Shown piece by piece: positions 1 through 64,000 of a DNA stretch of 64,000 nucleotides. Location of the stretch: contig JAPDQB010000011.1 of the NCBI GenBank assembly GCA_034506175.1, forward strand, positions 1 to 64,000, written 5' to 3'. The DNA is from a candidate division KSB1 bacterium. Lineage in GTDB: Bacteria; Zhuqueibacterota; Zhuqueibacteria; Zhuqueibacterales; Zhuqueibacteraceae. Position numbers and translations under genes: made by a program. Numbering within the stretch: position 1 is the stretch's first letter; the number at the start of each line of letters is the position of its first letter. The notes beneath the pieces were generated by a model. The model made no database searches. It saw only the letters and a program-made list of their open reading frames with translations, and was not told the DNA's origin.

Positions 1-202
1 TGCCGCCGGAGGTGATGCCGGATTCGAAGACGAGATGATATTTGCCGCTGCTGTCTCTGACCAAGCGCCGGCCGTTGTTTTGCGCCGTTGCGGTGGCGGA
101 CATGGATTTGTTGGAATAGGCGTGGGTCATCAGAAGCGCTTGGTAGGCGTTGATGCGGCCGTGGCCGACTTCATCGGTTCGGCCGAAAGCATCGTAGCGC
201 GG
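1..202 (-). pseudogene. C-terminal fragment of a subtilisin-like (S8) serine protease, 5' truncated, continuing off the left edge
   Basis: Read on the minus strand, the frame gives a peptide with FGRTDEVGHGRINAYQALL, which matches the last helix region of the subtilase catalytic domain (G-x-GRINAY-x-ALL). It is followed by a stretch with SGKYHLVFESG, typical of the propeller or beta-rich domain that often follows. The frame is closed upstream by a TAG at 203-205, so the catalytic Asp, His and Ser regions are missing. The break lies where a GTAGCGC repeat-like word starts (about 194), beside the decayed mobile-type gene at 475-1686. I infer that insertion or deletion cut the gene. The 3' end lies outside the window. 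The fragment is short, so the family call is moderate. Confidence 0.55.
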
Positions 203-216
203 CTATCGCCGCAACC

Positions 217-474
217 AAATTTTTTGCACATAGATAAACTGTAAGGCAAAACAATTTAGGGCAAAATGATTAGAGTCAAAATAATTCGTTAAATGACTAC
301 AAGAATTTTCGTCCACTAAAATGGAACTGCCACAGAAAAAAACAGTTCCAACCGAGAAAGCGCGGCCAACGGATAGAAAAGCTTTTTTGATTGCAACTGT
401 AAGAGATTATGGAACGTCTTTGTAGGTAATCACGCGTACAGAAAAATGATCACCTTTAGCCGAGGGGACGCGCC
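217..474. other. Gene-free gap between the subtilase fragment and the decayed mobile-type gene
   Basis: This A/T-richer stretch holds no convincing coding frame. It contains short self-similar words (GGCAAAACAATTTAGGGCAAAA and AGTCAAAATAATT variants around 244-288) of the kind seen in small intergenic inverted repeats. It probably holds the left end of the element carrying the pseudogene at 475-1686, but I could not define terminal inverted repeats. Confidence 0.3.
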
Positions 475-1686
475 ATGGAAAAATTTTTGAATAAACATCA
501 AGACACCATCAACGGCACCCTCTCGACTTTTGACCGCCTGATTTTCAAAGGGCATTTGACCGCGTTCTTCCCTAAAGGCGCGTTTGGACGTTTTCTCTCC
601 ACCCAAGGAGTTTTGCTCAAATCAAATCTACATCAACGGATGCGAATGGCTGGCCGGACAACTGGAGCAACGCCACATTCGGTATCAACGCTATGACAAT
701 AAAATCACTCAGGTCACCGATCTGGCTGCTGCCAGGGCTTGTGTAAGAAGCTGGTCCATCGCAAGTGGCCGCGTGTGCTCAACGCCTTCGCACGGCGAGT
801 CAATCCCCATTTGGAGACCATTCATCGCGCCGGCTTTGGCGGCTACTACTGGGTAACCGATCAAAGCGAGTACGCCACCGATGTGCTCTTTAATGAGCGG
901 AAGACTTTGAATGTCCTTTTTCCGGCGCTGGTCGAATTGTCCATGACGGCGTTTAGTGCCGAGGATGTCTTGCACTTTGTGGGACGAAAGTTGCACGGCA
1001 ACTTTAAAGGTGAAGTCACCACCGATCTCAAACGCCGACCCGAAGGACAACGTGTGAAGCACCGGATGAACCGCAATAGCCTGAAAATGTATGATGCCGC
1101 CAATGTCTTGCGAGTCGAGACCACAATCAATCCCGCGGCGGCGGGACGCGAGTTTCGCGTCCTGCGGGTGGTTCAAACCCGCGACGGCCGACCGCGGCGG
1201 TGGATGCCGAGGGGCAAAGGGGTCTCGAATCTTTGGCGATACGGGCAGGTGGCGTTGCAGGCCAACTCCCGTTATCTTGATGCCCTCGCCGAGGCACAAC
1301 CGAAAGGCAAAGTGATCGCCGAACTGGATCACTTGTGCCGGCCCCGTGTCAACAACGGGAAACGTTACGCGCGATTCAACCCCGTCACCGCTGAAGATGG
1401 CGCGCTCTTCAAGGCGGTGCTGGCTGGCGAACATGCCCTTCAAGGGTTTCCTAACAAAGATCTGCAAGCACGGCTATATACCGCTCCCGCAGAAACGGAG
1501 AAAGAACAAAGGCAGCAGAGTATGCGCGTTTCCAGACAACTCGCGAAACTTCGCGGACACGGTTTAATCAAAAAAGTCAAGAAGAGCCGTCTTTACCGTG
1601 TTACCAAAAGAGGTTATCAATTAATGACCGCGGCGATGTACTGTCGAAACAAGGAGTTTCCGGGATTCGTTTTGCAATTGGCGTAA
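475..1686 (+). pseudogene. Decayed member of a multicopy, probably transposon-associated conserved protein family
   Basis: Three reading-frame segments join into one protein. The first runs from the ATG at 475 (MEKFLNKHQDTINGTLS) to about 618. The second carries the QIYINGCEWLAGQ region to about 738. The third is a 315-aa segment from 739 to 1686, including FGGYYWVTDQSEYATDVLF and ending in a winged-helix-like tail (LRGHGLIKKVKKSRLYRVT). I remember this architecture as a roughly 480-aa hypothetical family with many copies in environmental genomes, but I do not know its biochemistry. Relative to intact members about 130 residues are missing at 615-625, where CAAATC occurs twice (microhomology). 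A single missing base near 737 causes the second frame change. A ribosome-binding-like GAGGGGACGCGCC precedes the ATG. Clearly inactive as read, unless assembly errors are involved. Confidence 0.7.
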
Positions 1687-1780
1687 ACATCTTCGCGGTC
1701 GTGCCTGCCCTGCCGCAGGCCAGGGATAGTTTTTTCAGAGTAATTGCCATGTACGTTTGCACACCCATCACGATGAAAAT

Positions 1781-1826
1781 GTAGCGCAGACATCTTGTCC
1801 GCATGCCGGCTGGAAGCCTGCGCTAC
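1781..1826. repeat. Dispersed intergenic repeat with inverted GTAGCGCAG / CTGCGCTAC ends
   Basis: The unit begins GTAGCGCAGACATCTTGTCC and ends CCTGCGCTAC, so its ends are inverted repeats of about 9 bp. A second copy of the core (ACGCAGACATCTTGTCTGC) lies at 61651-61671, 60 kb away and also intergenic. It is noncoding and looks like a small REP-like or MITE-like word. Confidence 0.6.
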
Positions 1827-1876
1827 GGCATTTTCGTGGTAATGGCCCATGCCGGGCGCGGCACCCGATCATGATG

Positions 1877-1961
1877 AAAATAAACGTTTGTCGTGTCGCC
1901 TTCAGGCGTTTAACTTTTGTCGGGAGTCCGACGTCTAAAGGCGAAACGACAAACTTATTTT
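1877..1961. repeat. Imperfect inverted repeat downstream of the deacetylase gene
   Basis: The left arm (about 1877-1902, with GTTTGTCGTGTCGCCTT) pairs with the right arm (about 1938-1961, AAGGCGAAACGACAAAC) apart from one mismatch and one extra base. The 35-nt loop carries a second small palindrome. It lies in the 1687-1990 gap that separates the pseudogene from the convergent deacetylase gene. It may serve as a bidirectional terminator or simply be an intergenic repeat word. Confidence 0.55.
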
Positions 1962-1990
1962 CAGAGGAAATTATTTTGACGCAATATCAC

Positions 1991-3196
1991 TCATTCTTGC
2001 GACGCCAAAATTTTTTCCGCAGCCTTGGCCGGGCGGAGCAATTCCGCCACCGGCACAAATTCAAAACCGCGCTGCACGAGCTGCGGGCCGATTTCCTTGA
2101 GAGCGCGCAGCGTCGATACATGCGGATGCCCGATGGCGATGGCCGCGCCTTCAGCCGCCGCCAGATCAGCCACTTGCCACATCTTCTGCTGCACCCGTTC
2201 CCACCCTTCCTCGTTATCGAGAAAAATATCGTTGATTTCCGCCGGCAATCCCATCTTCGTCGCCAGTTTGAAAGCGCGGGTCTGGGAATTGGTTTTGCTG
2301 TCAATAAAAAACAATCCGGCTTTTTGAAGCTCATCGAAAACCGGAATCAGCAGACTGTCGTTGACCGTCGCCGCCGAGCCCATGTGATTGTTCATGCCGG
2401 CCGCGTGTGGAACGGCCGCGATCGCTTTGCGCACGCGCTCGCGAATCTCCTCCGGCTTCATGTCGAGCATCAACGTGTAGCTGTCGTTTTCGACCGCCTT
2501 TTCGAGCGCTTGCATCGGCATGTGAATCATGATCGGTTTGCCGGCCTTGTACAGCCGCGCCGCAATTTCCTTGGAGAATTTCACACCCGGGATGATCGAG
2601 TAGGTAATGGGTATTTCCAAACGCATCAACTCATTGACAACCTCACCAACATTGTAGCCGAAGTCATCTATAATGATCGCAATCTTGCCGGCGTGCCGCG
2701 TGAGCGTCGCGTCGGGAATCAAACGGATTTTCCCCAGCGTCTTTCCGGCAAAAGAATAGATCAGCGTCGTTTCGCCGGTGCGCAAATCTTCCGTGCCGCT
2801 TTCGACTTTGCCGCCAAGCTGCCGCACTTGATTCGATAAAACCTGATAGATCACCAGCGGATCAATTTCCTTGGGAACGCGGACGTTTCTGTCGTGGCCT
2901 TGATATTTGATCCACTCCACGCGAATGCCGAAATTCGTCAGGACGCGATCGGTGGCGAGACGAATGCGCTCTTCTTTCGGCGGCGTTTTGGTTTTTGGCG
3001 CGGCAAAATCGGCAAATCTTTTCGCCGCTTTTTCCAGCAATGACGGCGACGCCTTGGCGTTCTTCGCCGCTCCCGGCGTGCGCTCGCGCGCGAAAAAGTC
3101 GATGCCGAGAATGACCGCAATCCCGACGCAAAACACCAACGTCAAATTTTTTTGCCACGCCGGAATGCCGGGGCGGAGGCCTGTTCTTCTGCTCAT
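1991..3196 (-). CDS. Divergent polysaccharide deacetylase, YibQ type
   Basis: This 401-aa protein has a membrane anchor near residues 17-34 and a C-terminal domain from about residue 171 with the divergent polysaccharide deacetylase signatures: AIIIDDFG (about 173-180), IHMPMQ (about 224), MNNHMGS (about 268) and GHPH (about 356). The family is predicted to remove acetyl groups from cell-wall or other glycans in the envelope, but its substrate is not settled. I chose the ATG at 3196 because it overlaps the stop of the upstream lipoprotein gene as ATGA, which implies translational coupling. A longer frame upstream would run into that gene. The stretch between anchor and catalytic domain (about 60-170) resembles the mixed alpha/beta regions found in cell-division proteins of this type, but I cannot name it. 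Confidence 0.85.
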   Translation of the reverse strand: MSRRTGLRPGIPAWQKNLTLVFCVGIAVILGIDFFARERTPGAAKNAKASPSLLEKAAKRFADFAAPKTKTPPKEERIRLATDRVLTNFGIRVEWIKYQGHDRNVRVPKEIDPLVIYQVLSNQVRQLGGKVESGTEDLRTGETTLIYSFAGKTLGKIRLIPDATLTRHAGKIAIIIDDFGYNVGEVVNELMRLEIPITYSIIPGVKFSKEIAARLYKAGKPIMIHMPMQALEKAVENDSYTLMLDMKPEEIRERVRKAIAAVPHAAGMNNHMGSAATVNDSLLIPVFDELQKAGLFFIDSKTNSQTRAFKLATKMGLPAEINDIFLDNEEGWERVQQKMWQVADLAAAEGAAIAIGHPHVSTLRALKEIGPQLVQRGFEFVPVAELLRPAKAAEKILASQE

Positions 3197-3801
3197 TGTG
3201 CGAAAGCTGCTTTCAAGGTGCTCCAGGTCAAGGCGCTGCCGCTGGAAAAATCTGCCCAGCGATAAATCGCCCAATCGCCGAACTGATCGCGGCTCAGCCA
3301 AAACCGGCCTTCACCGGAAACTTTGCGCGGCACGCCGCTCGCCTGGCGTTGATGCCGGGCGATCAGTTCGTAACGCTGCAAAAAAGTGGCGGAGTCACCC
3401 GTCACCACGGTTTGCAAAGAATCGAGACGCAAGCTAAACGTGGAATCAGCCGGAAGGGGGTCTCGCATCCGTGCAAAATAATCGCGTTCCTCTTTCAAAC
3501 CCCAGCGTGCAAACAAGCCCGGATTGGTATTGGCGACGGTCGCCTCGGGAATAAAACGAAACCGGCGGCCGGAACGGGTGGAGTCGGCAAAACATCGCTC
3601 ATAGTTCACAACATTCAGCTCAGCCAGCGCATTGCGTAGATTGCTGAACACGATTCCCGGCGAATGGGGAAGAACAAATGTGCCTTGCACGCGTTTTGGA
3701 GGTTCCGGCGTGCGCGTCTGAAAAGGATTTTCACAGGCGTTGAACCCAATCACCAAAGTCACGGCCAGCCAACCGATGGTTCTACGCACCGAAACTTTCA
3801 T
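3193..3801 (-). CDS. Small lipoprotein of unknown function
   Basis: The predicted 202-aa protein starts at the ATG at 3801 with a lysine/arginine-rich n-region, a hydrophobic stretch and a lipobox-like GFNAC, so it should be an acylated periplasmic or outer-membrane lipoprotein. A start 16 codons upstream (3849) is possible but leaves the signal peptide internal. The mature part contains a repeated pattern of 'F-x-L-R-L-D-S-L' and 'W-L-S-R-D-Q' strands reminiscent of small cone-shaped (NTF2-like) domains, which is only an impression. Its stop overlaps the start of the deacetylase gene by 4 bp, so the two are probably one transcript and may act together at the envelope. Confidence 0.7.
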   Translation of the reverse strand: MKVSVRRTIGWLAVTLVIGFNACENPFQTRTPEPPKRVQGTFVLPHSPGIVFSNLRNALAELNVVNYERCFADSTRSGRRFRFIPEATVANTNPGLFARWGLKEERDYFARMRDPLPADSTFSLRLDSLQTVVTGDSATFLQRYELIARHQRQASGVPRKVSGEGRFWLSRDQFGDWAIYRWADFSSGSALTWSTLKAAFAQ

Positions 3802-3891
3802 GTTGTGAATATAGTCTTTGCGGAGAATTATATCAAGCGGTATTTTCATGAAAAGAAAATTTCCACTTTTCGATTTAAAATTTGCAATGCG

Positions 3892-4635
3892 TTATAATTT
3901 CTTCCCGAAGAAAAAAATAAGCGGTCGCGCCACCCGCCGGCCCCACGAGGCTTCGTTATGCTCGTCACCGAGGCCGAAATGATAGGCGAGATTTTTTCCC
4001 ACCTCAAAACCGCGGCGGATGAGCGCATCGCGCATGCTGCGATAAACCCACGCCTGATTGCCCTCCGCGCCTTCGCTGCCGTGATCGAGGTAAATTTTGA
4101 TTGGGGGAAGAAGCCGCGTTTCCGAATCCACCAAACGAATCGACGCGGCATTGTCCCACATCCAGGTGCCGGAAAGACAGCCGGCCATGCTGAAAATTTC
4201 GGGATGCCACCAGGCAACATAAAAGGAAATCAACCCGCCGAGCGAAGAACCCAGCAATGATGTATGCTGGCGCGAGGGAAGTGTTCGATACGTTTTATCT
4301 ATAAACGGCTTGACTTCGTCAATCAGAAACGCCGCGTATTTATGCCCGCGCTTGGTGGTATATTCCTCCAGCCGCCCCATCGTGTTGGCAAGCCCGACGA
4401 TGATCAACGGCTCGATTTTTTTTTGGTGAATAAGCCTGGCGGCGGTTTCGTGCAATTGCCAGGCAACGCCGGCAAACGCCGTCGCCGGATCAAAAAGATT
4501 TTGGCCGTCATGCGCATACACAACCGGATAACGCCGGTCCGGCTCGCTGGCATAATTCGGCGGCAGCCAAACGATCAGATCACGCTCATAACCGAGAATT
4601 GCTGAAGGGAATTTTCGATGATATTCGAGGCTCAA
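3892..4635 (-). CDS. Alpha/beta hydrolase, enterochelin-esterase-like
   Basis: This 247-aa protein shows the esterase D / Fes fold pattern: RDLIVWLPPNY near residue 19, YPVVYAHDGQN near 36-46, the nucleophile elbow GSSLGG at 129-134 (Ser131), the acid candidate in YLDHGSEG (Asp184) and the base in GDEHNE (His226). There is no signal peptide, so it is likely cytoplasmic. Family members hydrolyse esters of varied substrates. It sits 31 bp downstream of the zinc-ribbon gene of the paa cluster, so it may be co-transcribed, and thioester or ester cleavage in aromatic catabolism is possible but unproven. Confidence 0.85.
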   Translation of the reverse strand: MSLEYHRKFPSAILGYERDLIVWLPPNYASEPDRRYPVVYAHDGQNLFDPATAFAGVAWQLHETAARLIHQKKIEPLIIVGLANTMGRLEEYTTKRGHKYAAFLIDEVKPFIDKTYRTLPSRQHTSLLGSSLGGLISFYVAWWHPEIFSMAGCLSGTWMWDNAASIRLVDSETRLLPPIKIYLDHGSEGAEGNQAWVYRSMRDALIRRGFEVGKNLAYHFGLGDEHNEASWGRRVARPLIFFFGKKL

Positions 4636-4666
4636 AGTCGAGATGCGGGGATCGGCGGTTTAAAAG

Positions 4667-4900
4667 TTACTCGCGGCTTTTTTTCTCAATCAAAACAAAA
4701 GCGGGCAAATCCGCCTGCGGCGCTTTTTCATCCCACTTGATCCACTCAAACGGCGTGCGGCAGGCGAAACAGTAAAATTGCGCATAAGCCAGTGTCGTGC
4801 CAAAAGCCGCTTCGCGCCGTGTTTCCGCTGAATTGCAAAATGGGCAACGAACGCGCTCGGAAGTCTCGGCGAATCGCTTTTTGCTTTTATCTGTTGCCAT
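4667..4900 (-). CDS. PaaD C-terminal zinc-ribbon protein, encoded as a separate gene
   Basis: The ATG at 4900 opens a 77-aa protein with two CxxC pairs (CPFCNS and CFACRTPFEW) and the intervening FGTTLAYAQFYC. This matches the zinc-ribbon tail of PaaD/PaaJ, which in Escherichia coli is fused behind the DUF59 domain. Here the DUF59 part is a separate gene (7091-7402), and the ribbon starts 4 bp after the paaC stop. PaaD is thought to help mature the metal centre of the phenylacetyl-CoA oxygenase. A longer upstream frame exists but overlaps paaC and has no family similarity, so I use the short start. Confidence 0.75.
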   Translation of the reverse strand: MATDKSKKRFAETSERVRCPFCNSAETRREAAFGTTLAYAQFYCFACRTPFEWIKWDEKAPQADLPAFVLIEKKSRE

Positions 4901-4904
4901 TTTG

Positions 4905-5753
4905 TTAAACGTGCTCGCCCAATTTGAAAATCGCGTTTTTGCTGCCGCGCAAGTGATAAAGAATGCTTTCCTCCGGCTGCGTCGGCGCGCATCGCCGCGC
5001 GCGCGGATTCCATTGGGAAAAATCAAGCGGGAAGCTTGGCGTCCAAGCACCGTTTTTTTGTTCCAAGCCGATGAAAATTTTCTGATCGTGAGCCAGGGCG
5101 CCGACCCAATCCAGAAAGCGCTGGCGCAAAGTTTCCCACGGCGCATTGACGATGCCGTATTTTTCCAACGTTTGCATCATTGTGTGATCGGGCGGGCCTA
5201 GCCATTCCAGCGTCGGAGACAACGCCCAACGGCTGGCTTCTTCAAGGGCGGATTTGGTTTGTGAATTGTATTTGGCGAGTGTGCGAAACCAGCCCTGGGC
5301 GTTGCGGAGATGATGTTTTTCCTCCTCCACCATTTTGTCGATGAAATTGGCCACCGGCTCGAACGATGAGTGTTGCAAGCCGGTCAAAATCACCGTCAGC
5401 GCACCGTCGGTGAAAAGATTGATGGCGACAAAATCGGCCCATTTCACCAGCGGTCGATCCAGGCAGGCGACATTGGCAAATTCATTCAATGGGCGTTTTT
5501 CAATCAACCTCTCCGGACTGTCGCCAAATTGTGTATTGAGACAGGCATGCAATAAACGCAAATGGCCCAATTCATCCTGGGACATGCAGCATGCGGCGAT
5601 ACCGGCCTCCAGCGCCGGCGTTCCGAAGGTCCATTCGCCGTAGTGAAAGCCGAGAAACATTTTGGTATCCGCAATCGCCAGCAGCAACGTGCGCACCGCC
5701 TCGCGGCAGTCGTTTGGGAGAGCTTTAGCAGAGGAAAAACTCGGTGTACTCAT
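4905..5753 (-). CDS. paaC: Phenylacetyl-CoA 1,2-epoxidase structural subunit PaaC
   Basis: The 282-aa protein is an all-helical, ferritin-like PaaA/PaaC family member, with SQDELGHLRLLHA near residues 58-70 and MVEEEKHHLRNAQGW near 143. In characterised systems PaaC pairs with the catalytic PaaA to form the epoxidase that makes the ring-1,2-epoxide of phenylacetyl-CoA. I chose the ATG at 5753 because similarity begins just after it; upstream residues would be encoded by a palindromic intercistronic sequence (5785-5847). This copy keeps EXXH-like motifs (E61/H64), which is more than I expect of a purely structural subunit and should be compared with known PaaC sequences. The paaE reductase and the paaK ligase are not in the window. 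Confidence 0.85.
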   Translation of the reverse strand: MSTPSFSSAKALPNDCREAVRTLLLAIADTKMFLGFHYGEWTFGTPALEAGIAACCMSQDELGHLRLLHACLNTQFGDSPERLIEKRPLNEFANVACLDRPLVKWADFVAINLFTDGALTVILTGLQHSSFEPVANFIDKMVEEEKHHLRNAQGWFRTLAKYNSQTKSALEEASRWALSPTLEWLGPPDHTMMQTLEKYGIVNAPWETLRQRFLDWVGALAHDQKIFIGLEQKNGAWTPSFPLDFSQWNPRARRCAPTQPEESILYHLRGSKNAIFKLGEHV

Positions 5754-5784
5754 GTTTTTTTGTGTTTTTATACTTATCATTCTT

Positions 5785-5847
5785 CGTGTAACGTGAAACG
5801 TGTAACGCTCTTTCATACATAGATCGTTACACGTTTCACGTTACACG
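5785..5847. repeat. Perfect 23-bp inverted repeat between paaB and paaC
   Basis: Arms 5785-5807 and 5825-5847 are exact reverse complements built from the repeated word CGTGTAACGTGAAACG, with a 17-nt loop. The repeat starts one base after the paaB stop, so the transcript would carry a very stable hairpin between the two cistrons. There is no T-run, so it is more likely an mRNA-stability element, partial attenuator or intergenic repeat than a classical terminator. Confidence 0.85.
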
Positions 5848-5848
5848 A

Positions 5849-6064
5849 TCAATTCCCCCAAATCGGCTTATCGTCCGGATTCAACACCGGAATGATTTCG
5901 CTGCGGCGAACGACGCACATCTCCACCCATTTTTCTTCGTCGTAGGCGGTCCATGCGTACACTTTGGCCAGCTCATCATTCGGCGCGTTGACGCTGCCGA
6001 CGTGCATGATCGGCTCTTCGTGCGACTTGCGGGCGAAAACTTCGTAGATGCGTTGGGAGGACAT
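5849..6064 (-). CDS. paaB: Phenylacetyl-CoA epoxidase subunit PaaB
   Basis: The 71-aa protein begins MSSQRIYEVFARK and contains HVGSVNAPNDELAKVYA, the pattern of the small PaaB subunit (usually 90-100 aa), which is needed for the epoxidase complex but is not catalytic. It has the expected 'YEVF-R-K ... H-GSV-A' signature and is slightly shorter than usual. An in-frame ATG at 6085 is an alternative start, 6 bp after the stop of the upstream nuclease gene. In standard operons paaB directly follows paaA. Here the paaD-like gene and an Rpn-type nuclease lie between. Confidence 0.8.
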   Translation of the reverse strand: MSSQRIYEVFARKSHEEPIMHVGSVNAPNDELAKVYAWTAYDEEKWVEMCVVRRSEIIPVLNPDDKPIWGN

Positions 6065-6091
6065 AATCTTCGTTTCCAAGATCATGGTGCT

Positions 6092-7042
6092 TCAATGATT
6101 GTACTTTTTCCGGCCATTATGCCGGCCGTTATTTCCGGCGTGTGAAGCGATTAAGCTGCGCAGAGTTTCCGAAGATTGAAGCCGCAGGGCTTTTTTGAAG
6201 AGACTTCGCAGGGTCTTGATATCCCGAATGGAATTAATTGCTGCGAGAGTCTTTTTGTCTAACGCACCCAAACGCGCTTCGATGAGATCAAGAAGATCCT
6301 GTTGAAAGGCCCCTAATGCCCCTTCTTCTCTAGCCTCTTCCTCAATTTCTTGAACCGGTTCCTTTAGCCCTGGAAATTTTTTTACCATTTGTTTAGTAAG
6401 CATGGTAGTGTTCTCCCGATAAACTTGGTCAAGGATTTTTCTCGTGAAATAACGTCTCGCCAAAATTGCACAAAGTCCGAGTGTTTCTTCAAAACGTTTG
6501 GGATCCTTTTTCAGTAAATTCATCAGCTCGCGCTGCTTCTTGAGCAATGCTAAATCCCGCTTTGGAGAAATATCCAAGAGCAGCGGCAAAAAACCGAGAT
6601 ATTCGATCTTACCTGCAAGAATGTCATCACGTAGCGCCAATAGTTGAATGATTGGAAAAGTAAAAGTGTTCGTCTCAATGCCATGCGGGTCGATAACATA
6701 CCGGCCCAGGGATACATGCGCTCCGGATCGTGGTCTAACCAAAAATAAAACCGAGATGGTTTTCAGTTTGTAGTTATTCGTCAAGCCGGCAGAATAAATG
6801 AAAATATCCTCTGCAATCGTTGCCTTATACCGTGCTAGAAACTCAAGATGGAGCAGATATTTTTGCTTTCCAAGCCGCAGCTTGAAAACCTGATCGACCA
6901 CACGAGTGCGAATACGCAACTCTTTGTCGAGCTTCACCGAAACGATTTTGAACTTGGCGTTCGGGAAAAAGAGGCGGGCAAATTGCTCCGGATCTCGTGC
7001 CGCCATCGTCTTGATGATCTGGTCTATCGCCGGGTGCGACAT
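6092..7042 (-). CDS. Rpn/PDDEXK-type recombination-promoting nuclease (putative transposase family) inside the paa operon
   Basis: The 316-aa protein matches the Rpn/YhgA-like family: an N-terminal PD-(D/E)XK-like region (ARLFFPNAKFKIVS near residues 20-35, RVVDQVFKLR near 45, YLLHLEFLARYKA near 60), a helical middle, and a charged C-terminal part with KFPGLKEPVQEIEEEAREEG. The usual E-x-Q of the active site reads E-x-L here. Relatives promote RecA-independent recombination and cleave DNA. The ATG at 7042 follows AAAGGACCGC; a TTG five codons upstream is weaker. It is on the same strand between paaD and paaB and does not belong functionally to phenylacetate degradation, so it looks like an insertion that kept the operon transcribed. 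Confidence 0.75.
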   Translation of the reverse strand: MSHPAIDQIIKTMAARDPEQFARLFFPNAKFKIVSVKLDKELRIRTRVVDQVFKLRLGKQKYLLHLEFLARYKATIAEDIFIYSAGLTNNYKLKTISVLFLVRPRSGAHVSLGRYVIDPHGIETNTFTFPIIQLLALRDDILAGKIEYLGFLPLLLDISPKRDLALLKKQRELMNLLKKDPKRFEETLGLCAILARRYFTRKILDQVYRENTTMLTKQMVKKFPGLKEPVQEIEEEAREEGALGAFQQDLLDLIEARLGALDKKTLAAINSIRDIKTLRSLFKKALRLQSSETLRSLIASHAGNNGRHNGRKKYNH

Positions 7043-7090
7043 GCGGTCCTTTTTCAAAATATAATGATTTCCGGATTAAGATGCAACCTC

Positions 7091-7402
7091 TCACACCGCC
7101 ACCCCAAAACTCTGCAAAACCTCACGCCCCTGTTCGCTGAGCCGGCTCTTCGTCCACGGCGGATTCCACACGACGTTGACCTTGACCGAAACAACCCCCG
7201 GCAGCGCGCTAATCTTCTCGTGCACATCCGAAATCAGCATGTCCATCGCCGGGCAAGCGATCGCTGTAAATGTCATATCGACCTCGACATTGCCGTCATG
7301 GAGGCGAACGTCGTAAATCATGCCCATGTCAACGATGCTGACCGGCATTTCAGGATCGGTGACTTCGGCAAGGGCGCTCCAGATGATTTTTGAATCAAGC
7401 AT
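7091..7402 (-). CDS. paaD: PaaD DUF59/MIP18-like domain protein, without zinc ribbon
   Basis: This 103-aa protein starts MLDSKIIWSALAEVTDPE and carries the DUF59 pattern: VTDPEMPVSIVDMGMIYDV (about residues 13-31), the conserved cysteine in FTAIACPAMD (about 56-65) and WNPPWTKSRLSEQGRE (about 80-95). It aligns with the N-terminal part of PaaD and ends where the zinc-ribbon tail would begin. That tail is encoded at 4667-4900. The probable role is maturation of the diiron oxygenase, as for SufT/MIP18 relatives. It lies downstream of paaA after an imperfect palindrome (7419-7495). Confidence 0.8.
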   Translation of the reverse strand: MLDSKIIWSALAEVTDPEMPVSIVDMGMIYDVRLHDGNVEVDMTFTAIACPAMDMLISDVHEKISALPGVVSVKVNVVWNPPWTKSRLSEQGREVLQSFGVAV

Positions 7403-7418
7403 GCGATGTTGGTTTAAG

Positions 7419-7495
7419 CCACTCCGACTCGTACTCTGCTCGCTTTTCACAATTTTTAAAGGCGCGTAAGAGTATGAGTACGAGTAGGAGTGTGG
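7419..7495. repeat. Imperfect inverted repeat of the ACTCGTACTC word between paaA and paaD
   Basis: The left arm (7419-7443, CCACTCCGACTCGTACTC) faces a right arm (about 7464-7495) carrying GAGTACGAGTAGGAGTG, complementary with small gaps. The same word family recurs at 31762-31815 after the first giant gene. There is no T-run. Confidence 0.65.
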
Positions 7496-7500
7496 GTTTT

Positions 7501-8451
7501 TTAGACCGACCAATGCAATCCGCCAAACGTTCCGGTTTTGTCGCCTTGAATCATGTTGATGTACGTTTCATTCATTGGTCCGCGCGCTTTCCAGCGTTGG
7601 AAGACTTGCTCCCAGGTGATTGGCTCGTCGAAGAGCCAGCGTTTTGCCTGAGGATCGTACTGCACGGGAAACTCATAATCAATCACATATTCTTTTTTGT
7701 CCTCATCATAATGCGCCGGCACATTGAGGCCGCAGCTTTCGCAGAGTGGCACCGTTGAGCTCATCCAGACCTGGCGGAGCTGATCGTTGGTCAAACCTTT
7801 CAATTTATAGTCGAGCTGGTCTTGGTGTTTCTTTAAATGATCCGGCAGGCCAAACCATTCCAGCGTCATCGGGAACATCCAATCGACCGCGCGCTGCAAA
7901 GCCTCTTTTGCTGCGCCGCCGGCTTTGGCGAGACGTTTCATCCAGCTTTCGCCATGGCGCAAATGCAGAACTTCTTCGCGATCGACTTTGGTGAGCGCGC
8001 GCTGCCACGGGCCATACGAGCAATTTTTGTGAACGTCGGCGAGCAGCGTAATGCCGGCGCGATCAAAAAATCCATTGGCGACGACCATCTCGGCCCAATT
8101 TTCCAGCGGCTGATCGAAGCCATAGGGATGCTTGAACTCGTGCGGCAGCCGGCCGTACATCAACCATTGCTTCGACACGCCGAGATCTTCGAGCAGGCGA
8201 TAGGCAATGTTGGCGTGGCCCAGCTCATCTTGAATAATCGCATAGACCGCCAGGCGGCTGTTGATCGTCGGCGCATCTTTGGAAGCAAAATAATACGCCG
8301 GCGCGCTCACCAGCTCGGTGTCGCCTTGCACGGTGAGAATGACTTCCAAAGCTTTTTTGTACCCCGGCGTCATGTCGTCTTCGGTTTCGACGATGAAGCC
8401 GTTGGCAATTTTTTGTCGAAGCTCGGCATCTTTGTCTTGGGGCAGCATCAA
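7501..8451 (-). CDS. paaA: Phenylacetyl-CoA 1,2-epoxidase catalytic subunit PaaA
   Basis: The 316-aa protein shows the PaaA signature: GDTELVSAPAYYFASKDAP (about residues 43-61), the metal-site motif IIQDELGHANIAYRLLED (E76 and H79) and the second helix VDREEVLHLRHGESWMKR (about 155-172). Its C-terminal tail, FPVQYDPQAKRWLFDEPITW, is found in PaaA but not PaaC. The enzyme epoxidises phenylacetyl-CoA with O2 and reductant in the cytoplasm. It heads the paa block on the minus strand, just behind a membrane protein gene with a strong promoter. The residues seen are consistent with an active diiron site. Confidence 0.9.
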   Translation of the reverse strand: MMLPQDKDAELRQKIANGFIVETEDDMTPGYKKALEVILTVQGDTELVSAPAYYFASKDAPTINSRLAVYAIIQDELGHANIAYRLLEDLGVSKQWLMYGRLPHEFKHPYGFDQPLENWAEMVVANGFFDRAGITLLADVHKNCSYGPWQRALTKVDREEVLHLRHGESWMKRLAKAGGAAKEALQRAVDWMFPMTLEWFGLPDHLKKHQDQLDYKLKGLTNDQLRQVWMSSTVPLCESCGLNVPAHYDEDKKEYVIDYEFPVQYDPQAKRWLFDEPITWEQVFQRWKARGPMNETYINMIQGDKTGTFGGLHWSV

Positions 8452-8480
8452 ATCCTCCGATATCGATTTTGGTAGAAAGC

Positions 8481-8933
8481 TTAAAATATAAAAGCATCGC
8501 CGCGAAAAACGGCAAAATAGACCGTCACTACCATGAGGGCGACAACGATTTTGTTGATGAGCAAGTGGCGAGATTTAATTTTCTCCAGCGCCACCGTATC
8601 ACCGGCTTCGCGGCGGTTGACCATTTTTTTCAATCCGCCCAGCTCAAAATGGGCAAGCACCACCCAAATTAACGCTACCAACATTTTGATGTGAAGCCAA
8701 GGTTCTTTGAACGCTTCCAATTTAATCGCCAGGCCCAACCCAAGCAGAAAAGTCGCCAGGACGCCAGGAAAAGCCAGGGCGCGGAAAACTGCGAGCGCTG
8801 TTTTTTCATGGGTAACCGCTTCGCCCGTGCCGGCTTGGCGAGACTTGGAAATGATGATGAATTGTGCCGCCGTGCCGCCTACTGCCAGCGTGACCGCAAA
8901 AAGATGAAGTAGCTTTAACCAGAGCACCAGCAT
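8481..8933 (-). CDS. CopD/DUF2269-like small integral membrane protein
   Basis: The 150-aa protein has four predicted membrane helices (about residues 2-28, 49-72, 80-100 and 123-145) and histidines near the first and third helices (LKLLHLFAV and LAHFEL), resembling the HemJ/CopD/DUF2269 group of haem- or copper-handling membrane proteins. I place the start at the ATG at 8933 because AGGAG lies 5 nt upstream; a GTG at 8939 is the alternative. It is the first gene after the promoter at 8979-9007 and 30 bp ahead of paaA, so it is probably the leading cistron of the paa operon. Its role there is unknown. Confidence 0.7.
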   Translation of the reverse strand: MLVLWLKLLHLFAVTLAVGGTAAQFIIISKSRQAGTGEAVTHEKTALAVFRALAFPGVLATFLLGLGLAIKLEAFKEPWLHIKMLVALIWVVLAHFELGGLKKMVNRREAGDTVALEKIKSRHLLINKIVVALMVVTVYFAVFRGDAFIF

Positions 8934-8978
8934 GAACACTCCTGCGGAAAAGGTTGATTTGTGCCGAACAATTTATCA

Positions 8979-9007
8979 AAGATAGAAAGAAGAAGGGGAA
9001 ATGTCAA
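8979..9007 (-). promoter_or_regulatory. Sigma70-type promoter of the paa operon
   Basis: On the minus strand TTGACA (9002-9007) is followed by a 17-nt spacer and TATCTT (8979-8984). Transcription would start near 8972, about 40 nt before the ATG at 8933. This is close to the housekeeping consensus and is the best promoter in the left half of the window. Confidence 0.7.
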
Positions 9008-9055
9008 GGGGTGAAAAATTTTTCTTGATTAGCCACAGATAAAGTAACATTTAAC

Positions 9056-9379
9056 ATGCCGGTTGATTTCGATATGACCCCGTATGTTCGCGGCTGGAAA
9101 AAGCGCATGGCCGAAGTCGAAGCGCAACTGGCCGCGCGGAAGCGAGAGGCGATCGCGGATGCCCAAAAAATAGCGCGCCTTTTGCCGGAGGCGTATCTTG
9201 ATTTCCGCCATAAGTTTCGCCCTATCTACGGCTTTGATTTGGATTTCAAGAAATGGGGTGCTCTCGATCAAATTTATCCGGAAACGCACAGACAGTTCGT
9301 CAGCGACATCAATAAATTTATAAAATTTCTCAATGGCCTTGTCAAGGAGTTCGAACAAAGTAGTTCAGATTCAAGGTAA
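9056..9379 (+). pseudogene. Chimeric remnant: minimal-nucleotidyltransferase N-terminus joined to a HepT-like C-terminus
   Basis: The 107-aa frame starts with MTPYVRGWKKRMAEVEAQL and continues ADAQKIARLL, like the leader helices of MntA-type minimal nucleotidyltransferases. Instead of the expected GSxxRG catalytic strand it switches to DFRHKFRPIYGFDLDFKKW and INKFIKFLNGL, which resemble the last helices of HEPN/HepT-like partner toxins. I infer a deletion that fused the start of the antitoxin gene to the end of the toxin gene. In the HEPN motif (R-x4-6-H) the last histidine appears to be replaced. There is no good ribosome-binding site. The frame is open, so a small protein could still be made. 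The reading rests on remembered family patterns and is moderate. Confidence 0.5.
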
Positions 9380-11434
9380 CAACACCATCTTCTTAACCAC
9401 CGTCCATTTAGCAAGGTCGTTTACAACCTGCAAACGATAAAAATAAATCCCGCTAGCAACCCGATTTCCATCAAGTTGACGCGCATTCCATTTTATCAGA
9501 TGTTCTCCCGCTGCGCGCTTTTCGTCGACGAGCAAGCTCACCCGTTCGCCGAGAAGATTAAAGATTTCCAAACGAATTTTTGACGCCGCCGGCAGAGAAA
9601 ATTGAATTTCAGTTTCTCCGGTTAAAGCAAAAGGATTGGGGCGATTTTGTCGCAACAGAAACTGCGCCGGCGCGCTGTTCTCTTGTTCAGCCAAATTCGT
9701 TGCTGGTGAAATATCCGCGATACGGCGCGGCAAGAGCTGATAACCGTCGGTGTACGGCAGGGACGTATCGAATTGATTGACGATGCCGGCGACATCGAAT
9801 TTGCCACTCGGCGCCGCTTGGCCGTCAATATCCGTGTCGCTGTCTATGCGCATGATGCACGGCCCGCTGCCGTCGTCAATGGTTAAATTGCCGCTCGAGC
9901 CGGCAGGCGGAAAGTTTCCCGATATGATTCGCGCGCCGCTGATTTTAACGAGGCGGCCCTCGAAATTTTCGCCGTTGGCGGCAAGCTGATTCGTCGTGAT
10001 GGCTTGCGGCGTGACCGGCGGTTTGACGCCGAGACGGCGCACGAGGTACGGAATAATTTCCAAGTTGCCATTAAACTGCGAAACGCCGCCCAAGACTTCC
10101 ACTTCAAACGCGAGATTGGGGCCGATTTCATTGGGCACGTTTCGGATAAAATCGCCGCCAAAAACCGCGACGCCGCCGGTGGAGTCTTGCAAATAACCCG
10201 GGCCGGAGCTGGCGCCAAAATGCGCCACGGCGGTCGCCACGCCGCGCAGTTTCACATTCGCCCAGCCAAAACTTTGCGGCACGCCGTCGCTGAAATTTTG
10301 CCGCAAGCTGCGAATCGTCATCGGCTCCGCCTCAGCCGGGCTTGGCCCCGGACTATTCACCCAAATCGGGCTGGTCCACAGCAGATCGCCGTCTTCCTGC
10401 ACGAGCTTGGCAAAATAATAACGCGAGCCGGTTGCATTGCTGTCGACAACCGTCCAATCAAAATTTGCCGCATTTAAATTTTTCCATGCCAGCAGAAAAC
10501 CGTTTCGGTAAAGCTGGGCTTGCCGAAAACGGCTGTTGGTCGCGGGCGAGGTGTGCGCCGAGAGATGCAAGGTGACACGATGATCAGTGTCATTAAAAGT
10601 TTCGCCCATCCAATGTCCATCGGCCGTGAAGGTGTCAAGATAAATGCGATCGTTAATCGGATTCGTTTCAAACGCATAAGTTCGATGCGCTCGAATCGCC
10701 GCAAGGATTTTGGGCCTGGTTAAAGAGTCGGCCAACACGCCGGTGAGATAAATATCGCCGTCGGTGGCGCGCAAATCACCGTAATTCCCGCCGTGATTAT
10801 CCTGATCGCCGAGCGCGCCGACGTGCCAGCCTTTTTGCAGCGCCAGCAAATAGTAACGTTCAAAATTCGTCGAGCGTTTGCCGTTGATGACTTCTATGCT
10901 GGTCATGAATGGATCTGCCAGGGGCTCGTAATTAAAATTGAGAAAATTGGAATTGTTGTTTTCCGTCGAAGGGTGATTGAATTGCGCCGAGACGCGGTTG
11001 TTCATGATGAATTGATAGGCCATGTTGAGATCGTAACGGATGGCGTCGTTATCCAAACCGTTGCCGGCGATGGTTGGCGCTTCGAAGATATTCATGTGGC
11101 CGTAGCCCGTGCTGCCGAGACTGCCGAGCTCCTGCCCGGCGATGGCGACGAACTGGCTGTCGAGCTTGTCGTAAGCCGCCGCGGCGGCGCGAATTTTTTC
11201 GTAATTCACTTGCGGCAGGCCGTTGGTGTGATCGCTGATCGCGAGAAAATCAATCTTGGCGACGTTCTTCGCATAGGCGTAGGCCTGCGCCGGCATCTTG
11301 GCCGTCGATTGCGCATCATGTGACAGCGCCGAGTGCGAGTGCATATCGCCGAAATAAACGCGATAAGTTTGCGCCACGGCAGGCGACAGCGTGAAAATCA
11401 AAATAAAAAGACTTGCAGTAGTTTTAAATTGCAT
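9371..11434 (-). CDS. Secreted PHP-domain (DUF3604/CehA-like) metallohydrolase with OB-fold and type 9 sorting domain
   Basis: From the ATG at 11434 the 687-aa protein has a signal peptide (residues 1-22, ending AVAQ) and a PHP phosphoesterase domain with FGDMHSHSALSHD (metal ligands about D30, H32, H34), FLAISDHTNG, AGQELGS, FNHPSTENN and LGDQDNHGG, all expected metal-binding segments. A linker rich in DUF5689/YhcR-like OB-fold strands (LTIDDGSGPCIMRI) precedes the C-terminal sorting domain from about residue 605 (QNRPNPFALTGET to FYRLQVVND). Family members hydrolyse phosphoesters, probably extracellularly here. Its end overlaps the small plus-strand remnant by 9 bp tail to tail. A longer frame upstream lacks a signal peptide at its start and overlaps the next gene, so I reject it. 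Confidence 0.85.
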   Translation of the reverse strand: MQFKTTASLFILIFTLSPAVAQTYRVYFGDMHSHSALSHDAQSTAKMPAQAYAYAKNVAKIDFLAISDHTNGLPQVNYEKIRAAAAAYDKLDSQFVAIAGQELGSLGSTGYGHMNIFEAPTIAGNGLDNDAIRYDLNMAYQFIMNNRVSAQFNHPSTENNNSNFLNFNYEPLADPFMTSIEVINGKRSTNFERYYLLALQKGWHVGALGDQDNHGGNYGDLRATDGDIYLTGVLADSLTRPKILAAIRAHRTYAFETNPINDRIYLDTFTADGHWMGETFNDTDHRVTLHLSAHTSPATNSRFRQAQLYRNGFLLAWKNLNAANFDWTVVDSNATGSRYYFAKLVQEDGDLLWTSPIWVNSPGPSPAEAEPMTIRSLRQNFSDGVPQSFGWANVKLRGVATAVAHFGASSGPGYLQDSTGGVAVFGGDFIRNVPNEIGPNLAFEVEVLGGVSQFNGNLEIIPYLVRRLGVKPPVTPQAITTNQLAANGENFEGRLVKISGARIISGNFPPAGSSGNLTIDDGSGPCIMRIDSDTDIDGQAAPSGKFDVAGIVNQFDTSLPYTDGYQLLPRRIADISPATNLAEQENSAPAQFLLRQNRPNPFALTGETEIQFSLPAASKIRLEIFNLLGERVSLLVDEKRAAGEHLIKWNARQLDGNRVASGIYFYRLQVVNDLAKWTVVKKMVLLP

Positions 11435-11478
11435 GAGAATTTCATCCAAATAATCCGCGCCATCAGCGAAATCCGTTG

Positions 11479-12504
11479 TTATAAATCCGTGTTCAGCTTG
11501 AACCGCACAATCCGATTGTTTCCCGTGTCCGCAATGTACAAAACTTTGTTGAACCACGCCGCGCCGTTCGGCTGATTGAATTGCCGCTCGCCGGCGCCGC
11601 GGCCGCCGAAGCTTTGGCTGCGAAACTCCCCGCCGGCCGGATTGAATTTGTACAGGCTGTCGCTGCCGGCGTCGATGATGTAAATATTGCCGGCGTCATC
11701 CAGCGCGATATCTTCCGGCGCCGTAAATTTGCCGGGCGTATAAAAAGCCCTGCCTTGTTCGATCTTTGGCGTGAAGCCGTAAGCATCCGTGGTGATCCAT
11801 TGCGCGCGATGAAAACTGTTGCCGATCTGGGTAAAAATAAAATCAACCGAACCGCGCCGGACCGAAATGATGCCGCTCGGTTCCGTCACCGAAAAAAAGC
11901 CGGTGCCGCCGGGAACCAGTGGCAGAGGGCCGACCAGCTCGTCGCGCTCGTTGAATTGGACAATCGCATTGTCGGCCGTTTCCGGACCCGTGCGCGTGAC
12001 GTAGTACGAGCGCCCGAGATAAGCCGCAATCGCCGTGAAGCGCCAGCGCGGGCGATCGCGTTGTTCGAGCGTCAGTATCGTGTCGATGCGCGCACGGGCG
12101 ATGACGTGATTGGCCTCGACCAAATTTATCCGATACACCCGATTGGTGTTATTGACCACCAACAAATCGAGTTGGTTATCCTGCGTGATCGCAACCGGAT
12201 GCGGAATGCGGCCCGAGCTTCCCAAGACATTACCGACCGGATCGAGCATGACAATGCGGTCGTTGCCCGTATCCGCGACATAAACCAACGGCTCGGGGCC
12301 GACATGCACATCACGCGGGCCGCGAAACGTATAATTTTGCCCCGCGCCCCAAACCGGCGTTTGCTGCACGTACAGCGTGTCGGTAACGATGCCGCGATTT
12401 GTTGTGACGTTTTGCGGCGGCAAGGGGAATTTTTCTCCACAAGCCGAGAAAAAAAAGATAAAAAGCAAAATGCAAAAAGAAATTTTGTGAACAGCTAATT
12501 TCAT
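11479..12504 (-). CDS. NHL-repeat beta-propeller lipoprotein
   Basis: The 341-aa protein has a lipoprotein signal (hydrophobic run ending FFSAC, residues 17-22) and at least three NHL-type blades, seen as VYVADTGNDRIVMLDPVG near 76, IYIIDAGSDSLYKFNPAG near 277 and LYIADTGNNRIVRFKLN near 320. NHL propellers bind proteins or ligands; here it is exposed to the periplasm or surface. It lies between a PorV-like protein gene and the PHP hydrolase gene on one strand with short gaps, so a shared transcript is likely. No catalytic residues are recognised. Confidence 0.8.
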   Translation of the reverse strand: MKLAVHKISFCILLFIFFFSACGEKFPLPPQNVTTNRGIVTDTLYVQQTPVWGAGQNYTFRGPRDVHVGPEPLVYVADTGNDRIVMLDPVGNVLGSSGRIPHPVAITQDNQLDLLVVNNTNRVYRINLVEANHVIARARIDTILTLEQRDRPRWRFTAIAAYLGRSYYVTRTGPETADNAIVQFNERDELVGPLPLVPGGTGFFSVTEPSGIISVRRGSVDFIFTQIGNSFHRAQWITTDAYGFTPKIEQGRAFYTPGKFTAPEDIALDDAGNIYIIDAGSDSLYKFNPAGGEFRSQSFGGRGAGERQFNQPNGAAWFNKVLYIADTGNNRIVRFKLNTDL

Positions 12505-12587
12505 TGCAACGTTTAAATTTTATCCGCTGAATCTGCTCAATGCGCATACGAAGTTTTTTAAGCGGATTCAGCCGATTAAACGGATGG

Positions 12588-13613
12588 TTAAAAACTCAAC
12601 ACAAACGAAAACCGATTCGCATTTCCCAGCCGCCCAAAATCCGTGTACGCGTAATCGAGATTGGCGTGCGCGATGGACAGCGGCAGCGACAACCCCGCGC
12701 CGAAGGTGAAGGATTCTTCGTCGACATTCAGTTTGTACCCGGAGCGCAAAGCGACTCTTTTGCGCCACCAATATTCGCCGCCAACATGAACATTCTCGGC
12801 GTTGTCGTTGGGGTGATTCAATTCGACCGCGACGGTCAATTTGTTTTGTTGATTGTCCATCAACTCGGTGGCGAAGCCGAGTTTGAACAACGTCGGCGGC
12901 ACAAAGGATTGAAACTTGTTGACCGTCGTTCCGTCGCGCCGGGTGAACTGACCGCGGGGCTTGAGCTGCTGCCCGAAGTTGGTGATGGCCACCGCAAAGC
13001 GCGTCGAGCGAAATCCGGTCCAATAATACATGCCGAGATCCACCATCACGCTGCGCATTTCGACTTCGGCCAGCGTCTCTTCAATGTATTTCACCGTCGT
13101 GCCAAAACTAAATTTGTCCGTCATCTTGCGCGCAAAGGAGAGACCGATGGCAATATCACGAAACGTGAAAAAGTTGCCCGTGCCGGTCGGCGCAAATTCC
13201 GTCGTCTCCTCCATGTCTTCCATGTGCAATGACGTGAAGCTCATGCCAATGGCGGTGGTTGGAGAAAGATGATGCACGTAGCCGACAAACTCGTGTTTGA
13301 TGTCCACCGGCCAATCGACATGCGAGAGAATGAGCTGGTTGCCCTCGAATTGCGCCATGCCCGCCGGATTCCAATATAGCGCGCTCGCATCATTCGCCAC
13401 CGCGATAAATGTTTCGCCCATCCCGACCGCGCGGCCACCGACACCGATTTTCAGAAATTGCGCGGCCGCCGTTCCCGCGCGCTGGCTGCCGAGTTCAGGA
13501 AGGAGTTGCGCGTAGAGAGTTGTGCTTTTAAGCAATAAAAAGGCCACAACCGTGAGCTCGAGCAATTTTGTGGGCGTAGAAAAAGAAAAGAATTTTTTAA
13601 AATTGAATCGCAT
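12588..13613 (-). CDS. PorV/PorQ-family outer-membrane beta-barrel protein
   Basis: The 341-aa protein has a signal peptide ending in LYAQ (about residue 36) and the family hallmark GTAAAQFLKIGVGGRAVGMG followed by ANDASALYWNPAGMA (about 46-85), then alternating barrel strands ending in a C-terminal phenylalanine (SFVLSF). PorV helps type 9 secretion shuttle cargo with C-terminal sorting domains to the surface. Five proteins with such domains are encoded in this window, so a functional match is plausible. The start at 13613 fits the signal peptide better than the codon 11 positions upstream. Confidence 0.8.
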   Translation of the reverse strand: MRFNFKKFFSFSTPTKLLELTVVAFLLLKSTTLYAQLLPELGSQRAGTAAAQFLKIGVGGRAVGMGETFIAVANDASALYWNPAGMAQFEGNQLILSHVDWPVDIKHEFVGYVHHLSPTTAIGMSFTSLHMEDMEETTEFAPTGTGNFFTFRDIAIGLSFARKMTDKFSFGTTVKYIEETLAEVEMRSVMVDLGMYYWTGFRSTRFAVAITNFGQQLKPRGQFTRRDGTTVNKFQSFVPPTLFKLGFATELMDNQQNKLTVAVELNHPNDNAENVHVGGEYWWRKRVALRSGYKLNVDEESFTFGAGLSLPLSIAHANLDYAYTDFGRLGNANRFSFVLSF

Positions 13614-13700
13614 CGTTGCTTTAGCCACTAATATTTTCAGAAACAACCTCTCGTGTACATTCTAACATCCTGCGCCTGTAGGCGGCTACTACGAACCAGA

Positions 13701-16562
13701 TCAAAACCTCACCCTCACTCCCACCAACACATTCCGCGGCGTCAAATACCGCGCGGGATTGAACGGAAACGGCGAAGCCGGCGGTTGAACATCAGGATAG
13801 AGCGGATCGTTCCAGCCGGTTGGCGTCGGGTCGCCAAATTCATAGGCGCGGCCGGTAATCGGGTTGATGATATTCGAGTTTTTTCGATTGAGCAAATTGA
13901 TCGCTTCGATGAACAACGTCAACGTTGTGCCGCGGAATTTAAAATACTTTTCAAAATTGGCGTTGACCCATTCCCAGCGCTCGGCAGTTTTGCCGTACGG
14001 ATCATCGGGTTGTTCGTTGCGGTCAAGATCGTCGGTGTAAATCGGCTTGCCGGTGTTGGTGAAACTGTCGGTGAAAAACTGCGGCGTGTAGCGCTTGCCG
14101 GCTTGCGAGAAATAGCGCAGATTCAAATTCCAATTGTTGGGCAGGCGCAGGCCGAACAATTTCAAATTCCGTTGCGGAGAAACATAAAAATTCAAATTCA
14201 TGCTTACTTGCCACGGGCGATCCCACAAGAGAAAATCTTCGGTAATCGCACGTTCGGGGAGAACCCCACGCGCCACGAGATAGGCGTCGTCCGGCGAGGA
14301 GCTTTTGCCGGTGGCAATCGAATAACTCGCGGTCGCCGAGCCGGTAAGAAAATCGCCGGCGCGTTTTTTATATTCAATTTCGAGGCCGCGGCTGCGCGAG
14401 TAATCGAGATTCAAATACGTCGTGAACGACTCGCGAATGAAACGGCCGGTGCCGCTCACATTCACGGTGGTGACGTAATCGAAAATATCGCGATAATACG
14501 CCGAGACTGAGAGCGCGTCGTTCTCGCTGAATTTGTGCTTTAAACCGATCTCATAGGCGACGGTGGTTTCGGGATTGAGATTCGGATTGCCGATGCGCTG
14601 AAACGCCGAGCGCGAGTTGTTGGCGCCGAGCTTGGCATAAACAAATTGCGGCCGCGGCAACTTTGAAAAATGGCCATACGAGAAAAACAAAATTTGATTG
14701 TCGGTGACCGGAAACGACACGCCGAGGCGCGGACTGATCCGGCCTTTCCAGCGCCGGCCAAACAGGCTGTACGTTTCATTACGAAATTTCTCCCGCGCCG
14801 CTTCGTTGATGGTTGCGACGCTCAAATTCTCGACCGCATCTTCGACATATTTGCCGGGAAACCAATAATCGAAGCGCACACCGAGATTGACGATCATGCC
14901 TTCGTAGGTGATTTTATCCTGCACATACATTGCGCCAAAATTCGGAAAGACGCGATAGATGTCATTGTTCAAACCGAGAGGCCCCGACCACGGCGCGTAA
15001 ATGTCGATGAGCTGCATCTCACGATAGGTCATTTCGAGGCCGGCTTTGTAATTGTGGCGCTGGCTGTGATTGTAACTCACCTCGGCTTTGAGCGTGAAAT
15101 CTTCAACGTAGTGATCGTGCCACGTCGGGCCGTTGCCGGCGTCGAAGAAGCCATCAGGCGGCACGCTGATCGAACCGTCAGGATTTCTCACATAGGTGGT
15201 AATCGGCGGCCGCGGAAAATCAAAGGGCTCGAGATAATCCGGCCACCGCTTGCCGTTCGGCTCGGCGCGCAAGTTGGCAAAAAAGCGCGAGAGCTTCAGA
15301 TCGTAAAACGCGCGGCTGTTCAGCGTATGCGTCCAGGCCAGCGAGAAGCTGTTGTTGAGATGCGTGAAGGTGTTGAAATTGTCGAGATTGTTTTGAAACT
15401 CATACGGATAGCCGGGGCCGGGCGGGACATATTCGAGATTGGTTTGCAGCGATTGCGTGTTTTGATTGAGCGCCGCGGAGCCGTTGTACGAAAGCACGAG
15501 TTTGTGCGTCGGGTCGATGCGCCACGTGAGTTTGACAAGGCCGTTGTAATCATTCTCCTGTCGCGGCGCGAAGCGAGTGCCGTAAAACGTCGATGAATAA
15601 AGTTGCTGCGCGCGGCGTTTGGTGAAATCGTTGCTTATCAATGCGTAGACATTGATGAAAATTGAAAATTTCCCCGGCAAATTGACACCGAGCGCCGGTA
15701 AAACGTAATTCGTCATTGGCTCCGGACCGTTGAGACTGAACTCGGCAACATCGGTGTTAAAACTGAAGCGGCTTCGATCGCTGAACGTGCCGATGATGAA
15801 CGCGCCGGGATCGTGATTGCCGAAATGATCGCGCTTGTAGGACATCGTGCCGTGATATTTTTCGCCGCCTTCCTTGGTGGTGACATTCACGATGCCGCTC
15901 ATCGCCTGGCCGAACTCGGCGTTGAACCCGCCGGTGAGCACTTCGACTTCTTCGATGGCCTCCGTCGAAAGCTTGAGGCCGAAGCCGGTGCCGGAAAGCG
16001 GGTCTTGCACGGAAACACCATCGAGCAAAAACGCGTTTTCATACGCGCGGCCGCCGCGAATGTGAATCTCGTCATCGCTCTGAACGACGCCGACTTGATT
16101 GGCGACGATGTCAGTGATGTTTTCGACGACAGCCTTTTGGATTTCTGTGCTCGAAATGGCACGCCGCGTGGTGGTTTCATCAATGCTAAACAACGGCCGC
16201 TCGCCGATGACGACGATTTCCTGCCCCAGCGCCAACAGCGTTTCTTCCATTTGAATGTTGACTTCGGTGACGCCACCGGCGGTGACTTTCACACCGGTGC
16301 GCTGCACTTGCTTGTAGCCGATCAAGCTGATGTCGAGCTGATAATCGCCGGCATTGAGCTGCGGAATCTCGAACCTGCCGTCGAAATCCGTGGCCGCGCC
16401 GCGCGCCGTGCCTTTGACGATGACATTCACGCCGGGCAACGCCTCGCCGTTTTTCTTGTCGGTGATCTTGCCGTGAATGGCGCCTTTGCCAGATTGAGCG
16501 AAAAGCAGGGTTCCGCTAAACGAGCAAACAACAAGAATAAATACAGAAATTTTTTTGAGCAT
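13701..16562 (-). CDS. TonB-dependent receptor with carboxypeptidase-regulatory-like N-terminal domain
   Basis: The 953-aa protein starts MLKKISVFILVVCSFSGTL, has a signal peptide to about residue 23, a carboxypeptidase-regulatory-like domain (GAIHGKITDKKNGEALPGVN, about 26-45 onward), a plug with IHIRGGRAYENAFLLDGV (about 165-182) and FNAEFGQAMSGIVNVTTKEG, and a roughly 22-strand barrel ending GVRVRF. It should import a large ligand powered by TonB, ligand unknown. No SusD partner follows; a PorV-like protein does. I place the start at 16562, since upstream codons lack signal-peptide character. The gene lies 42 bp downstream of a DUF1801 gene. Confidence 0.9.
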   Translation of the reverse strand: MLKKISVFILVVCSFSGTLLFAQSGKGAIHGKITDKKNGEALPGVNVIVKGTARGAATDFDGRFEIPQLNAGDYQLDISLIGYKQVQRTGVKVTAGGVTEVNIQMEETLLALGQEIVVIGERPLFSIDETTTRRAISSTEIQKAVVENITDIVANQVGVVQSDDEIHIRGGRAYENAFLLDGVSVQDPLSGTGFGLKLSTEAIEEVEVLTGGFNAEFGQAMSGIVNVTTKEGGEKYHGTMSYKRDHFGNHDPGAFIIGTFSDRSRFSFNTDVAEFSLNGPEPMTNYVLPALGVNLPGKFSIFINVYALISNDFTKRRAQQLYSSTFYGTRFAPRQENDYNGLVKLTWRIDPTHKLVLSYNGSAALNQNTQSLQTNLEYVPPGPGYPYEFQNNLDNFNTFTHLNNSFSLAWTHTLNSRAFYDLKLSRFFANLRAEPNGKRWPDYLEPFDFPRPPITTYVRNPDGSISVPPDGFFDAGNGPTWHDHYVEDFTLKAEVSYNHSQRHNYKAGLEMTYREMQLIDIYAPWSGPLGLNNDIYRVFPNFGAMYVQDKITYEGMIVNLGVRFDYWFPGKYVEDAVENLSVATINEAAREKFRNETYSLFGRRWKGRISPRLGVSFPVTDNQILFFSYGHFSKLPRPQFVYAKLGANNSRSAFQRIGNPNLNPETTVAYEIGLKHKFSENDALSVSAYYRDIFDYVTTVNVSGTGRFIRESFTTYLNLDYSRSRGLEIEYKKRAGDFLTGSATASYSIATGKSSSPDDAYLVARGVLPERAITEDFLLWDRPWQVSMNLNFYVSPQRNLKLFGLRLPNNWNLNLRYFSQAGKRYTPQFFTDSFTNTGKPIYTDDLDRNEQPDDPYGKTAERWEWVNANFEKYFKFRGTTLTLFIEAINLLNRKNSNIINPITGRAYEFGDPTPTGWNDPLYPDVQPPASPFPFNPARYLTPRNVLVGVRVRF

Positions 16563-16604
16563 ATCCAACTCGCGATTTGTCACGTGAAGATCAACATGCT
16601 TGCA

Positions 16605-17027
16605 CTAATCTGCCGGATGAGCTTTGACCATGTATTTGAACGATGCTTGAATGAGTTTCTTCAGCGACGGCAGATCGATGTCTGCGAGGCGTTTGATGTA
16701 CAAACAGGCTTTGCCGGTTTTGTATTTGCCCAGTTTCTTCATGAGTTCATCGCGCTGCGGGAATCCCGCCATGATGTAAAGTGTCAAATTTTGTTTGCGG
16801 GGAGAAAAGCCAATCAAACAAGAATTGCCCTCGTGCCCGCTTTCGTACTTGTCATGATAGTGGCCGAATCCAACGATGCTGCTTCCCCACATTTTCGGCT
16901 CCATTTTGGTGACCTCTTTCATCAGTTCTAAAATAGTGAAACAATCCTGGCGGACCTTTTTATCGTTAATGCGGTTCAAAAATTTTTCGACGCTGGCATC
17001 ATTTACTTTGGTTTTGAGTTCCGCCAT
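16605..17027 (-). CDS. DUF1801 (YdhG-like) domain protein
   Basis: The 140-aa protein matches the DUF1801 family: VRQDCFTILELMKEVTKMEP (about 25-44), KMWGSSIVGFGHYHDKYESG (about 45-64), FSPRKQNLTLYIMAGF and KTGKACLYIKRLADIDLPSL. The fold is that of YjbR/CyaY-like small alpha/beta proteins and the function is unknown. The start is supported by AAAGGAGACAAA immediately upstream. It sits between two envelope-protein genes without an obvious functional link. Confidence 0.85.
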   Translation of the reverse strand: MAELKTKVNDASVEKFLNRINDKKVRQDCFTILELMKEVTKMEPKMWGSSIVGFGHYHDKYESGHEGNSCLIGFSPRKQNLTLYIMAGFPQRDELMKKLGKYKTGKACLYIKRLADIDLPSLKKLIQASFKYMVKAHPAD

Positions 17028-17114
17028 TTTGTCTCCTTTAAGATTTCTTGTCGATGGTTTTGCTGCGATTCACGCCTTTGTTGGATTGATCGGATCGCCA
17101 TATTACTGCAAAAA

Positions 17115-18524
17115 TCAAATTCCCCCGAACACCTCGGTGAAAATCCGCCGCATCATGCGTCCCGCATTCCTCGCGCCATCCAAACGGTGAATCGGCATGG
17201 AAAAAAAGACGAACGAATGCGTCGCATCTTCGACGGCAATCACCGGCCGGCCGCGCCATTCCGTCGATGCTTGCAGCCGGTAAATCGCGGTGGCAGTTGG
17301 TTTCGGAACAATTTCTTTCACGAATGTCAATACCGTGCTCACTCGCAACGTGTCCAAAGTTGGCCGCGCCGCGGTTGCTTGCAGCAACCGGTTATTCAAA
17401 ATTCTCGTCACTTCGCGCGGCACGGGATCGTTGGTGACGATCAAATTCACGCTGTCCACCGGCGAGAAGGCGAGCGGTTCGCCTTGTTGCGAGAAAAATT
17501 GCGTGAACAGAGTCGAGAAAATCACCTTGCCGCCGCGATTCAAAAACGCCGGCAACACAATGCCGGCCAATTCGAGATTTGGCTGCGAATCGGCGTACCA
17601 AATCACGCGCTCAAACAAGAACAGTGTTTCTTGAAAGAGCAAGCGCAGCGGCGCGGGTTTGTCTTTGATGCGCAAAACCGAGTAGGCGCGAACCAGCGTG
17701 TCCAAAGTGTTGCGGTAAAAAGTCGTTGCGGCGGCTTCGCCGAGAAAATCGTCGATCACCAAATAACGCCCAACCGGCGGAATCACCACCCAACCACTGC
17801 CGGTTGCAGGCATGCGCACAATCGGACTCGAGGCGCCGGCGATGTCGATGGCGCGAAGATAGAGAATGTGCCGGCCGGGTGTGAGGCCGTCATTTTGCCG
17901 CAAAGTCAAATTTGTCGCCGGCGCCGGAAGTTGCTTCCACACGCCGCTGGGATTGTCGAGCGCATATTCGTAACGCGCAATGGTGTTGTCGCCGTCCAAA
18001 TCCCTGCCGATCCACGCGAACGTCGCCACCGTAAACGTCGTATCGGGAATCTCGGTGCCGGGCGCGAAGCTCACAAACGGCGGACTATTTTTCACCGGAA
18101 AGCGCTGGCTCGCCGAAGTCGGATCAGCCGCGCCTTGATCATCAACCGCTTTTACCCGAAACACGAACACCGTGTCTTTGCCGCCGAAGCGCAATGAAAA
18201 GGTGTCTTTGGTGCTTTCGGTGAAAGTCCAGAACGGATCGGCACCGCCGATTTTCCATGTGGTGATCTCCGGCGCTTTGCTGTCAAAGGTGTGCACAAAG
18301 CCGACCACGCGGCCATCGGGATCATCGCCCCACCAATGCAAAATCTGCCGGCTCGTGCTCGTCGCCAGCTGGTCATCCGGCTGCAAAAACAGATGCGTCT
18401 CCGGCGGCTGGTTTTGTTTCGGCGCGTCGGTGAGGCGGTCGCTGCAGGAGGCAAAAAAGATAAACAGAAAAAATAGAGAAAAAGACGTCTGGTGAAGCGT
18501 TTTTTTGAAACGATGACTTGACAT
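17115..18524 (-). CDS. Large lipoprotein with Ig/FnIII-like repeats, function unknown
   Basis: The 469-aa protein carries a lipoprotein signal ending in FFASC (about residue 27). The following 220 residues contain two beta-sandwich-like repeats that refer to a subject's 'DDPDGRVVGFVHTFD' and 'RDLDGDNTIARYEYALDNP', typical of bacterial Ig/FnIII-like surface modules. The C-terminal half (WVVIPPVGRYLVIDDFLGE onward) looks like a Rossmann-type domain seen in GldG/ABC-type or glutamine-amidotransferase-like proteins, an impression only. The protein is probably anchored in the outer membrane and co-transcribed with the DUF1801 gene 87 bp downstream. Confidence 0.7.
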   Translation of the reverse strand: MSSHRFKKTLHQTSFSLFFLFIFFASCSDRLTDAPKQNQPPETHLFLQPDDQLATSTSRQILHWWGDDPDGRVVGFVHTFDSKAPEITTWKIGGADPFWTFTESTKDTFSLRFGGKDTVFVFRVKAVDDQGAADPTSASQRFPVKNSPPFVSFAPGTEIPDTTFTVATFAWIGRDLDGDNTIARYEYALDNPSGVWKQLPAPATNLTLRQNDGLTPGRHILYLRAIDIAGASSPIVRMPATGSGWVVIPPVGRYLVIDDFLGEAAATTFYRNTLDTLVRAYSVLRIKDKPAPLRLLFQETLFLFERVIWYADSQPNLELAGIVLPAFLNRGGKVIFSTLFTQFFSQQGEPLAFSPVDSVNLIVTNDPVPREVTRILNNRLLQATAARPTLDTLRVSTVLTFVKEIVPKPTATAIYRLQASTEWRGRPVIAVEDATHSFVFFSMPIHRLDGARNAGRMMRRIFTEVFGGI

Positions 18525-18599
18525 TTATAATTTCGGACTTGTTTCGGTGATGGTTGTCATCTTGAGACAGGTCGATGTGCCAACACGCCTCAACCATCG

Positions 18600-18998
18600 T
18601 TAGAACTGCGTTAATACCAACGGTGTGCCCGGCATACGAATTCGAATGTACTCGACGCGAATGTGGCGGTCGGAGCCGGTGCGAAAATCACACGCCACGT
18701 GCGCGTGGCTGGAATGCGCCATGACACCAAGCTCGAGGGTGAGTTTGATCCAGAGAAGGTCATTGGCCGAGACGCTCAGGGCTTTCGTCATGACGCGATG
18801 GTCGTCGACCCAATAGGCCGTCTTGACGTTTTGATGATGCTCGTCGCGATCGCCTCGCCATCCCAATAGTGCTGAAAAAGATCGAAATGCAGTTTCATCG
18901 CCTGGCGAACAGGCGCCATCGCTTTTTGGCGCTGGCCGCCTTTGTCGTCCGAAGCCCATGCTCGCGCGCCTTGTTTGAGTTGGGGTTTTTTGTCTGCT
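18600..18998 (-). pseudogene. Frameshifted fragment of an unrecognised gene
   Basis: Two minus-strand frames with strong G/C third-position bias join across an AAAA run near 18834. The upstream part contains VRQAMKLHFDLFQHYWDGEA and the downstream part NVKTAYWVDDHRVMTKALS to a stop at 18600. The downstream part has a balanced, protein-like composition. I do not recognise the family and find no start with a ribosome-binding site. It lies directly behind the OB-fold secreted protein gene, so it could also be a 3' remnant of an older gene. Treat it as a hypothesis. Confidence 0.35.
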
Positions 18999-19018
18999 GT
19001 TGCTGTTTATTTCTTTCG

Positions 19019-21085
19019 CTATCGAACCAGAACAAGTTTTCGCGTCTGAACGAAATCACCCGCCTGCAACCGATAGAAATAAATGCCGGTGTTGACGATC
19101 TGGCCGCGATCATTTTTGCCGTCCCAAATTTGCATGTGATGGCCGGCGGTTTGCGTGCCGTTGATCAGCGTCCGAACTTTTTGGCCGAGCAGATTGTAAA
19201 TCGCGAGCTCGACCTGGCCGGCCTTGGCAAGCTGATAGCGGATGCTGGTTTCCGGGTTGAAGGGATTGGGATAATTTTGCTCGAGGCGATAGACCAACGG
19301 TGCCGCGGATTGATCCTTCACCGAAGTTCTGATACGAACGACGTCGGAGGGAAGCCGTGGATTGATTTTGAAATTGCTGAAGGTGTATTCCAGCACGCCG
19401 GTGATGACGCGAATCGAATCGCCGCGGGCGTAGGTGCTGTCGAGATTGCCGCGATAGGCATTGCTGCGATCGTCAACGCGAACTTCGCCGCTGCCGTCGT
19501 TGATGGTGAATTCACCGAAGTTGCTCGGCGCATCGGCGAACGGATTCACCACCACGGCGTTTCGCACCTGCACGAACATGCTCTCGTAGCTCTCCGCCGT
19601 TGGCGAACCGGTGCGAATGTCGCCGGTTTTCACCACCACCGGAGCGGGAATGGGATTGTGGCGCGAGTTGAGCTTGAAGGCCGTTGGCGTGTTGATGCGG
19701 GTTTGACCAAATTGTTCTTGCACCGGCCCGGTGATGGTAATATTGTCGCCGCGTTTTGGTTTGTTGATCGAATCGCGCACCCACAAGCCGCTCCACGGCG
19801 CATTGCCATCTTGAATGAAATATTCATTCGAGAAATCCGCGCTGTCCGCGGTGACCACGCCGGTGACGGTTACGTTTAAATTGACATAGCCGGAAACACC
19901 ATCGGCAAATGGCGTAAACTGAACATCGTAAATCGTCGGCCCGTTGTCGCGCACGGTATAAAAGAAATTGCTCGTTTGCAGATCGCCCGGCTGCGTGGAA
20001 ACATCGCCGTCATTATCTTTCGACCATACATAATAGCGCACGAACGTGCCGTTGGCTTGCGCCGGTATCGAGCCTTGATAAAAATTGCCGGTGTCGGCAG
20101 TCATGTTGACGGTTCGCCAGGTGTTGGCGTTGTCGATGGAATAGAAAACCCTGGCGCTGTCGACTCTGCCGTTGTCAACCATTTTGGCGCGAACCGCAAC
20201 GCTCTGGGAGGAGGTCGGCACGGCGAGGCTTCGTGAGATATTGGTGATGGCGGCAGGATTGCTCAACAGTTGAAAATTGTTTTTGCTCTCGACGCCGAGC
20301 GCGAATTGCTGCGGCCCGGAGAGATCGCGAATCCACCCGGTGACATTGAAACGCGCGCCGTTGGCCGGATAAACTTTGGGAATGTTGGCGACGCTGCCGC
20401 CGGCGTTTTGATCAACCAATGAGTGCACCGGATTGAACCAGTCGTCGATCAAAAGCTGGGCGGTGGCGTCGCGTATCAGCGCCTGGCCGTTGCCGTTGCC
20501 GGAATTGTTGTTGATCATCGTCGCGTTTTCGATGCGGACGTAAGCGCATTCATATTTCTCGCCGCGGTCGGCGGCAGCCAAATCCTCGGCCTTGATCAAA
20601 ATCGGTTTTGGCGGTTTAAAATTGAAAATACCGAGAAATTCCACCGGCACCGGCGGATTGGTAAACGGCTCGATCTGAGTTTGGCTATGGGAGCTGTTGT
20701 TGGGGAACTCATTGACGAGTCCGGTGATGCGCACGACATCACCAACTTGCAGCGCCGAGACGTTGGTCGCGAGCGCGCCGGCGCTGAGCGTATCGTTTTG
20801 CACGACCTGAATAAAATTCCATTCACCATAACTGGTGTCGGCCACAATAAACGACCAGCGCGCCCCGGTCCACAGCGAGCGCGGGCCGGTGACTACCACG
20901 CATGTGATTGTGACGGTATCGCGGAGCATCGGGCTGTTGTCACGGTCGCCGGATTTTTTCAGCGAATCGGGATGCACGAATTGAATGTCGCGAATTTTGA
21001 CGTTTTTCTGCGCTGCGGCGGGAAGAACCATTGTGCCAACCGCGAGCAGCGCAACGAAACAAGCCACCTTTGTGACAGATCTCAT
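19019..21085 (-). CDS. Secreted multi-OB-fold protein with type 9 sorting domain
   Basis: The 688-aa protein has a signal peptide (1-25, ending AAAQ) and repeated OB-fold-like segments marked by 'V-x-G-V-V' and 'NDGSGEVRVDDRSNAYRG' near residue 555. A central beta-sandwich (TSSQSVAVRAKMVDNGRVDS, about 290-310) follows the style of proteins that describe external injury or change in FCB genomes. The C-terminal sorting domain begins about residue 603 (RLEQNYPNPFNPETSIRYQL) and ends VQTRKLVLVR. The start follows AAGGAGACACCTC. DNA/RNA-binding and extracellular nuclease helper roles are known for such OB folds, but none can be assigned here. Confidence 0.8.
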   Translation of the reverse strand: MRSVTKVACFVALLAVGTMVLPAAAQKNVKIRDIQFVHPDSLKKSGDRDNSPMLRDTVTITCVVVTGPRSLWTGARWSFIVADTSYGEWNFIQVVQNDTLSAGALATNVSALQVGDVVRITGLVNEFPNNSSHSQTQIEPFTNPPVPVEFLGIFNFKPPKPILIKAEDLAAADRGEKYECAYVRIENATMINNNSGNGNGQALIRDATAQLLIDDWFNPVHSLVDQNAGGSVANIPKVYPANGARFNVTGWIRDLSGPQQFALGVESKNNFQLLSNPAAITNISRSLAVPTSSQSVAVRAKMVDNGRVDSARVFYSIDNANTWRTVNMTADTGNFYQGSIPAQANGTFVRYYVWSKDNDGDVSTQPGDLQTSNFFYTVRDNGPTIYDVQFTPFADGVSGYVNLNVTVTGVVTADSADFSNEYFIQDGNAPWSGLWVRDSINKPKRGDNITITGPVQEQFGQTRINTPTAFKLNSRHNPIPAPVVVKTGDIRTGSPTAESYESMFVQVRNAVVVNPFADAPSNFGEFTINDGSGEVRVDDRSNAYRGNLDSTYARGDSIRVITGVLEYTFSNFKINPRLPSDVVRIRTSVKDQSAAPLVYRLEQNYPNPFNPETSIRYQLAKAGQVELAIYNLLGQKVRTLINGTQTAGHHMQIWDGKNDRGQIVNTGIYFYRLQAGDFVQTRKLVLVR

Positions 21086-21105
21086 GAGGTGTCTCCTTGA
21101 AACAC

Positions 21106-21132
21106 TGACCGGTCACTTCACGTGACCGGTCA
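21106..21132. promoter_or_regulatory. Palindromic dyad TGACCGGTCAC-N5-GTGACCGGTCA
   Basis: Perfect 11-bp arms with a 5-nt centre lie between the small basic protein gene and the OB-fold gene, 21 bp before the latter's start. The inner TGACCGGTCA is itself palindromic. It could be an operator for a dimeric or tetrameric regulator, or a terminator without a T-run for the small gene. No other copy was noticed in the window. Confidence 0.55.
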
Positions 21133-21145
21133 ATTTCAGTTCATT

Positions 21146-21304
21146 TCAGCTCTTGGCCTCTTTTTTGGCCTTGCGCTTCAAATCCTGGCGATGCGCGCGC
21201 TCGTAGGTTTGAATGTCCACGAAGCGGCCTTTGGCGTCGCGCACGGCGTAAAGCTTTTTGCCTGCGACACTGCGATGGGTCGTGCGTTTGCGTTTTGCTG
21301 CCAT
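21146..21304 (-). CDS. Small basic conserved protein of 52 aa
   Basis: From the ATG at 21304 (preceded by AAAGGAGCAATTC, an excellent ribosome-binding site) the frame encodes a 52-residue, strongly basic protein starting MAAKRKRTTHRSVAGKKLYA and containing RDAKGRFVDIQTYERAHR. I recognise it as a small protein found in diverse bacteria whose function is unknown. The high Lys/Arg content suggests nucleic-acid binding. A promoter-like TTGCGC-N17-TATACT sits about 90 bp upstream. Its downstream palindrome may control the following gene. Confidence 0.75.
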   Translation of the reverse strand: MAAKRKRTTHRSVAGKKLYAVRDAKGRFVDIQTYERAHRQDLKRKAKKEAKS

Positions 21305-21393
21305 GAATTGCTCCTTTCTTATGTCTGATGAGATGGGTTAATCGAGGGCGGCAAATTTAAGCCCAGCCTCTCGTGAAGTTCGGAACTCGTTAC

Positions 21394-21422
21394 AGTATAA
21401 ATGAAAACGGCGTTCGGCGCAA
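21394..21422 (-). promoter_or_regulatory. Promoter of the small basic protein gene
   Basis: Minus-strand TTGCGC (21417-21422), 17-nt spacer, TATACT (21394-21399). The -10 element is nearly consensus. It would yield a leader of about 85 nt before the ATG at 21304. Confidence 0.55.
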
Positions 21423-21452
21423 GAAAAAAAATCACATTCACATTCACCGCAT

Positions 21453-22679
21453 TTAATTTACGCGCGTGACCCGCCACGCCACCGTCATCGCGCTGGCCAC
21501 CAACAGCGCAGCGAGCAAAAACGGCGCGCCGGGCAAATGCCAATCGCTTCGGCTGCCGATAAAAGTCGCGAACGTCAGCGTAAAAAGCCCCGGCCCGATC
21601 ATGCCGGTGATGCCGCGGAGGCTTTGCAGCGCGCCTTGAAGCTGGCCTTGCGCTGCCGGCTCAACGCGCCGGGTCATCAGGCCTTGCGCCGAAGGGCCGG
21701 AAAGCCCCCACAGCGCCATCACCGGCACGCCGATCATAAACACTGCGCCGGTTGCGGCCAAGCCGTAGATCGCGAAGGCCGCCGTGCCAAATAAAAGCCC
21801 GGCAATCAGTGCGCGCCGTTCGCCGAAGCGCGCGACAACAGGCTTGATCAAACCGGCCTGCACGACACCGGTGCACACGCCGACAACTGCAAGCGTGAGA
21901 CCGACAGTGCTTTCATCCCAGAGGTAGCGATAACCCGCATAAAGCACGAAGGTGCTTGGCAACACCTCGTGCGCGAGATAGTAGAGAAAGTTGACGGCCG
22001 CCAATCCGAACAGCTCAGGATGTGAGCGCAACAACCTCAGCGAACCCACCGGATTGGCGCGTGCCCAGCTAAAACCGGCGCGTCGTTCCGGCGGATGCGA
22101 TTCCGGCAGCACGAAAAGGCCGTACATCGCGTTTAAAAGGCTCAAGCCAGATGCGACCCAAAACGGCAAACGCGGGTTGAGGCCGCCGAGCACACCGCCC
22201 AACGCCGGTCCGAGCACGAAGCCGACACCGAAGGCGGCGCCCAACATGCCAAAGCCCGCAGCGCGCTTCTCCGGCGGCGTGACATCAGTAATATACGCAC
22301 CGGCTGTCGGGATGCTCGCCGCAGTAATGCCCGAAATGACGCGGCCGACGAACAGCCAACTTAATGTCGGCGCCAATGCCATGAGGATATAATCGAATCC
22401 CAGGCCGAAGCATGAGATGAGGATCACCGGCCGGCGGCCAAAGCGATCGGCGAGCGCGCCGAGCACCGGCGAGAAGACGAACTGCATCAGCGCCCAGACC
22501 GTGCCGAACAAGCCGTACATTTCTGCGGCGCGCGCGGTGTTGCCGCCCAGGAAGTTCTCGACCAGCTTCGGCAGCACAGGAATAATGATGCCGAGCGCCA
22601 GGATGTCGAGCAAGACCGTGATAAAAATGAAGACCAGCGCCGCGCGGCGCGGGGTTGTGTGCGGGTTCGGTTCGGTCAC
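21453..22679 (-). CDS. Major facilitator superfamily transporter, TetA/Bcr-like
   Basis: The 408-aa protein has about 12 membrane helices, the MFS motif GALADRFGRRPVIL in the 2-3 loop, the drug-proton antiporter motif region ISGITAASIPTAGAYITDVT (about 117-136), and GFVLGPALGGVLGG near 155. It is most like tetracycline-type antiporters (TCR/Tet family), but substrates of such homologues vary and resistance cannot be inferred. It stands alone, followed upstream by a decayed toxin-antitoxin region. No regulator is adjacent. Confidence 0.85.
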   Translation of the reverse strand: MTEPNPHTTPRRAALVFIFITVLLDILALGIIIPVLPKLVENFLGGNTARAAEMYGLFGTVWALMQFVFSPVLGALADRFGRRPVILISCFGLGFDYILMALAPTLSWLFVGRVISGITAASIPTAGAYITDVTPPEKRAAGFGMLGAAFGVGFVLGPALGGVLGGLNPRLPFWVASGLSLLNAMYGLFVLPESHPPERRAGFSWARANPVGSLRLLRSHPELFGLAAVNFLYYLAHEVLPSTFVLYAGYRYLWDESTVGLTLAVVGVCTGVVQAGLIKPVVARFGERRALIAGLLFGTAAFAIYGLAATGAVFMIGVPVMALWGLSGPSAQGLMTRRVEPAAQGQLQGALQSLRGITGMIGPGLFTLTFATFIGSRSDWHLPGAPFLLAALLVASAMTVAWRVTRVN

Positions 22680-22709
22680 CGGTATGAGATTGTTGAGAAG
22701 GTTCCTGAG

Positions 22710-22894
22710 TTACGATTTTCGTTCTTTGAATTCCGGGCTCGTGCTCAATGCCAACGATTCTCGGTCAATGTTTTTTAAAGCGACAAGCGCTGCAATGGGC
22801 TTTGGGGGGAAGTTAAAACGAGTATTCCGTTGCCCACATCTTTCGCATAAGCAGATAGCGGCTTTGATGCAATTTTGATTTCAATCGTCTTCAT
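22710..22894 (-). pseudogene. Phd/YefM-type antitoxin, frameshifted and truncated
   Basis: From the ATG at 22894, MKTIEIKIASKPLSAYAKDV is read, followed by GILVLTSP. A one-base slip in a six-G run (22804-22809) then moves to the frame with KPIAALVALKNIDRESLALS and STSPEFKERKS before the stop at 22710. The joined sequence matches Phd/YefM antitoxins (PLSDYA, VLT-x-x-KP, A-x-V-x-LKN, LALSTSPEF), but it ends early. The start overlaps the stop of the upstream toxin remnant as ATGA. Either the homopolymer slip is an assembly error or the gene is dead. Confidence 0.65.
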
Positions 22895-23015
22895 AATTTC
22901 ACCTCTTGGCCTGCAATAAACAATTTGTTTCCCTTCTCTTGTGCCCGACTGCTAAAATTCTTACAGCGCTCGGCTCATCCAAGGAAACTTCGTAAAAAAC
23001 ACGACGCATTTCCAT
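22891..23015 (-). pseudogene. C-terminal fragment of a RelE-like toxin, frameshifted
   Basis: The minus-strand peptide starts MEMRRVFYEVSLDEPSAVRI and continues LAVGHKR. After a one-base shift it continues GNKLFIAGQEVKL and stops at 22891. This is the tail of toxins of the 'RRVFY-V ... I-A-x-G-x-K-x-G-N-x-L-x-I-x-G-E' type that pair with Phd/YefM antitoxins. The N-terminal half is absent: a TAA precedes the ATG, and the 196-bp repeat copy begins 22 bp upstream, so that duplication event probably removed the start. Confidence 0.6.
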
Positions 23016-23037
23016 TTAGGAAAAAAGCAACTACTTG

Positions 23038-23233
23038 ATCACCGCAAATTTCCCCTTCTGAATCTCGCCGCTTTCCAAATCTTCCACCGTGTACAAATAA
23101 AGCCCGGTGGCGATGGCTTGATCGTCGGCGGTGACCAAATCCCAGGCGTGCTCGCCGCCGCTGAATTGGACGTTTTCGCCGGCGTAGACGCTGAGCCAGC
23201 GCGTGTCGAGGCCGTTGTAAAAACTGGCGTCGT
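23038..23233. repeat. Direct repeat copy 1: duplicated 3' end of the secreted protein gene at 24047
   Basis: 196 bp that are about 97% identical to 24054-24249 (roughly five mismatches). The copy encodes the last 65 residues of the neighbour (from ASFYNGLDTRW to FAVIK) but has no gene of its own in front of it. Together with copy 2 it brackets the MntA/HEPN pair. Confidence 0.9.
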
Positions 23234-23245
23234 TACGAGAGAAAT

Positions 23246-23607
23246 TTAAGTTGATAAATCGCGGTCGCTCTCCAAATCCAAGAATATGTGGGAAATCGCT
23301 GTTATCAGCTCGGGAATTGTAATGGTTGCCGTATTCCAAACCAAACTTTGATCCACACCAAAATAACCATGAATCAAACGATCTCGCATCCCTGCAAAAT
23401 CCTTCCATTTAATGTCGGGATACGCATTGCGGATATCCACAGGGATATTCTTGGCAGCTTCGCGATGATTTCCAGTTTTCGAATAACAGCGCTTGAGGTC
23501 TTCTCATCCAGCAGAAATTCGTCAAAACGCATGTTTCTTACAAACGCTTCAACATGGTGACAGGCATCCAGGATATCCTGCAAAAATAATTTATAATCGC
23601 GGTTCAT
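23246..23607 (-). pseudogene. HEPN-domain (DUF86/HepT-like) toxin, frameshifted
   Basis: The first part, MNRDYKLFLQDILDACHHVE to VIRKLEIIA, and the second part, DIRNAYPDIKWKDFAGMRDR to the stop at 23246, are in different frames. Restoring one G near 23474 gives the family junction LEIIGEAAKNIPVDI. The RNase motif R-x4-H is present in MRDRLIHGY, so the ancestor was complete. HepT-type proteins are RNases silenced by nucleotidyltransferase partners. The start overlaps the mntA stop as ATGA. The frame break probably inactivates it, but a sequencing error is possible. Confidence 0.75.
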
Positions 23608-23897
23608 AAGGTCACCAATTCACGCAATATTTGTGCCCGGAATTCCTTGCGCAAAGCCGCCGGTGTGACAACGTCAACTTTGCGTTGTAATTTTTCCTCA
23701 AGAAAGTTGCCAAGCCCAACCAAGTCCAAAAGTGTGGCGCTGGCGTCGAAATGAACCAGAATGTCGACGTCACTATCTTCGCGAGCTTCGCCTCTGGCAA
23801 ATGAGCCAAAAATGCCTTTGAGTTCAGCCTTATATCTTTTGCGCGCTTCAACTTTTAGGCTTTGAAGGTTTTGTTGAATGCGTTGAGGTTGAATCAT
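23604..23897 (-). CDS. MntA-type minimal nucleotidyltransferase antitoxin
   Basis: The 97-aa protein contains the catalytic signature GSFARGEAREDSDVDIL (about residues 31-47: GSxxRG and DxD) and a third acidic position in RKVDVVTP (about 71-78). MntA proteins AMPylate and neutralise HEPN toxins. The start at 23897 follows GGAGATAAGCGATC. It looks intact while its HEPN partner is frameshifted, which is the order of loss expected for a decaying toxin-antitoxin pair. The gene overlaps its partner by 4 bp. Confidence 0.85.
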   Translation of the reverse strand: MIQPQRIQQNLQSLKVEARKRYKAELKGIFGSFARGEAREDSDVDILVHFDASATLLDLVGLGNFLEEKLQRKVDVVTPAALRKEFRAQILRELVTL

Positions 23898-24046
23898 GAT
23901 CGCTTATCTCCTGTGCCTTTTATGTGTCACGAAATCCGAACATTGTCCAATTTTAAATTTAACATAAATTCACAATCTTGCAAACTTTGTTTTTGCCAAA
24001 GGCATAATTCCCATACTTTACCAAAGAAAACCCCATTAACTTATCA

Positions 24047-26104
24047 TTATTTTATCACCGCAAACTTTCCCTTCTGAATCTCGCCGCTTTCCAAATCTTC
24101 CACCGTGTACAAATAAAGCCCGGTGGCGATGGCTTGATCGTCGGCGGTGACCAGATCCCAGGCGTGCTCGCCGCCGCTGAATTGGACGTTTTCGCCGGCA
24201 TAGACGCTGAACCAGCGCGTGTCGAGGCCGTTGTAAAAACTGGCGTCGTGTTGAATTGTGTCGACGAGATCGCCGGCCAACGTGTAAATGCGAATCTCGC
24301 AGCGCGCCGGCAGATTGAAGAAATACATTTTACGCTCGCGCTCGAGGCGGCCGTCCCACGTCGCGTGGGCGCGGTACGGATTGGGATAGACGCTCACTTT
24401 TTTGCCGGCTTTTTGCGCCGAGGCATCGGCGACCAGCGCGCCGGGAACAACCCGCCGCACCGTGCTCAAACGGCTGGATTCGAGGCTCGGCAAATTCTCG
24501 CTGGGATCGCCGCGATCAAAGGCGGTCACGGCATAGGCATATTGCCAGCCGTTGAGCAGATTCTCATTCACAAATTTGTAACGATACGCCGTGGTGTCGC
24601 CGGCGAAGAAAACCGGCTTGTCCAGGCGCACGGCTTTGAAACCAGTGTCGTAATTGAGGCCGTTGCTCGAATCAAATTCCGCGATGAGCGTCATCGAAGA
24701 GAGCAGATCGCGGCCGGGCAGATCGGCGCCGAGCTGCGAGCGGTAAATACGGTAGCCTTCAAAATCCAATTCGCCGGAAATCAGATCGCGCGAAAATTCG
24801 GCGCTGCGATCCCAGTATAACGTCACGCGCTTATCTGCAACGACGCTGCGGAGGCGCGGGGGAGAGGGCGGCGTCGGCAGCACGTAGCGGTCGATTTGGC
24901 CGTTGCGGTTGAGATCTTCACCGGGATCAAGAATGCCGTTGCCGTTTTTATCCTCGCCGTCGTAGGCGCGCTGCGCCCAACCGGCGTTGGTGAAGAGATT
25001 GAGCTTGCTTTGAAACGTATCTTTATTATTCGGATCGGCGCCGAATTTTCCCGCGCAAACAATGGCAAAAACAAAATTGATGGTTTGTTGCGGGGCGAAC
25101 TTCGCAATCGGCCCGGTGGAAATCAAGCTGATGAAATTCTGCGCCAAGCCCTGCTCGAAGCTGATGATGCCGCCTTTCAAGCGTTCGTAGCGCTCGATGT
25201 CGTTCTGCGGGGTGTCGTTGGTGCGAAAACGCCAGGCGTTGGCGATGCTGCGCTTGCGATAACTCGTGTCGCCTTCCGGCGGCGTCACCCCGAGAATTCG
25301 CATCGCCACGTAAAGTCCGTCTTCGGTGTAGCCGGGGTCGCCGTCGTAATCATAAACATACAGCATGAACAACGAATCGACTTTGCCGATGCCCTTGTGC
25401 TGATAAAACGGCGCGCCGACGCGCGGCGGGGTGATGCGAACATTGCGCACGACAAGATCGCCCATGACACCGAGATAAACCTCCCGCAGCGTGTCGCGGC
25501 TGGCGTTGCGAACAGTGTAATTGAAAATCACGAATGCATCGGCAAACGGGAAATTCCACGCGTAGGTTTCCAGATGCACCGCCAGTTTCAGCGGCGTGTG
25601 TTCGGGAATGAGATCGCCGGTTTCGGGAATGGTGAGATTGGAGTCGGTGAAGTCGGCGATAAAATCCTGGTGGCTGATGGCGCGGGGATCGAAGAAAGGC
25701 GAATCCAACAAGCTCGAGCGCTCCAGCAGGATGTCGTTGGGATTGGCACTGGTGGTAAATTCAAAACCGGGCGCAACAGTGAAATTCAAATTTGACGCAT
25801 CGACCGCGGCGGTGGTGACGAGAAGGCTGCCGTTGTCTTTTCGGGCGCCGATCCACAGGCCGCCGTCAAAGAGATGCTCGATGCCGGAGCCTTTGGGATA
25901 TTCGCACGACGGCAGATCTATCGGGCGTTGCTGCGCGAAACCGTCGCCGAAGGTGCCGTAGTTGGTGATGGTCATGGCGATGTTGCCGACGCTGGTGACG
26001 CGCTGAAAATCCACGGTGGGTTTGTGCAGCGTTTGTTGCGCCAAAGCCGGGAGCGAGAAGCTTATTGACAATGCTGTAATGTAGGAAAATTTTTTATTTT
26101 CCAT
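24047..26104 (-). CDS. Secreted surface protein with Ca-binding-like loop and FlgD-like C-terminus
   Basis: The 685-aa protein has a signal peptide (1-22, ending PALAQ), a beta-rich body, an EF-hand/thrombospondin-like acidic loop DKNGNGILDPGEDLNRNGQI (about 395-414), a FnIII-like segment (VTLYWDRSAEF, about 430-440) and a C-terminal 'VSVYPNPYRAHATWDG ... GLYLYTVED' domain from about 590 that resembles the export-linked sorting/FlgD-like domain. The last about 65 codons are duplicated 1 kb downstream (23038-23233). The start abuts a decayed PIN-gene fragment and lacks a good ribosome-binding site, so its expression signals may have been altered. Confidence 0.8.
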   Translation of the reverse strand: MENKKFSYITALSISFSLPALAQQTLHKPTVDFQRVTSVGNIAMTITNYGTFGDGFAQQRPIDLPSCEYPKGSGIEHLFDGGLWIGARKDNGSLLVTTAAVDASNLNFTVAPGFEFTTSANPNDILLERSSLLDSPFFDPRAISHQDFIADFTDSNLTIPETGDLIPEHTPLKLAVHLETYAWNFPFADAFVIFNYTVRNASRDTLREVYLGVMGDLVVRNVRITPPRVGAPFYQHKGIGKVDSLFMLYVYDYDGDPGYTEDGLYVAMRILGVTPPEGDTSYRKRSIANAWRFRTNDTPQNDIERYERLKGGIISFEQGLAQNFISLISTGPIAKFAPQQTINFVFAIVCAGKFGADPNNKDTFQSKLNLFTNAGWAQRAYDGEDKNGNGILDPGEDLNRNGQIDRYVLPTPPSPPRLRSVVADKRVTLYWDRSAEFSRDLISGELDFEGYRIYRSQLGADLPGRDLLSSMTLIAEFDSSNGLNYDTGFKAVRLDKPVFFAGDTTAYRYKFVNENLLNGWQYAYAVTAFDRGDPSENLPSLESSRLSTVRRVVPGALVADASAQKAGKKVSVYPNPYRAHATWDGRLERERKMYFFNLPARCEIRIYTLAGDLVDTIQHDASFYNGLDTRWFSVYAGENVQFSGGEHAWDLVTADDQAIATGLYLYTVEDLESGEIQKGKFAVIK
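24054..24249. repeat. Direct repeat copy 2, inside the 3' end of the secreted protein gene
   Basis: This is the counterpart of 23038-23233. It is the native coding copy, because the reading frame continues upstream through the whole 685-aa protein. The distance between copies (1016 bp) equals the length of the MntA/HEPN insert plus one repeat. Confidence 0.9.
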
Positions 26105-26243
26105 TTTAACGTTTTATCCAAGATGGCACGATCAAGAGAAGTGATGACAAGACGTGGATCTGCATCTACTGCCGCAAGCAAATCTTGTACGGTTGAAATA
26201 TTGGATTTGCCATGCTCCACAACCCAGCAGGCTTCGGCAAGAG
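26101..26243 (-). pseudogene. PIN-domain (VapC-like) toxin fragment
   Basis: One minus-strand frame reads LAEACWVVEHGKSNISTVQD and LLAAVDADPRLVITSLDRAIL, the middle of a PIN-domain toxin of the 'LAEACWV-x-EH ... LLAAVDADPRL' type. Both the N-terminal catalytic Asp region and the C-terminal Asp region are missing. It is joined on its 5' side to the antitoxin gene at 26244 by a deletion and runs into the start codon of the neighbouring secreted protein gene on its 3' side. Confidence 0.6.
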
Positions 26244-26414
26244 CGTGGACATATTTTTACCGACAAATTGACCGTAAACCAGGCGACGCTGTGGTGGTTT
26301 GGACGCTGATTTGGGCAAAAACGTCACAAGCACTGGTGATTCATCTAATCCAATGGGGATTTCAAATAATTCAACTTTGCCTTTCTTGTAAACACCTTCA
26401 ACAGTTGCAATCAT
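26166..26414 (-). pseudogene. DUF104/AF2212-like antitoxin, 3' end lost and fused out of frame to a PIN fragment
   Basis: The ATG at 26414 (GAGGA upstream) opens MIATVEGVYKKGKVELFEIP and continues VLVTFLPKSASKPPQRRLVY and GQFVGKNMST (to about residue 55), resembling short antitoxins that pair with PIN toxins. After MST the frame leaves the family and reads PIN-fragment DNA in the wrong frame until the stop. The deletion junction lies near 26240. The N-terminal antitoxin part may still be translated as an 82-aa chimera. Confidence 0.6.
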
Positions 26415-26429
26415 GGCACGTTTCCTCAT

Positions 26430-26779
26430 TGACTGATTCTGGCGGATTTATGAGCTAATCGCTCACTCAATTATAAGAAGATTATGATTGGATTTCAAAT
26501 ATCGCGTTGGGTTTTCAATAGGCATTTCAACGGCTTGAATCTACAGAAAAAAAATTCGAATGTCAAGCCCATATTATTTTTCTGCAATTAGGCGGGATTT
26601 CCGTATAGTATCAACAAACAGAGGTCAACGGCTTCTCACCATCCTTCTCTGTCTTGTGGGCCAGGGCCGGCGCACGTCACCTCCTTAAAAGCAGCGGGGC
26701 TGTGAGCGAGCAAGGTTCGAGCAAATCAATTCCGTCTGTCCAAGCAGCGTGGATTCAACATCTTTGAGGAGAACAGACA
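26430..26779. other. Gene-free leader region before the first giant protein gene
   Basis: 350 bp without a coding frame. A weak promoter-like CTGCAA-N16-TATAGT is seen at about 26583-26610. The last 140 bp are G/C-rich and could fold, but I do not recognise a riboswitch class. The region ends with GAGGAG 6-7 nt before the ATG at 26780. Confidence 0.4.
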
Positions 26780-29700
26780 ATGCGTTTTATCTACTGGCGC
26801 GGGCTCCGAGTCACCCTTGTTTTAATTTTAATGATCGGCGTTTTTGCGCCGTCGAACGAGGCGCGTGCTCAAGGCCAGGCCATTTCGACCACGACCAAAT
26901 CCGGTTTTCTCAAATCCAACCAGAGCAAAGTTTTCTACCACAGCGGCAATTGGTGGGCTATCGCGCACCATGATGAAACCAGTCGCTGGTATATTTGGAA
27001 ATTCAGCGGCGGCACGTGGACGATGCTTAACCCCCTCGTGAAAAGCTCGACGATGAAATATGACGCCGTCGTCAATTCCGCGAGTGGGAAGCTTTATTTG
27101 ATCGGCTCGCATGCTTCGGCGACGGAATTTCGGCGCTATAGCTATGCAAGCGGCACGGCGACGTGGACGTTGGACACCGGCTTTCCGGTGAGTCCGAGTT
27201 TTAACAATGACGATGGCGGCAATCCGCTCAGCCTCGTGCAGGCGAAGAACGGCGATCTGTGGATTTTTCGCATTAACAGCAATAAGCTGCAAGCCAAGCG
27301 TTCGACCAACGGCGGCGCGGCCTGGTCGGCAGCGATTGATGTAAAAACCGGCTTGACGGCAGCCACCGGCACCACCGATGCCGTTGCCTTCAGTTCCGGC
27401 GGCAATGACTTTGTCGGCGTCGCCTACGGCGAAACGCCGGCTGCTGGCTCCCAATTCGGTTTTCTGACTCATCAAGACGGCGCGGCGAACGAGACGTGGA
27501 CGGATGAATCCGCCTCGTTGACGCTTTTCGGCGCGGAGCGCGGCAGCAACCAGCTTGCGATGACGACGGATGCCCACAACAATATTTATCTCTTCACCAA
27601 AACCAGCAACGCCGCCGGCAGCGATCCGCGAAATACGCTGTATAAACGCACGAACGATGGCGCGTGGCAGAAATTCAAAGTCAACGCCAGCGCCGGCCAA
27701 GACTGGAAATCGCCCGCCGTGGTTTTCGAGGCCCTCAACAACAAAATTTATGTGATGGGCATCAATACCGCATCGCCGCAGGGCGAATATAAAACGTGCA
27801 CGATTGGCCAGGAATCCACGTTGCAAGCGGAGCCGGTCGCGGTTTTATTTTCGAGTGCCGGCGCAACGTTTGCGGAGCTGAGCGCGCCGCCGGGTGGAAC
27901 GAGCGTTGACATCAGCACCGGGTTGATGGTGGCCGCGGACAACAGCGCCGCCAGCGATATTTGGTATCGCCTGTTGCCGATCGTGAGCGCGACGCCGGTG
28001 ACGATTGGTGCGGTTGTCGTGAACTCGAATCATGCTCATGCCAACGCCGCGTACACGATTCCGTTGACGCTGTCGAGCAACGGCGCGTTGGCGGCCGGCG
28101 CCGGTATTCTCAATTTCCGTTTTCCGGCCGGCACGACGGTTCCGAGCAGCATCGCAGCAAGTCATGTCACGGTCAATGGCACGCCGGCAACGACGGTTGT
28201 TTCCAACAGCGTGACGAGAGAAGTCCTGATCACGACGCCGGTTGATTTGGCGAACAGCCAGAGCTTTTCGGTGGCATTTGCGCTCGGCGCCGGAATTTTC
28301 AATCCCGCGATAGCCGGCGATTACACGCTGCAAGCGTGGACGAGCAGCCAGCCGACGCCGGCTGTTTCTCCGATTTATACGCTGCTGCCGAGCCTCGGCG
28401 CCAATCCGCTTTCCGCGCTGACCAAATCCGGTTACAAGAAATCGAATCAGAGCAAAGTTTTTTATCACGACACGCAGTGGTGGGCGGTGGCTTTTGATGC
28501 CGTTGAAAACCGCTGGTACATTTGGAAATTCACCGGCACGGCGTGGGTCAAGTCGATGGGCATCGATAAAGGCGCGGCGTTCAATTATGACGTTGTGGTG
28601 AACGCCAGCGAGAATAAAATTTACCTTCTCGGCGCGCATAAATCCTTGTCGAAATTCCATCGCTATTCTTACATCGGCGGGGCGTGGAAGATTGATTCCG
28701 GTTTTCCGAAAAGCTTGAATGATTTTGTTCATGTCGATGCGAATAATCCGATCAATCTCGTGCAGGCGAGAAACGGCGATCTCTGGATGTTTCGGATTCG
28801 CGCCGGCATTTTGCAGGCGAAACGTTCGAGTGACGGCGGCGCAACCTGGTCGGCGATTATCCCGGTCAAAACCGGCTTGCGCACGGCGAACGGCACGACG
28901 GATGCTGTGGCGTTCAAATCCGGCGACCACACTTATATCGGCGTCGGCTATGGCGAAACCGATTCATTGACGAGCCAATTTGGTTTTCTCATGCATCAAG
29001 ACGGCGCGGCGGATGATGCCTGGACGGATGAATCGGCGTCGCTGACCTCTTTCGGAACTGAGCGCGCTCGCAATCAAATTTCCATGGCGGTTGATGCGAA
29101 CAATAACGTCTATATTTTTACCCAAAACGCCAGCGTGACGACTGGCAATCCTCACAATACGCTCTACCGGCGGCGGAACACCGGCATCTGGGCCAAGTTC
29201 AAAGTCAATTCGGCCCATGCGTGGAAATCGCCGGCGCTGGCGGTGGATGCGAGCGGCAAGGCGCTTTATCTCATGGGCGTCAACACCGCAACAGATTGGG
29301 GCGAATACAAAACATGCAGTTTCGGCCAGGAGGCGACGCTCGATACGATGAGCGCCGCCGGTTTGTTTGCAGTGAATGGCGCAAAATTTGACGATCTCAG
29401 CGCGCCGGCGGCGAATGTGACGGCATCTTCAGGCTTGATGTTGTGCGCGGATAATCTCACGACGAACAAAATTTATTTTCGTTATCTCGAATTGAGCGGC
29501 AGCACGCCGCTGAATATCGGCGCCGTCGAGGTGGTGTCCAATCAAATCAACGCGAACGCGAATTACACCATTCCGCTGAAGCTCTCCAATCTTGGCGCGC
29601 TCGAGGCGGGCGTCGGTGTGTTGAATTTTATTTTCCCGGCGAACACCTTTGTGCCGAACAACATGCCGGCGACGGCGGTAAAAGTTGACGGTGTGCCGGC

Positions 29701-31753
29701 CGCCACGGTCATTTCGAATAACCTCACCCGACAGGTGACGGTGGTCACGCCGGTGAACTTGCCCGACGATCATTCTTTCAGCGTGGTGTTCGACTCAGCG
29801 GCGGGCGCGGGATTGCTGAACCCGACGACGATTGGCGCGGATTATCGCCTGACGGCTTGGACAAGCTCGCAGCCGGTGCAGATGAAATCGCCGGCTTACA
29901 GTTTGACGCAAACCACAACCACGGTCACGCCGGCAACGGTGGCGCCATTTCCGACCAGCCCGGACAGTTTGGCGGATTATACCTTGACGTTCAATCTCGG
30001 CCCACGCGGCCGGCCAATCGGCGGCAGCAGCACGATCATGATAAAATTTGGCGGGACGACGAAAGTGTCGAATGGCTCGATTAACGGCGTCAAGCTCAAT
30101 ATCAAAGACGCCGTTGCCACTGCCGACTCGATTTCGCGCCAAGTTACCGTGACGATTCCGGTCGGTTTAGGCCTGACCAACAATTCAGCGGTGACGTTGT
30201 TCATCCCGAGGTCGAAAATACGCAATCCTGCGCCGGCCGGATTTTATTCGCTGATGGTGGCGACGAGTGTGGAGACAACATTTGTGGCGTCGCAGCAGTT
30301 TGAAATCAAAGCCAGCAACACCATCGGCGCGCCGATTCCCGGAACAAAAAAGAGCTTTGACCGCAACAATCAAAGCAAGGTGTTTTATCACGGCGGTTTT
30401 TGGTGGGTGGCGGCGCAAGCCAGATCGGATTTGAAATGGTATTTGTGGAAATTCAACGGCCTGATCTGGACGCAAAATGCGTTGATTCATTCGGCGGGCA
30501 AGAGCCGGCCGGATTGCGTGTTGGACGCGCCGGCGAACAAAGTTTATATCGTGCTGCCCGGCGCCGGCACGACTTACATAACGCGCTTGAGCTATGCCGC
30601 TGCCACCGGCAACTGGTCCACTGATAGCGGCTATCCGGTTCTCATCCCGGATTTTGCCCAGGTTTCGGACAAGGCGGTGAATCTGACGCGCGCGAAAAAC
30701 GGCCATTTCTGGGTGTTCCGCGTCACGGATTCGACACTGACCGCCAAACGTTCCGGCGATCTCGGCCGGACTTGGTCGCCACTGATTACCGTCAAAAAGA
30801 AGCTGCATAACGGGGATGGGCTGACCGATGCCACCGCGTTTACGCTCAGCAGCGGCAGTTACATCGGTGTCGGTTATGCCGAGAACAGCGCCCCCGGCTC
30901 GATCTACGGTTTCCTGCGCCATCTCGATACCGACCCGGATTCGGTTTGGACGGATGAGACCGCCCTGATGCCGCAGTTCCCCGGAACCGTCTCGGACGAT
31001 CACGTCAGCATGATCACGTACAGCGGTGAAGTGTTGATGCTGGTGAAAACCAATGGTGGTTCCGCCAACGTCATCAATGTCGGCTTGATGCGGCGCGCCA
31101 CCAACGGCGCCTGGAGCCTTTTCCCGGTGCTGTTGTCCGCCGGTTGGACGCGGCCGGTGATGGCGATCGATCAGAGCAACAACCGGCTTTATCTCTTTGG
31201 CACGCGCGAAGGCACCGTCAAAGTCGGTGAAATGAAATCGTGTGCCATCGGCGATTACGGCTCGCTGCTGGCGGCGAAAATCGATACCGTTTTCAAGAAT
31301 GGGACGGATAATTTTTTCAACGCTTCGGTGCCGTTTCACACCGTCAACCGCACAACGAATTTGCTGATTTGCAACGGCAACGAAAGCCGCGACGAGCTGT
31401 GGTATAATTTGATCAAACTCGACGGCGCGCCCAAAATGGCTGACGAAGCCACCACGGCGGGAACGTTGTCTGATGACGATGTTGACGGTGTGCAAGTCTT
31501 TCCGAATCCTTTCAATCCGCAGACCTCGTTTCGCTTTAAAGTGAAGGAAAATTCGGCAGTGAAATTGCAAATCTTCAATCTTGCCGGCCAGTTGGTGCGC
31601 ACGATTGCCGATGAAGATCTCGCCCCGGGCGTTTATGTTCGGCGTTGGAATGGCCGCAACCAGAACGGCCGCCCGGCCGCCAGCGGCCTGTATTTCTACC
31701 GCCTGCAAATCGGGCAACAGATCATGAATGGACGGATTCAACTGCTGAAGTAG
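26780..31753 (+). CDS. Giant surface protein A: three KSNQSK propellers, Ig-like modules and type 9 sorting domain
   Basis: The 1657-aa protein has a signal peptide (1-31, ending ARAQ). Modules in order: propeller 1 (about 36-400, opening TTTKSGFLKSNQSKVFYH), Ig-like module (about 406-540, VNSNHAHANAAYTIPLTL), propeller 2 (about 548-905, opening TKSGYKKSNQSKVFYHD), Ig-like (about 911-1045), a second Ig type (about 1052-1185, SLADYTLTFNLGPRG), propeller 3 (about 1190-1545, opening KSFDRNNQSKVFYHGG) and the sorting domain (about 1570-1657, VFPNPFNPQTSF to YFYRLQIG). The propellers carry sialidase/BNR-like blades (AKRSTNGGAAWSAAIDVKTG) but no catalytic set I can recognise. It is probably a cell-surface adhesin or ligand binder. 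GAGGAG supports the start. Confidence 0.85.
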   Translation: MRFIYWRGLRVTLVLILMIGVFAPSNEARAQGQAISTTTKSGFLKSNQSKVFYHSGNWWAIAHHDETSRWYIWKFSGGTWTMLNPLVKSSTMKYDAVVNSASGKLYLIGSHASATEFRRYSYASGTATWTLDTGFPVSPSFNNDDGGNPLSLVQAKNGDLWIFRINSNKLQAKRSTNGGAAWSAAIDVKTGLTAATGTTDAVAFSSGGNDFVGVAYGETPAAGSQFGFLTHQDGAANETWTDESASLTLFGAERGSNQLAMTTDAHNNIYLFTKTSNAAGSDPRNTLYKRTNDGAWQKFKVNASAGQDWKSPAVVFEALNNKIYVMGINTASPQGEYKTCTIGQESTLQAEPVAVLFSSAGATFAELSAPPGGTSVDISTGLMVAADNSAASDIWYRLLPIVSATPVTIGAVVVNSNHAHANAAYTIPLTLSSNGALAAGAGILNFRFPAGTTVPSSIAASHVTVNGTPATTVVSNSVTREVLITTPVDLANSQSFSVAFALGAGIFNPAIAGDYTLQAWTSSQPTPAVSPIYTLLPSLGANPLSALTKSGYKKSNQSKVFYHDTQWWAVAFDAVENRWYIWKFTGTAWVKSMGIDKGAAFNYDVVVNASENKIYLLGAHKSLSKFHRYSYIGGAWKIDSGFPKSLNDFVHVDANNPINLVQARNGDLWMFRIRAGILQAKRSSDGGATWSAIIPVKTGLRTANGTTDAVAFKSGDHTYIGVGYGETDSLTSQFGFLMHQDGAADDAWTDESASLTSFGTERARNQISMAVDANNNVYIFTQNASVTTGNPHNTLYRRRNTGIWAKFKVNSAHAWKSPALAVDASGKALYLMGVNTATDWGEYKTCSFGQEATLDTMSAAGLFAVNGAKFDDLSAPAANVTASSGLMLCADNLTTNKIYFRYLELSGSTPLNIGAVEVVSNQINANANYTIPLKLSNLGALEAGVGVLNFIFPANTFVPNNMPATAVKVDGVPAATVISNNLTRQVTVVTPVNLPDDHSFSVVFDSAAGAGLLNPTTIGADYRLTAWTSSQPVQMKSPAYSLTQTTTTVTPATVAPFPTSPDSLADYTLTFNLGPRGRPIGGSSTIMIKFGGTTKVSNGSINGVKLNIKDAVATADSISRQVTVTIPVGLGLTNNSAVTLFIPRSKIRNPAPAGFYSLMVATSVETTFVASQQFEIKASNTIGAPIPGTKKSFDRNNQSKVFYHGGFWWVAAQARSDLKWYLWKFNGLIWTQNALIHSAGKSRPDCVLDAPANKVYIVLPGAGTTYITRLSYAAATGNWSTDSGYPVLIPDFAQVSDKAVNLTRAKNGHFWVFRVTDSTLTAKRSGDLGRTWSPLITVKKKLHNGDGLTDATAFTLSSGSYIGVGYAENSAPGSIYGFLRHLDTDPDSVWTDETALMPQFPGTVSDDHVSMITYSGEVLMLVKTNGGSANVINVGLMRRATNGAWSLFPVLLSAGWTRPVMAIDQSNNRLYLFGTREGTVKVGEMKSCAIGDYGSLLAAKIDTVFKNGTDNFFNASVPFHTVNRTTNLLICNGNESRDELWYNLIKLDGAPKMADEATTAGTLSDDDVDGVQVFPNPFNPQTSFRFKVKENSAVKLQIFNLAGQLVRTIADEDLAPGVYVRRWNGRNQNGRPAASGLYFYRLQIGQQIMNGRIQLLK

Positions 31754-31761
31754 TTCAAACT

Positions 31762-31815
31762 CAAACTCTTACTCGCTTTAATAATTTTTTAAGACGAGTA
31801 AGCGTAGGAGCAAGG
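31762..31815. repeat. Inverted repeat of the CTTACTCG word after giant gene A
   Basis: CTCTTACTCGCTTTAA and GACGAGTAAGCGTAGGAG face each other across an AT-rich loop including TTTTTT. It is related to the repeat at 7419-7495. It may act as a weak terminator between giant genes A and B. Confidence 0.5.
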
Positions 31816-31917
31816 AAGGATGACGAGTACGAATACACCTGCGAATGAAACCACCGGCTGAACTTGAGGACGAGCCGGAACGTAACATCGAGTTATTTTT
31901 GTTTAAAGGACGAAACC

Positions 31918-34900
31918 ATGACATCTCGTGTTTTCAACTGCAGTCGTTTTTTCGGAATAATTTTTTGCGGCTGGCTGATGATCTTGAGCGCGGCGATGAA
32001 AGTCTCGGCTCAGATCGGCGCGCCGATTTCAGCGAACACCAAATTCGGCTTCAAAAAATCCAATCAGAGCAAGGTTTTTTATCACGACAGCCAGTGGTGG
32101 GCGCTGGCGCTGAATGAAAACAACAATCGCTGGGAGATTTGGCGATACAACGGCGCGAGCTGGTTGGCGACAAACTTGGCGGTGCAAAACGGCAACGGGT
32201 TTTATTGCGACGCAGTGCTGAATACCGCCACCGGCAAGCTTTATCTCTTCAGCTCGCACCACACCACTTCACGGTTTCATCGGTTTTCTTACCTCGGCGG
32301 TAACTGGCATCGCGACGCCGGTTACCCGGTGGTGATCTCCGGTTTTGCCAATCCCGATCAAAACAATCCCGGCAGTCTGGTTCGGGCGAAAAATGGCGAG
32401 TTGTGGATTTTTCGCATCCGCAATAACATTTTGCAAGCCAAGCGTTCAACCGATGAGGGGTTGAGCTGGTCGAATACGATTAACGTGAAAACTGGCTTGA
32501 CGACAGCCAACGGTACGACCGACGCGGCGGCGTTCACTTTTTCCGGCGCTGATTACGTTGGTGTGGCGTACGGTTTGGGTGACGCAGTGGGCAGCCACTT
32601 CGGTTTTCTGAGGCATGCCGATGGCAGTTCGGTCAACGTGTGGATCGATGAATCTTCGGCGCTGAATTTTTTCAGTGTCGAACGCGCGAACAATCAAATT
32701 TCTCTGACGGCGGATGCCGGCAACAACCTTTATTTGCTCACGCGCAACGGCAATGCCGGCAACGGCAGCCGGCCGGCCAATTCGTTGTACAAACGCCGGG
32801 CCGACGGGGTTTGGGAAAAATTCAAAGTCAATACCGCCAGCGCCCGGGCGTGGAAATCGCCAGTTCTGGCGATCGACGGCGCGAACAACCGCCTGTACGC
32901 CATGGGCGTTAATATCGCCACACTGTCGGCAGAATACAAAAGCTGCTTGCTGGGTCAGGAGGCAAATTTGGATACGGCGGCGGTTTCCATGTTGCTGTCT
33001 TCACCAGGCGATCAATTCGGCGACCTGAGCGCGCCGGCTGAAAACGTCGATGCCATTCGCGGGCTGATGGTTTTGGGTGAAAACCTGAGCGACAGCGACA
33101 TCTGGTTTCGGCATTTGTCGACGGGCACCACCTTGCCGCTGATCGTGGGAAATGTGAGCGTCGTCTCCAACCAGGTCAATGCCAACGCTACGTACACGAT
33201 TCCTTTGACGCTATCCAACAACGGCGCGTTAAATGCGGGCGTCGGCACGATCAGCTTCCGGTTTCCCGGCAACACATTTGTTCCGAACAATATGCCCGCA
33301 AGCGCGGTTCTCGTCAACGGCACGCCATGCACCACGGTGATCTCAAATAGTGCCTCGCGGCAGGTGAGCCTCACGGTGCCGGTGAATTTGTCCAACAACC
33401 AAAGTTTTTCTGTCGTGTTCAATTCCGCCGCGGGTTTGTTGAATCCGACCACGGTTTCCAACGGCAATACCTATCGCCTCACGGCGTGGACGAGCAGCCA
33501 GCCAACGCAGGTTAATTCGCCGAGATACAACATCGTGGCAGCCACGACGACGGTGACACCGGCGACGGTGAGACTTGCCAATAGCTTGATGTCGGCGTGT
33601 TCGACGTATACCGTGTCGTTTAATTTGGGCGCCCATGGTCGTTTGCTTTCCGGCACGAGCACGATCACGCTGACATTTAACACCGCGACCACTCTCGTTA
33701 CCGGCCCGTTGAGCGGGGTGACGGTCAATGGCGTCGCGGCCGCCGCAACCGGCGACAACGCGATGAAAACCATCACCGTGACGCTGCCGGCGACGGTTTC
33801 GGTGAGCAACAGCGCCGCCATTGCCATCGCGCTGCCGAAGCCGATTGTTTGCAATCCCTCGGCGAATGGCAGTTATACGATGACGGTGAGCACGAGTGTT
33901 GAAACCACACCGGTGGTTTCGAACATCTATCGCATCGCCCCGCTGTTGACGGTCGGCGGGGTTTCTGTCGCGCCGAGTCAAATCAGCGCACCGGCGAGTT
34001 ATACGATTTCGTTGACGCTGGCAAGCAACGGCAGCCTCACCGCGGGTGCTGATGCCTTGACGTTTATTTTTCCCAGTGGCACTGTGGTTTCGAGCACTAT
34101 TGTCGCCAGCCAAATTCTGGTGAACGGCACACCGTCCAGCGTTGTGGTCTCCGATGTGGCGGCGCGCCGGGTGCAGGTGACGACGCCGGTGAATTTAGCC
34201 AATAACGCCGAGGTCAATGTGACGTTTAAAACCGGCGCCGGCGTGACCAATCCGCCGGGCGCCGGAAATTATGCGCTGCAAGCTTTCACCAGCGTGCAAA
34301 CGTATCCGGTCGCCTCGCCGTTTTATGCAATCACCGCCGATACCGGCAGCGCCATCGCCACCAGCACCAAATCCGGCTACAAAAAATCCAATCAGAGCAA
34401 GGTTTTTTATCACGACAACCAATGGTGGGCAATCGCCTTTTACGAGCCGGAGAATCGCTGGTACATTTGGAAATACAACGGCGCGGCGTGGCTCAGAACC
34501 ACCAGTTTGGATAAAGGTTTGAATTATCAGTGGGACGCCGTGCTCAACGCGGCTCTCGGCAAGCTATATTTGATCGGCTCGCACACCGTGGCTTCGGATT
34601 TTCGGCGTTATTCTTATGTCGGCGGCGAGTGGAAACGCGACGCTGGTTTTTCGGTTTCGCTGGCGGATTTTACCGGCCCGGATGCGAGTAATCCGGTCAG
34701 TTTGGCGCAGGCAAAAAACGGCTCGCTGTGGCTTTTCCGGGTGATGAACAATATGCTGCAAGCCAAGCGCTCAACCGACGGCGGCCTCACCTGGTCGGCG
34801 CCGATCAACCTGAAAACCGGCTTGACCACCGCTGCCGGTGTGACCGATGCAGTGGCGTTCACCGCCGCCGGAAAAAATTACGTCGGCGTGGCGTATGCCG

Positions 34901-37698
34901 AGCAGGATAATCCATCGCCGATCAGCAGATTCGGCTTTCTCAAACATCGTGACAGCGACGCCGACACGGTTTGGAGCGATGAATCTTCGTCGCTGACTTT
35001 TTTTGGCAGCGAGCGCGCGCACAATGCGCTGTGTCTGACGGCTGATCAAAATGAAAACCTCTATATTTTTGCCCGCACGATTACCAGCAACGCCAATGAT
35101 CCGCGCAACATTCTCTACAAACGCGGCGGCGGCGGCGCGTGGTTCAAATACAAAGTCAATGCCTCCCCAACGCTGAATTGGAAAACGCCGGCGATTGCGC
35201 TCGACCGCGACAACGGCGTGATTTACACCTTGGGCGTCAATCTCAACACTTCTTTGCCGGAATACAAAGTCTGCGCCATCGGCCAGGAAAGTACTTTGGA
35301 AAATGCGCCCGCCAGCCGCTTGTTTGCCGCAACCAGCTCGGCGTTTGACGATCTAAGCGTGCCGGCGGCCAATTTCGGCAGCACCTCCGGTTTGATGGTG
35401 ACGATTGACAACGTGACGGCCAACGACATTTGGTACCGGCATGTGGCGGTGACCTCGAATATGCCGGTTACAATCGGCAATATCACTGTCGCTTCGAACG
35501 AAGTCAACGCCAACGCCGCGTACACGATTCCCTTGACGCTTTCGGCGAACGGCGGCCTCAACGCCGGAAGCGGCATGATTAATTTTATTTTCCCGAACAA
35601 TACGCATGTTCCGAACAACATGCCGGCCAGCGCGGTGACGGTCAACGGCACGCCGGCGGCGACGGTTCTCGCCAACACCATGACGCGGCAAGTGAGTGTC
35701 ACCACGCCGGTGAATTTAAGTGGCAATCAAAGCTTTTCGGTGATCTTCACGCCCGGCGCCGGGCTGTTGAACCCGACCACGGTTGACAGCACGTATAAGA
35801 TTACCGCCTGGACGAGCAGCCAGCCGGCGCAGGTCAACTCGCCGAATTACAGCTTGCGGCAAGCCACCACGACGATCACGCCGGCCGTGGTCACCTTGTT
35901 GACGACCGATCCGGACAGCATGGCCGATTACACGCTGAATTTCAATCTCGGCGCCCATGGCCGTCTGCTTTCCGGCTCGAGCCAGTTCGTGGTCAAATTC
36001 AACGGCAGCACACAAATCACCCATGGCGTGTTGAGCAGCGCCAAAATCAATTCGGTCGATGCCGCCGCCAGCGGCGACAGTGCTGCCCGTCAAATTACGG
36101 TGACACTGCCGGCGACGGTGTCGTTATCGAACAACTCGCCGGTGACGTTGTATCTGCCGAAGTCGGCGGCCCGCAATCCGGCGGTGGTGGGAGATTATAC
36201 CTTGACGGTGGCGACCAGCGTGGAAACCACGGCGGTGGCGTCGAATCCGTACGCGGTTGAACCGTACAACGGCGTCGGGCGGCCGATTCCCGGAACGACG
36301 GAAAAATTCGACCGCAACAATCAAAGCAAGATGTTTTATCACGCCGGTTTTTGGTGGGTCACGGCACAATCCAAAGTCGATCAGAAATGGTATCTGTGGA
36401 AATTTGACGGCGTGAGCTGGAGCCAGAATATTCTAATTTCTGCCGCCGGCAAAAGCCGGCCCGACTGCATACTGGAAGCTTCCAACAACCGCGTGTACAT
36501 TTTGCTGCCCGGCCCCAGCACGACGTCCATCACGCGTCTCAAATATGCGAGCGGGGTGTGGTCGGTTGACAGCGGCTATCCCTATCCGATTCCCGATTTC
36601 GCGCAAACCTCCGATCGCGGCATCACTCTCGCCCGCGCCAGCAACAGCGATCTCTGGGTTTTTATGATTCGCGATTCGACGTTGTACGCCAAAAAATCCA
36701 GCAACGCCGGCAAAACCTGGTCGGCCTCGCGGATCGCGGTCAAACGCCATTTGCACAATCATGATGGCCTTACCGATGCCGTCGCGTTCACGTTCAGCGG
36801 CGGCAGCTACATCGGCGTCGGCTATGCTGAAAATAGCGCCCCGGGCTCGATTTACGGTTTTCTGCGCCACAATATCAGCGACAACGATACAGTGTGGATC
36901 GATGAAACCGCTTCCATCCCCCAATTTGCCAACACGATCTCGGATGATCACATCAGCATGGCGGTTTATAACAACGCCGTCTTCATGATCATCAAAACCA
37001 ACGGCGGCGGGCCGACCACCACGAACGTCGGCTTGCTGCATCGCGCCAGCAACGGGGTCTGGACGCAATATCCGATTTTACTCTCGACCGGCTGGACGCG
37101 GCCGGTGCTCGCCATCGACGCCACCAACAACATGCTGTACGTGGCCGGCGTGCGCGAAGGCGGCTTCAAAGTTGGCGAGATGAAAAAGGTGGCAATCGGC
37201 AATTACGGCGCCTTGGTCTCGGCGCCGATTGACACGATTTTTCGAAACGCCTCGAACGTTTTCTTCAACATTTCGGTGGCAGCGCACACGGTGAACAGCA
37301 CGACGAAGCTGTTGATTTGCGCCAACAACGAAACGCGCAAGGAAGTTTGGCACAATTTCATTTCGCTCGGCGTTCCCAAGGCCGAGGCGGAGACGGCAGA
37401 TTTGTCGCTCCTGGCCGAGGAAGATTCTGAAGGCGTAAAAGTTTTTCCCAATCCCTTCAATCCGCACACTTCCTTCCATTTTAAACTGAAAGAGAAAGCG
37501 CCGGTGAAACTGCAGATTTTCAATCTCAACGGCCAGCTGGTGCGGACGCTGATCGACGCCGAAATGGAAGCGGGCGTGCATCAAAAACGCTGGAACGGCC
37601 GCGCCGAAAACGGCGCGCCGGCCGCCAGCGGCGTGTATTTTTACCGGCTGCATCTCGGCAGGAAAATTTTTAATGGCCGGATTCAGATGATCAAATAA
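31918..37698 (+). CDS. Giant surface protein B: paralogue of A with an extra Ig block
   Basis: From the ATG at 31918 (AAAGGACGAAACC upstream) the protein is 1926 aa with a signal peptide to about residue 32 (KVSAQ). Order: propeller 1 (about 41-400, NTKFGFKKSNQSKVFYHD), three Ig-like modules (about 407-540, 544-670 and 677-810; one opens LTVGGVSVAPSQISAPASYT), propeller 2 (about 818-1175, TKSGYKKSNQSKVFYHDN), two Ig modules (about 1183-1310 and 1318-1450), propeller 3 (about 1460-1810, TEKFDRNNQSKMFYHAG) and a sorting domain (about 1840-1926). A start 18 codons upstream lacks signal-peptide character. Propeller 3 belongs to the DRNNQSK subtype, as in protein A. Nearby paralogues A and C allow recombination and module exchange. 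Confidence 0.85.
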   Translation: MTSRVFNCSRFFGIIFCGWLMILSAAMKVSAQIGAPISANTKFGFKKSNQSKVFYHDSQWWALALNENNNRWEIWRYNGASWLATNLAVQNGNGFYCDAVLNTATGKLYLFSSHHTTSRFHRFSYLGGNWHRDAGYPVVISGFANPDQNNPGSLVRAKNGELWIFRIRNNILQAKRSTDEGLSWSNTINVKTGLTTANGTTDAAAFTFSGADYVGVAYGLGDAVGSHFGFLRHADGSSVNVWIDESSALNFFSVERANNQISLTADAGNNLYLLTRNGNAGNGSRPANSLYKRRADGVWEKFKVNTASARAWKSPVLAIDGANNRLYAMGVNIATLSAEYKSCLLGQEANLDTAAVSMLLSSPGDQFGDLSAPAENVDAIRGLMVLGENLSDSDIWFRHLSTGTTLPLIVGNVSVVSNQVNANATYTIPLTLSNNGALNAGVGTISFRFPGNTFVPNNMPASAVLVNGTPCTTVISNSASRQVSLTVPVNLSNNQSFSVVFNSAAGLLNPTTVSNGNTYRLTAWTSSQPTQVNSPRYNIVAATTTVTPATVRLANSLMSACSTYTVSFNLGAHGRLLSGTSTITLTFNTATTLVTGPLSGVTVNGVAAAATGDNAMKTITVTLPATVSVSNSAAIAIALPKPIVCNPSANGSYTMTVSTSVETTPVVSNIYRIAPLLTVGGVSVAPSQISAPASYTISLTLASNGSLTAGADALTFIFPSGTVVSSTIVASQILVNGTPSSVVVSDVAARRVQVTTPVNLANNAEVNVTFKTGAGVTNPPGAGNYALQAFTSVQTYPVASPFYAITADTGSAIATSTKSGYKKSNQSKVFYHDNQWWAIAFYEPENRWYIWKYNGAAWLRTTSLDKGLNYQWDAVLNAALGKLYLIGSHTVASDFRRYSYVGGEWKRDAGFSVSLADFTGPDASNPVSLAQAKNGSLWLFRVMNNMLQAKRSTDGGLTWSAPINLKTGLTTAAGVTDAVAFTAAGKNYVGVAYAEQDNPSPISRFGFLKHRDSDADTVWSDESSSLTFFGSERAHNALCLTADQNENLYIFARTITSNANDPRNILYKRGGGGAWFKYKVNASPTLNWKTPAIALDRDNGVIYTLGVNLNTSLPEYKVCAIGQESTLENAPASRLFAATSSAFDDLSVPAANFGSTSGLMVTIDNVTANDIWYRHVAVTSNMPVTIGNITVASNEVNANAAYTIPLTLSANGGLNAGSGMINFIFPNNTHVPNNMPASAVTVNGTPAATVLANTMTRQVSVTTPVNLSGNQSFSVIFTPGAGLLNPTTVDSTYKITAWTSSQPAQVNSPNYSLRQATTTITPAVVTLLTTDPDSMADYTLNFNLGAHGRLLSGSSQFVVKFNGSTQITHGVLSSAKINSVDAAASGDSAARQITVTLPATVSLSNNSPVTLYLPKSAARNPAVVGDYTLTVATSVETTAVASNPYAVEPYNGVGRPIPGTTEKFDRNNQSKMFYHAGFWWVTAQSKVDQKWYLWKFDGVSWSQNILISAAGKSRPDCILEASNNRVYILLPGPSTTSITRLKYASGVWSVDSGYPYPIPDFAQTSDRGITLARASNSDLWVFMIRDSTLYAKKSSNAGKTWSASRIAVKRHLHNHDGLTDAVAFTFSGGSYIGVGYAENSAPGSIYGFLRHNISDNDTVWIDETASIPQFANTISDDHISMAVYNNAVFMIIKTNGGGPTTTNVGLLHRASNGVWTQYPILLSTGWTRPVLAIDATNNMLYVAGVREGGFKVGEMKKVAIGNYGALVSAPIDTIFRNASNVFFNISVAAHTVNSTTKLLICANNETRKEVWHNFISLGVPKAEAETADLSLLAEEDSEGVKVFPNPFNPHTSFHFKLKEKAPVKLQIFNLNGQLVRTLIDAEMEAGVHQKRWNGRAENGAPAASGVYFYRLHLGRKIFNGRIQMIK

Positions 37699-37749
37699 CG
37701 GGGTAACGCAACATTTATGTTGCATTGCAAGAAAGCAAAGAAATTTATA

Positions 37750-37805
37750 ACCACTAAGACACGAACACACCAAGTTTTTTCTTCGTGCCTTTGTGCCTTA
37801 GTGGT
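37750..37805. repeat. Inverted repeat ACCACTAAGACACGA ... CTTAGTGGT between giant genes B and C
   Basis: ACCACTAAGACACGAACACACCAAG-like sequence on the left faces CTTCGTGCCTTTGTGCCTTAGTGGT on the right around TTTTTT. The outer 9 bp pair perfectly and the inner part imperfectly. This AAGGCAC/CTTAGTGG word is one of several unrelated-sequence palindromes in the gaps of this window. Confidence 0.7.
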
Positions 37806-37874
37806 AAAATTTGATTGCGACTTACCCGCGGTGGGATATCGAGATAAAAATACGCTATCGGTTATTTCCTTTGG

Positions 37875-40800
37875 ATGATGAGAGAGCTATTTTGCCAATT
37901 TACGTTGAAGCAGCTTCGCGCCAAACTGGTTGTCTTCTTTTTATTAGCCGCGGTTTCGGCAGACGCCGGCTCCGGCGGGCCCGATAATTTTGGTTATAAA
38001 TGGAAAGACAGCGATGAGGCGGGAGGGCCAAGCTTCAACTACATCAATATTTCCTCGAGCGGAACGCCGGTCAGCGGCTTGGGCGATGACAATTTCGTGG
38101 GGCCGTTTCCGATTGGGTTTTCTTTTAGTTTTTATGGCAAAGCCTACACCGAGTTTTATATCGGCTCGAACGGCTTGATCGGCTTTGGTTCGACGGCAGG
38201 CTTGAGCGCTTTTACCAACCGGGTGATTCCAACGGATTTCACGCCCAACAACATCGTGGCGTGGCTGTGGGATGATTTGATTCCGCGCGACGACACCGGC
38301 GTTTATTATCAAAATTTTTCCGACAAGCTGGTCATTCAATTCGTGCAATACGGCAGCCGCGCCGCCGCCAACGAGCGCGTCAACGCCGAAGTCATTCTCT
38401 ACAACACCGGCAGAATCGTGATTCAATACGCCAGCTTCACCGCCAACTGGCCGCTGAACTCGGCGACGGTCGGCCTGGAAAATGGCGACGGCGCCGACGG
38501 TTTGAACGTCGTTTACAATGCAGCCTATTTGCGCAACGCGCTGGCGATTCGCTTTTCGACCAACGCCATGATTCCGGAAACGCCGGTTTTGTTTTCCCCC
38601 GGCGACGGCGTGACCAATCAGCCGACGTCACCAACTTTGTATTGGAATGCCGCAGACGGCGCAATGACGTATCGTCTGCAAATCGCCACCGATGCACTTT
38701 TTCACAACGTTGTTTTGGACGATTCCACGATCACAGCAAAATCAAAAGCAGTGGGGCCGCTCGCCTATAGCAAAACGTTTTATTGGCGCGTGAAGGCGAA
38801 AAATGCCACTGGCGCCAGCGCCTGGTCCTCGTTTCGGAAATTTTCCACCCAAAATGATCCGCTGTTGGGCGGTGCCATTGCCCCGATCACCAAATCCGGC
38901 TTTCGCAAATCGAATCAAAGCAAGGTTTTTTACTACGACGGCCAGTGGTGGGCCATCGCCCTGAACGAAACCAACACCCGCTGGCAAATCTGGCGCTACA
39001 ACGGCGCGAGCTGGACCGTGACGAACGACGTACAAGCCGGCGCCGCGTATTATTGTGACGCGGTGTTGAACGAGAGCGGCGGCAAGCTGCTGGTTTTCGG
39101 CTCGCATAAATCAACGCCATTTTTCCGGCGTTTTTCCTACGCCGCCGGCGCCTGGAAGCTCGACGCCGGTTACCCGGTCATCCTTTCTGATTTCACCAAC
39201 CCGGATCAGGAAAACCCCGTGAGCCTGGTGCGCGCCAAAAATGGCGAGCTATGGATTTTTCGCATCAATAACAAAACCCTGCAAGCCCGGCGTTCCCGCG
39301 ACGGTGGCAAAACTTGGGAGCCGCGAATCAACGTCAAAACCGGTTTGACCACTTCCAACGGCACCACGGACGCGGTGGCGTTTTCCGTGAACGGCAGCAA
39401 TTATGTCGGCGTGGCTTATGCGGAATGCCATGAATCCGGCAGCAAGTTCGGTTTTCTTTATCGCCGCGACAGTGAACCGGCCACGAGCTGGACGGATGAG
39501 TCGGCGGCTTTGAAATTCTTCGGCAACGAGCGCGCCTGCAATCAGCTTTGCCTAGCGGTCGATGCGAGCAACAATCTGTATTTCTTCACCCACAACGCCG
39601 GCTTTATCGGCCGGAATCCGCGCAACACGCTGTACAAACGCGCCGTCAACGGCGTTTGGCAGAAATTCAAAGTCAACTCGACGATGAATTGGAAAACGCC
39701 GGCAGTGGCCATCGATGAGGCGAACAACCGCCTCTATTTTTTGGGCGTCAACAACAACACGCTGCACACCGAATATAAAACCTGTCTCATCGGCCAGGAG
39801 GCGGCGTTGGACACCGCCGCCGCCCAAACGCTGTTTCATTCGAGCGGCGATCATTTCAGCGACGTCAGCGTGCCGGCCGCCAACGTGAATGCGGTTTCGG
39901 GCTTGATGGTTTGCGGCGACAACGTTTCGGCTGACGACATTCAGTTTCGTCATTTTCCGCTGGGCAGCACCGCGCCGTTGATCGTCGGTGCCGTTCACTT
40001 GAGCAACAGCGAAGCCAACGCCGGCAGCGCGTACACCATTCCGCTGACGCTTTCCAACGCCGGCGCTTTGAAAACCGGCAGTTTGATCAGCATGCGTTTT
40101 TCAAACAACACCTTCGTGCCCGACGCCATCGCCCCGGGCGAAATCAGCGTGAATGGAACGCCGGTCCCGGCCGGTGGGATTATTTCCAACAGTGGCACCC
40201 GCCAGATCACCATCATCTCGCCGGTGAATTTGTCCAACAACCAGACGTTTTCAATCGTGATCAATGCCGGCGCCGGTTTGTTGAATCCGATGAATGCCGG
40301 CAGCTACCGGGTGACGGTGTGGACCAGCAGCCAGCCGGCGCCGGTGAGCTCGCCGAACTACAACATCGAGGCCGCCACGACCAGCGTCACGCCCGCGACA
40401 GTGACGCTGTCCGTCAACGCGCTCGACACGCCGTCGGATTATCTGCTGAATTTCAATCTCGGCAATCAAGGCCGGCTGTCCTCGGGAAACAGCACAATCA
40501 CAATCAAATTCAACAGCGCCAGTGGCGTCACCCAGGGCGTGTTGCATGGCGTGACGGTGAATGGCACCAAGGCCGCGGCGGTTGGCGACGAAAGCGCGAA
40601 AAAAATAACCGTCACGGTGCCGGCGGCGGTGAATTTAGGCAACAATGCCGGCGTCACCCTGTTTGTGCCCAGCCCGATCGTGCGCAATCCCAGGCGCCAC
40701 GGCAACTACACTCTCTCTGTCGCCACCAGCGTCGAAACCGCGGAGGTTGTCTCTGAGCCTTACGAAATTCCGCTTATCGCCGGCCGGCCGATTCCCAACG

Positions 40801-42206
40801 CGGCCAAGGACTTTGACCGCGCCAATCAAAGCAAAATGTTTTATCACGGCGGCGCGTGGTGGCTGACGGCGCAAGCCAAAGACGATACGCGCTGGTATCT
40901 GTGGAAATTCGACGGCACGGCCTGGGAAAAAACGATTCTGCTTTACTCCTCCTCCAAAGTCCGGCCGGATTGCATTCTCGACGGGCTCAACAACAAAGCC
41001 TTTATGTTGCTGCCTGGCGGTAGCACGACTTATTTTCTGCGTTTGAGTTTTGCTGGCGGCAATTGGACGATCGACCCCGGCTATCCCACCATGGTTCCAG
41101 ACTTCGCGCAAGAGTCGGACCACGGGATCAATTTGGCGCGCGCTTACAACGGCAATTTGTGGGTTTTCCGCATCAAAAACGCGAAACTTACCGCCAAGCG
41201 CTCAACCAACGCCGGCCAAACCTGGTCTTCGGAAATTATCATCAAAAGCGGCCTGAACAAAGACAGCGGCTTGACCGACGCCGTGGCTTTTACGTTCAAC
41301 GGCAGCAATTATCTTGGCTTGGGCTACGCGGAAAACAGCACGAAAGGCTCGATTTACGGTTTTCTCCGCCACAAAGACTCCGACGCCAACACCGTGTGGA
41401 CGGATGAAACCGCCGCCATCCCGCAATTTGCCGGCACCACCTCCGACGATCATCTCAACATGGTGGAATACAACGGCACGATTCTGATGGTTGTCAAAAC
41501 CAACGGCGGCAGCGCCTCGACGGTGCACGTCGCCCTGCTGCGCCGCGCTCCCGACGGCAAGTGGTTTCAGCATCCGATCATCATGTCGAGCGGCTGGACC
41601 CGGCCGCTGCTGGTGATCGACGCCAGCCACGACATGCTGTATGTTTTCGGCACGCGCGAAAATGCGCCCAAAGTCGGCGAGATGAAGCGCGTTGCGCTCG
41701 GCGCCTACGACGATTTGCTGGCCGCGCCCATCGACACCATTTTTGCCAACAGTTCCGACAGTTTTTTCGACGCCTCAGTGCCGGCGCATCCGGTTGACGA
41801 CGCGATGAATTTGCTGATCTGCAACGGCAACCAAACGCGCAATGAACTGTGGTATCGTTTGCTGAATCTCAGCGGTACTGCCAAAGCCAATCCCGCGGCT
41901 GCTCTCGCGGCGAATTCGGTGGTGGACGAAAATCTCGAAGGCGTCGCGGTCTTTCCCAACCCCTTCAATCCGCAAACGACATTTCGTTTTCACGTTGCTG
42001 GGCATCTTTCGGTCAAATTGCAAATCTTCAATCTTGCCGGCCAGCTCGTGCGCACCCTGGTGGACGGCGATTTGCCCAAAGGCATGCACCAGCGCCGCTG
42101 GAACGGCCAGAGCGACGCCGGCCAACGCGTCGCCAGCGGCTTGTATTTTTATCGTTTGCAAATCGGGGAGAAGATGTTTCGCGGCAAGGTGAGGATGATC
42201 AAATGA
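37875..42206 (+). CDS. Giant surface protein C: N-terminal nidogen-like and FnIII parts, two propellers, sorting domain
   Basis: The 1443-aa protein begins with a signal peptide (about 1-31). An N-terminal domain with GFSFSFYGKAYTEFYIGSNG and VAWLWDDLIPRD (about 85-145) resembles the nidogen-like or subtilase-associated domain. Next come a FnIII module (about 233-330, TPVLFSPGDGVTNQPTSPTL), propeller 1 (about 338-690, KSGFRKSNQSKVFYYDGQ), two Ig modules (about 702-970), a final propeller (about 977-1330, KDFDRANQSKMFYHGG) and the sorting domain (about 1356-1443). It lacks one internal propeller relative to A and B. The start codon context (TTTCCTTTGG) is weak, and ATG 37875 or 37878 are equivalent. 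Confidence 0.85.
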   Translation: MMRELFCQFTLKQLRAKLVVFFLLAAVSADAGSGGPDNFGYKWKDSDEAGGPSFNYINISSSGTPVSGLGDDNFVGPFPIGFSFSFYGKAYTEFYIGSNGLIGFGSTAGLSAFTNRVIPTDFTPNNIVAWLWDDLIPRDDTGVYYQNFSDKLVIQFVQYGSRAAANERVNAEVILYNTGRIVIQYASFTANWPLNSATVGLENGDGADGLNVVYNAAYLRNALAIRFSTNAMIPETPVLFSPGDGVTNQPTSPTLYWNAADGAMTYRLQIATDALFHNVVLDDSTITAKSKAVGPLAYSKTFYWRVKAKNATGASAWSSFRKFSTQNDPLLGGAIAPITKSGFRKSNQSKVFYYDGQWWAIALNETNTRWQIWRYNGASWTVTNDVQAGAAYYCDAVLNESGGKLLVFGSHKSTPFFRRFSYAAGAWKLDAGYPVILSDFTNPDQENPVSLVRAKNGELWIFRINNKTLQARRSRDGGKTWEPRINVKTGLTTSNGTTDAVAFSVNGSNYVGVAYAECHESGSKFGFLYRRDSEPATSWTDESAALKFFGNERACNQLCLAVDASNNLYFFTHNAGFIGRNPRNTLYKRAVNGVWQKFKVNSTMNWKTPAVAIDEANNRLYFLGVNNNTLHTEYKTCLIGQEAALDTAAAQTLFHSSGDHFSDVSVPAANVNAVSGLMVCGDNVSADDIQFRHFPLGSTAPLIVGAVHLSNSEANAGSAYTIPLTLSNAGALKTGSLISMRFSNNTFVPDAIAPGEISVNGTPVPAGGIISNSGTRQITIISPVNLSNNQTFSIVINAGAGLLNPMNAGSYRVTVWTSSQPAPVSSPNYNIEAATTSVTPATVTLSVNALDTPSDYLLNFNLGNQGRLSSGNSTITIKFNSASGVTQGVLHGVTVNGTKAAAVGDESAKKITVTVPAAVNLGNNAGVTLFVPSPIVRNPRRHGNYTLSVATSVETAEVVSEPYEIPLIAGRPIPNAAKDFDRANQSKMFYHGGAWWLTAQAKDDTRWYLWKFDGTAWEKTILLYSSSKVRPDCILDGLNNKAFMLLPGGSTTYFLRLSFAGGNWTIDPGYPTMVPDFAQESDHGINLARAYNGNLWVFRIKNAKLTAKRSTNAGQTWSSEIIIKSGLNKDSGLTDAVAFTFNGSNYLGLGYAENSTKGSIYGFLRHKDSDANTVWTDETAAIPQFAGTTSDDHLNMVEYNGTILMVVKTNGGSASTVHVALLRRAPDGKWFQHPIIMSSGWTRPLLVIDASHDMLYVFGTRENAPKVGEMKRVALGAYDDLLAAPIDTIFANSSDSFFDASVPAHPVDDAMNLLICNGNQTRNELWYRLLNLSGTAKANPAAALAANSVVDENLEGVAVFPNPFNPQTTFRFHVAGHLSVKLQIFNLAGQLVRTLVDGDLPKGMHQRRWNGQSDAGQRVASGLYFYRLQIGEKMFRGKVRMIK

Positions 42207-42248
42207 GGCGTAATATTGTTTCACAAAAATGCCATGTGAAATTTCCCG

Positions 42249-43394
42249 CTACTTCACCCCCGCCACCAGCAAATAAATGTCATCCCGCAGCGGTTTTTTC
42301 GACCAGTTTGTCATCTCGCTGATCAAGCTTGCGCCGATTTCAGAAGCGGCATGATGAATCACCGGCTTGAGGAAGCCGAGCAGGCCGCGGATGCCCAATT
42401 GTTTGCCGTTTACGCCCTCCGCTTCGGTGACGCCGTCGGTGTACAAAATTATTTTGTCGCCGGGATGCACCTGCACGGCGCTCTGCTGGAATTGCGCCAG
42501 CGGCATGCGGTCAAAACCGATGATGGGATTTTGCGAATCCAGGCGCTCGAATTTTTTTGCACCCTGCCGCCAGAGAATCGCCGAGGGATGGGCGCTGCCG
42601 GCGTAAGTCAAATGGCCGCGCGAGAGCTGCAGCAGGCAGGTGAACATGGTGAGAAACATGCCGGTGCCGGCAAAGGACTCGACGATGAAGTCGTTGAATT
42701 GATGCAGCAGCGCGTTGGGCTGCGGATGCTCGCGCACCAGCCGGCGAATCTCATTTGACATGCGGTTCACCAGCAGCGCCGCGGCGATGCCGTGCCCGGT
42801 GACATCGGTGAGCGAGAGATACAGCCGGTCGCCGCCGTCGAAATAGATATCCGAAAAATCGCCGCCAACGCCAATCATCGGCAGGTGGCGGACGTCGACC
42901 TCGAGGCGCGGGTGAATGAACGGCCGCGGCACCAGGCTTTGCTGCACCTGCGCCGCCAGCTTCAAGTCGCGCGCGATCATCTCCTGATGCGCTTGAATTT
43001 CCTGGCGCTGAACTTCGATCTGCAATTGCATGGCATGATGCTTCAACGCCTGCCGGACTTTCAGGCGAAATTCCTCCACATCGACCGGTTTGGTGAGATA
43101 CTCGAACGCCCCCAGGCGCATGGCTTCGACTGCAGACGCGATCGTGCCACGGCCGGTGAGAATGAGAACTTCGGTCCGCTCATTTTTTTCCTTGGCGGCT
43201 TTTAAAACCGCCATGCCGTCGACGCGGCGCATGTGCAAGTCTGAAATCACCAGGTCGAACTTCGCCGTTTGCAATTGCGCCAGTGCCGTATCGCCGTCGT
43301 CGGCGGAGGTGACGCGGTGTCCTTCCTTGGCGAGAACTTCTGAAAGAAGAATTCGAATCGCCTGGTCGTCGTCGACGATTAAAATTGCTGACAT
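42249..43394 (-). CDS. Response regulator with SpoIIE/PP2C phosphatase output domain (RsbU-like)
   Basis: The 381-aa protein combines a CheY receiver (ILIVDDDQ at 4-11, phospho-acceptor D52 in VISDLHM, K102 in LTKPVD), a coiled linker (about 115-150, RQEIQAHQEMIARDLKLAAQ) and a SpoIIE phosphatase domain with metal motifs GVGGDFSDIYF, LTDVTGHGIAAAL and RDDIYLLV near the C-terminus. Phosphorylation by an unlinked histidine kinase would control dephosphorylation of an RsbV-type antagonist. It is the last gene of a minus-strand run of STAS, RsbW-like, GAF-SpoIIE and this gene, with gaps of 12-57 bp. Confidence 0.9.
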   Translation of the reverse strand: MSAILIVDDDQAIRILLSEVLAKEGHRVTSADDGDTALAQLQTAKFDLVISDLHMRRVDGMAVLKAAKEKNERTEVLILTGRGTIASAVEAMRLGAFEYLTKPVDVEEFRLKVRQALKHHAMQLQIEVQRQEIQAHQEMIARDLKLAAQVQQSLVPRPFIHPRLEVDVRHLPMIGVGGDFSDIYFDGGDRLYLSLTDVTGHGIAAALLVNRMSNEIRRLVREHPQPNALLHQFNDFIVESFAGTGMFLTMFTCLLQLSRGHLTYAGSAHPSAILWRQGAKKFERLDSQNPIIGFDRMPLAQFQQSAVQVHPGDKIILYTDGVTEAEGVNGKQLGIRGLLGFLKPVIHHAASEIGASLISEMTNWSKKPLRDDIYLLVAGVK

Positions 43395-43410
43395 GATTGG
43401 AGACAGTGGT

Positions 43411-45342
43411 CTAACGATTCACCTTGCAATTACAGTGCAAGACCACAAGCGTGATATCGTCGCTTTGCGGGGCTCCCTCGGTGTGTTTTTTCACCGCGTT
43501 GCTGATGGCTTCGATCATGCCGGCGGCGGAAGTGTCGCGCCCGGCGCGAATCAGCTCCTCCAGCCGGTGCTCGCCGAACTCCTCGTCGTTGACGTTCATC
43601 GCCTCGCTGACGCCGTCGGTGTACATCACCAGCCAATCGCCGTCTCGCAATTGCCGTGATTCACTTTTATACGGCGCGTTGGGGAACATGCCCAGAAGCA
43701 AACCGCCTTCGCGCAACGTTTCAAAACTGCCGTCGGCATGAAAAAGATACGGCGGATTGTGGCCGGCATTGATGGTCGTAATTGTGCCGCCTTGCCGGTC
43801 GAAGATGGCGAAAAAGGCGGTGATAAACTTGTCGAGCGTGCTGTTGCGGTACACGAAATTATTGATGCGGGAAACAATGTCCTCGAAAGGAACGTCGGCC
43901 GTCATCATGGCGTGCAGCGTCGCTTGCAGGTTGGACATCATCAGCGCCGCCGGCACACCTTTGCCGGAAACATCGGCAATGGAGATCAAATAACGGTTTT
44001 CGTCAAGCGGAAAATAATCATAATAATCGCCGCCGACCTGCCGGGTGGGAATGTTGATCGCGGCCAGCTCGAAATCGCCGAGTGGCGGCGCCTCCTTGGG
44101 CAGCAGGCGCTGTTGAATCTCGCGCGCAATCGCCAGCTCTTCTTCAAGCTTCTGCTTCTCGAGCGTTTCTTTGAACAGCCGCGCGTTCTCGATGGAAATC
44201 ATCGCGGCGTTGCAGAGCGTGGAGGAAAATTCGAGATCGTCGTCGAGAAATTCGGCTTTGGTGATCTTCTCGCCGAGCAGCACCAGCCCGCGCACGACGT
44301 TCTGGCTCAACATCGGCACCAGCAGCTTGACGCCGTGATTCTGAAACGTCGTGCGTAGGTCATCTTCGATCAATTTGCTCGTGAGCACCGGCTGGCTGAT
44401 CTGCTTCAGGCGCTTGCGGAAATTTTCTTCGTCAAAAACGCTCAACTCTTCGTTGCGGAAACCTTTGTTGACATACAAATTCAACTCGCCGTTTTCCGCC
44501 GCGAAAATCATGCAGCGCTGCACCATCAGCTCGCCCATCAGCGCATACGCCAGGACGTTGACGATTTTGTCGCCGTCGAGCGTTGAATTGATCTCCTTGC
44601 TGATCTCGAAGAGAGTGTTCAGTTCCTGGTTCTTTTTGTCGAGGCGGCGATTGACGTCATTGAGCTGCTGGAAGATGAGCGCGTTTTCCACCGCCGTGGC
44701 CGCCAAATTCGCCAGGGAATTGAGATATTCCAAATCATTCGGGCCGTAATTTTGCTCGCTGGATTTGTTGCTGTAAACCATCAAGCCCAGGCAACGGTTG
44801 TTGGAAAAAATCGGCACGATCAGCCGCAGCCCGAGTTTCATCAGCAGTTGCGCCCAGGGCTCGTTCTCCAACTCCGGGAGAAATTGGGTTTTCGGCTGGG
44901 CCAGATCGATTTCAAGCTCCTGGCCGATGTGAGTACGGGGAATGCCCTTCAACGTTTCGATGACGAACCGCCGGTCGCCGCGCGCCAGCAGAACGATGCC
45001 CTTGCCGATCATCATTTTGCCCATTGGCGTCAGCAGCAGCGTGTCGAGAATGTTTTTAAGCTGCAGCGAGGAGTTGAGCGTGCGGCTCACGTCGAACAAC
45101 GCCTGCAATTCGACCACGCGCTCGTCCAGCTCGCGTGAGAGCCGCTGCGGAGCGTTATTGCGCCGGCGGTTGTCACGATAGCCGACGGGCTGATGGCCGC
45201 GGGTGCCGCGAACGCCGGTGCCGCGCTGAATGAGATTGCGATTGATATAGGTTCGCGGGCGCACTTCCGGCGGGGCGTCGCCGCGGGTAAGCGCCGTCTT
45301 GCCCGTTTTTCTCCCGGGCTTGGAGGATTGTGTGGAATCCAT
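43411..45342 (-). CDS. GAF-GAF-SpoIIE phosphatase (RsbU-like sensor)
   Basis: The 643-aa cytoplasmic protein has a basic disordered head (1-60), two GAF sensor domains (about 75-230 with NSLANLAATAVENALIFQQL at its end, and about 245-395 ending SIENARLFKET), a coiled coil (about 395-415) and a SpoIIE phosphatase domain (about 420-643) with VGGDYYDYFPL, IADVSGKGVPAALMMS and SDDITLVVL. GAF domains bind small ligands or redox cofactors. The likely substrate is the STAS protein encoded at 45906. No membrane segments. It uses an ATG without a clear ribosome-binding site, which fits translation from an upstream-coupled message. Confidence 0.9.
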   Translation of the reverse strand: MDSTQSSKPGRKTGKTALTRGDAPPEVRPRTYINRNLIQRGTGVRGTRGHQPVGYRDNRRRNNAPQRLSRELDERVVELQALFDVSRTLNSSLQLKNILDTLLLTPMGKMMIGKGIVLLARGDRRFVIETLKGIPRTHIGQELEIDLAQPKTQFLPELENEPWAQLLMKLGLRLIVPIFSNNRCLGLMVYSNKSSEQNYGPNDLEYLNSLANLAATAVENALIFQQLNDVNRRLDKKNQELNTLFEISKEINSTLDGDKIVNVLAYALMGELMVQRCMIFAAENGELNLYVNKGFRNEELSVFDEENFRKRLKQISQPVLTSKLIEDDLRTTFQNHGVKLLVPMLSQNVVRGLVLLGEKITKAEFLDDDLEFSSTLCNAAMISIENARLFKETLEKQKLEEELAIAREIQQRLLPKEAPPLGDFELAAINIPTRQVGGDYYDYFPLDENRYLISIADVSGKGVPAALMMSNLQATLHAMMTADVPFEDIVSRINNFVYRNSTLDKFITAFFAIFDRQGGTITTINAGHNPPYLFHADGSFETLREGGLLLGMFPNAPYKSESRQLRDGDWLVMYTDGVSEAMNVNDEEFGEHRLEELIRAGRDTSAAGMIEAISNAVKKHTEGAPQSDDITLVVLHCNCKVNR

Positions 45343-45398
45343 TTGACGTCAACCAAATTAAAGCGTCAACTGAGGAGGAATAAGGGAATTGCTTGGCG

Positions 45399-45893
45399 CT
45401 AGCTCGCCATTTCTTTCCGATCGGCGTGATGGGACGTTTTGTCTAAAAAATATTTCGACATTCTGACTTGATTGCGTTTCCCCGGCTTCACATCAAAATC
45501 GATTTCGTCCATGAGAGTGCGCATCAGATAGATGCCCAACCCCCCGACGCGCATTTGCGCCAAATATTCCTTCATGTCCGGTGTTTTAATTTTCTTGGGA
45601 TTGAACCCGCGGCCGCGATCGGTGATGATCACGGTGAATTTACGATAATCAATCTGAATGACGATGTCAATCGGCTGTTTGTCGTCTTTTTGATAGGCGT
45701 GCTCGATCACATTGGCGCAGGCCTCGTCGACCGCCAGCTCGATTTTGCTGACATCATCGTCCTTGAAACCGACTTTGCGTGCGACTTTGGAGACAAATTC
45801 GCGAATGAGTTCCAGATTGTCGGTCTGGCTGGGAATACGAAGTTGGTATTTTCGCTTCGCCTGGGGCAATCCGTCACCGCCTTCCTTAATCAT
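45399..45893 (-). CDS. RsbW/SpoIIAB-like anti-sigma serine kinase
   Basis: The 164-aa protein has the HATPase fold of anti-sigma factors: IELAVDEACANVIEHAYQKD (N box, about 52-71), DRGRGFNPKKI (G1, about 92-102) and VGGLGIYLMRTLMDEIDF (G2, about 117-134). Such kinases phosphorylate an RsbV-type antagonist and bind a sigma factor or other target. It is the only kinase of this type in the window, next to its presumed substrate. Partner specificity is inferred from gene order. No sigma factor gene is adjacent, so the final target is unknown. Confidence 0.9.
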   Translation of the reverse strand: MIKEGGDGLPQAKRKYQLRIPSQTDNLELIREFVSKVARKVGFKDDDVSKIELAVDEACANVIEHAYQKDDKQPIDIVIQIDYRKFTVIITDRGRGFNPKKIKTPDMKEYLAQMRVGGLGIYLMRTLMDEIDFDVKPGKRNQVRMSKYFLDKTSHHADRKEMAS

Positions 45894-45905
45894 GGTTCGA
45901 GCGTT

Positions 45906-46265
45906 CTAACGGGATTTCGGTTTGGAAAAATTGGCGATCGCCAGGCCTTCGTCGCTGCTGATCTCGAACAGGGTCGGAAAGCCGAGCAGATCGAAGACAC
46001 GATAGATTTTCTGGCTCATGTCGGTGAGTTTAATGTCGCCTCCGCCACTGCGAACTTCTTCGATGAATCCCATGAACACGCCCAAGCCGGCGCTGCTGAT
46101 GTAGGTCAGCTCTTTGAAATTCACCACGATCTTGAGGCGTTTTTCGTCAATCAATTTTTGCAAAGCGCTTTCCAACTCCGGTGCCGTGTGCGCATCGAGA
46201 TAACCTTTGAGACGTAAAACCGAAATTTCGCCGTTCTCCGCGCGCGCCACTTCAAATCCAGGCAT
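45906..46265 (-). CDS. STAS-domain anti-anti-sigma factor, RsbV/SpoIIAA-like
   Basis: The 119-aa protein is a single STAS domain with GYLDAHTAPELESAL (about 21-35) and the phosphoserine site YISSAGLGVFMGF (Ser58), followed by IKLTDMSQKIYRVFDLLGF. In its unphosphorylated form it should displace the target from the RsbW-like kinase. GAGGAGGTTAATCT precedes the ATG. It is the first gene of the four-gene unit. TTGACT at about 46325-46330 could be a -35 element, but the matching -10 is poor. Confidence 0.9.
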   Translation of the reverse strand: MPGFEVARAENGEISVLRLKGYLDAHTAPELESALQKLIDEKRLKIVVNFKELTYISSAGLGVFMGFIEEVRSGGGDIKLTDMSQKIYRVFDLLGFPTLFEISSDEGLAIANFSKPKSR

Positions 46266-46506
46266 AGATTAACCTCCTCAAAGATAGACTGAGATTCTCC
46301 TCGCGTAACGAAGCTCTATCAAAAAAGTCAAGCATGAATTTCAGATGGATACTCTTGTTTACCTGCGGGCTGCGTTTACATCTTCGTACTGCACGCGCCA
46401 ACACAAACCAAACATAACGGAGCGCAAACCGATTGGTGGTGAGGCTTTCCGATGAGGTATTTTAATATAGACAATTCCGGTTAAATTGCAAATAGTTTTT
46501 TCTTTG

Positions 46507-46962
46507 TTATTCTGTTTTCTCGCCCTTCTTTCGGCCCTGTTCCATTTTTTCCAGCACCTTTAAAAGCTTGCGAATGTTAACGATCTTCACGCCAGAATAT
46601 TTTTTTGGTGGAAAATGTTTGAGGTTTTTCGTAACAAGATAATCCGCCTTGCCCGCAATCGCACATTCTAAAAAACAGTTGTCAGATAGATCGGCGCAAA
46701 CATTCAATTCAATGGTTGGCGCAATCCACTCAGAACGGAAGAGTAAAATATTCAGAATGCGTTCTTTTTCGAGTAATTTGGGCTCCGGAATTAACCAATC
46801 CGCGACTGTGCGATATTCCTTCCAAATAGGCTGAGAAATCAACAACTGGAAGTAATCTTCTTGTAAATACCAGTCAATCAACTTCGCGGAGGCTCCGTGC
46901 CGACTCAGGATCGCCGGAATGATGTGGTTCGTATCAATTACCACCCGCAGGATTTTATTCAC
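46507..46962 (-). CDS. PIN-domain toxin, COG1569 type
   Basis: The 151-aa protein has the PIN fold with a first acidic residue in RVVIDTNHIIPAIL (D10), RHGASAKLIDW, an acidic cluster in DLSDNCFLECAIAGKADYLV (about 92-111) and KNLKHF. PIN proteins are RNases. The upstream 84-aa gene overlaps the start by 8 bp and looks like its antitoxin, so this is a complete toxin-antitoxin pair. It separates two parts of the phosphatase island. Confidence 0.85.
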   Translation of the reverse strand: MNKILRVVIDTNHIIPAILSRHGASAKLIDWYLQEDYFQLLISQPIWKEYRTVADWLIPEPKLLEKERILNILLFRSEWIAPTIELNVCADLSDNCFLECAIAGKADYLVTKNLKHFPPKKYSGVKIVNIRKLLKVLEKMEQGRKKGEKTE

Positions 46963-47209
46963 GCGTTGCCCCTAAAGTCTTACGATATCTTTTTATCGCC
47001 GCGTCAATAGTTTTGGCTTTGATGCCGCCCCGCCGTCGCACTTCATCGCGAATGGCTTCGATGTCTTTAAGAAATTGTTCTTTCCAGCCGTATTGTTCGT
47101 GCAATTTGAGAAAAGCCACAATGGCAACCCGAAAATCTCCCTCATAATTCTTTTGCACGACGTCTTGTAATTGTTTCTCAACCTTTTTGGGCAATTCTAC
47201 CGAAATCAT
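46955..47209 (-). CDS. Small antitoxin partner of the PIN toxin
   Basis: The 84-aa protein starts MISVELPKKVEKQLQDVVQK, an RHH/CopG-like beginning, and continues with an amphipathic helix and a basic tail. A region with YGWKEQFLKDIEAIRDEVRR may bind the toxin. It overlaps the PIN gene by 8 bp. A weak promoter (TTGTAT-N16-TATATT) lies at 47266-47293. The family name is not certain. Confidence 0.65.
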   Translation of the reverse strand: MISVELPKKVEKQLQDVVQKNYEGDFRVAIVAFLKLHEQYGWKEQFLKDIEAIRDEVRRRGGIKAKTIDAAIKRYRKTLGATRE

Positions 47210-47265
47210 CGCTTACCTCGCTAATTGAAAATCATCAATCAAAATAAAGTGTTACCCTATTCTTA

Positions 47266-47293
47266 AATATAGCACAAAATATGACTGATACAA
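47266..47293 (-). promoter_or_regulatory. Possible promoter of the PIN toxin-antitoxin pair
   Basis: Minus-strand TTGTAT (47288-47293), 16-nt spacer, TATATT (47266-47271). It is A/T-rich against a G/C-rich background, so chance matches are easy. Confidence 0.35.
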
Positions 47294-47339
47294 CCAATTA
47301 GTTTTTACAAGTTAAGCTGTTCAGCTTGAAAAGCTTCTC

Positions 47340-49538
47340 TCACCTCATCTTCAACACCACCACCGTGTAATCATCATGCGATTTCGCCGGGCCGACGAAG
47401 CGGCGGACGGCGTCTTCAATCGCCTGGAGAATCTCCTGGCTGGTTTTACCCTGCAACGTCGCAACCAGTTCCACCAGGCGCGATTCCTCGAACTCCCGCA
47501 AGTGTTCGTTCATGGCCTCGGTCACGCCGTCGGTATAAAAAATCAGCACGTCGTCTTTTTGCAATTGAATGCGATCTTCGGTGATCTTTTTGTCGAAAAG
47601 CTGGCCGTCGTCCAGGCCGAGCGCGATGCCGTCGGGCTGCAGGATGCGCGGCGGCTCGTTGGTGCGCACGAAAATAATCGGGCAATGTCCGGCGCGGCTG
47701 TAGAGCATCTCCTGGCGCTCGTAATCAATTTGCGCGTAAATGAGACTCACAAAAACCGTGCTCTCGATGCTGCGAAACAGCGCGGCATTGGCATGGATCA
47801 ATACATCGCGCGGCGAGTGATAAATCCGGCTGTATGATTCGATGATGCCCTTCATTTCCGCCATGTGAAACGCCGCCGCCGCGCCCTTGCCGGAAACATC
47901 GCCGATCACCACGCCCAACCGCCCGGGATATTCGAAGAAATCGTAATAGTCGCCGCCGACCTCGTTGGCCGTGACCGCGAGCGCGGCAACTTCGACGTTC
48001 GGCACGCTGGGCATGCGCTTCGGCAGCAGTTTCCTTTGCGCCTCATGCGCCACTTGCAGCGTTTGCGCCAGCCGCTCGCGCTCGATGGATTCCTGCCACA
48101 GCCGCGCGTTGTCGATTGCAACCGCGGCTTGATTGGCGAATGCCTGCAGCATGTCGCGGTCGAACTGATCGAAACTCCAGGGATCGCTTCTGGCCGAGAA
48201 GAGCACGCCGAGCGGGCGGCCCTGGGAGAGCAGCGGCACGCCGATGAGCGCGGCGAGATTGCTTTTCCATTGTTTCAAATACGCCGTGCGGTCGTCGTCG
48301 CCGATTTCGTTGACCAGCAGCGGCCGGCGATGCTGGAAAATCCAGCCGGTGACGCCACGATGACGATCCAAATTGATGCTGGCGCGCTCTTCTTCTGTCA
48401 AGTTGATGGCGCTGGTGAGCGTGAGCTTGTCGCTTTTTTCATCGAGCAATTCCAGCCAGGCGGCGTCGGCTTTGGTGACCTGCTGCGCTTTTTCGGTGAT
48501 CAATTTTACCAGATTGCCGATGTTCAATTCGGAAATGATGCTGCTGCTCAGCTCGCGCAGCGTTTGGATTTCACGCATTTTTTCATCGAACAATCCGGCA
48601 GTCGGAAGCTGCAGCAGCAGCGCCAAAAGCGACATGCCGCTGTAAATCGCAAAAAAGAGGAACGAGGTCGAGACAAAAGTGTTCAACGCGATGCTGTGCT
48701 CGCTGTAGCGTTCATGCGAGAGCTCATTCAACGCGGCGATGGACAAGGCGAGAGTGATGGCGCCGAGCCAAAACGTCGCCCATTTTTGCCTGCGGTTGAG
48801 ATGGCGAATCCAGGCGTGGCGGCTGCCGTTGATCACCATGAAAAAGACCAAAATGAAAAACATGTTTTTGGCGACGATGCCGCCGCCGAAAAAATCGCTG
48901 GTCTCGATGCCGGCAAAAACCCGATAGCCGAGATAAACCGCGCCGCCGATCGCCAGCAGGCGAAAATTTCTCGCCGTACCGCGCCTGCTTTTATAATAAA
49001 TGAGGCTGCGCACCTGCGGCCACAATCCCAGCGTCAGCAGCGAAAGCAGCATGCTGATGACCGCGGTGGCGATGAACATGCGCGAGGACGAAAAGAGCAA
49101 GGCGCTCTCTTCGCCGCCGCCGAGAAAACTGGCGATGCCGAGCAACACGTTGGCGGCGACGATTCCCCAAAACACTTGCAGCAGCGCCTTTTTGACGTTG
49201 CGCTTTTCGATAAAACGGCTGGCTGCGAGCGAGGGGAGCAGCAGGGCCATGCTCGCCACCAGCAGCAACTCGCGCAGGGGGCGAATGAGGCGCGGCACAA
49301 AATCGCCGACGGCAAAAAAGACACTGTCGAGCAGGAACACGGCCAGGCTCGCGGCGCCGAAAATCAGCAGCGCCAACGCCAGGGGCAAGGGCCGGCGAAC
49401 GCGCCGCCGCAGCCAATGCCGGAGTTGACTCCGGGGCCGGCCTTTTTCTTCCGAGGCCGTGTCGCCTGCGGTTATCGCCGCGCCGCCAGCCAGTAGAATG
49501 GTTTGCGTCGAGGTGCTGTCTGATTTCTTTTGGAGCAT
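47340..49538 (-). CDS. Membrane-anchored GAF-SpoIIE phosphatase (RsbU-like)
   Basis: The 732-aa protein has a basic N-terminus, about eight membrane helices between residues 52 and 315, a GAF domain (about 335-480, with WSFDQFDRDMLQAFANQAAV), a short coiled coil and a SpoIIE phosphatase (about 505-732) with EVGGDYYDFFE, IGDVSGKGAAAAFHM and KSHDDYTVVVL. The large membrane region is a plausible sensor or dimerisation unit; I do not recognise its family. It probably dephosphorylates a STAS protein in response to an envelope or small-molecule signal. Confidence 0.9.
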   Translation of the reverse strand: MLQKKSDSTSTQTILLAGGAAITAGDTASEEKGRPRSQLRHWLRRRVRRPLPLALALLIFGAASLAVFLLDSVFFAVGDFVPRLIRPLRELLLVASMALLLPSLAASRFIEKRNVKKALLQVFWGIVAANVLLGIASFLGGGEESALLFSSSRMFIATAVISMLLSLLTLGLWPQVRSLIYYKSRRGTARNFRLLAIGGAVYLGYRVFAGIETSDFFGGGIVAKNMFFILVFFMVINGSRHAWIRHLNRRQKWATFWLGAITLALSIAALNELSHERYSEHSIALNTFVSTSFLFFAIYSGMSLLALLLQLPTAGLFDEKMREIQTLRELSSSIISELNIGNLVKLITEKAQQVTKADAAWLELLDEKSDKLTLTSAINLTEEERASINLDRHRGVTGWIFQHRRPLLVNEIGDDDRTAYLKQWKSNLAALIGVPLLSQGRPLGVLFSARSDPWSFDQFDRDMLQAFANQAAVAIDNARLWQESIERERLAQTLQVAHEAQRKLLPKRMPSVPNVEVAALAVTANEVGGDYYDFFEYPGRLGVVIGDVSGKGAAAAFHMAEMKGIIESYSRIYHSPRDVLIHANAALFRSIESTVFVSLIYAQIDYERQEMLYSRAGHCPIIFVRTNEPPRILQPDGIALGLDDGQLFDKKITEDRIQLQKDDVLIFYTDGVTEAMNEHLREFEESRLVELVATLQGKTSQEILQAIEDAVRRFVGPAKSHDDYTVVVLKMR

Positions 49539-49604
49539 AATGGCAAAGGATAATCTAAAATTTTAAATGTTCAATTAAAAATTTAAAATTGTCAATTTTT
49601 CTTT

Positions 49605-52058
49605 TTACAAAATTCTCACCACCACCATCGTCATGTCGTCGTGCCGCGGGGTGTCGCCGGTAAAGATTTGTACGGCGTTGCGAATATTATTGATGGTATC
49701 GAGGCTGGTCGCGCCGGCGCCGTTGGATAAAATCTCGATCATGCGCGTTTCACCAAATTCTTCACTGCGTCCGTTCATGGCTTCCGTGAAGCCGTCGGTG
49801 TAAAACACAAACACCTCGCCGCTGTTTAAGACCAGCGTGTGTTCCTGAATGTTTCGGCTGAAGATGCCGCCGCCGTCCAAGCCGATGGCGAGGCCCGGCG
49901 GCGAAATCATTGTTACGTTCTGCTCCTGGCGGCGCCGCAACAAAATCGGATTGTGTCCGGCGCGCGCCGAAGTGAAGAGGCGTTTTTCCAAATCAAAGAT
50001 GCCGTAGATCAAGCTCACAAAAATGCCGCGCTCGGCGTTTTCGTAAAAAAGCCGGTTGGCGCGAATCAAAACCTGCGCCGGCGACAAGTTTTCCTGCACC
50101 GATGATTTGATAATGCCTTTGGTCAGCGTCATATAAAAGGCGGCGGAAACGCCCTTGCCGGACACGTCGCCGATGAGCACGCCGAGGCGATGGCCGTCGA
50201 GCTTGATAAAATCATAATAGTCGCCGCCGACTTCGTTCGCGGGAATGCACAACGCGGCAATATCCAAACCCGACACTTCCGGCAGTAGGCGCGGCAGAAA
50301 ACTGAGCTGCACCTGTCGCGCGATTTCCAGCTCGCGCTTGATGCGCTCTTTTTCAGCCAGGCGGTCGAGATAATCCGGCTGCAGCGCCCGCGTGTCGATG
50401 TCGGTTTTGCCGAAGCGGCGAATGATTTGGCCGCCGATCAGAAAAAGCAGCGGCAGCGTGATCAGCAGCCAGCCGTGAAGCGGAGCGATGGCGTTGGCGG
50501 CGTGCAAAAAACTGAGTCCGTGCATCAGCAGCGGCAGCGACAGGGCGGCGACAACGTTGGTCAAAAAATCAAAACGGAGATAAAGCCAGGTCAGCGCCAA
50601 ACCCACAAAAAAATTGATGACAAAAACAAAACTGAACGGCGACCATTCGATAAACGCCACCGGCGTGAACGCGGAGATCAACGCCGTGAGGCCCGCGATC
50701 AGCCATGATTTTTGCACGAAGCGCGCGAGCGCGGAAACCAAGAACAGGCGATAAGCGGCTTCAGCAAAAATCGCATAATAAAGACTTTGTCCGAATACGC
50801 TTACCGAGGGGATGAAAGCCGAATAAACCACCAGCACGTTCATTTCGAAGGCAGGATTGAAATACGCCAGCGCCGGCTTGGCGAAACGATTGAGCAAAAT
50901 GGTCACGCCGCCGAAGATGAGCAGGCTTGCCGCCGCGCCGCGCCAGAGGCTTTCGCCCACCGGCTGAAACCACAATTGGCCGCGCTGAGCGGCCTCGAAA
51001 CTGAGCAGACGATCTTGCCTGAGGTTGCGCATCAAGCTTTCGCCGGTGCCATAAACAATGACGAATCCAAGCACGACGAAAGCCGGGAAGATGATGGCCA
51101 TGAGAAACTGGACGGAGAAGCTCATCGTCGTGTTGGTTAAAAAATAGAGAACGAGGCCGATGGCAATTAAAATCCCGGCCATCAAGCCTGCTTTCAGACT
51201 CATTTCGTCGGCGCGGAGTTTTTTGAAAAAATGGAAAACCACGCCGATGATGAGCAAAAAGATCGTCAGCATTTGCCCCAGCAGCTTGAAAGTCCAATCA
51301 GATCTGTCGACGGCGGCAATCGGCGTGTAGCTCAATTGCCAGTGTTTGATCTGCGCGCCCTGAATCATCGCCGCGAGCTGCCCGTTCAAGCCAGCCATTG
51401 GCGCCGGTGTTTTCCAGACGAACGTGTGCGCCAGACGATTTTTTTGTTTCGTTAATTCAGATTTTTCCAGCGCCATGCCTATGGTATCGGCCAGCGCGGA
51501 AAAAGGAATGAGGCGCCGGGCGAGCGCTTGCGCGTCCGCCGGACTGAGCGCCGTGGTATCCGGCTGCTCTTCTCCGAAGTCATAAGTTTCAAACGACAAC
51601 AAGCGGCCGTGGGTGTCCAACTGCACGCGCGCTTCGCCGATGGTGTGTTTCACGAAAAACTCGGCCAGCTTTTCCTCCGACTGGCTGCTGCTCAAGATAT
51701 TTCTCAGCAGCGGCGGCTTGCCATAACGCACGTTCCAGAAAAAAGCGGGAAGATCGCGGCTGAACAGGCGATTGGCCTCGGCGGTGCCGAAATTCACCTG
51801 GCCAAAAGCCAGGAGCGCGGGATCGGTGCGGAAATCGACAACCGGCTCCACGCCTTCGCGCCGCGCTTGAATGTGCTCAAGAATGATGCCGGCGCGATGA
51901 ATAATCTCACGCCGCGAGAGCGTGTTTTGCAGGCTCGCCTGCGGATAAGTTTGCGGAAACAGCCAAATGGCCGCCAGCAAGCCCAATGCACCGAGAAGGA
52001 GCAGCCAACGATCGAAGCGGGAGTGATTTTTCATATTTTTATTGCGCGGTATCGACAT
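49605..52058 (-). CDS. Membrane SpoIIE phosphatase with periplasmic and CPBP-like regions
   Basis: The 817-aa protein has an N-terminal helix (about 20-38), a periplasmic domain (about 40-250, with LSRREIIHRAGIILEHIQ), a multi-helix membrane region (about 255-560) containing FAEAAYRLFLVSALARF, which resembles the first CPBP-protease motif with its double glutamate reduced to E-A, and a SpoIIE phosphatase (about 590-817) with EVGGDYYDFIK, IGDVSGKGVSAAFYM and RHDDMTMVVVR. It is therefore not expected to be a protease. Its 5' end overlaps the stop of the upstream lipoprotein gene by 20 bp if the ATG at 52058 is used; the ATG at 52034 avoids overlap. Both lack a clear ribosome-binding site. Confidence 0.85.
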   Translation of the reverse strand: MSIPRNKNMKNHSRFDRWLLLLGALGLLAAIWLFPQTYPQASLQNTLSRREIIHRAGIILEHIQARREGVEPVVDFRTDPALLAFGQVNFGTAEANRLFSRDLPAFFWNVRYGKPPLLRNILSSSQSEEKLAEFFVKHTIGEARVQLDTHGRLLSFETYDFGEEQPDTTALSPADAQALARRLIPFSALADTIGMALEKSELTKQKNRLAHTFVWKTPAPMAGLNGQLAAMIQGAQIKHWQLSYTPIAAVDRSDWTFKLLGQMLTIFLLIIGVVFHFFKKLRADEMSLKAGLMAGILIAIGLVLYFLTNTTMSFSVQFLMAIIFPAFVVLGFVIVYGTGESLMRNLRQDRLLSFEAAQRGQLWFQPVGESLWRGAAASLLIFGGVTILLNRFAKPALAYFNPAFEMNVLVVYSAFIPSVSVFGQSLYYAIFAEAAYRLFLVSALARFVQKSWLIAGLTALISAFTPVAFIEWSPFSFVFVINFFVGLALTWLYLRFDFLTNVVAALSLPLLMHGLSFLHAANAIAPLHGWLLITLPLLFLIGGQIIRRFGKTDIDTRALQPDYLDRLAEKERIKRELEIARQVQLSFLPRLLPEVSGLDIAALCIPANEVGGDYYDFIKLDGHRLGVLIGDVSGKGVSAAFYMTLTKGIIKSSVQENLSPAQVLIRANRLFYENAERGIFVSLIYGIFDLEKRLFTSARAGHNPILLRRRQEQNVTMISPPGLAIGLDGGGIFSRNIQEHTLVLNSGEVFVFYTDGFTEAMNGRSEEFGETRMIEILSNGAGATSLDTINNIRNAVQIFTGDTPRHDDMTMVVVRIL

Positions 52059-53322
52059 CGACCGGAGAAAAAACGCGGTTGTAAAAACTCAGATCGCGGC
52101 CGTTCACGGAAATACGAACGACGCGCCCGTTGCCAGAATCGGCGACGAGACAGGAACCGTCAAACGGGTTCACCGCCAAGTTTTCGGGAAGATCAAAGCC
52201 TTTGCTGGTGAACAGCGCCCCGCCGGCTGAATTGAGTTTGATCACCTCGCTGCCGCGAATGGCGGTCGAGAAATCGATCAGCCAGCAGCCACCGGAAATT
52301 TCATCCGCGGCGACACGATAAACAAAACGAAATACTGGCGTGGCAAGCTGTTCTGGTTGTCCTTGGGCATTGAGCCGCAGCAGGCGATTGCCGTCGGCGA
52401 TCCAAACTTTGCCGCTGCGGCTGTCGATGTCGATATCCGACGGGCGTTGCAAAATCGCCGCTGTTGCCGCGCGCAGCTCGCCGGTGCGGGAAAAAATGAG
52501 TACGCGCAAGCTGGCGCGATCGAGCGCCCACAACTCGGCCGTGGCGGGATGCACGGCGAGCGCCGCAATTTTTTTGTAATTTTCAAATGACTTGAGCAGC
52601 ACGCCGTCGCTGTCGAATTTCATGAGGCCGTTGGTCAAGCTATCCGCCACCCATACGCTGCCGTCAGCGCTGTCAATGGCCAGATCGGCCGGGCCGGAAA
52701 TACGCGTCCGGCTTGTCGTGAACCGGCCGTTCATGTGCACTCGCGCCAAGAGACCGCCGAAACGATCGAGCAACCAGACGTAACCGCGCGGCGCGTCGAT
52801 TTGCAGGCGAAACGGTCGGCCAAACGCGCCGGCGCGCAGAATTTCGTGAACACCGTCGTGCGTCAATTTGATCAACTCGCCGGAGTTGGCATCGGCCACC
52901 CACGAGAACGTTGGCCCCGGCGTAATCGTCGTGCTGTCGGAAAGTGGCGACTCGAAATCAGTCGCGACGGCGGAAATGCGATATGTGTGCAGCAGGCCAA
53001 AGTTTACGCCAAGGTCCCGAAACGAATTTGCGCGCGGCGCAGTCAGCGCGATGGGGGAGAAGCGGGCTTGTCCTTCCACGCGGCGATAGATGCGAAAGCC
53101 GCTCAAATCGCGGAGGTCAAGCCGATCCCAGTGCAGCGTTACGGTATCGCGCAGTGACACGGCGTTCAAGCCGGTGGGCTTGCCGAGGGTGTTGGGATTT
53201 TGCGGATCAAGCGGATTGAGCCGCGGCCGGTCAGAGCAGGCGGCAAATAAAATGACGACGCAACAGCACAACAAATAAATTTTTTTATTCAAGAGAGCTG
53301 CTTTCGCTCGGGTTGAATGCAT
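52039..53322 (-). CDS. FnIII plus NHL/propeller lipoprotein coupled to a SpoIIE phosphatase
   Basis: The 427-aa protein begins with a lipoprotein signal (hydrophobic run ending LFAAC near residue 29), then a FnIII-like domain (about 45-130, TVTLHWDRLDLRDLSGFRIY) and a propeller with blades such as GSVWVADSLTNGLMKFDSDG and GKVWIADGNRLLRLNAQG (about 140-420). It should be lipid-anchored in the periplasm. It directly precedes the membrane phosphatase gene with overlapping ends, so it may be the periplasmic ligand-sensing partner of that phosphatase. TTGACT-N17-TACCTT lies at 53391-53419. Confidence 0.8.
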   Translation of the reverse strand: MHSTRAKAALLNKKIYLLCCCVVILFAACSDRPRLNPLDPQNPNTLGKPTGLNAVSLRDTVTLHWDRLDLRDLSGFRIYRRVEGQARFSPIALTAPRANSFRDLGVNFGLLHTYRISAVATDFESPLSDSTTITPGPTFSWVADANSGELIKLTHDGVHEILRAGAFGRPFRLQIDAPRGYVWLLDRFGGLLARVHMNGRFTTSRTRISGPADLAIDSADGSVWVADSLTNGLMKFDSDGVLLKSFENYKKIAALAVHPATAELWALDRASLRVLIFSRTGELRAATAAILQRPSDIDIDSRSGKVWIADGNRLLRLNAQGQPEQLATPVFRFVYRVAADEISGGCWLIDFSTAIRGSEVIKLNSAGGALFTSKGFDLPENLAVNPFDGSCLVADSGNGRVVRISVNGRDLSFYNRVFSPVDVDTAQ

Positions 53323-53390
53323 GGAAAAAGTTGTGGCAGATTTGTTTCAGAAGAACCGTGCGCAAGGCTATGTCGCAATGTTGACGCTGT

Positions 53391-53419
53391 AAGGTAAACA
53401 ATTTCGGAAGGGAAGTCAA
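53391..53419 (-). promoter_or_regulatory. Promoter of the lipoprotein/phosphatase unit
   Basis: Minus-strand TTGACT (53414-53419), 17-nt spacer, TACCTT (53391-53396), about 70 nt ahead of the ATG at 53322. The spacing is ideal and the -35 is strong. Confidence 0.5.
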
Positions 53420-53452
53420 GGGAGATTTGAGGAAGGTTGTATTCGAAACAAC

Positions 53453-53510
53453 GAAAGGCAAAAAATAAACAGCCACACCACTTTGTGTGTCGCTGTGTTT
53501 TTTGCCTTTC
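53453..53510. repeat. Inverted repeat GAAAGGCAAAAAA ... TTTTTTGCCTTTC
   Basis: Perfect 13-bp arms (53453-53465 and 53498-53510) with a loop carrying smaller CACAC/GTGTG words. It lies downstream of the zinc-ribbon gene on the minus strand; the flanking A and T runs make it a plausible bidirectional terminator. Confidence 0.65.
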
Positions 53511-53532
53511 TGTTGCTTGCGGTTTCAGCTTT

Positions 53533-53982
53533 TTAATTCACCGCTTCCAAATTCTGCGCTAAAATTTTTGTTCCTTCCTGAAAAAGCACTTCAATTTTAT
53601 CCTTGGCTAAAACTTTAGTGATCACACCCACACCGAAATTTTTGTGGCGGATTGCCGGAGTTGAGCTAAACTCACCGGAAAGCGCGTAATCGGCTACTTG
53701 TTTATCCTCAATCTGGCCAACTAATGTTCCCCAATCTTTTTTGCTGCGGCCAGAGAGGCGTTTTGTGCCGGAGGTGCGCCGCCGACTGGAAGGTGAGACG
53801 GCTTTGGGCCCCTCTTTTTCCGGAGCTTTGTAAGCATGAGTTGCATTACAAATTTTGCAGATCACCTTGGAAATCTTATCGTTTTTAACAACCGTCACGA
53901 CGTGCCAGGTGTCGGCTTTGCATTTCCCGCAATAGGCTTCCACGTCTTTCCCGACCATCTTGTCAATAGATTCCTTGCGCAT
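53533..53982 (-). CDS. Zinc-ribbon plus CarD/Tudor-like domain protein
   Basis: The 149-aa protein has a four-cysteine zinc ribbon (YCGKCKADTWH and CKICNATHAY, about residues 16-47), a basic linker and a C-terminal beta-barrel segment (NFGVGVITKVLAKDKIEVLF, about 113-132). This resembles the UvrD/CarD-type small barrel in transcription or repair proteins. The ATG at 53982 has AAGGAGAGATTGCGC upstream, better than the TTG 6 codons earlier. I infer nucleic-acid binding; the exact function is unknown. Confidence 0.75.
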   Translation of the reverse strand: MRKESIDKMVGKDVEAYCGKCKADTWHVVTVVKNDKISKVICKICNATHAYKAPEKEGPKAVSPSSRRRTSGTKRLSGRSKKDWGTLVGQIEDKQVADYALSGEFSSTPAIRHKNFGVGVITKVLAKDKIEVLFQEGTKILAQNLEAVN

Positions 53983-54000
53983 GCGCAATCTCTCCTTCAA

Positions 54001-54390
54001 AATTTACGAACCAGAGGCTTGAGCGGCGGACTTTTGTGTTATAATATTTTACGAAATAAAACTGAAAAAAACAAGCAAATATTTCTTGACTTTTGTCGTG
54101 ATGATGTTGCTTGGCAGCCTGCCAAGCAAATTTACACAGCGCTTTGATCGAAATTTGGATTTTCGTGAAATTTTTTATTTGATGCCGCTTCGGATTGCAC
54201 TTTGTGCATGGGGGTTTGAGCGATCGGTTGCACTCTCTGCGTTTTTTGACCATAAAAGCACCGCCTCCTCATGTCGCAAATTTTAGCGAGCACCATTGCG
54301 ACGACGACCTTCAAATGGCATGGCGCTTGCGTAAAATTGCAATGCCAGATTGCTCGAAACTTCAAAACCAAACTCAAGAGGAGACGCGTG
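54001..54390. other. Divergent intergenic region between the zinc-ribbon gene and the peptidase-propeller gene
   Basis: 390 bp with no convincing gene. It contains a perfect 11-bp dyad at 54107-54129 and TTGACT (54086 area) with a poorly placed -10. Upstream of 54391 lies AAGAGGAGACGCGTG, the ribosome-binding site of the plus-strand gene. Confidence 0.5.
54107..54129. promoter_or_regulatory. Perfect dyad TTGCTTGGCAG-C-CTGCCAAGCAA
   Basis: The 11-bp arms meet around one central base. There is no T-run, and the dyad sits between divergently transcribed genes, so a regulator-binding site is as likely as a structural RNA element. Confidence 0.5.
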
Positions 54391-57312
54391 ATGAAGAAAA
54401 AATCAAAAAGCTTTTTGACTGCGGTGATGCCGGCGATGGTGCTGGCGGCTGCTTCATTGTTCGCGCAGCCCGGTTATTATTTCGGGCAGAACAAAGTGCA
54501 CTACAAAAATTTTGACTGGAAAATTTTCCGCACCGAGCATTTTGATGTTCATTATTATACCGAAGAGGCCGGGGCCGCGCACGACGCGGCGCGCATGGCC
54601 GAGCGCGGTTACGATTATTTGAGCGAAGTGCTCGAACACAAAATCGAAAAACGCATCCCGCTCGTTCTCTATGCTTCGCTGAATGATTTTCAACAAACCA
54701 ACGTCGTGCAGGAGATGCTCGGCGACGGCACCCGCGGCGTCACGGAATCGTTGAAACACCGCGTGGCGCTGCCGATCACCGGCTCCTACCGCGAGTTCAA
54801 TCACGTGCTGGTGCATGAGCTGGTACATGCGTTTCAATTCGACATCATTTTCAACGGCAAAAGCCGGGCCTCGTTGGGGCGTTTCGATCCACCATTGTGG
54901 TTTATGGAAGGCATGGCCGAGTATCTTTCGATTGGAATGGACAACGCCACGCGCATGTGGGTACGCGACGGTTTGCTGGCCGGCAGGCTGCTGAGCGTTG
55001 AAAAGCTCAACGGCACGTATGACATTCGCGTCTATCGTCTCGGCGAATCGCTGTGGAATTTTGTCGGCGAAACCTACGGCAAAAAGAAAGTCGGCCAAAT
55101 TTTTAAAACCGCTGTCAACTTCGGCAATGTCGAGCGCGCGTTCAAGGCGCAGATCGATATGGATTTCAAACAACTCACCACGGCTTGGCACCAGGTCGCG
55201 CCCCGGCAAGCGCTGTCCGCGGATAGCACGCTGCGAACCCCCGAACAAATCGCCCAGCAGATCACCAGCCAGGAAGGTTATTTCCACCGCATGAACCTGG
55301 TGCCGGCAGCCAGTCCTGATGGCAAGCGGATCGTCTATGTCTCGAACAAAAACTTGACCGATGAAATTTATTTGCTCGAGCAAAAACGCGACGGAAAATT
55401 CGAGAAGCGCCGCCTCATTCGCGGCGGGCAAAGCCGTAATTTCGAGTCGCTGCGGTTTTTTGACACCACGATCAATTGGGCGCGCGATGGCAGTCGCATC
55501 GCCTTCGTCTCCAAATCCGGCAAAGACGATGCGATTTACGTTATGGACCCGGCAAGCGGCGGGATCATCCACAAATTGACTTTTGCGGAATTGAACGGCT
55601 TGGTCTCGCCGAGTTTTTCTCCAAAAGGCGATCAATTGGTTTTTGTCGGCATCTCCGGCGGCCGCTCGGATTTGTACACCGTCGATCTCGCCGACAAAAA
55701 GCTGCGGCGCTTGACGCAGGATCGTTTCGCGGAATTGCATCCGCAGTGGTCGCCCGACGGTAAAACCATTGTCTTCGCGACCGACCGCGGCGCCGGCACC
55801 GACGAGAGCAAGCTGCTCTTCGGCGACAATGATCTGGCGGTTTATCGTTTTGCGACAAAAGAAATCACGCTGCTCACGGAATTATCCGGCGATGCGATCA
55901 ATCCGCAATGGTCGCCCGACGGCAGCGAAATCGCCTTTGTCTCGGATCATCAAGGCATTCCGAATATCTATCGTCTCAACTTAGCCACGAAAGAAATTAC
56001 CCCGATCACCATGTTGAAAACCGGCGTCGCCGGAATCACGGAAACGACGCCGGCGATGAGTTGGTCCGCAGATGGCCGCATGATGGTGTTCTCATCTTTT
56101 GTGAAAGGAAGCTGGCAGCTCTTTCGGATGGAGTTAGCAAGTGGCAAGTTGCAAGTTGCAGATTGCGACTTGCCAACTTGCAACTTGCCTTGGCTGCCGG
56201 CGATTCCTGACTTCAATAATTCATATACCGATTATAATTTGGCGAGTCCCGATTCCATCGAATCGCGCCAATATAGCAGTACGCCGAAACTCGATGGCAT
56301 CGCGCTGGGCGCTCTGTTTGGCGGGTATTTCGGCACGGTCGGCGGGTTACAGTTTTCTTTTAGCGACATGATGAGCAATCACAACATTGTTCTGTCGCTC
56401 GGTTTGACCAGAGACATTCGCAACACCGACCTCGGCGTCGGCTATTTGAATCAAGCGCGCCGCCTTGGCTATGGTTTTGAGACCTTCCAGCAAAGAAATG
56501 CGTTTGGCGTGTTTGCGGCGCCGACGGCCAACGGTTTCGTGACCCAAACCTATCGTGGCATCAACGGTTTCGGCTATTATCCGTTCAGCCGTTTTTCGCG
56601 GTTTGAAGTGAGCGCCGGTCTCACGCACGTGAGCCAGGATTTTGTCGTTGAGCGTGTGGATTTTTCGAGCGGCAGGATTCGCCGGGATAAGCTGGATTTG
56701 GGCGGGGTGAGTTTCGGACAGGTGGGCGCGGCGCTGGTTTATGACAACACGACTTATGGCCCGATTGGCCCGATCAGTGGGCGCCGCAGCCGCATCGAAA
56801 TTCAACGCGCCACGAATGATCTCAAGTTTACGACGGTGATCGCGGATTATCGCAAATATTTCAACGTCAACAATCGTTCAGTGCTGGCGTATCGCTTGCT
56901 CGGCGGCGCGAGTTTTGATCGCGATGCGCAAGTGTTCCGCATCGGCGGGGCGTATACCTTTCGCGGCACGGACAGAGCTGATCTGCTCGGCACGAATTTT
57001 CTCGTGCAGAACCTCGAGTATCGTTTTCCGCTGCTGCCGTTCCTGCCGCCCACCGCGGATTTCCTGAGCGGTGTGGCGTTTGCGGATGCTGCCGCGGCCT
57101 GGGGTATCGATGTGCCAGGGCTGGTTAAAGAAAAATTCCAGCCGTTCTCCACGGAAGGCGGATTTCACCTGCAAGACCTGCGCGGCGCCTTCGGCCTTGG
57201 CGCGCGCCTCAATCTCGGTTACTTGAGCTTGCGCTATGATGTCGCTTGGCCCACGGATTTGAAGAACGTCAGCAAGCCGGTTAAGATGTTTTCCATCGGC
57301 GCTGATTTCTGA
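54391..57312 (+). CDS. Secreted fusion: peptidase MA-like metallopeptidase, TolB-like propeller and outer-membrane barrel
   Basis: From the ATG at 54391 (GAGGAGACGCGTG upstream) the 973-aa protein has a signal peptide (1-25, ending LFAQ) and a zinc peptidase domain with HELVHAFQF (residues 142-150) and WFMEGMAEYLSIG (about 170-182), the usual third ligand region. A TolB/PD40 propeller follows (about 290-600, with 'WSPDGKTIVFATDR'-type repeats) and then a C-terminal beta-barrel (about 630-973) with barrel-strand repeats ending SIGADF. The enzyme is likely an outer-membrane metallopeptidase with a periplasmic or surface propeller. An upstream frame start at 54271 lacks a signal. A palindrome at 56143-56189 adds an odd in-frame segment. 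Confidence 0.85.
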   Translation: MKKKSKSFLTAVMPAMVLAAASLFAQPGYYFGQNKVHYKNFDWKIFRTEHFDVHYYTEEAGAAHDAARMAERGYDYLSEVLEHKIEKRIPLVLYASLNDFQQTNVVQEMLGDGTRGVTESLKHRVALPITGSYREFNHVLVHELVHAFQFDIIFNGKSRASLGRFDPPLWFMEGMAEYLSIGMDNATRMWVRDGLLAGRLLSVEKLNGTYDIRVYRLGESLWNFVGETYGKKKVGQIFKTAVNFGNVERAFKAQIDMDFKQLTTAWHQVAPRQALSADSTLRTPEQIAQQITSQEGYFHRMNLVPAASPDGKRIVYVSNKNLTDEIYLLEQKRDGKFEKRRLIRGGQSRNFESLRFFDTTINWARDGSRIAFVSKSGKDDAIYVMDPASGGIIHKLTFAELNGLVSPSFSPKGDQLVFVGISGGRSDLYTVDLADKKLRRLTQDRFAELHPQWSPDGKTIVFATDRGAGTDESKLLFGDNDLAVYRFATKEITLLTELSGDAINPQWSPDGSEIAFVSDHQGIPNIYRLNLATKEITPITMLKTGVAGITETTPAMSWSADGRMMVFSSFVKGSWQLFRMELASGKLQVADCDLPTCNLPWLPAIPDFNNSYTDYNLASPDSIESRQYSSTPKLDGIALGALFGGYFGTVGGLQFSFSDMMSNHNIVLSLGLTRDIRNTDLGVGYLNQARRLGYGFETFQQRNAFGVFAAPTANGFVTQTYRGINGFGYYPFSRFSRFEVSAGLTHVSQDFVVERVDFSSGRIRRDKLDLGGVSFGQVGAALVYDNTTYGPIGPISGRRSRIEIQRATNDLKFTTVIADYRKYFNVNNRSVLAYRLLGGASFDRDAQVFRIGGAYTFRGTDRADLLGTNFLVQNLEYRFPLLPFLPPTADFLSGVAFADAAAAWGIDVPGLVKEKFQPFSTEGGFHLQDLRGAFGLGARLNLGYLSLRYDVAWPTDLKNVSKPVKMFSIGADF
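56143..56189. repeat. Palindromic word GGCAAGTTGCAAGTTG inserted in frame in the peptidase gene
   Basis: Perfect 16-bp arms (56143-56158 and 56174-56189) around a 15-nt loop encode ASGKLQVADCDLPTCNLPWL-like residues (about 583-602) between the propeller and barrel. The segment has two cysteines in an otherwise cysteine-poor protein and looks like an intergenic repeat captured by the coding frame. Confidence 0.75.
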
Positions 57313-57341
57313 TTTGCCTCCTTTCCTTCCTCCTCAAAGGC

Positions 57342-57387
57342 GAGCAGATGGCTCTGGAAATTGGAGCCGTCTGCTCTTTTTATTTTT
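57342..57387 (+). terminator. Rho-independent terminator of the peptidase gene
   Basis: GAGCAGATGGCTC (57342-57354) pairs with GAGCCGTCTGCTC (57364-57376) with one G-U wobble; a T-rich run (TTTTTATTTTT) follows directly. It is 29 bp after the stop and is the clearest terminator in the window. Confidence 0.85.
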
Positions 57388-57418
57388 ATGGAAATCTTTT
57401 CACTTGCCTTTTGGGGAA

Positions 57419-57817
57419 CTACTGTTTCACGGGTTTCATCTTTGCCCTTGCGCTTCTCGTGCCAACTCTCCGCCTCGCCTCACGTTTACCCAATGCCTCT
57501 GCAAGATATGTCGTCACGAGCGCGTTCATGCTGACGCCTTCCTGTTTGGCGCGGGCGATGAGCCGGGCGTGCAGACTTTTGGGCACGCGCGTCACAAACT
57601 TGCCGCTGCTTGATTCACCCGGCTTGGGAATGGGATCGTTGAATTCTCGCGCTGTGACCAACCATGATTTGGCAGCATCAAGCCCATTTTTTATTGCTGC
57701 TTGCGGCGTTTCTCCATCCGCTATGCAGCCGGGCAAATCGGGAAAAGTAATCAAATAACCGCCGCCTTCTTCTTCCGGCAATGGTCTAACCTCAAATGGA
57801 TAATCTTTCAGATTCAT
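57419..57817 (-). CDS. hicB: HicB-like antitoxin
   Basis: The 132-aa protein has a partial RNase H-like HicB domain (PLPEEEGGGYLITFPDLPGC at 12-31, DGETPQAAIKNGLDAAKSWL at 34-53) and a C-terminal ribbon-helix-helix DNA-binding part (RVPKSLHARLIARAKQEGVS). It should neutralise HicA and repress the operon. The ATG at 57817 follows GGAGATTGACC; it is 3 bp after the hicA stop. Confidence 0.85.
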   Translation of the reverse strand: MNLKDYPFEVRPLPEEEGGGYLITFPDLPGCIADGETPQAAIKNGLDAAKSWLVTAREFNDPIPKPGESSSGKFVTRVPKSLHARLIARAKQEGVSMNALVTTYLAEALGKREARRRVGTRSARAKMKPVKQ

Positions 57818-57820
57818 GGG

Positions 57821-58057
57821 TCAATCTCCTATGCCTTCATCGACGAGACGAACAAATTTCTTAATATAGACTGGTTTGATAGGGCGATGAGCAGGAACCG
57901 TGAGCTTGGCGCCATTCGGACGGCGGAAGGTAACATGACTGGGTCCAGGTTGCCGCCATTCGATGCCCTTTGCCTGCGCAAGCGTTTTAAGACTATCAAT
58001 CCGCCAGTCTCGCGGATTGTTGCGCATCTTTTCTAAAATTTTGATCGCTCTGCTCAT
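57821..58057 (-). CDS. hicA: HicA-like mRNA interferase toxin
   Basis: The 78-aa protein has a dsRBD-like fold with the catalytic-histidine region QPGPSHVTFRRPNGAKLTVP (about residues 36-55) and VYIKKFVRLVDEG. HicA cleaves mRNA. It is slightly longer than the classic 60-aa toxin, with an N-terminal extension. A perfect palindrome (58067-58084) lies 10 bp upstream and may be the HicB operator, since the pair is transcribed hicA then hicB. Confidence 0.8.
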   Translation of the reverse strand: MSRAIKILEKMRNNPRDWRIDSLKTLAQAKGIEWRQPGPSHVTFRRPNGAKLTVPAHRPIKPVYIKKFVRLVDEGIGD

Positions 58058-58066
58058 TGTAATGAA

Positions 58067-58084
58067 GATACTAAATGTAGTATC
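58067..58084. promoter_or_regulatory. HicAB operator candidate GATACTA-AATG-TAGTATC
   Basis: Perfect 7-bp arms around a 4-nt centre overlap a weak minus-strand promoter (TTGCTT-N18-TAGTAT). The position, just upstream of hicA, fits autorepression by the HicB DNA-binding domain. Confidence 0.6.
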
Positions 58085-58188
58085 AAATCAAAAGCAAAAT
58101 TATCCTTGCTTTTTTGGACAAATTTCATATTCTCTTCATCGAATTATTACAAGCTCGAATGCACTAATACCAAGAGGAGGATGCGACC

Positions 58189-59955
58189 ATGCAACCAGTC
58201 AAATTTAAGCCACAAACCTTACTTTGTGCCCCAACACTTCTGATAGTTTGTCTTGCTTTGCCGATTATGTTGCCTGCACAACAGACGCTATCAAAAAACT
58301 CTTTTCGCTTTAGTATTTCCTTCCCCAAGGAAAAAAGCCCAACCCCGCTCGACGGCCGCGTGCTGTTGATGCTCTCCGCCGACAGCACGCAGGAGCCGCG
58401 CTTTCAGATCAGTGATGATGCGGATACGCAGTTGCTTTTCGGCGTCAATGTCGATGGCCTGAAACCCGGCGAAGCCGCCATGATCGACGGCTCGGTTTTG
58501 GGATATCCGATTAAAAGCCTTGCCGGCATCGAGCCGGGTTGGTATTGGGTGCAGGCACTGCTGCATCGTTATGAAACGTTTTATCGCAAAGACGGGCACG
58601 TGGTGAAATTGCCGATGGATCGCGGCGAAGGCCAGCAATGGAATCGCGCGCCGGGAAATCTTTACAGCGCGCCGAAAAAAATGTGGATCGATCCGCGCAA
58701 AAACGCCATCGTTAAAATTACGCTCGACCAGGAAATTCCGCCGATTGAGCCGCCGAAGGATACCAAATACATCAAGCATGTCAAGATGCAGAGCAAGCTG
58801 TTGACGGAATTTTGGGGACGGCCGATGTATCTGGGCGCCTGCGTGCTGCTGCCGGAGGGTTTTGACACCCATCCGCAAGCGCGCTATCCGCTGGCGATTT
58901 TTCACGGCCATTTCCCGCACACCTTTGGCGGCTTTCGCGAGACGCCGCCGGATCCGAATCTCAAACCGGATTACAGCAAACGCTTCAATATTCACGGCTA
59001 TAACAAGATTGTGCAGGAGTACGCGTATCAATTTTACAAGGATTGGACCGGCCCCAATTTCCCACGCATGGTGATTATCGAGATCCAACACGCCAATCCG
59101 TATTATGACGACTCCTATGCGGTCAATTCGGCCAACCTCGGCCCGTACGGCGATGCGATTACCTACGAGCTGATTCCGTTTGTCGAAAAGCAATTTCGTT
59201 GCATCGGCGAGGGTTGGGCGCGCTTTCTCTACGGCGGCTCGACCGGCGGATGGGAGGCGCTCGCGGCGCAGATTTTTTATCCCGACGAGTACAACGGCTG
59301 CTGGGCGGCGTGTCCCGATCCGATTGATTTTCGCGCGTATACCATCGTCAATATCTACGCGCACGAGAATGCGTATTACGTCGACAGCAAATTCAAAAAA
59401 ACGCCGCGGCCGGGGAAACGCAATTATCTCGGCGAGCTGAGCGCCACGCTGGAAGAAATGAATCATCGCGAGCTGGTTCTCGGCACGCATTCGCGCTCCG
59501 GCGATCAGTGGGACATCTGGCAGGCTGTGTATTCGCCGGTTGGCGCTGATGGCTATCCCAAACCGATTTGGGATAAATTGACCGGCAAGATCGATCGCTC
59601 GGTGGCTGAATATTGGCGTGAAAATTATGATCTCGGTTACATTCTCAAGCGCGACTGGCCGAAGATCGGAAAAAAGCTGCAAGGCAAGATTCACATTTAT
59701 TGCGGCGACATGGACAACTATTATCTCAACAACGCCGTTTATCTCGTCGAAGACATTTTGAAGAGCACGAAAGATCCGCATTACGACGGCGAGGTGGATT
59801 ACGGCGACCGCGCCGAGCATTGCTGGAACGGCGATCACGAGCGCCCCAATGCGATTTCGCGTTTGCGTTATCACCAAATGCACGCGCCGAAAATTTTAAA
59901 ACGCATTCGCAAAAGCGCGCCGGCGGGCGCGGATACCACGAGCTGGAGGTATTAA
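58189..59955 (+). CDS. Secreted alpha/beta-hydrolase-fold (esterase-like) protein
   Basis: The 588-aa protein has a signal peptide (about 1-31, ending LPAQ) and an esterase-type C-terminal domain (about 215-570): ARYPLAIFHGHFPHTFGGF near 232, the nucleophile elbow FLYGGSTGGWEALAAQ (Ser near 350) and a C-terminal His candidate in DRAEHCWNGDHERPNAISR. The N-terminal 200 residues are a separate beta-rich part unlike the smaller esterase at 3892. A very good GAGGAGG precedes the ATG. Upstream promoter-like TTGCTT-N16-TATTCT is seen at 58112-58139. Substrate unknown. Confidence 0.75.
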   Translation: MQPVKFKPQTLLCAPTLLIVCLALPIMLPAQQTLSKNSFRFSISFPKEKSPTPLDGRVLLMLSADSTQEPRFQISDDADTQLLFGVNVDGLKPGEAAMIDGSVLGYPIKSLAGIEPGWYWVQALLHRYETFYRKDGHVVKLPMDRGEGQQWNRAPGNLYSAPKKMWIDPRKNAIVKITLDQEIPPIEPPKDTKYIKHVKMQSKLLTEFWGRPMYLGACVLLPEGFDTHPQARYPLAIFHGHFPHTFGGFRETPPDPNLKPDYSKRFNIHGYNKIVQEYAYQFYKDWTGPNFPRMVIIEIQHANPYYDDSYAVNSANLGPYGDAITYELIPFVEKQFRCIGEGWARFLYGGSTGGWEALAAQIFYPDEYNGCWAACPDPIDFRAYTIVNIYAHENAYYVDSKFKKTPRPGKRNYLGELSATLEEMNHRELVLGTHSRSGDQWDIWQAVYSPVGADGYPKPIWDKLTGKIDRSVAEYWRENYDLGYILKRDWPKIGKKLQGKIHIYCGDMDNYYLNNAVYLVEDILKSTKDPHYDGEVDYGDRAEHCWNGDHERPNAISRLRYHQMHAPKILKRIRKSAPAGADTTSWRY

Positions 59956-60031
59956 ATAAAGAGAAAAAGATAAAAAAGACAAATTGACAAGTCGAAAAAG
60001 GCTGACTGTCTTGATCTCTATCACGGCTTTG

Positions 60032-60097
60032 CACGCGGATCAAAAACGCACACGGAAAACTTTTTTTAAAAATCCGCGTGAGTTTTTGATCCGTGTG
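60032..60097. repeat. Imperfect inverted repeat of GGATCAAAAACGCAC before the NnrS gene
   Basis: The left arm (60032-60056) and right arm (60073-60097) agree at 22 of 25 positions as reverse complements. It is one of the intergenic word palindromes and lies about 40 bp ahead of the GTG start at 60138. Confidence 0.7.
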
Positions 60098-60137
60098 AAG
60101 TTCATTTTTTCGGACGCCTGCATAAAATATTTTCCAA

Positions 60138-61550
60138 GTGAGTTCTTCGGCGCAAGCTAAATTTCACCTCGGTTTCATCTGGTCCGCCCTTGGTATCGCG
60201 CTTTTTGGGGGTTTTGCCATCGGCGCGCATCTCGCGGCTGTCATTGGTTTGAATTTTTCATTGGGCAAAGGCTTTTACAGTTTTATTCAGATTCACGGCC
60301 ATTTGCAGCTCGTCGGCTGGGCCGGATTGTTTATCATCGGCATCAGCCTGCATTTCATTCCGCGGTTGGCCGGCGTCCCCATCGCGCTGCCGCAGTGGAT
60401 TGCCCGCATACAATTTTTGATGGCAACCGGCCTGATTTGCCGCGCGATTTTTCACAGCATTCTGCCGTATGTGACAGCGCCGGCCGTTTTTCAAATTCTT
60501 GCGCTCGCCGTCGCGATTTCAGGCTGGCTCGAGTTGGCGGGGATAGCAAGTTACATTTTTCTCGTGCTGCGCTCTCTGCGCGCGGTTCGCCAAACCGGCA
60601 CTGAACGCCCGGCCTTGCAAGCGGTGAAACCGTATTTTGCCATGATGTTTTCGGGCTGGTTGATTTACGCCGGCTTAAATGCCATTCTACTTGTTGATAT
60701 GGCAGCAACCGGCGCGGTGACGGTTAACCAGCCGTGGGATGATTTTGCGATCAATCTTTTCATTGGTCTGGTGTTGCTGCCGGTGGCGTTCGCGTTTTCG
60801 GTTCGCATGTTCCCGCTTTATTTGCGGCTGCCGGCGCCGGATTGGCCGGTGCGCCAAATTGGTTTGGCTTATTTGATTTTCTTTTTATTGCAAATCATTC
60901 CAACCGTGCCGGCGGTTTTGCGCGCAGTGCCCGAAACCGCGTTTCTTGTTTCAGCCGCCGGCCAGTGCGCAAAAAGTGCGATCATTGTTTGTTTTATTTG
61001 GAAGCTCGATGTTTTGCTGCGCCGCCGCGCGCCGTGGACGGTGAATCGTCTCTTTGAACCCGGCCCGGAGCGTCCGCCGACTCGCGACGGCTTGCCGGAT
61101 TATGGCGAATTTGGCCGATTCGAGCGGCTGCTATACGCCGCGTATCTTTGGCTTCTCGTTGGCGCTGGCTTGGAATTTCTGACGGGATTGGCGGTGTTAT
61201 CGAAGTGGGATTTGGAAATCAGCACCGATGCAATTCGGCATGTTTATCTGCTCGGTTTCATCACGTTGTTGATTTTCGGCATGGCGGTGCGCATGATTCC
61301 CGGGTTCATTCAGAAAAAATTGGCTTCCGCCAAGCTGGTGGACTTTACTTTTTGGCTGGGCAATCTGGCGGTGATTGGCCGCGTTTTGCCGCTTCTTCTC
61401 CCGGCTGCGTTATTCGGAAAAATATCTTCTGCGATTTTCCTGTCGCAAGCGCTGTTCGCGCTGTCCGGCATGTCGGGTTTGGCTGCCATTTATTGTTTGG
61501 CGTTGAATCTGCGCCTAACAGCGAAAGCAGACTTGACCAACTCGAATTAG
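60138..61550 (+). CDS. NnrS-family heme/copper membrane protein
   Basis: The 470-aa protein has about 12 membrane helices. It shows the NnrS signature histidines in FIQIHGHLQLVGWAGLFIIG (about 49-68, with SLHFIPRL following) and in IRHVYLLGFITLLIFGMAVR (about 371-390). NnrS proteins are haem/copper membrane proteins linked to nitric-oxide handling in other bacteria; a role here is by analogy. It begins with GTG (a short AAG upstream only), so initiation is uncertain. No neighbour suggests denitrification. Confidence 0.8.
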   Translation: MSSSAQAKFHLGFIWSALGIALFGGFAIGAHLAAVIGLNFSLGKGFYSFIQIHGHLQLVGWAGLFIIGISLHFIPRLAGVPIALPQWIARIQFLMATGLICRAIFHSILPYVTAPAVFQILALAVAISGWLELAGIASYIFLVLRSLRAVRQTGTERPALQAVKPYFAMMFSGWLIYAGLNAILLVDMAATGAVTVNQPWDDFAINLFIGLVLLPVAFAFSVRMFPLYLRLPAPDWPVRQIGLAYLIFFLLQIIPTVPAVLRAVPETAFLVSAAGQCAKSAIIVCFIWKLDVLLRRRAPWTVNRLFEPGPERPPTRDGLPDYGEFGRFERLLYAAYLWLLVGAGLEFLTGLAVLSKWDLEISTDAIRHVYLLGFITLLIFGMAVRMIPGFIQKKLASAKLVDFTFWLGNLAVIGRVLPLLLPAALFGKISSAIFLSQALFALSGMSGLAAIYCLALNLRLTAKADLTNSN

Positions 61551-61596
61551 CCAAACAAATTTAGAACCGCAGAATCCTGAAGGTTTTAAGAATTTC

Positions 61597-61625
61597 TTGA
61601 TAATTTAACAGCGATTTAGTATATT
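61597..61625 (+). promoter_or_regulatory. Promoter of the HtrA protease gene
   Basis: TTGATA (61597-61602), 17-nt spacer, TATATT (61620-61625). Both boxes are near consensus. Confidence 0.6.
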
Positions 61626-61650
61626 AGACCTGAATCAATCCGCTCTGACG

Positions 61651-61671
61651 TAACGCAGACATCTTGTCTGC
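61651..61671. repeat. Second copy of the GCAGACATCTTGTC repeat
   Basis: TAACGCAGACATCTTGTCTGC matches the core of the element at 1781-1826, here with GTCTGC as the inner palindrome. It lies in the leader of the protease gene. Confidence 0.6.
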
Positions 61672-61851
61672 AAACCAATGCCTTTACTTTTGATTGGGAA
61701 GGCGGTTTAGCCAATTTTTCCGATAAATTTAACTCAGTTGAATTGCAACACAAGGCGTTGGACTGGCGTTCAAGACTTTAAGCGAGTTGATGACATCGCT
61801 ATTATCTTTTTTTGATACAACCGCATTTGACTGAAAACAGGGTGAATAAAA

Positions 61852-62982
61852 ATGAAAACGCGTCATTTATTCGTTGGCATTTTGATCGGCATTGCCGCCG
61901 GTTTGATTTTAACCAGCACGCTGAGCAATTTTGTGGATGCGCCGCAATCCAACCCCGGCAAAGAGGCGCCGGTTCGGAGATTGGCGCCGACGAATGCCGT
62001 GGCGGAAGATACTGCACTGTTGCCGGATGAGCGCAACACCATCAGCGTATTTCAAGAAGTTGCGCCTTCGGTCGTTTTCATCACGAGCAAAGTCATTCGC
62101 CAGGGTTTTTTCTTTACCGACACCTACGAAGTTCCAGCCGGCTCGGGCAGCGGTTTTGTTTGGGATAATCAAGGCCACATCGTCACGAATTATCACGTCG
62201 TGGAGGCGGCCAATACGTTGACAGTCACCTTGAGCGATCATTCATCGTATGAAGCGGAAAAAATTGGCGAGGAGCCGAGCAAAGACATTGCGGTTTTGCG
62301 CATCAAAGCGCCGGGCAGCAAATTAAAACCGGTGCGGATTGGCTCGTCGACGAGTTTGCAAGTCGGCCAAAAAGTGGTGGCGATCGGCAATCCCTTCGGG
62401 CTCGATCAAACGCTGACCACCGGCGTGGTCAGCGCGCTGGGCCGTGAGATCAAAGCCAGCAACGGGCGCACGATTCAAGACGTGATTCAGACCGACGCGG
62501 CGATCAACCCGGGCAATTCCGGCGGCCCGCTGCTGGATTCGCGGGGCCAGTTGATCGGCATCAATACCGCAATTATCAGCCCCAGCGGCAGCAGCGCCGG
62601 AATCGGTTTTGCCGTGCCGGTGAATACGGTCAATCGCATCGTGCCAGAATTGATTAAATATGGCCGCATCAGCCGGCCTGGTCTCGGCATTCAAGTGGTC
62701 AGCGATGCGATTGCGCGGCGCGCCGGCATCACAGGTGTGATCATCGGCGAGGTGCAGCGCGGCAGCGCCGCAGCCAAAGCCGGCCTTCGCGGCCTCCAGC
62801 GCAATCGTTTTGGTGAAGCCTATGTGGGGGACGTCATCATCGGGATCAATGACAAGCCGGTGAGAAATTTCGGCGAGCTTGGCGATGCGCTGGAGCAATA
62901 CAAAGTCGGCGACGTGGTGACGGTGAAAATTCTGCGCGATGGCGAGCAGAGAAGCGTTCGTGTGCAGTTGCAGGAGATTTAA
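61852..62982 (+). CDS. HtrA/DegP-family S1C serine protease with PDZ domain
   Basis: The 376-aa protein has an N-terminal hydrophobic signal/anchor (about 6-25), a trypsin-like domain with the catalytic triad H115 (VTNYHVVEA), D145 (SKDIAVLR) and S223 (INPGNSGGP), and one PDZ domain (about 265-376, with GDVIIGINDKPVRNFGELGD). It degrades or refolds misfolded envelope proteins in the periplasm. Only one PDZ is present, as in DegS-type proteins, so regulated cleavage is an option. The gene converges on the kinase gene with only 3 bp between. Confidence 0.9.
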   Translation: MKTRHLFVGILIGIAAGLILTSTLSNFVDAPQSNPGKEAPVRRLAPTNAVAEDTALLPDERNTISVFQEVAPSVVFITSKVIRQGFFFTDTYEVPAGSGSGFVWDNQGHIVTNYHVVEAANTLTVTLSDHSSYEAEKIGEEPSKDIAVLRIKAPGSKLKPVRIGSSTSLQVGQKVVAIGNPFGLDQTLTTGVVSALGREIKASNGRTIQDVIQTDAAINPGNSGGPLLDSRGQLIGINTAIISPSGSSAGIGFAVPVNTVNRIVPELIKYGRISRPGLGIQVVSDAIARRAGITGVIIGEVQRGSAAAKAGLRGLQRNRFGEAYVGDVIIGINDKPVRNFGELGDALEQYKVGDVVTVKILRDGEQRSVRVQLQEI

Positions 62983-62985
62983 CCC

Positions 62986-64000
62986 TTACTTTTTATCCAA
63001 TACTTCGCGGATTTTATACGCCAGCAACGAGGGCGAAAACGGCTTTTGTAAAAAGTTCAAATTGGTATCCCGCGAGGAGGCGCCGTGTCGGGTGAGCGTG
63101 TCGTCGGAATAACCTGAAATAAATAGCACTTTCATTTCGGGGCGAGTGGCGCGAAGTTGATCGGCGACGGCCCGACCGCTCAACCGCGGCATCACCACAT
63201 CGGTGACCAGAAGATGGATGGGTTCACTTGGCCGGGAGCGAACCAAATTCAGCGCCTCGTCGCCATTGGCAGCAACCAGAACGTTATAACCTTGCTCGCG
63301 TAACATGCGAGTCGCGACTTCGCGCACCGTTGGCTCATCTTCCACCAGCAGCACCGTTTCGTTTCCTGATGGGCGGCTGCCCTGCAGCAGCGCGCCGGGG
63401 CCCTCTTGTTCCAGCATCGCGCCGGCCATCTTGTCAATGCGCGGCAAATAAATCCGAAACGTGCTGCCCTCGCCAACCGCGCTTTTGACCTCGATATGCC
63501 CGCCATTTTGTTTGATGATACCGTAACAAGTCGCCAAACCGAGGCCGATGCCTTTGCCCACTTCCTTGGTGGTGAAAAACGGCTCGAATAAATGGCTTTT
63601 GGCCTCCTCCGTCATCCCCAAACCGTTGTCACACACCGTGAGCACGACATATTCGCCGGGCGGCAATTCCACCGGTTGGGAGGAAGTTTTTTGCTCGATC
63701 GTCGTATTTTCTGTTTGCAAAATCAGCTTCCCGCCTTGGGGCATGGCGTCACGGGCGTTGACCGCAAGATTCACAATCACCTGCTCGATTTGTCCGGCTT
63801 CAGCTTTGACCAACCCGATATCCGATGAGGGCGCAATCACCAGCTCGATGTCCTCGCCGATGAGGCGGCGCAGCATTTTGTCGAGATTCAGCAGCAAGTC
63901 GTTCACATTAAGAATGCCCGGCGCAATGATTTGTTGGCGCGCAAAAGCCAGCAGTTGGCGCGTGAGATGGGCGGCGCGGTCCGCCGTCTGCTTGATTTCT
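62986..64000 (-). CDS. Hybrid sensor histidine kinase, partial (5' end beyond the window)
   Basis: The visible part runs from a dimerisation helix ([19 protein letters not shown] at the right edge) through the HATPase domain ([20 protein letters not shown] for the N box, [20 protein letters not shown] for G1/F and [20 protein letters not shown] for G2) to a C-terminal receiver with LLVEDEP, phospho-acceptor D in [13 protein letters not shown] and FLQKPFS. It ends at 62986 next to the protease stop. The sensor part and partner regulator lie off the window, so the signal is unknown. An internal Met at 63906 is not the start because the frame remains open with conserved sequence upstream. Confidence 0.9.

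What the first reader, a model, noticed from the sequence alone, without database searches (positions are those of the whole stretch)
26780..42206. Three giant tandem paralogues built from 'NQSK-[VM]-FYH' propeller modules
Proteins of 1657, 1926 and 1443 aa share a roughly 350-residue propeller that opens KSNQSKVFYH or DRNNQSK[VM]FYH followed by a tryptophan-rich 'WW-A ... RWYIWKF' pattern. They also share Ig-like modules and an almost identical sorting domain. I know no named family with this opener. The propeller order is constant: one or two KSNQSK types first and a DRNNQSK type last, next to the sorting domain. This suggests a modular surface system with fixed membrane-near and membrane-distal roles.
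Basis: partly seen in the sequence, partly recalled or inferred. Interest (0 to 1): 0.75.

Follow-up and report, generated by a model that had tools for sequence, protein, structure and literature searches.

The report
Tandem surface propellers, two pocket types
An uncultured bacterium of the KSB1 group carries three neighbouring genes for giant exported proteins built from seven-bladed propeller domains of two kinds, which differ in their likely sugar-binding pocket and almost always sit in the same order; this is a new branch of a known fold rather than a new kind of system.

Summary
Three adjacent genes encode T9SS cargo proteins with eight ~350-residue propellers in the order A-A-B, A-A-B and A-B (A = KSNQSK, B = DRNNQSK), joined by two Ig-like module types. 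The genome is KSB1-like and has SprA, PorV and PorU. A confident model (pLDDT 95.7) shows a seven-bladed propeller; its closest solved folds are rhamnosyl-glucuronate and ulvan lyases, GH145 and sialidases. By sequence it sits at the edge of Pfam BNR_2, so it is not family-less, but it forms its own unnamed subfamily, with a distant unnamed 'KPQSKLW' family, also in Arthrobacter. In related genomes A is first in all 20 multi-propeller proteins and B is last in all 14 two- or three-propeller proteins, but three giants end in a third type, so 'B last' is not absolute. New here: B keeps an ancestral charged set (D211, H213, R264, R49) on the predicted pocket face; the 24 A domains have lost most of it and fixed other residues, without signs of decay. 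Best reading: anchored, multivalent glycan-binding surface proteins whose C-terminal propeller keeps the ancestral, possibly catalytic, pocket. Ligand and activity are untested.

The parts
26780..31753 (+). Gene 1: signal peptide - A - Ig1 - A - Ig1 - Ig2 - B - T9SS type A sorting domain, 1657 aa
26912..27982 (+). Propeller type A (gene 1, first)
   Evidence: 532.6 bits; A clade
28004..28384 (+). Ig1 module (gene 1)
28439..29494 (+). Propeller type A (gene 1, second)
   Evidence: 549.6 bits
29516..30307 (+). Ig1-Ig2 linker pair (gene 1)
30362..31420 (+). Propeller type B (gene 1, last)
   Evidence: 526.4 bits; B clade; D-D-H and R pocket signature
31493..31750 (+). T9SS type A sorting domain (FlgD_ig / TIGR04183)
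31918..37698 (+). Gene 2: signal peptide - A - Ig1 - Ig2 - Ig1 - A - Ig1 - Ig2 - B - sorting domain, 1926 aa
32056..33123 (+). Propeller type A (gene 2, first)
33145..34332 (+). Ig1-Ig2-Ig1 linker (gene 2)
34384..35451 (+). Propeller type A (gene 2, second)
35473..36258 (+). Ig1-Ig2 linker pair (gene 2)
36313..37368 (+). Propeller type B (gene 2, last)
37438..37695 (+). T9SS type A sorting domain
37875..42206 (+). Gene 3: signal peptide - unnamed N-terminal module - Ig-like (Rha78A_N-like) - A - Ig1 - Ig2 - B - sorting domain, 1443 aa
38628..38849 (+). Ig-like module, weak Pfam Ig_Rha78A_N match (below cut-off)
38907..39962 (+). Propeller type A (gene 3); the domain modelled alone (pLDDT 95.7)
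39984..40769 (+). Ig1-Ig2 linker pair (gene 3)
   Evidence: all-beta stretches in the model
40818..41870 (+). Propeller type B (gene 3, last)
41946..42203 (+). T9SS type A sorting domain

Best explanation
The three genes encode outer-membrane-exported surface proteins. A Sec signal peptide takes each across the inner membrane. The C-terminal type A sorting domain takes it through the T9SS (SprA/PorV), where PorU would cut it off and, if KSB1 behaves like Bacteroidota, anchor the rest to LPS. The ectodomain is a string of seven-bladed BNR-type propellers on an Ig stalk that binds, and perhaps processes, polysaccharide (likely acidic) at the central pocket of each propeller. B, nearest the anchor, keeps the ancestral charged set (K6, R49, D51, D155, D211, D212, H213, R264). 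The outer A propellers keep D51, D155 and K6 but have replaced D211, H213, R264 and mostly R49, and fixed their own residues (H67, P104, E208, N212), so they likely recognise a different or less charged ligand feature. Shown: anatomy, type split, order, export machinery in the genome, predicted fold. Inferred: pocket geometry, glycan ligand, division of labour.
For: Export: FlgD_ig and TIGR04183 over cut-off in all three proteins; SprA 863 bits, many PorV-family proteins over cut-off including one in the window, two full PorU. Fold: pLDDT 95.7, pTM 0.93, 26 strands of three or more residues in seven blades. Best solved matches are carbohydrate-active propellers: PL42 rhamnosyl-glucuronate lyase 7esl (E 1.9e-9, TM 0.60), GH145 BT3686 5muk (TM 0.66), ulvan lyases, sialidases. 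Sequence matches in the PDB are nearly all sialidases, best E 3.4e-5. Context of relatives: the KPQSK form is fused to an alginate-lyase-like domain, to CBM96 and LamG. Pocket: D211 is 21/21 in B and 1/24 in A, H213 19/21 and 0/24, R264 19/21 and 0/24; the B state is shared with the KPQSK family. 19 of 27 type-discriminating columns fall on the predicted top face against 41% of columns, Fisher p = 0.0017. A is not decaying: orthologous A domains are 67-69% identical against 68-75% for B in one genus pair, with no constant difference elsewhere.
Against: No ligand or activity is known for any member. Top PDB matches are only TM 0.5-0.66 with about 12% identity, so they fix the fold class but not function. 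No dedicated CAZyme or transporter partner was seen conserved beside the cluster across genera. PorU cutting and LPS anchoring are untested in KSB1.
Confidence: 0.55

Rival explanations
1. Enzyme plus lectin: B is an active exo-lyase or glycoside hydrolase of an undescribed CAZy family and the A propellers are inactive binding copies that hold the polymer.
For: The B set (two Asp, His, Arg, Lys at blade starts) is kept from KPQSK proteins, Arthrobacter included, through to B. Best folds are PL42/GH145/PL24 enzymes. In FoRham1 (PL42) the anterior pocket uses Arg and His residues, and loss of one residue inactivates natural GH145 members (PMC8377490).
Against: No catalytic residue of PL42, PL24 or GH33 was mapped onto B; a conserved charged pocket can also simply bind. 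Two B2 domains lack H213 and R264 together.
Confidence: 0.25
2. Purely adhesive or structural surface fibres (cell-cell or surface adhesins); the pockets bind a protein or nothing specific.
For: Large repetitive Ig/PKD/cadherin-type stalks in the family. Module number varies. Whole-construct fold matches include integrin alpha chains and LRP-type receptors, though with low TM.
Against: Strong, type-specific conservation on one face of the propeller over deep divergence is more than a spacer needs.
Confidence: 0.2
3. PorZ-like part of the T9SS itself: two propellers plus a sorting domain, delivering LPS to the sortase.
For: 5m11 (PorZ) is the top fold match of the A-Ig-Ig-B-CTD construct, and PorZ has two seven-bladed propellers plus a CTD (PMC5121618).
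Against: NCBIfam PorZ matches only the sorting domain (19-28 bits against a cut-off of 260), and a separate near-full-length PorZ candidate exists at G000:C31 (244.9 bits). Three to four paralogues and absence from G081 and G072 do not fit a core part.
Confidence: 0.03
4. The order rule carries no function; it is inherited order after whole-gene duplication, and A/B differences are drift.
For: Orthologous propellers group by position with few independent origins; the rule is broken in three giants.
Against: Several ancestral residues changed in every A, others became invariant in A (E208, N212, P104, each 24/24), and A domains evolve about as slowly as B. Internal expansions (A to A-A, extra Ig) never put B first.
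Confidence: 0.2

Closest known systems
Pfam BNR_2 (PF13088), sialidase superfamily
   Same: Asp-box motif S-x-D-x-G-x-T-W in blade 3; genes 1 and 2 pass the cut-off
   Different: Only blades 2-5 align; just 19 of 56 single propellers match at E 1e-3; seven blades against six in sialidases
PL42 / former GH145 propellers (FoRham1 7esl; BT3686 5muk) and PL24/PL25 ulvan lyases
   Same: Seven-bladed carbohydrate-active propeller, best fold matches
   Different: About 12% identity, TM 0.5-0.66; no sequence-level match to these among the listed PDB hits; catalytic residues not shown to be present
PorZ (P. gingivalis T9SS component, 5m11)
   Same: Two propellers followed by a T9SS sorting domain (PMC5121618)
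   Different: PorZ profile matches only the sorting domain; separate PorZ candidate in the same genome
Unnamed KPQSKLW propeller proteins (KSB1, Arthrobacter plasmid pAD51)
   Same: Homologous over the whole propeller (134-254 bits with the A2 profile; weaker with A1); share the D-D-H / R set
   Different: Opener KPQSKLW instead of NQSK[VM]FYH; single propeller; other stalk domains; separate clade

Membership tests
T9SS type A cargo | C-terminal sorting domain of the type A family | tested here: met
   TIGR04183 30-36 bits against cut-off 23 in all three; FlgD_ig over cut-off
T9SS type A cargo | T9SS translocon, shuttle and sortase in the genome | tested here: met
   SprA, PorV family, PorU x2, all over cut-off
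T9SS type A cargo | CTD removed and protein attached to LPS | not testable with these tools
   needs proteomics
Pfam BNR_2 (sialidase superfamily) | Whole-protein score over the curated cut-off | tested here: inconclusive
   Genes 1 and 2 over (40.2, 42.3 vs 31.4), gene 3 just under (31.0); 19 of 56 single domains at E 1e-3
GH33 sialidase | Six-bladed propeller | tested here: not met
   The strand order of the model gives seven blades; the six of GH33 is general knowledge
GH33 sialidase | Catalytic Asp, Tyr/Glu pair and Arg triad | not tested
   Sequence match covers part of the domain only; no coordinates to superpose
PL42 / GH145 | Seven-bladed propeller fold | tested here: met
PL42 / GH145 | Match to the BNR_4 model that covers FoRham1 (PMC8377490) | tested here: not met
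   BNR_4 in gene 1 only, 16.1 bits against 27.3
PL42 / GH145 | Catalytic His/Arg set in the anterior pocket | not testable with these tools
   no model coordinates available for superposition
PorZ | NCBIfam NF052228 over cut-off | tested here: not met
   19.3 and 27.6 bits, CTD only, cut-off 260; other PorZ candidate in genome

The most novel reading that the evidence does not exclude
The NQSK/KPQSK propellers are an undescribed carbohydrate-active family, and the giants are single-chain enzyme-plus-lectin machines in which an active ancestral propeller (B) next to the membrane anchor is fed by outer propellers (A) whose pocket was rebuilt for binding.
Probability: 0.2. Interest if true: 0.65.

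Novelty: new variant of a known kind. Interest (0 to 1): 0.42.

Why it matters
A recognisable, unnamed seven-bladed propeller subfamily with two position-linked pocket types in one chain gives a clean natural experiment on how a propeller pocket is re-purposed after duplication, and a handle on what the uncultured KSB1 phylum puts on its surface. The wider KPQSKLW family, also in Actinomycetota and often beside CBM96 or an alginate-lyase-like domain, is a candidate for a new glycan-binding or CAZy family that could be tested with one or two purified domains.

Tried and rejected
PDB sequence search with gene 1 alone: no hits. Viral contigs with the A1 profile: no relatives; a second viral scan was mis-cut to the part behind the propeller, so it says nothing about the propeller. 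Phages with the KPQSK propeller and plasmids with the B propeller: none. Conserved partner genes: upstream block shared with the sister genome G080 only; G077 and G078 have other neighbours. PorZ identity considered and rejected. A propellers as decaying copies considered and not supported. Literature: no paper held contains the motifs and none joins KSB1 with type IX secretion. The phylum search is limited to 82 held genomes, and the wider genome scan works from exact motif patterns, so absence of the NQSK branch outside KSB1 is not proven.

Full report
OBSERVATION. The three ORFs are intact, with the stated lengths. The second starts at ATG 31918 (1926 aa); a TTG at 31864 would add 18 residues. 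A profile from ten propellers finds eight full-length copies in the window (526-565 bits): gene 1 A-A-B, gene 2 A-A-B, gene 3 A-B. The Ig-like stalk has two module types, and the last A and B are joined by Ig1-Ig2 in all three genes. The sorting domains are 59-67% identical, not near-identical. A fourth paralogue, A-Ig1-Ig2-B2, lies on contig C5, and two distant single-propeller proteins with a KPQSKLWW opener on C23.

WHERE IT IS. Relatives found by pattern in 84,980 species are KSB1 MAGs plus one MAG labelled only 'bacterium', whose contig lengths equal those of the held genus mate G080. In 82 genomes of the phylum, the NQSK clade occurs in two families of one order; weaker KPQSK-type matches reach other families. 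The genus mate G081 and G072 lack it, so it is not a core gene. The three-gene cluster has 1:1 orthologues in G080, with the upstream block shared; other genera carry A-B genes in other surroundings.

EXPORT. All three proteins end in a type A T9SS sorting domain, and the genome has SprA, many PorV-family proteins (one at 12588-13646 in the window) and two PorU. This step is well supported; cleavage and LPS anchoring are inferred from Bacteroidota.

FOLD. AlphaFold2 on 56 sequences gives pLDDT 95.7 and pTM 0.93 for the A propeller of gene 3. By my reading of the strand order, the strands fall into seven blades whose innermost (A) strands begin at residues 7, 49, 106, 152, 209, 262 and 317. The opener NQSK is the start of the first blade's innermost strand. 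Best solved folds are PL42, GH145, ulvan lyases and sialidases, at TM 0.5-0.66. The A-Ig-Ig-B-CTD piece modelled at pLDDT 83 and pTM 0.46: domains usable, arrangement not.

ORDER RULE. A maximum-likelihood tree of 62 propellers separates first-position (A) from last-position (B) domains. The B1 clade of 13 has support 99/100; the deeper A/B forks are moderate (91/96 and 96/93). A is first in all 20 multi-propeller proteins of the family, counting partial genes at contig ends and one split over two frames (G075). B is last in all 14 two- or three-propeller proteins that reach the sorting domain. Three giants (G077, G078 and the split G075 gene) run A, B2, (B2), C; C groups with the A side (85/63, weak) and lacks the B signature. 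So 'A first' holds without exception, 'B last' does not. These are about seven orthologous groups, and order is largely inherited, so the counts are not independent events. In the sister family most proteins carry a single, B-like propeller, several of them on a PKD stalk; one (G074) has an A-like then a B-like propeller.

POCKET SPLIT. Q4, D51, D155, H186, R245 and K291 are shared by nearly all. R49, D211, H213 and R264 are conserved in B and in most single-propeller proteins; D211 (12/13), H213 (13/13) and R264 (11/13) also hold in the KPQSK family, where residue 49 is more often Lys or Ser. One of those is an Arthrobacter plasmid protein. All 24 A domains lack H213 and R264, 23 lack D211 and 20 lack R49, but they share E208, N212 and P104 (24/24 each). 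So B keeps the ancestral state and A is derived. Discriminating columns concentrate on the predicted top face, 19 of 27 against 41% of columns (Fisher p = 0.0017, a test made after seeing the pattern). A domains evolve about as slowly as B, which argues for a changed rather than a dead pocket.

FUNCTION. Carbohydrate links: fold matches, and for the KPQSK form fusion to an alginate-lyase-like domain, CBM96 and LamG. No ligand is known. I commit to multivalent surface glycan binding, with B as the conserved and possibly catalytic site (0.55). The listed explanations overlap (the enzyme-plus-lectin rival is a stronger form of the best one), so the confidences do not sum to one.

NOVELTY. The fold, export route and propeller-stalk-anchor plan are known. 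The subfamily has no family model of its own in the libraries searched and no paper held names its motifs; its two-pocket arrangement is new to my knowledge. New variant of a known kind.

Noticed in passing
L062:4459-7737 (G074:C69): One propeller appears to be inserted inside another: profile matches 1-243, then a whole 1-351, then 249-351 in one frame.
   Followed up: no
L012:774-5837 (G000:C23) and L069:2358-7166: KPQSK propeller fused to TIG and InlB-type repeats and an alginate-lyase-like domain, with a T9SS sorting domain.
   Followed up: partly
12588-16583 (-): A PorV-family protein over cut-off next to a TonB receptor with a carboxypeptidase-regulatory-like domain.
   Followed up: no
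24047-26104 (-): 685-aa protein upstream of the cluster, no Pfam hit but a weak T9SS sorting-domain match; 75% identical over 318 aa in G080.
   Followed up: no
43411-52058 (-): Three SpoIIE-type phosphatases, two with GAF domains, in a short stretch next to the cluster.
   Followed up: no
L051:2892-7622 (G080:C60); L059 (G075:C627): Frame breaks: the sorting domain of the G080 orthologue of the fourth paralogue stops half-way, and the G075 giant is split over two overlapping frames. Assembly error or pseudogene not decided.
   Followed up: no
37962-38564 (+): N-terminal module of gene 3 (about residues 30-230) without any Pfam match; possibly an undescribed extracellular domain.
   Followed up: no
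G000:C55:3177-10997: Two full-length PorU-type sortases side by side.
   Followed up: no
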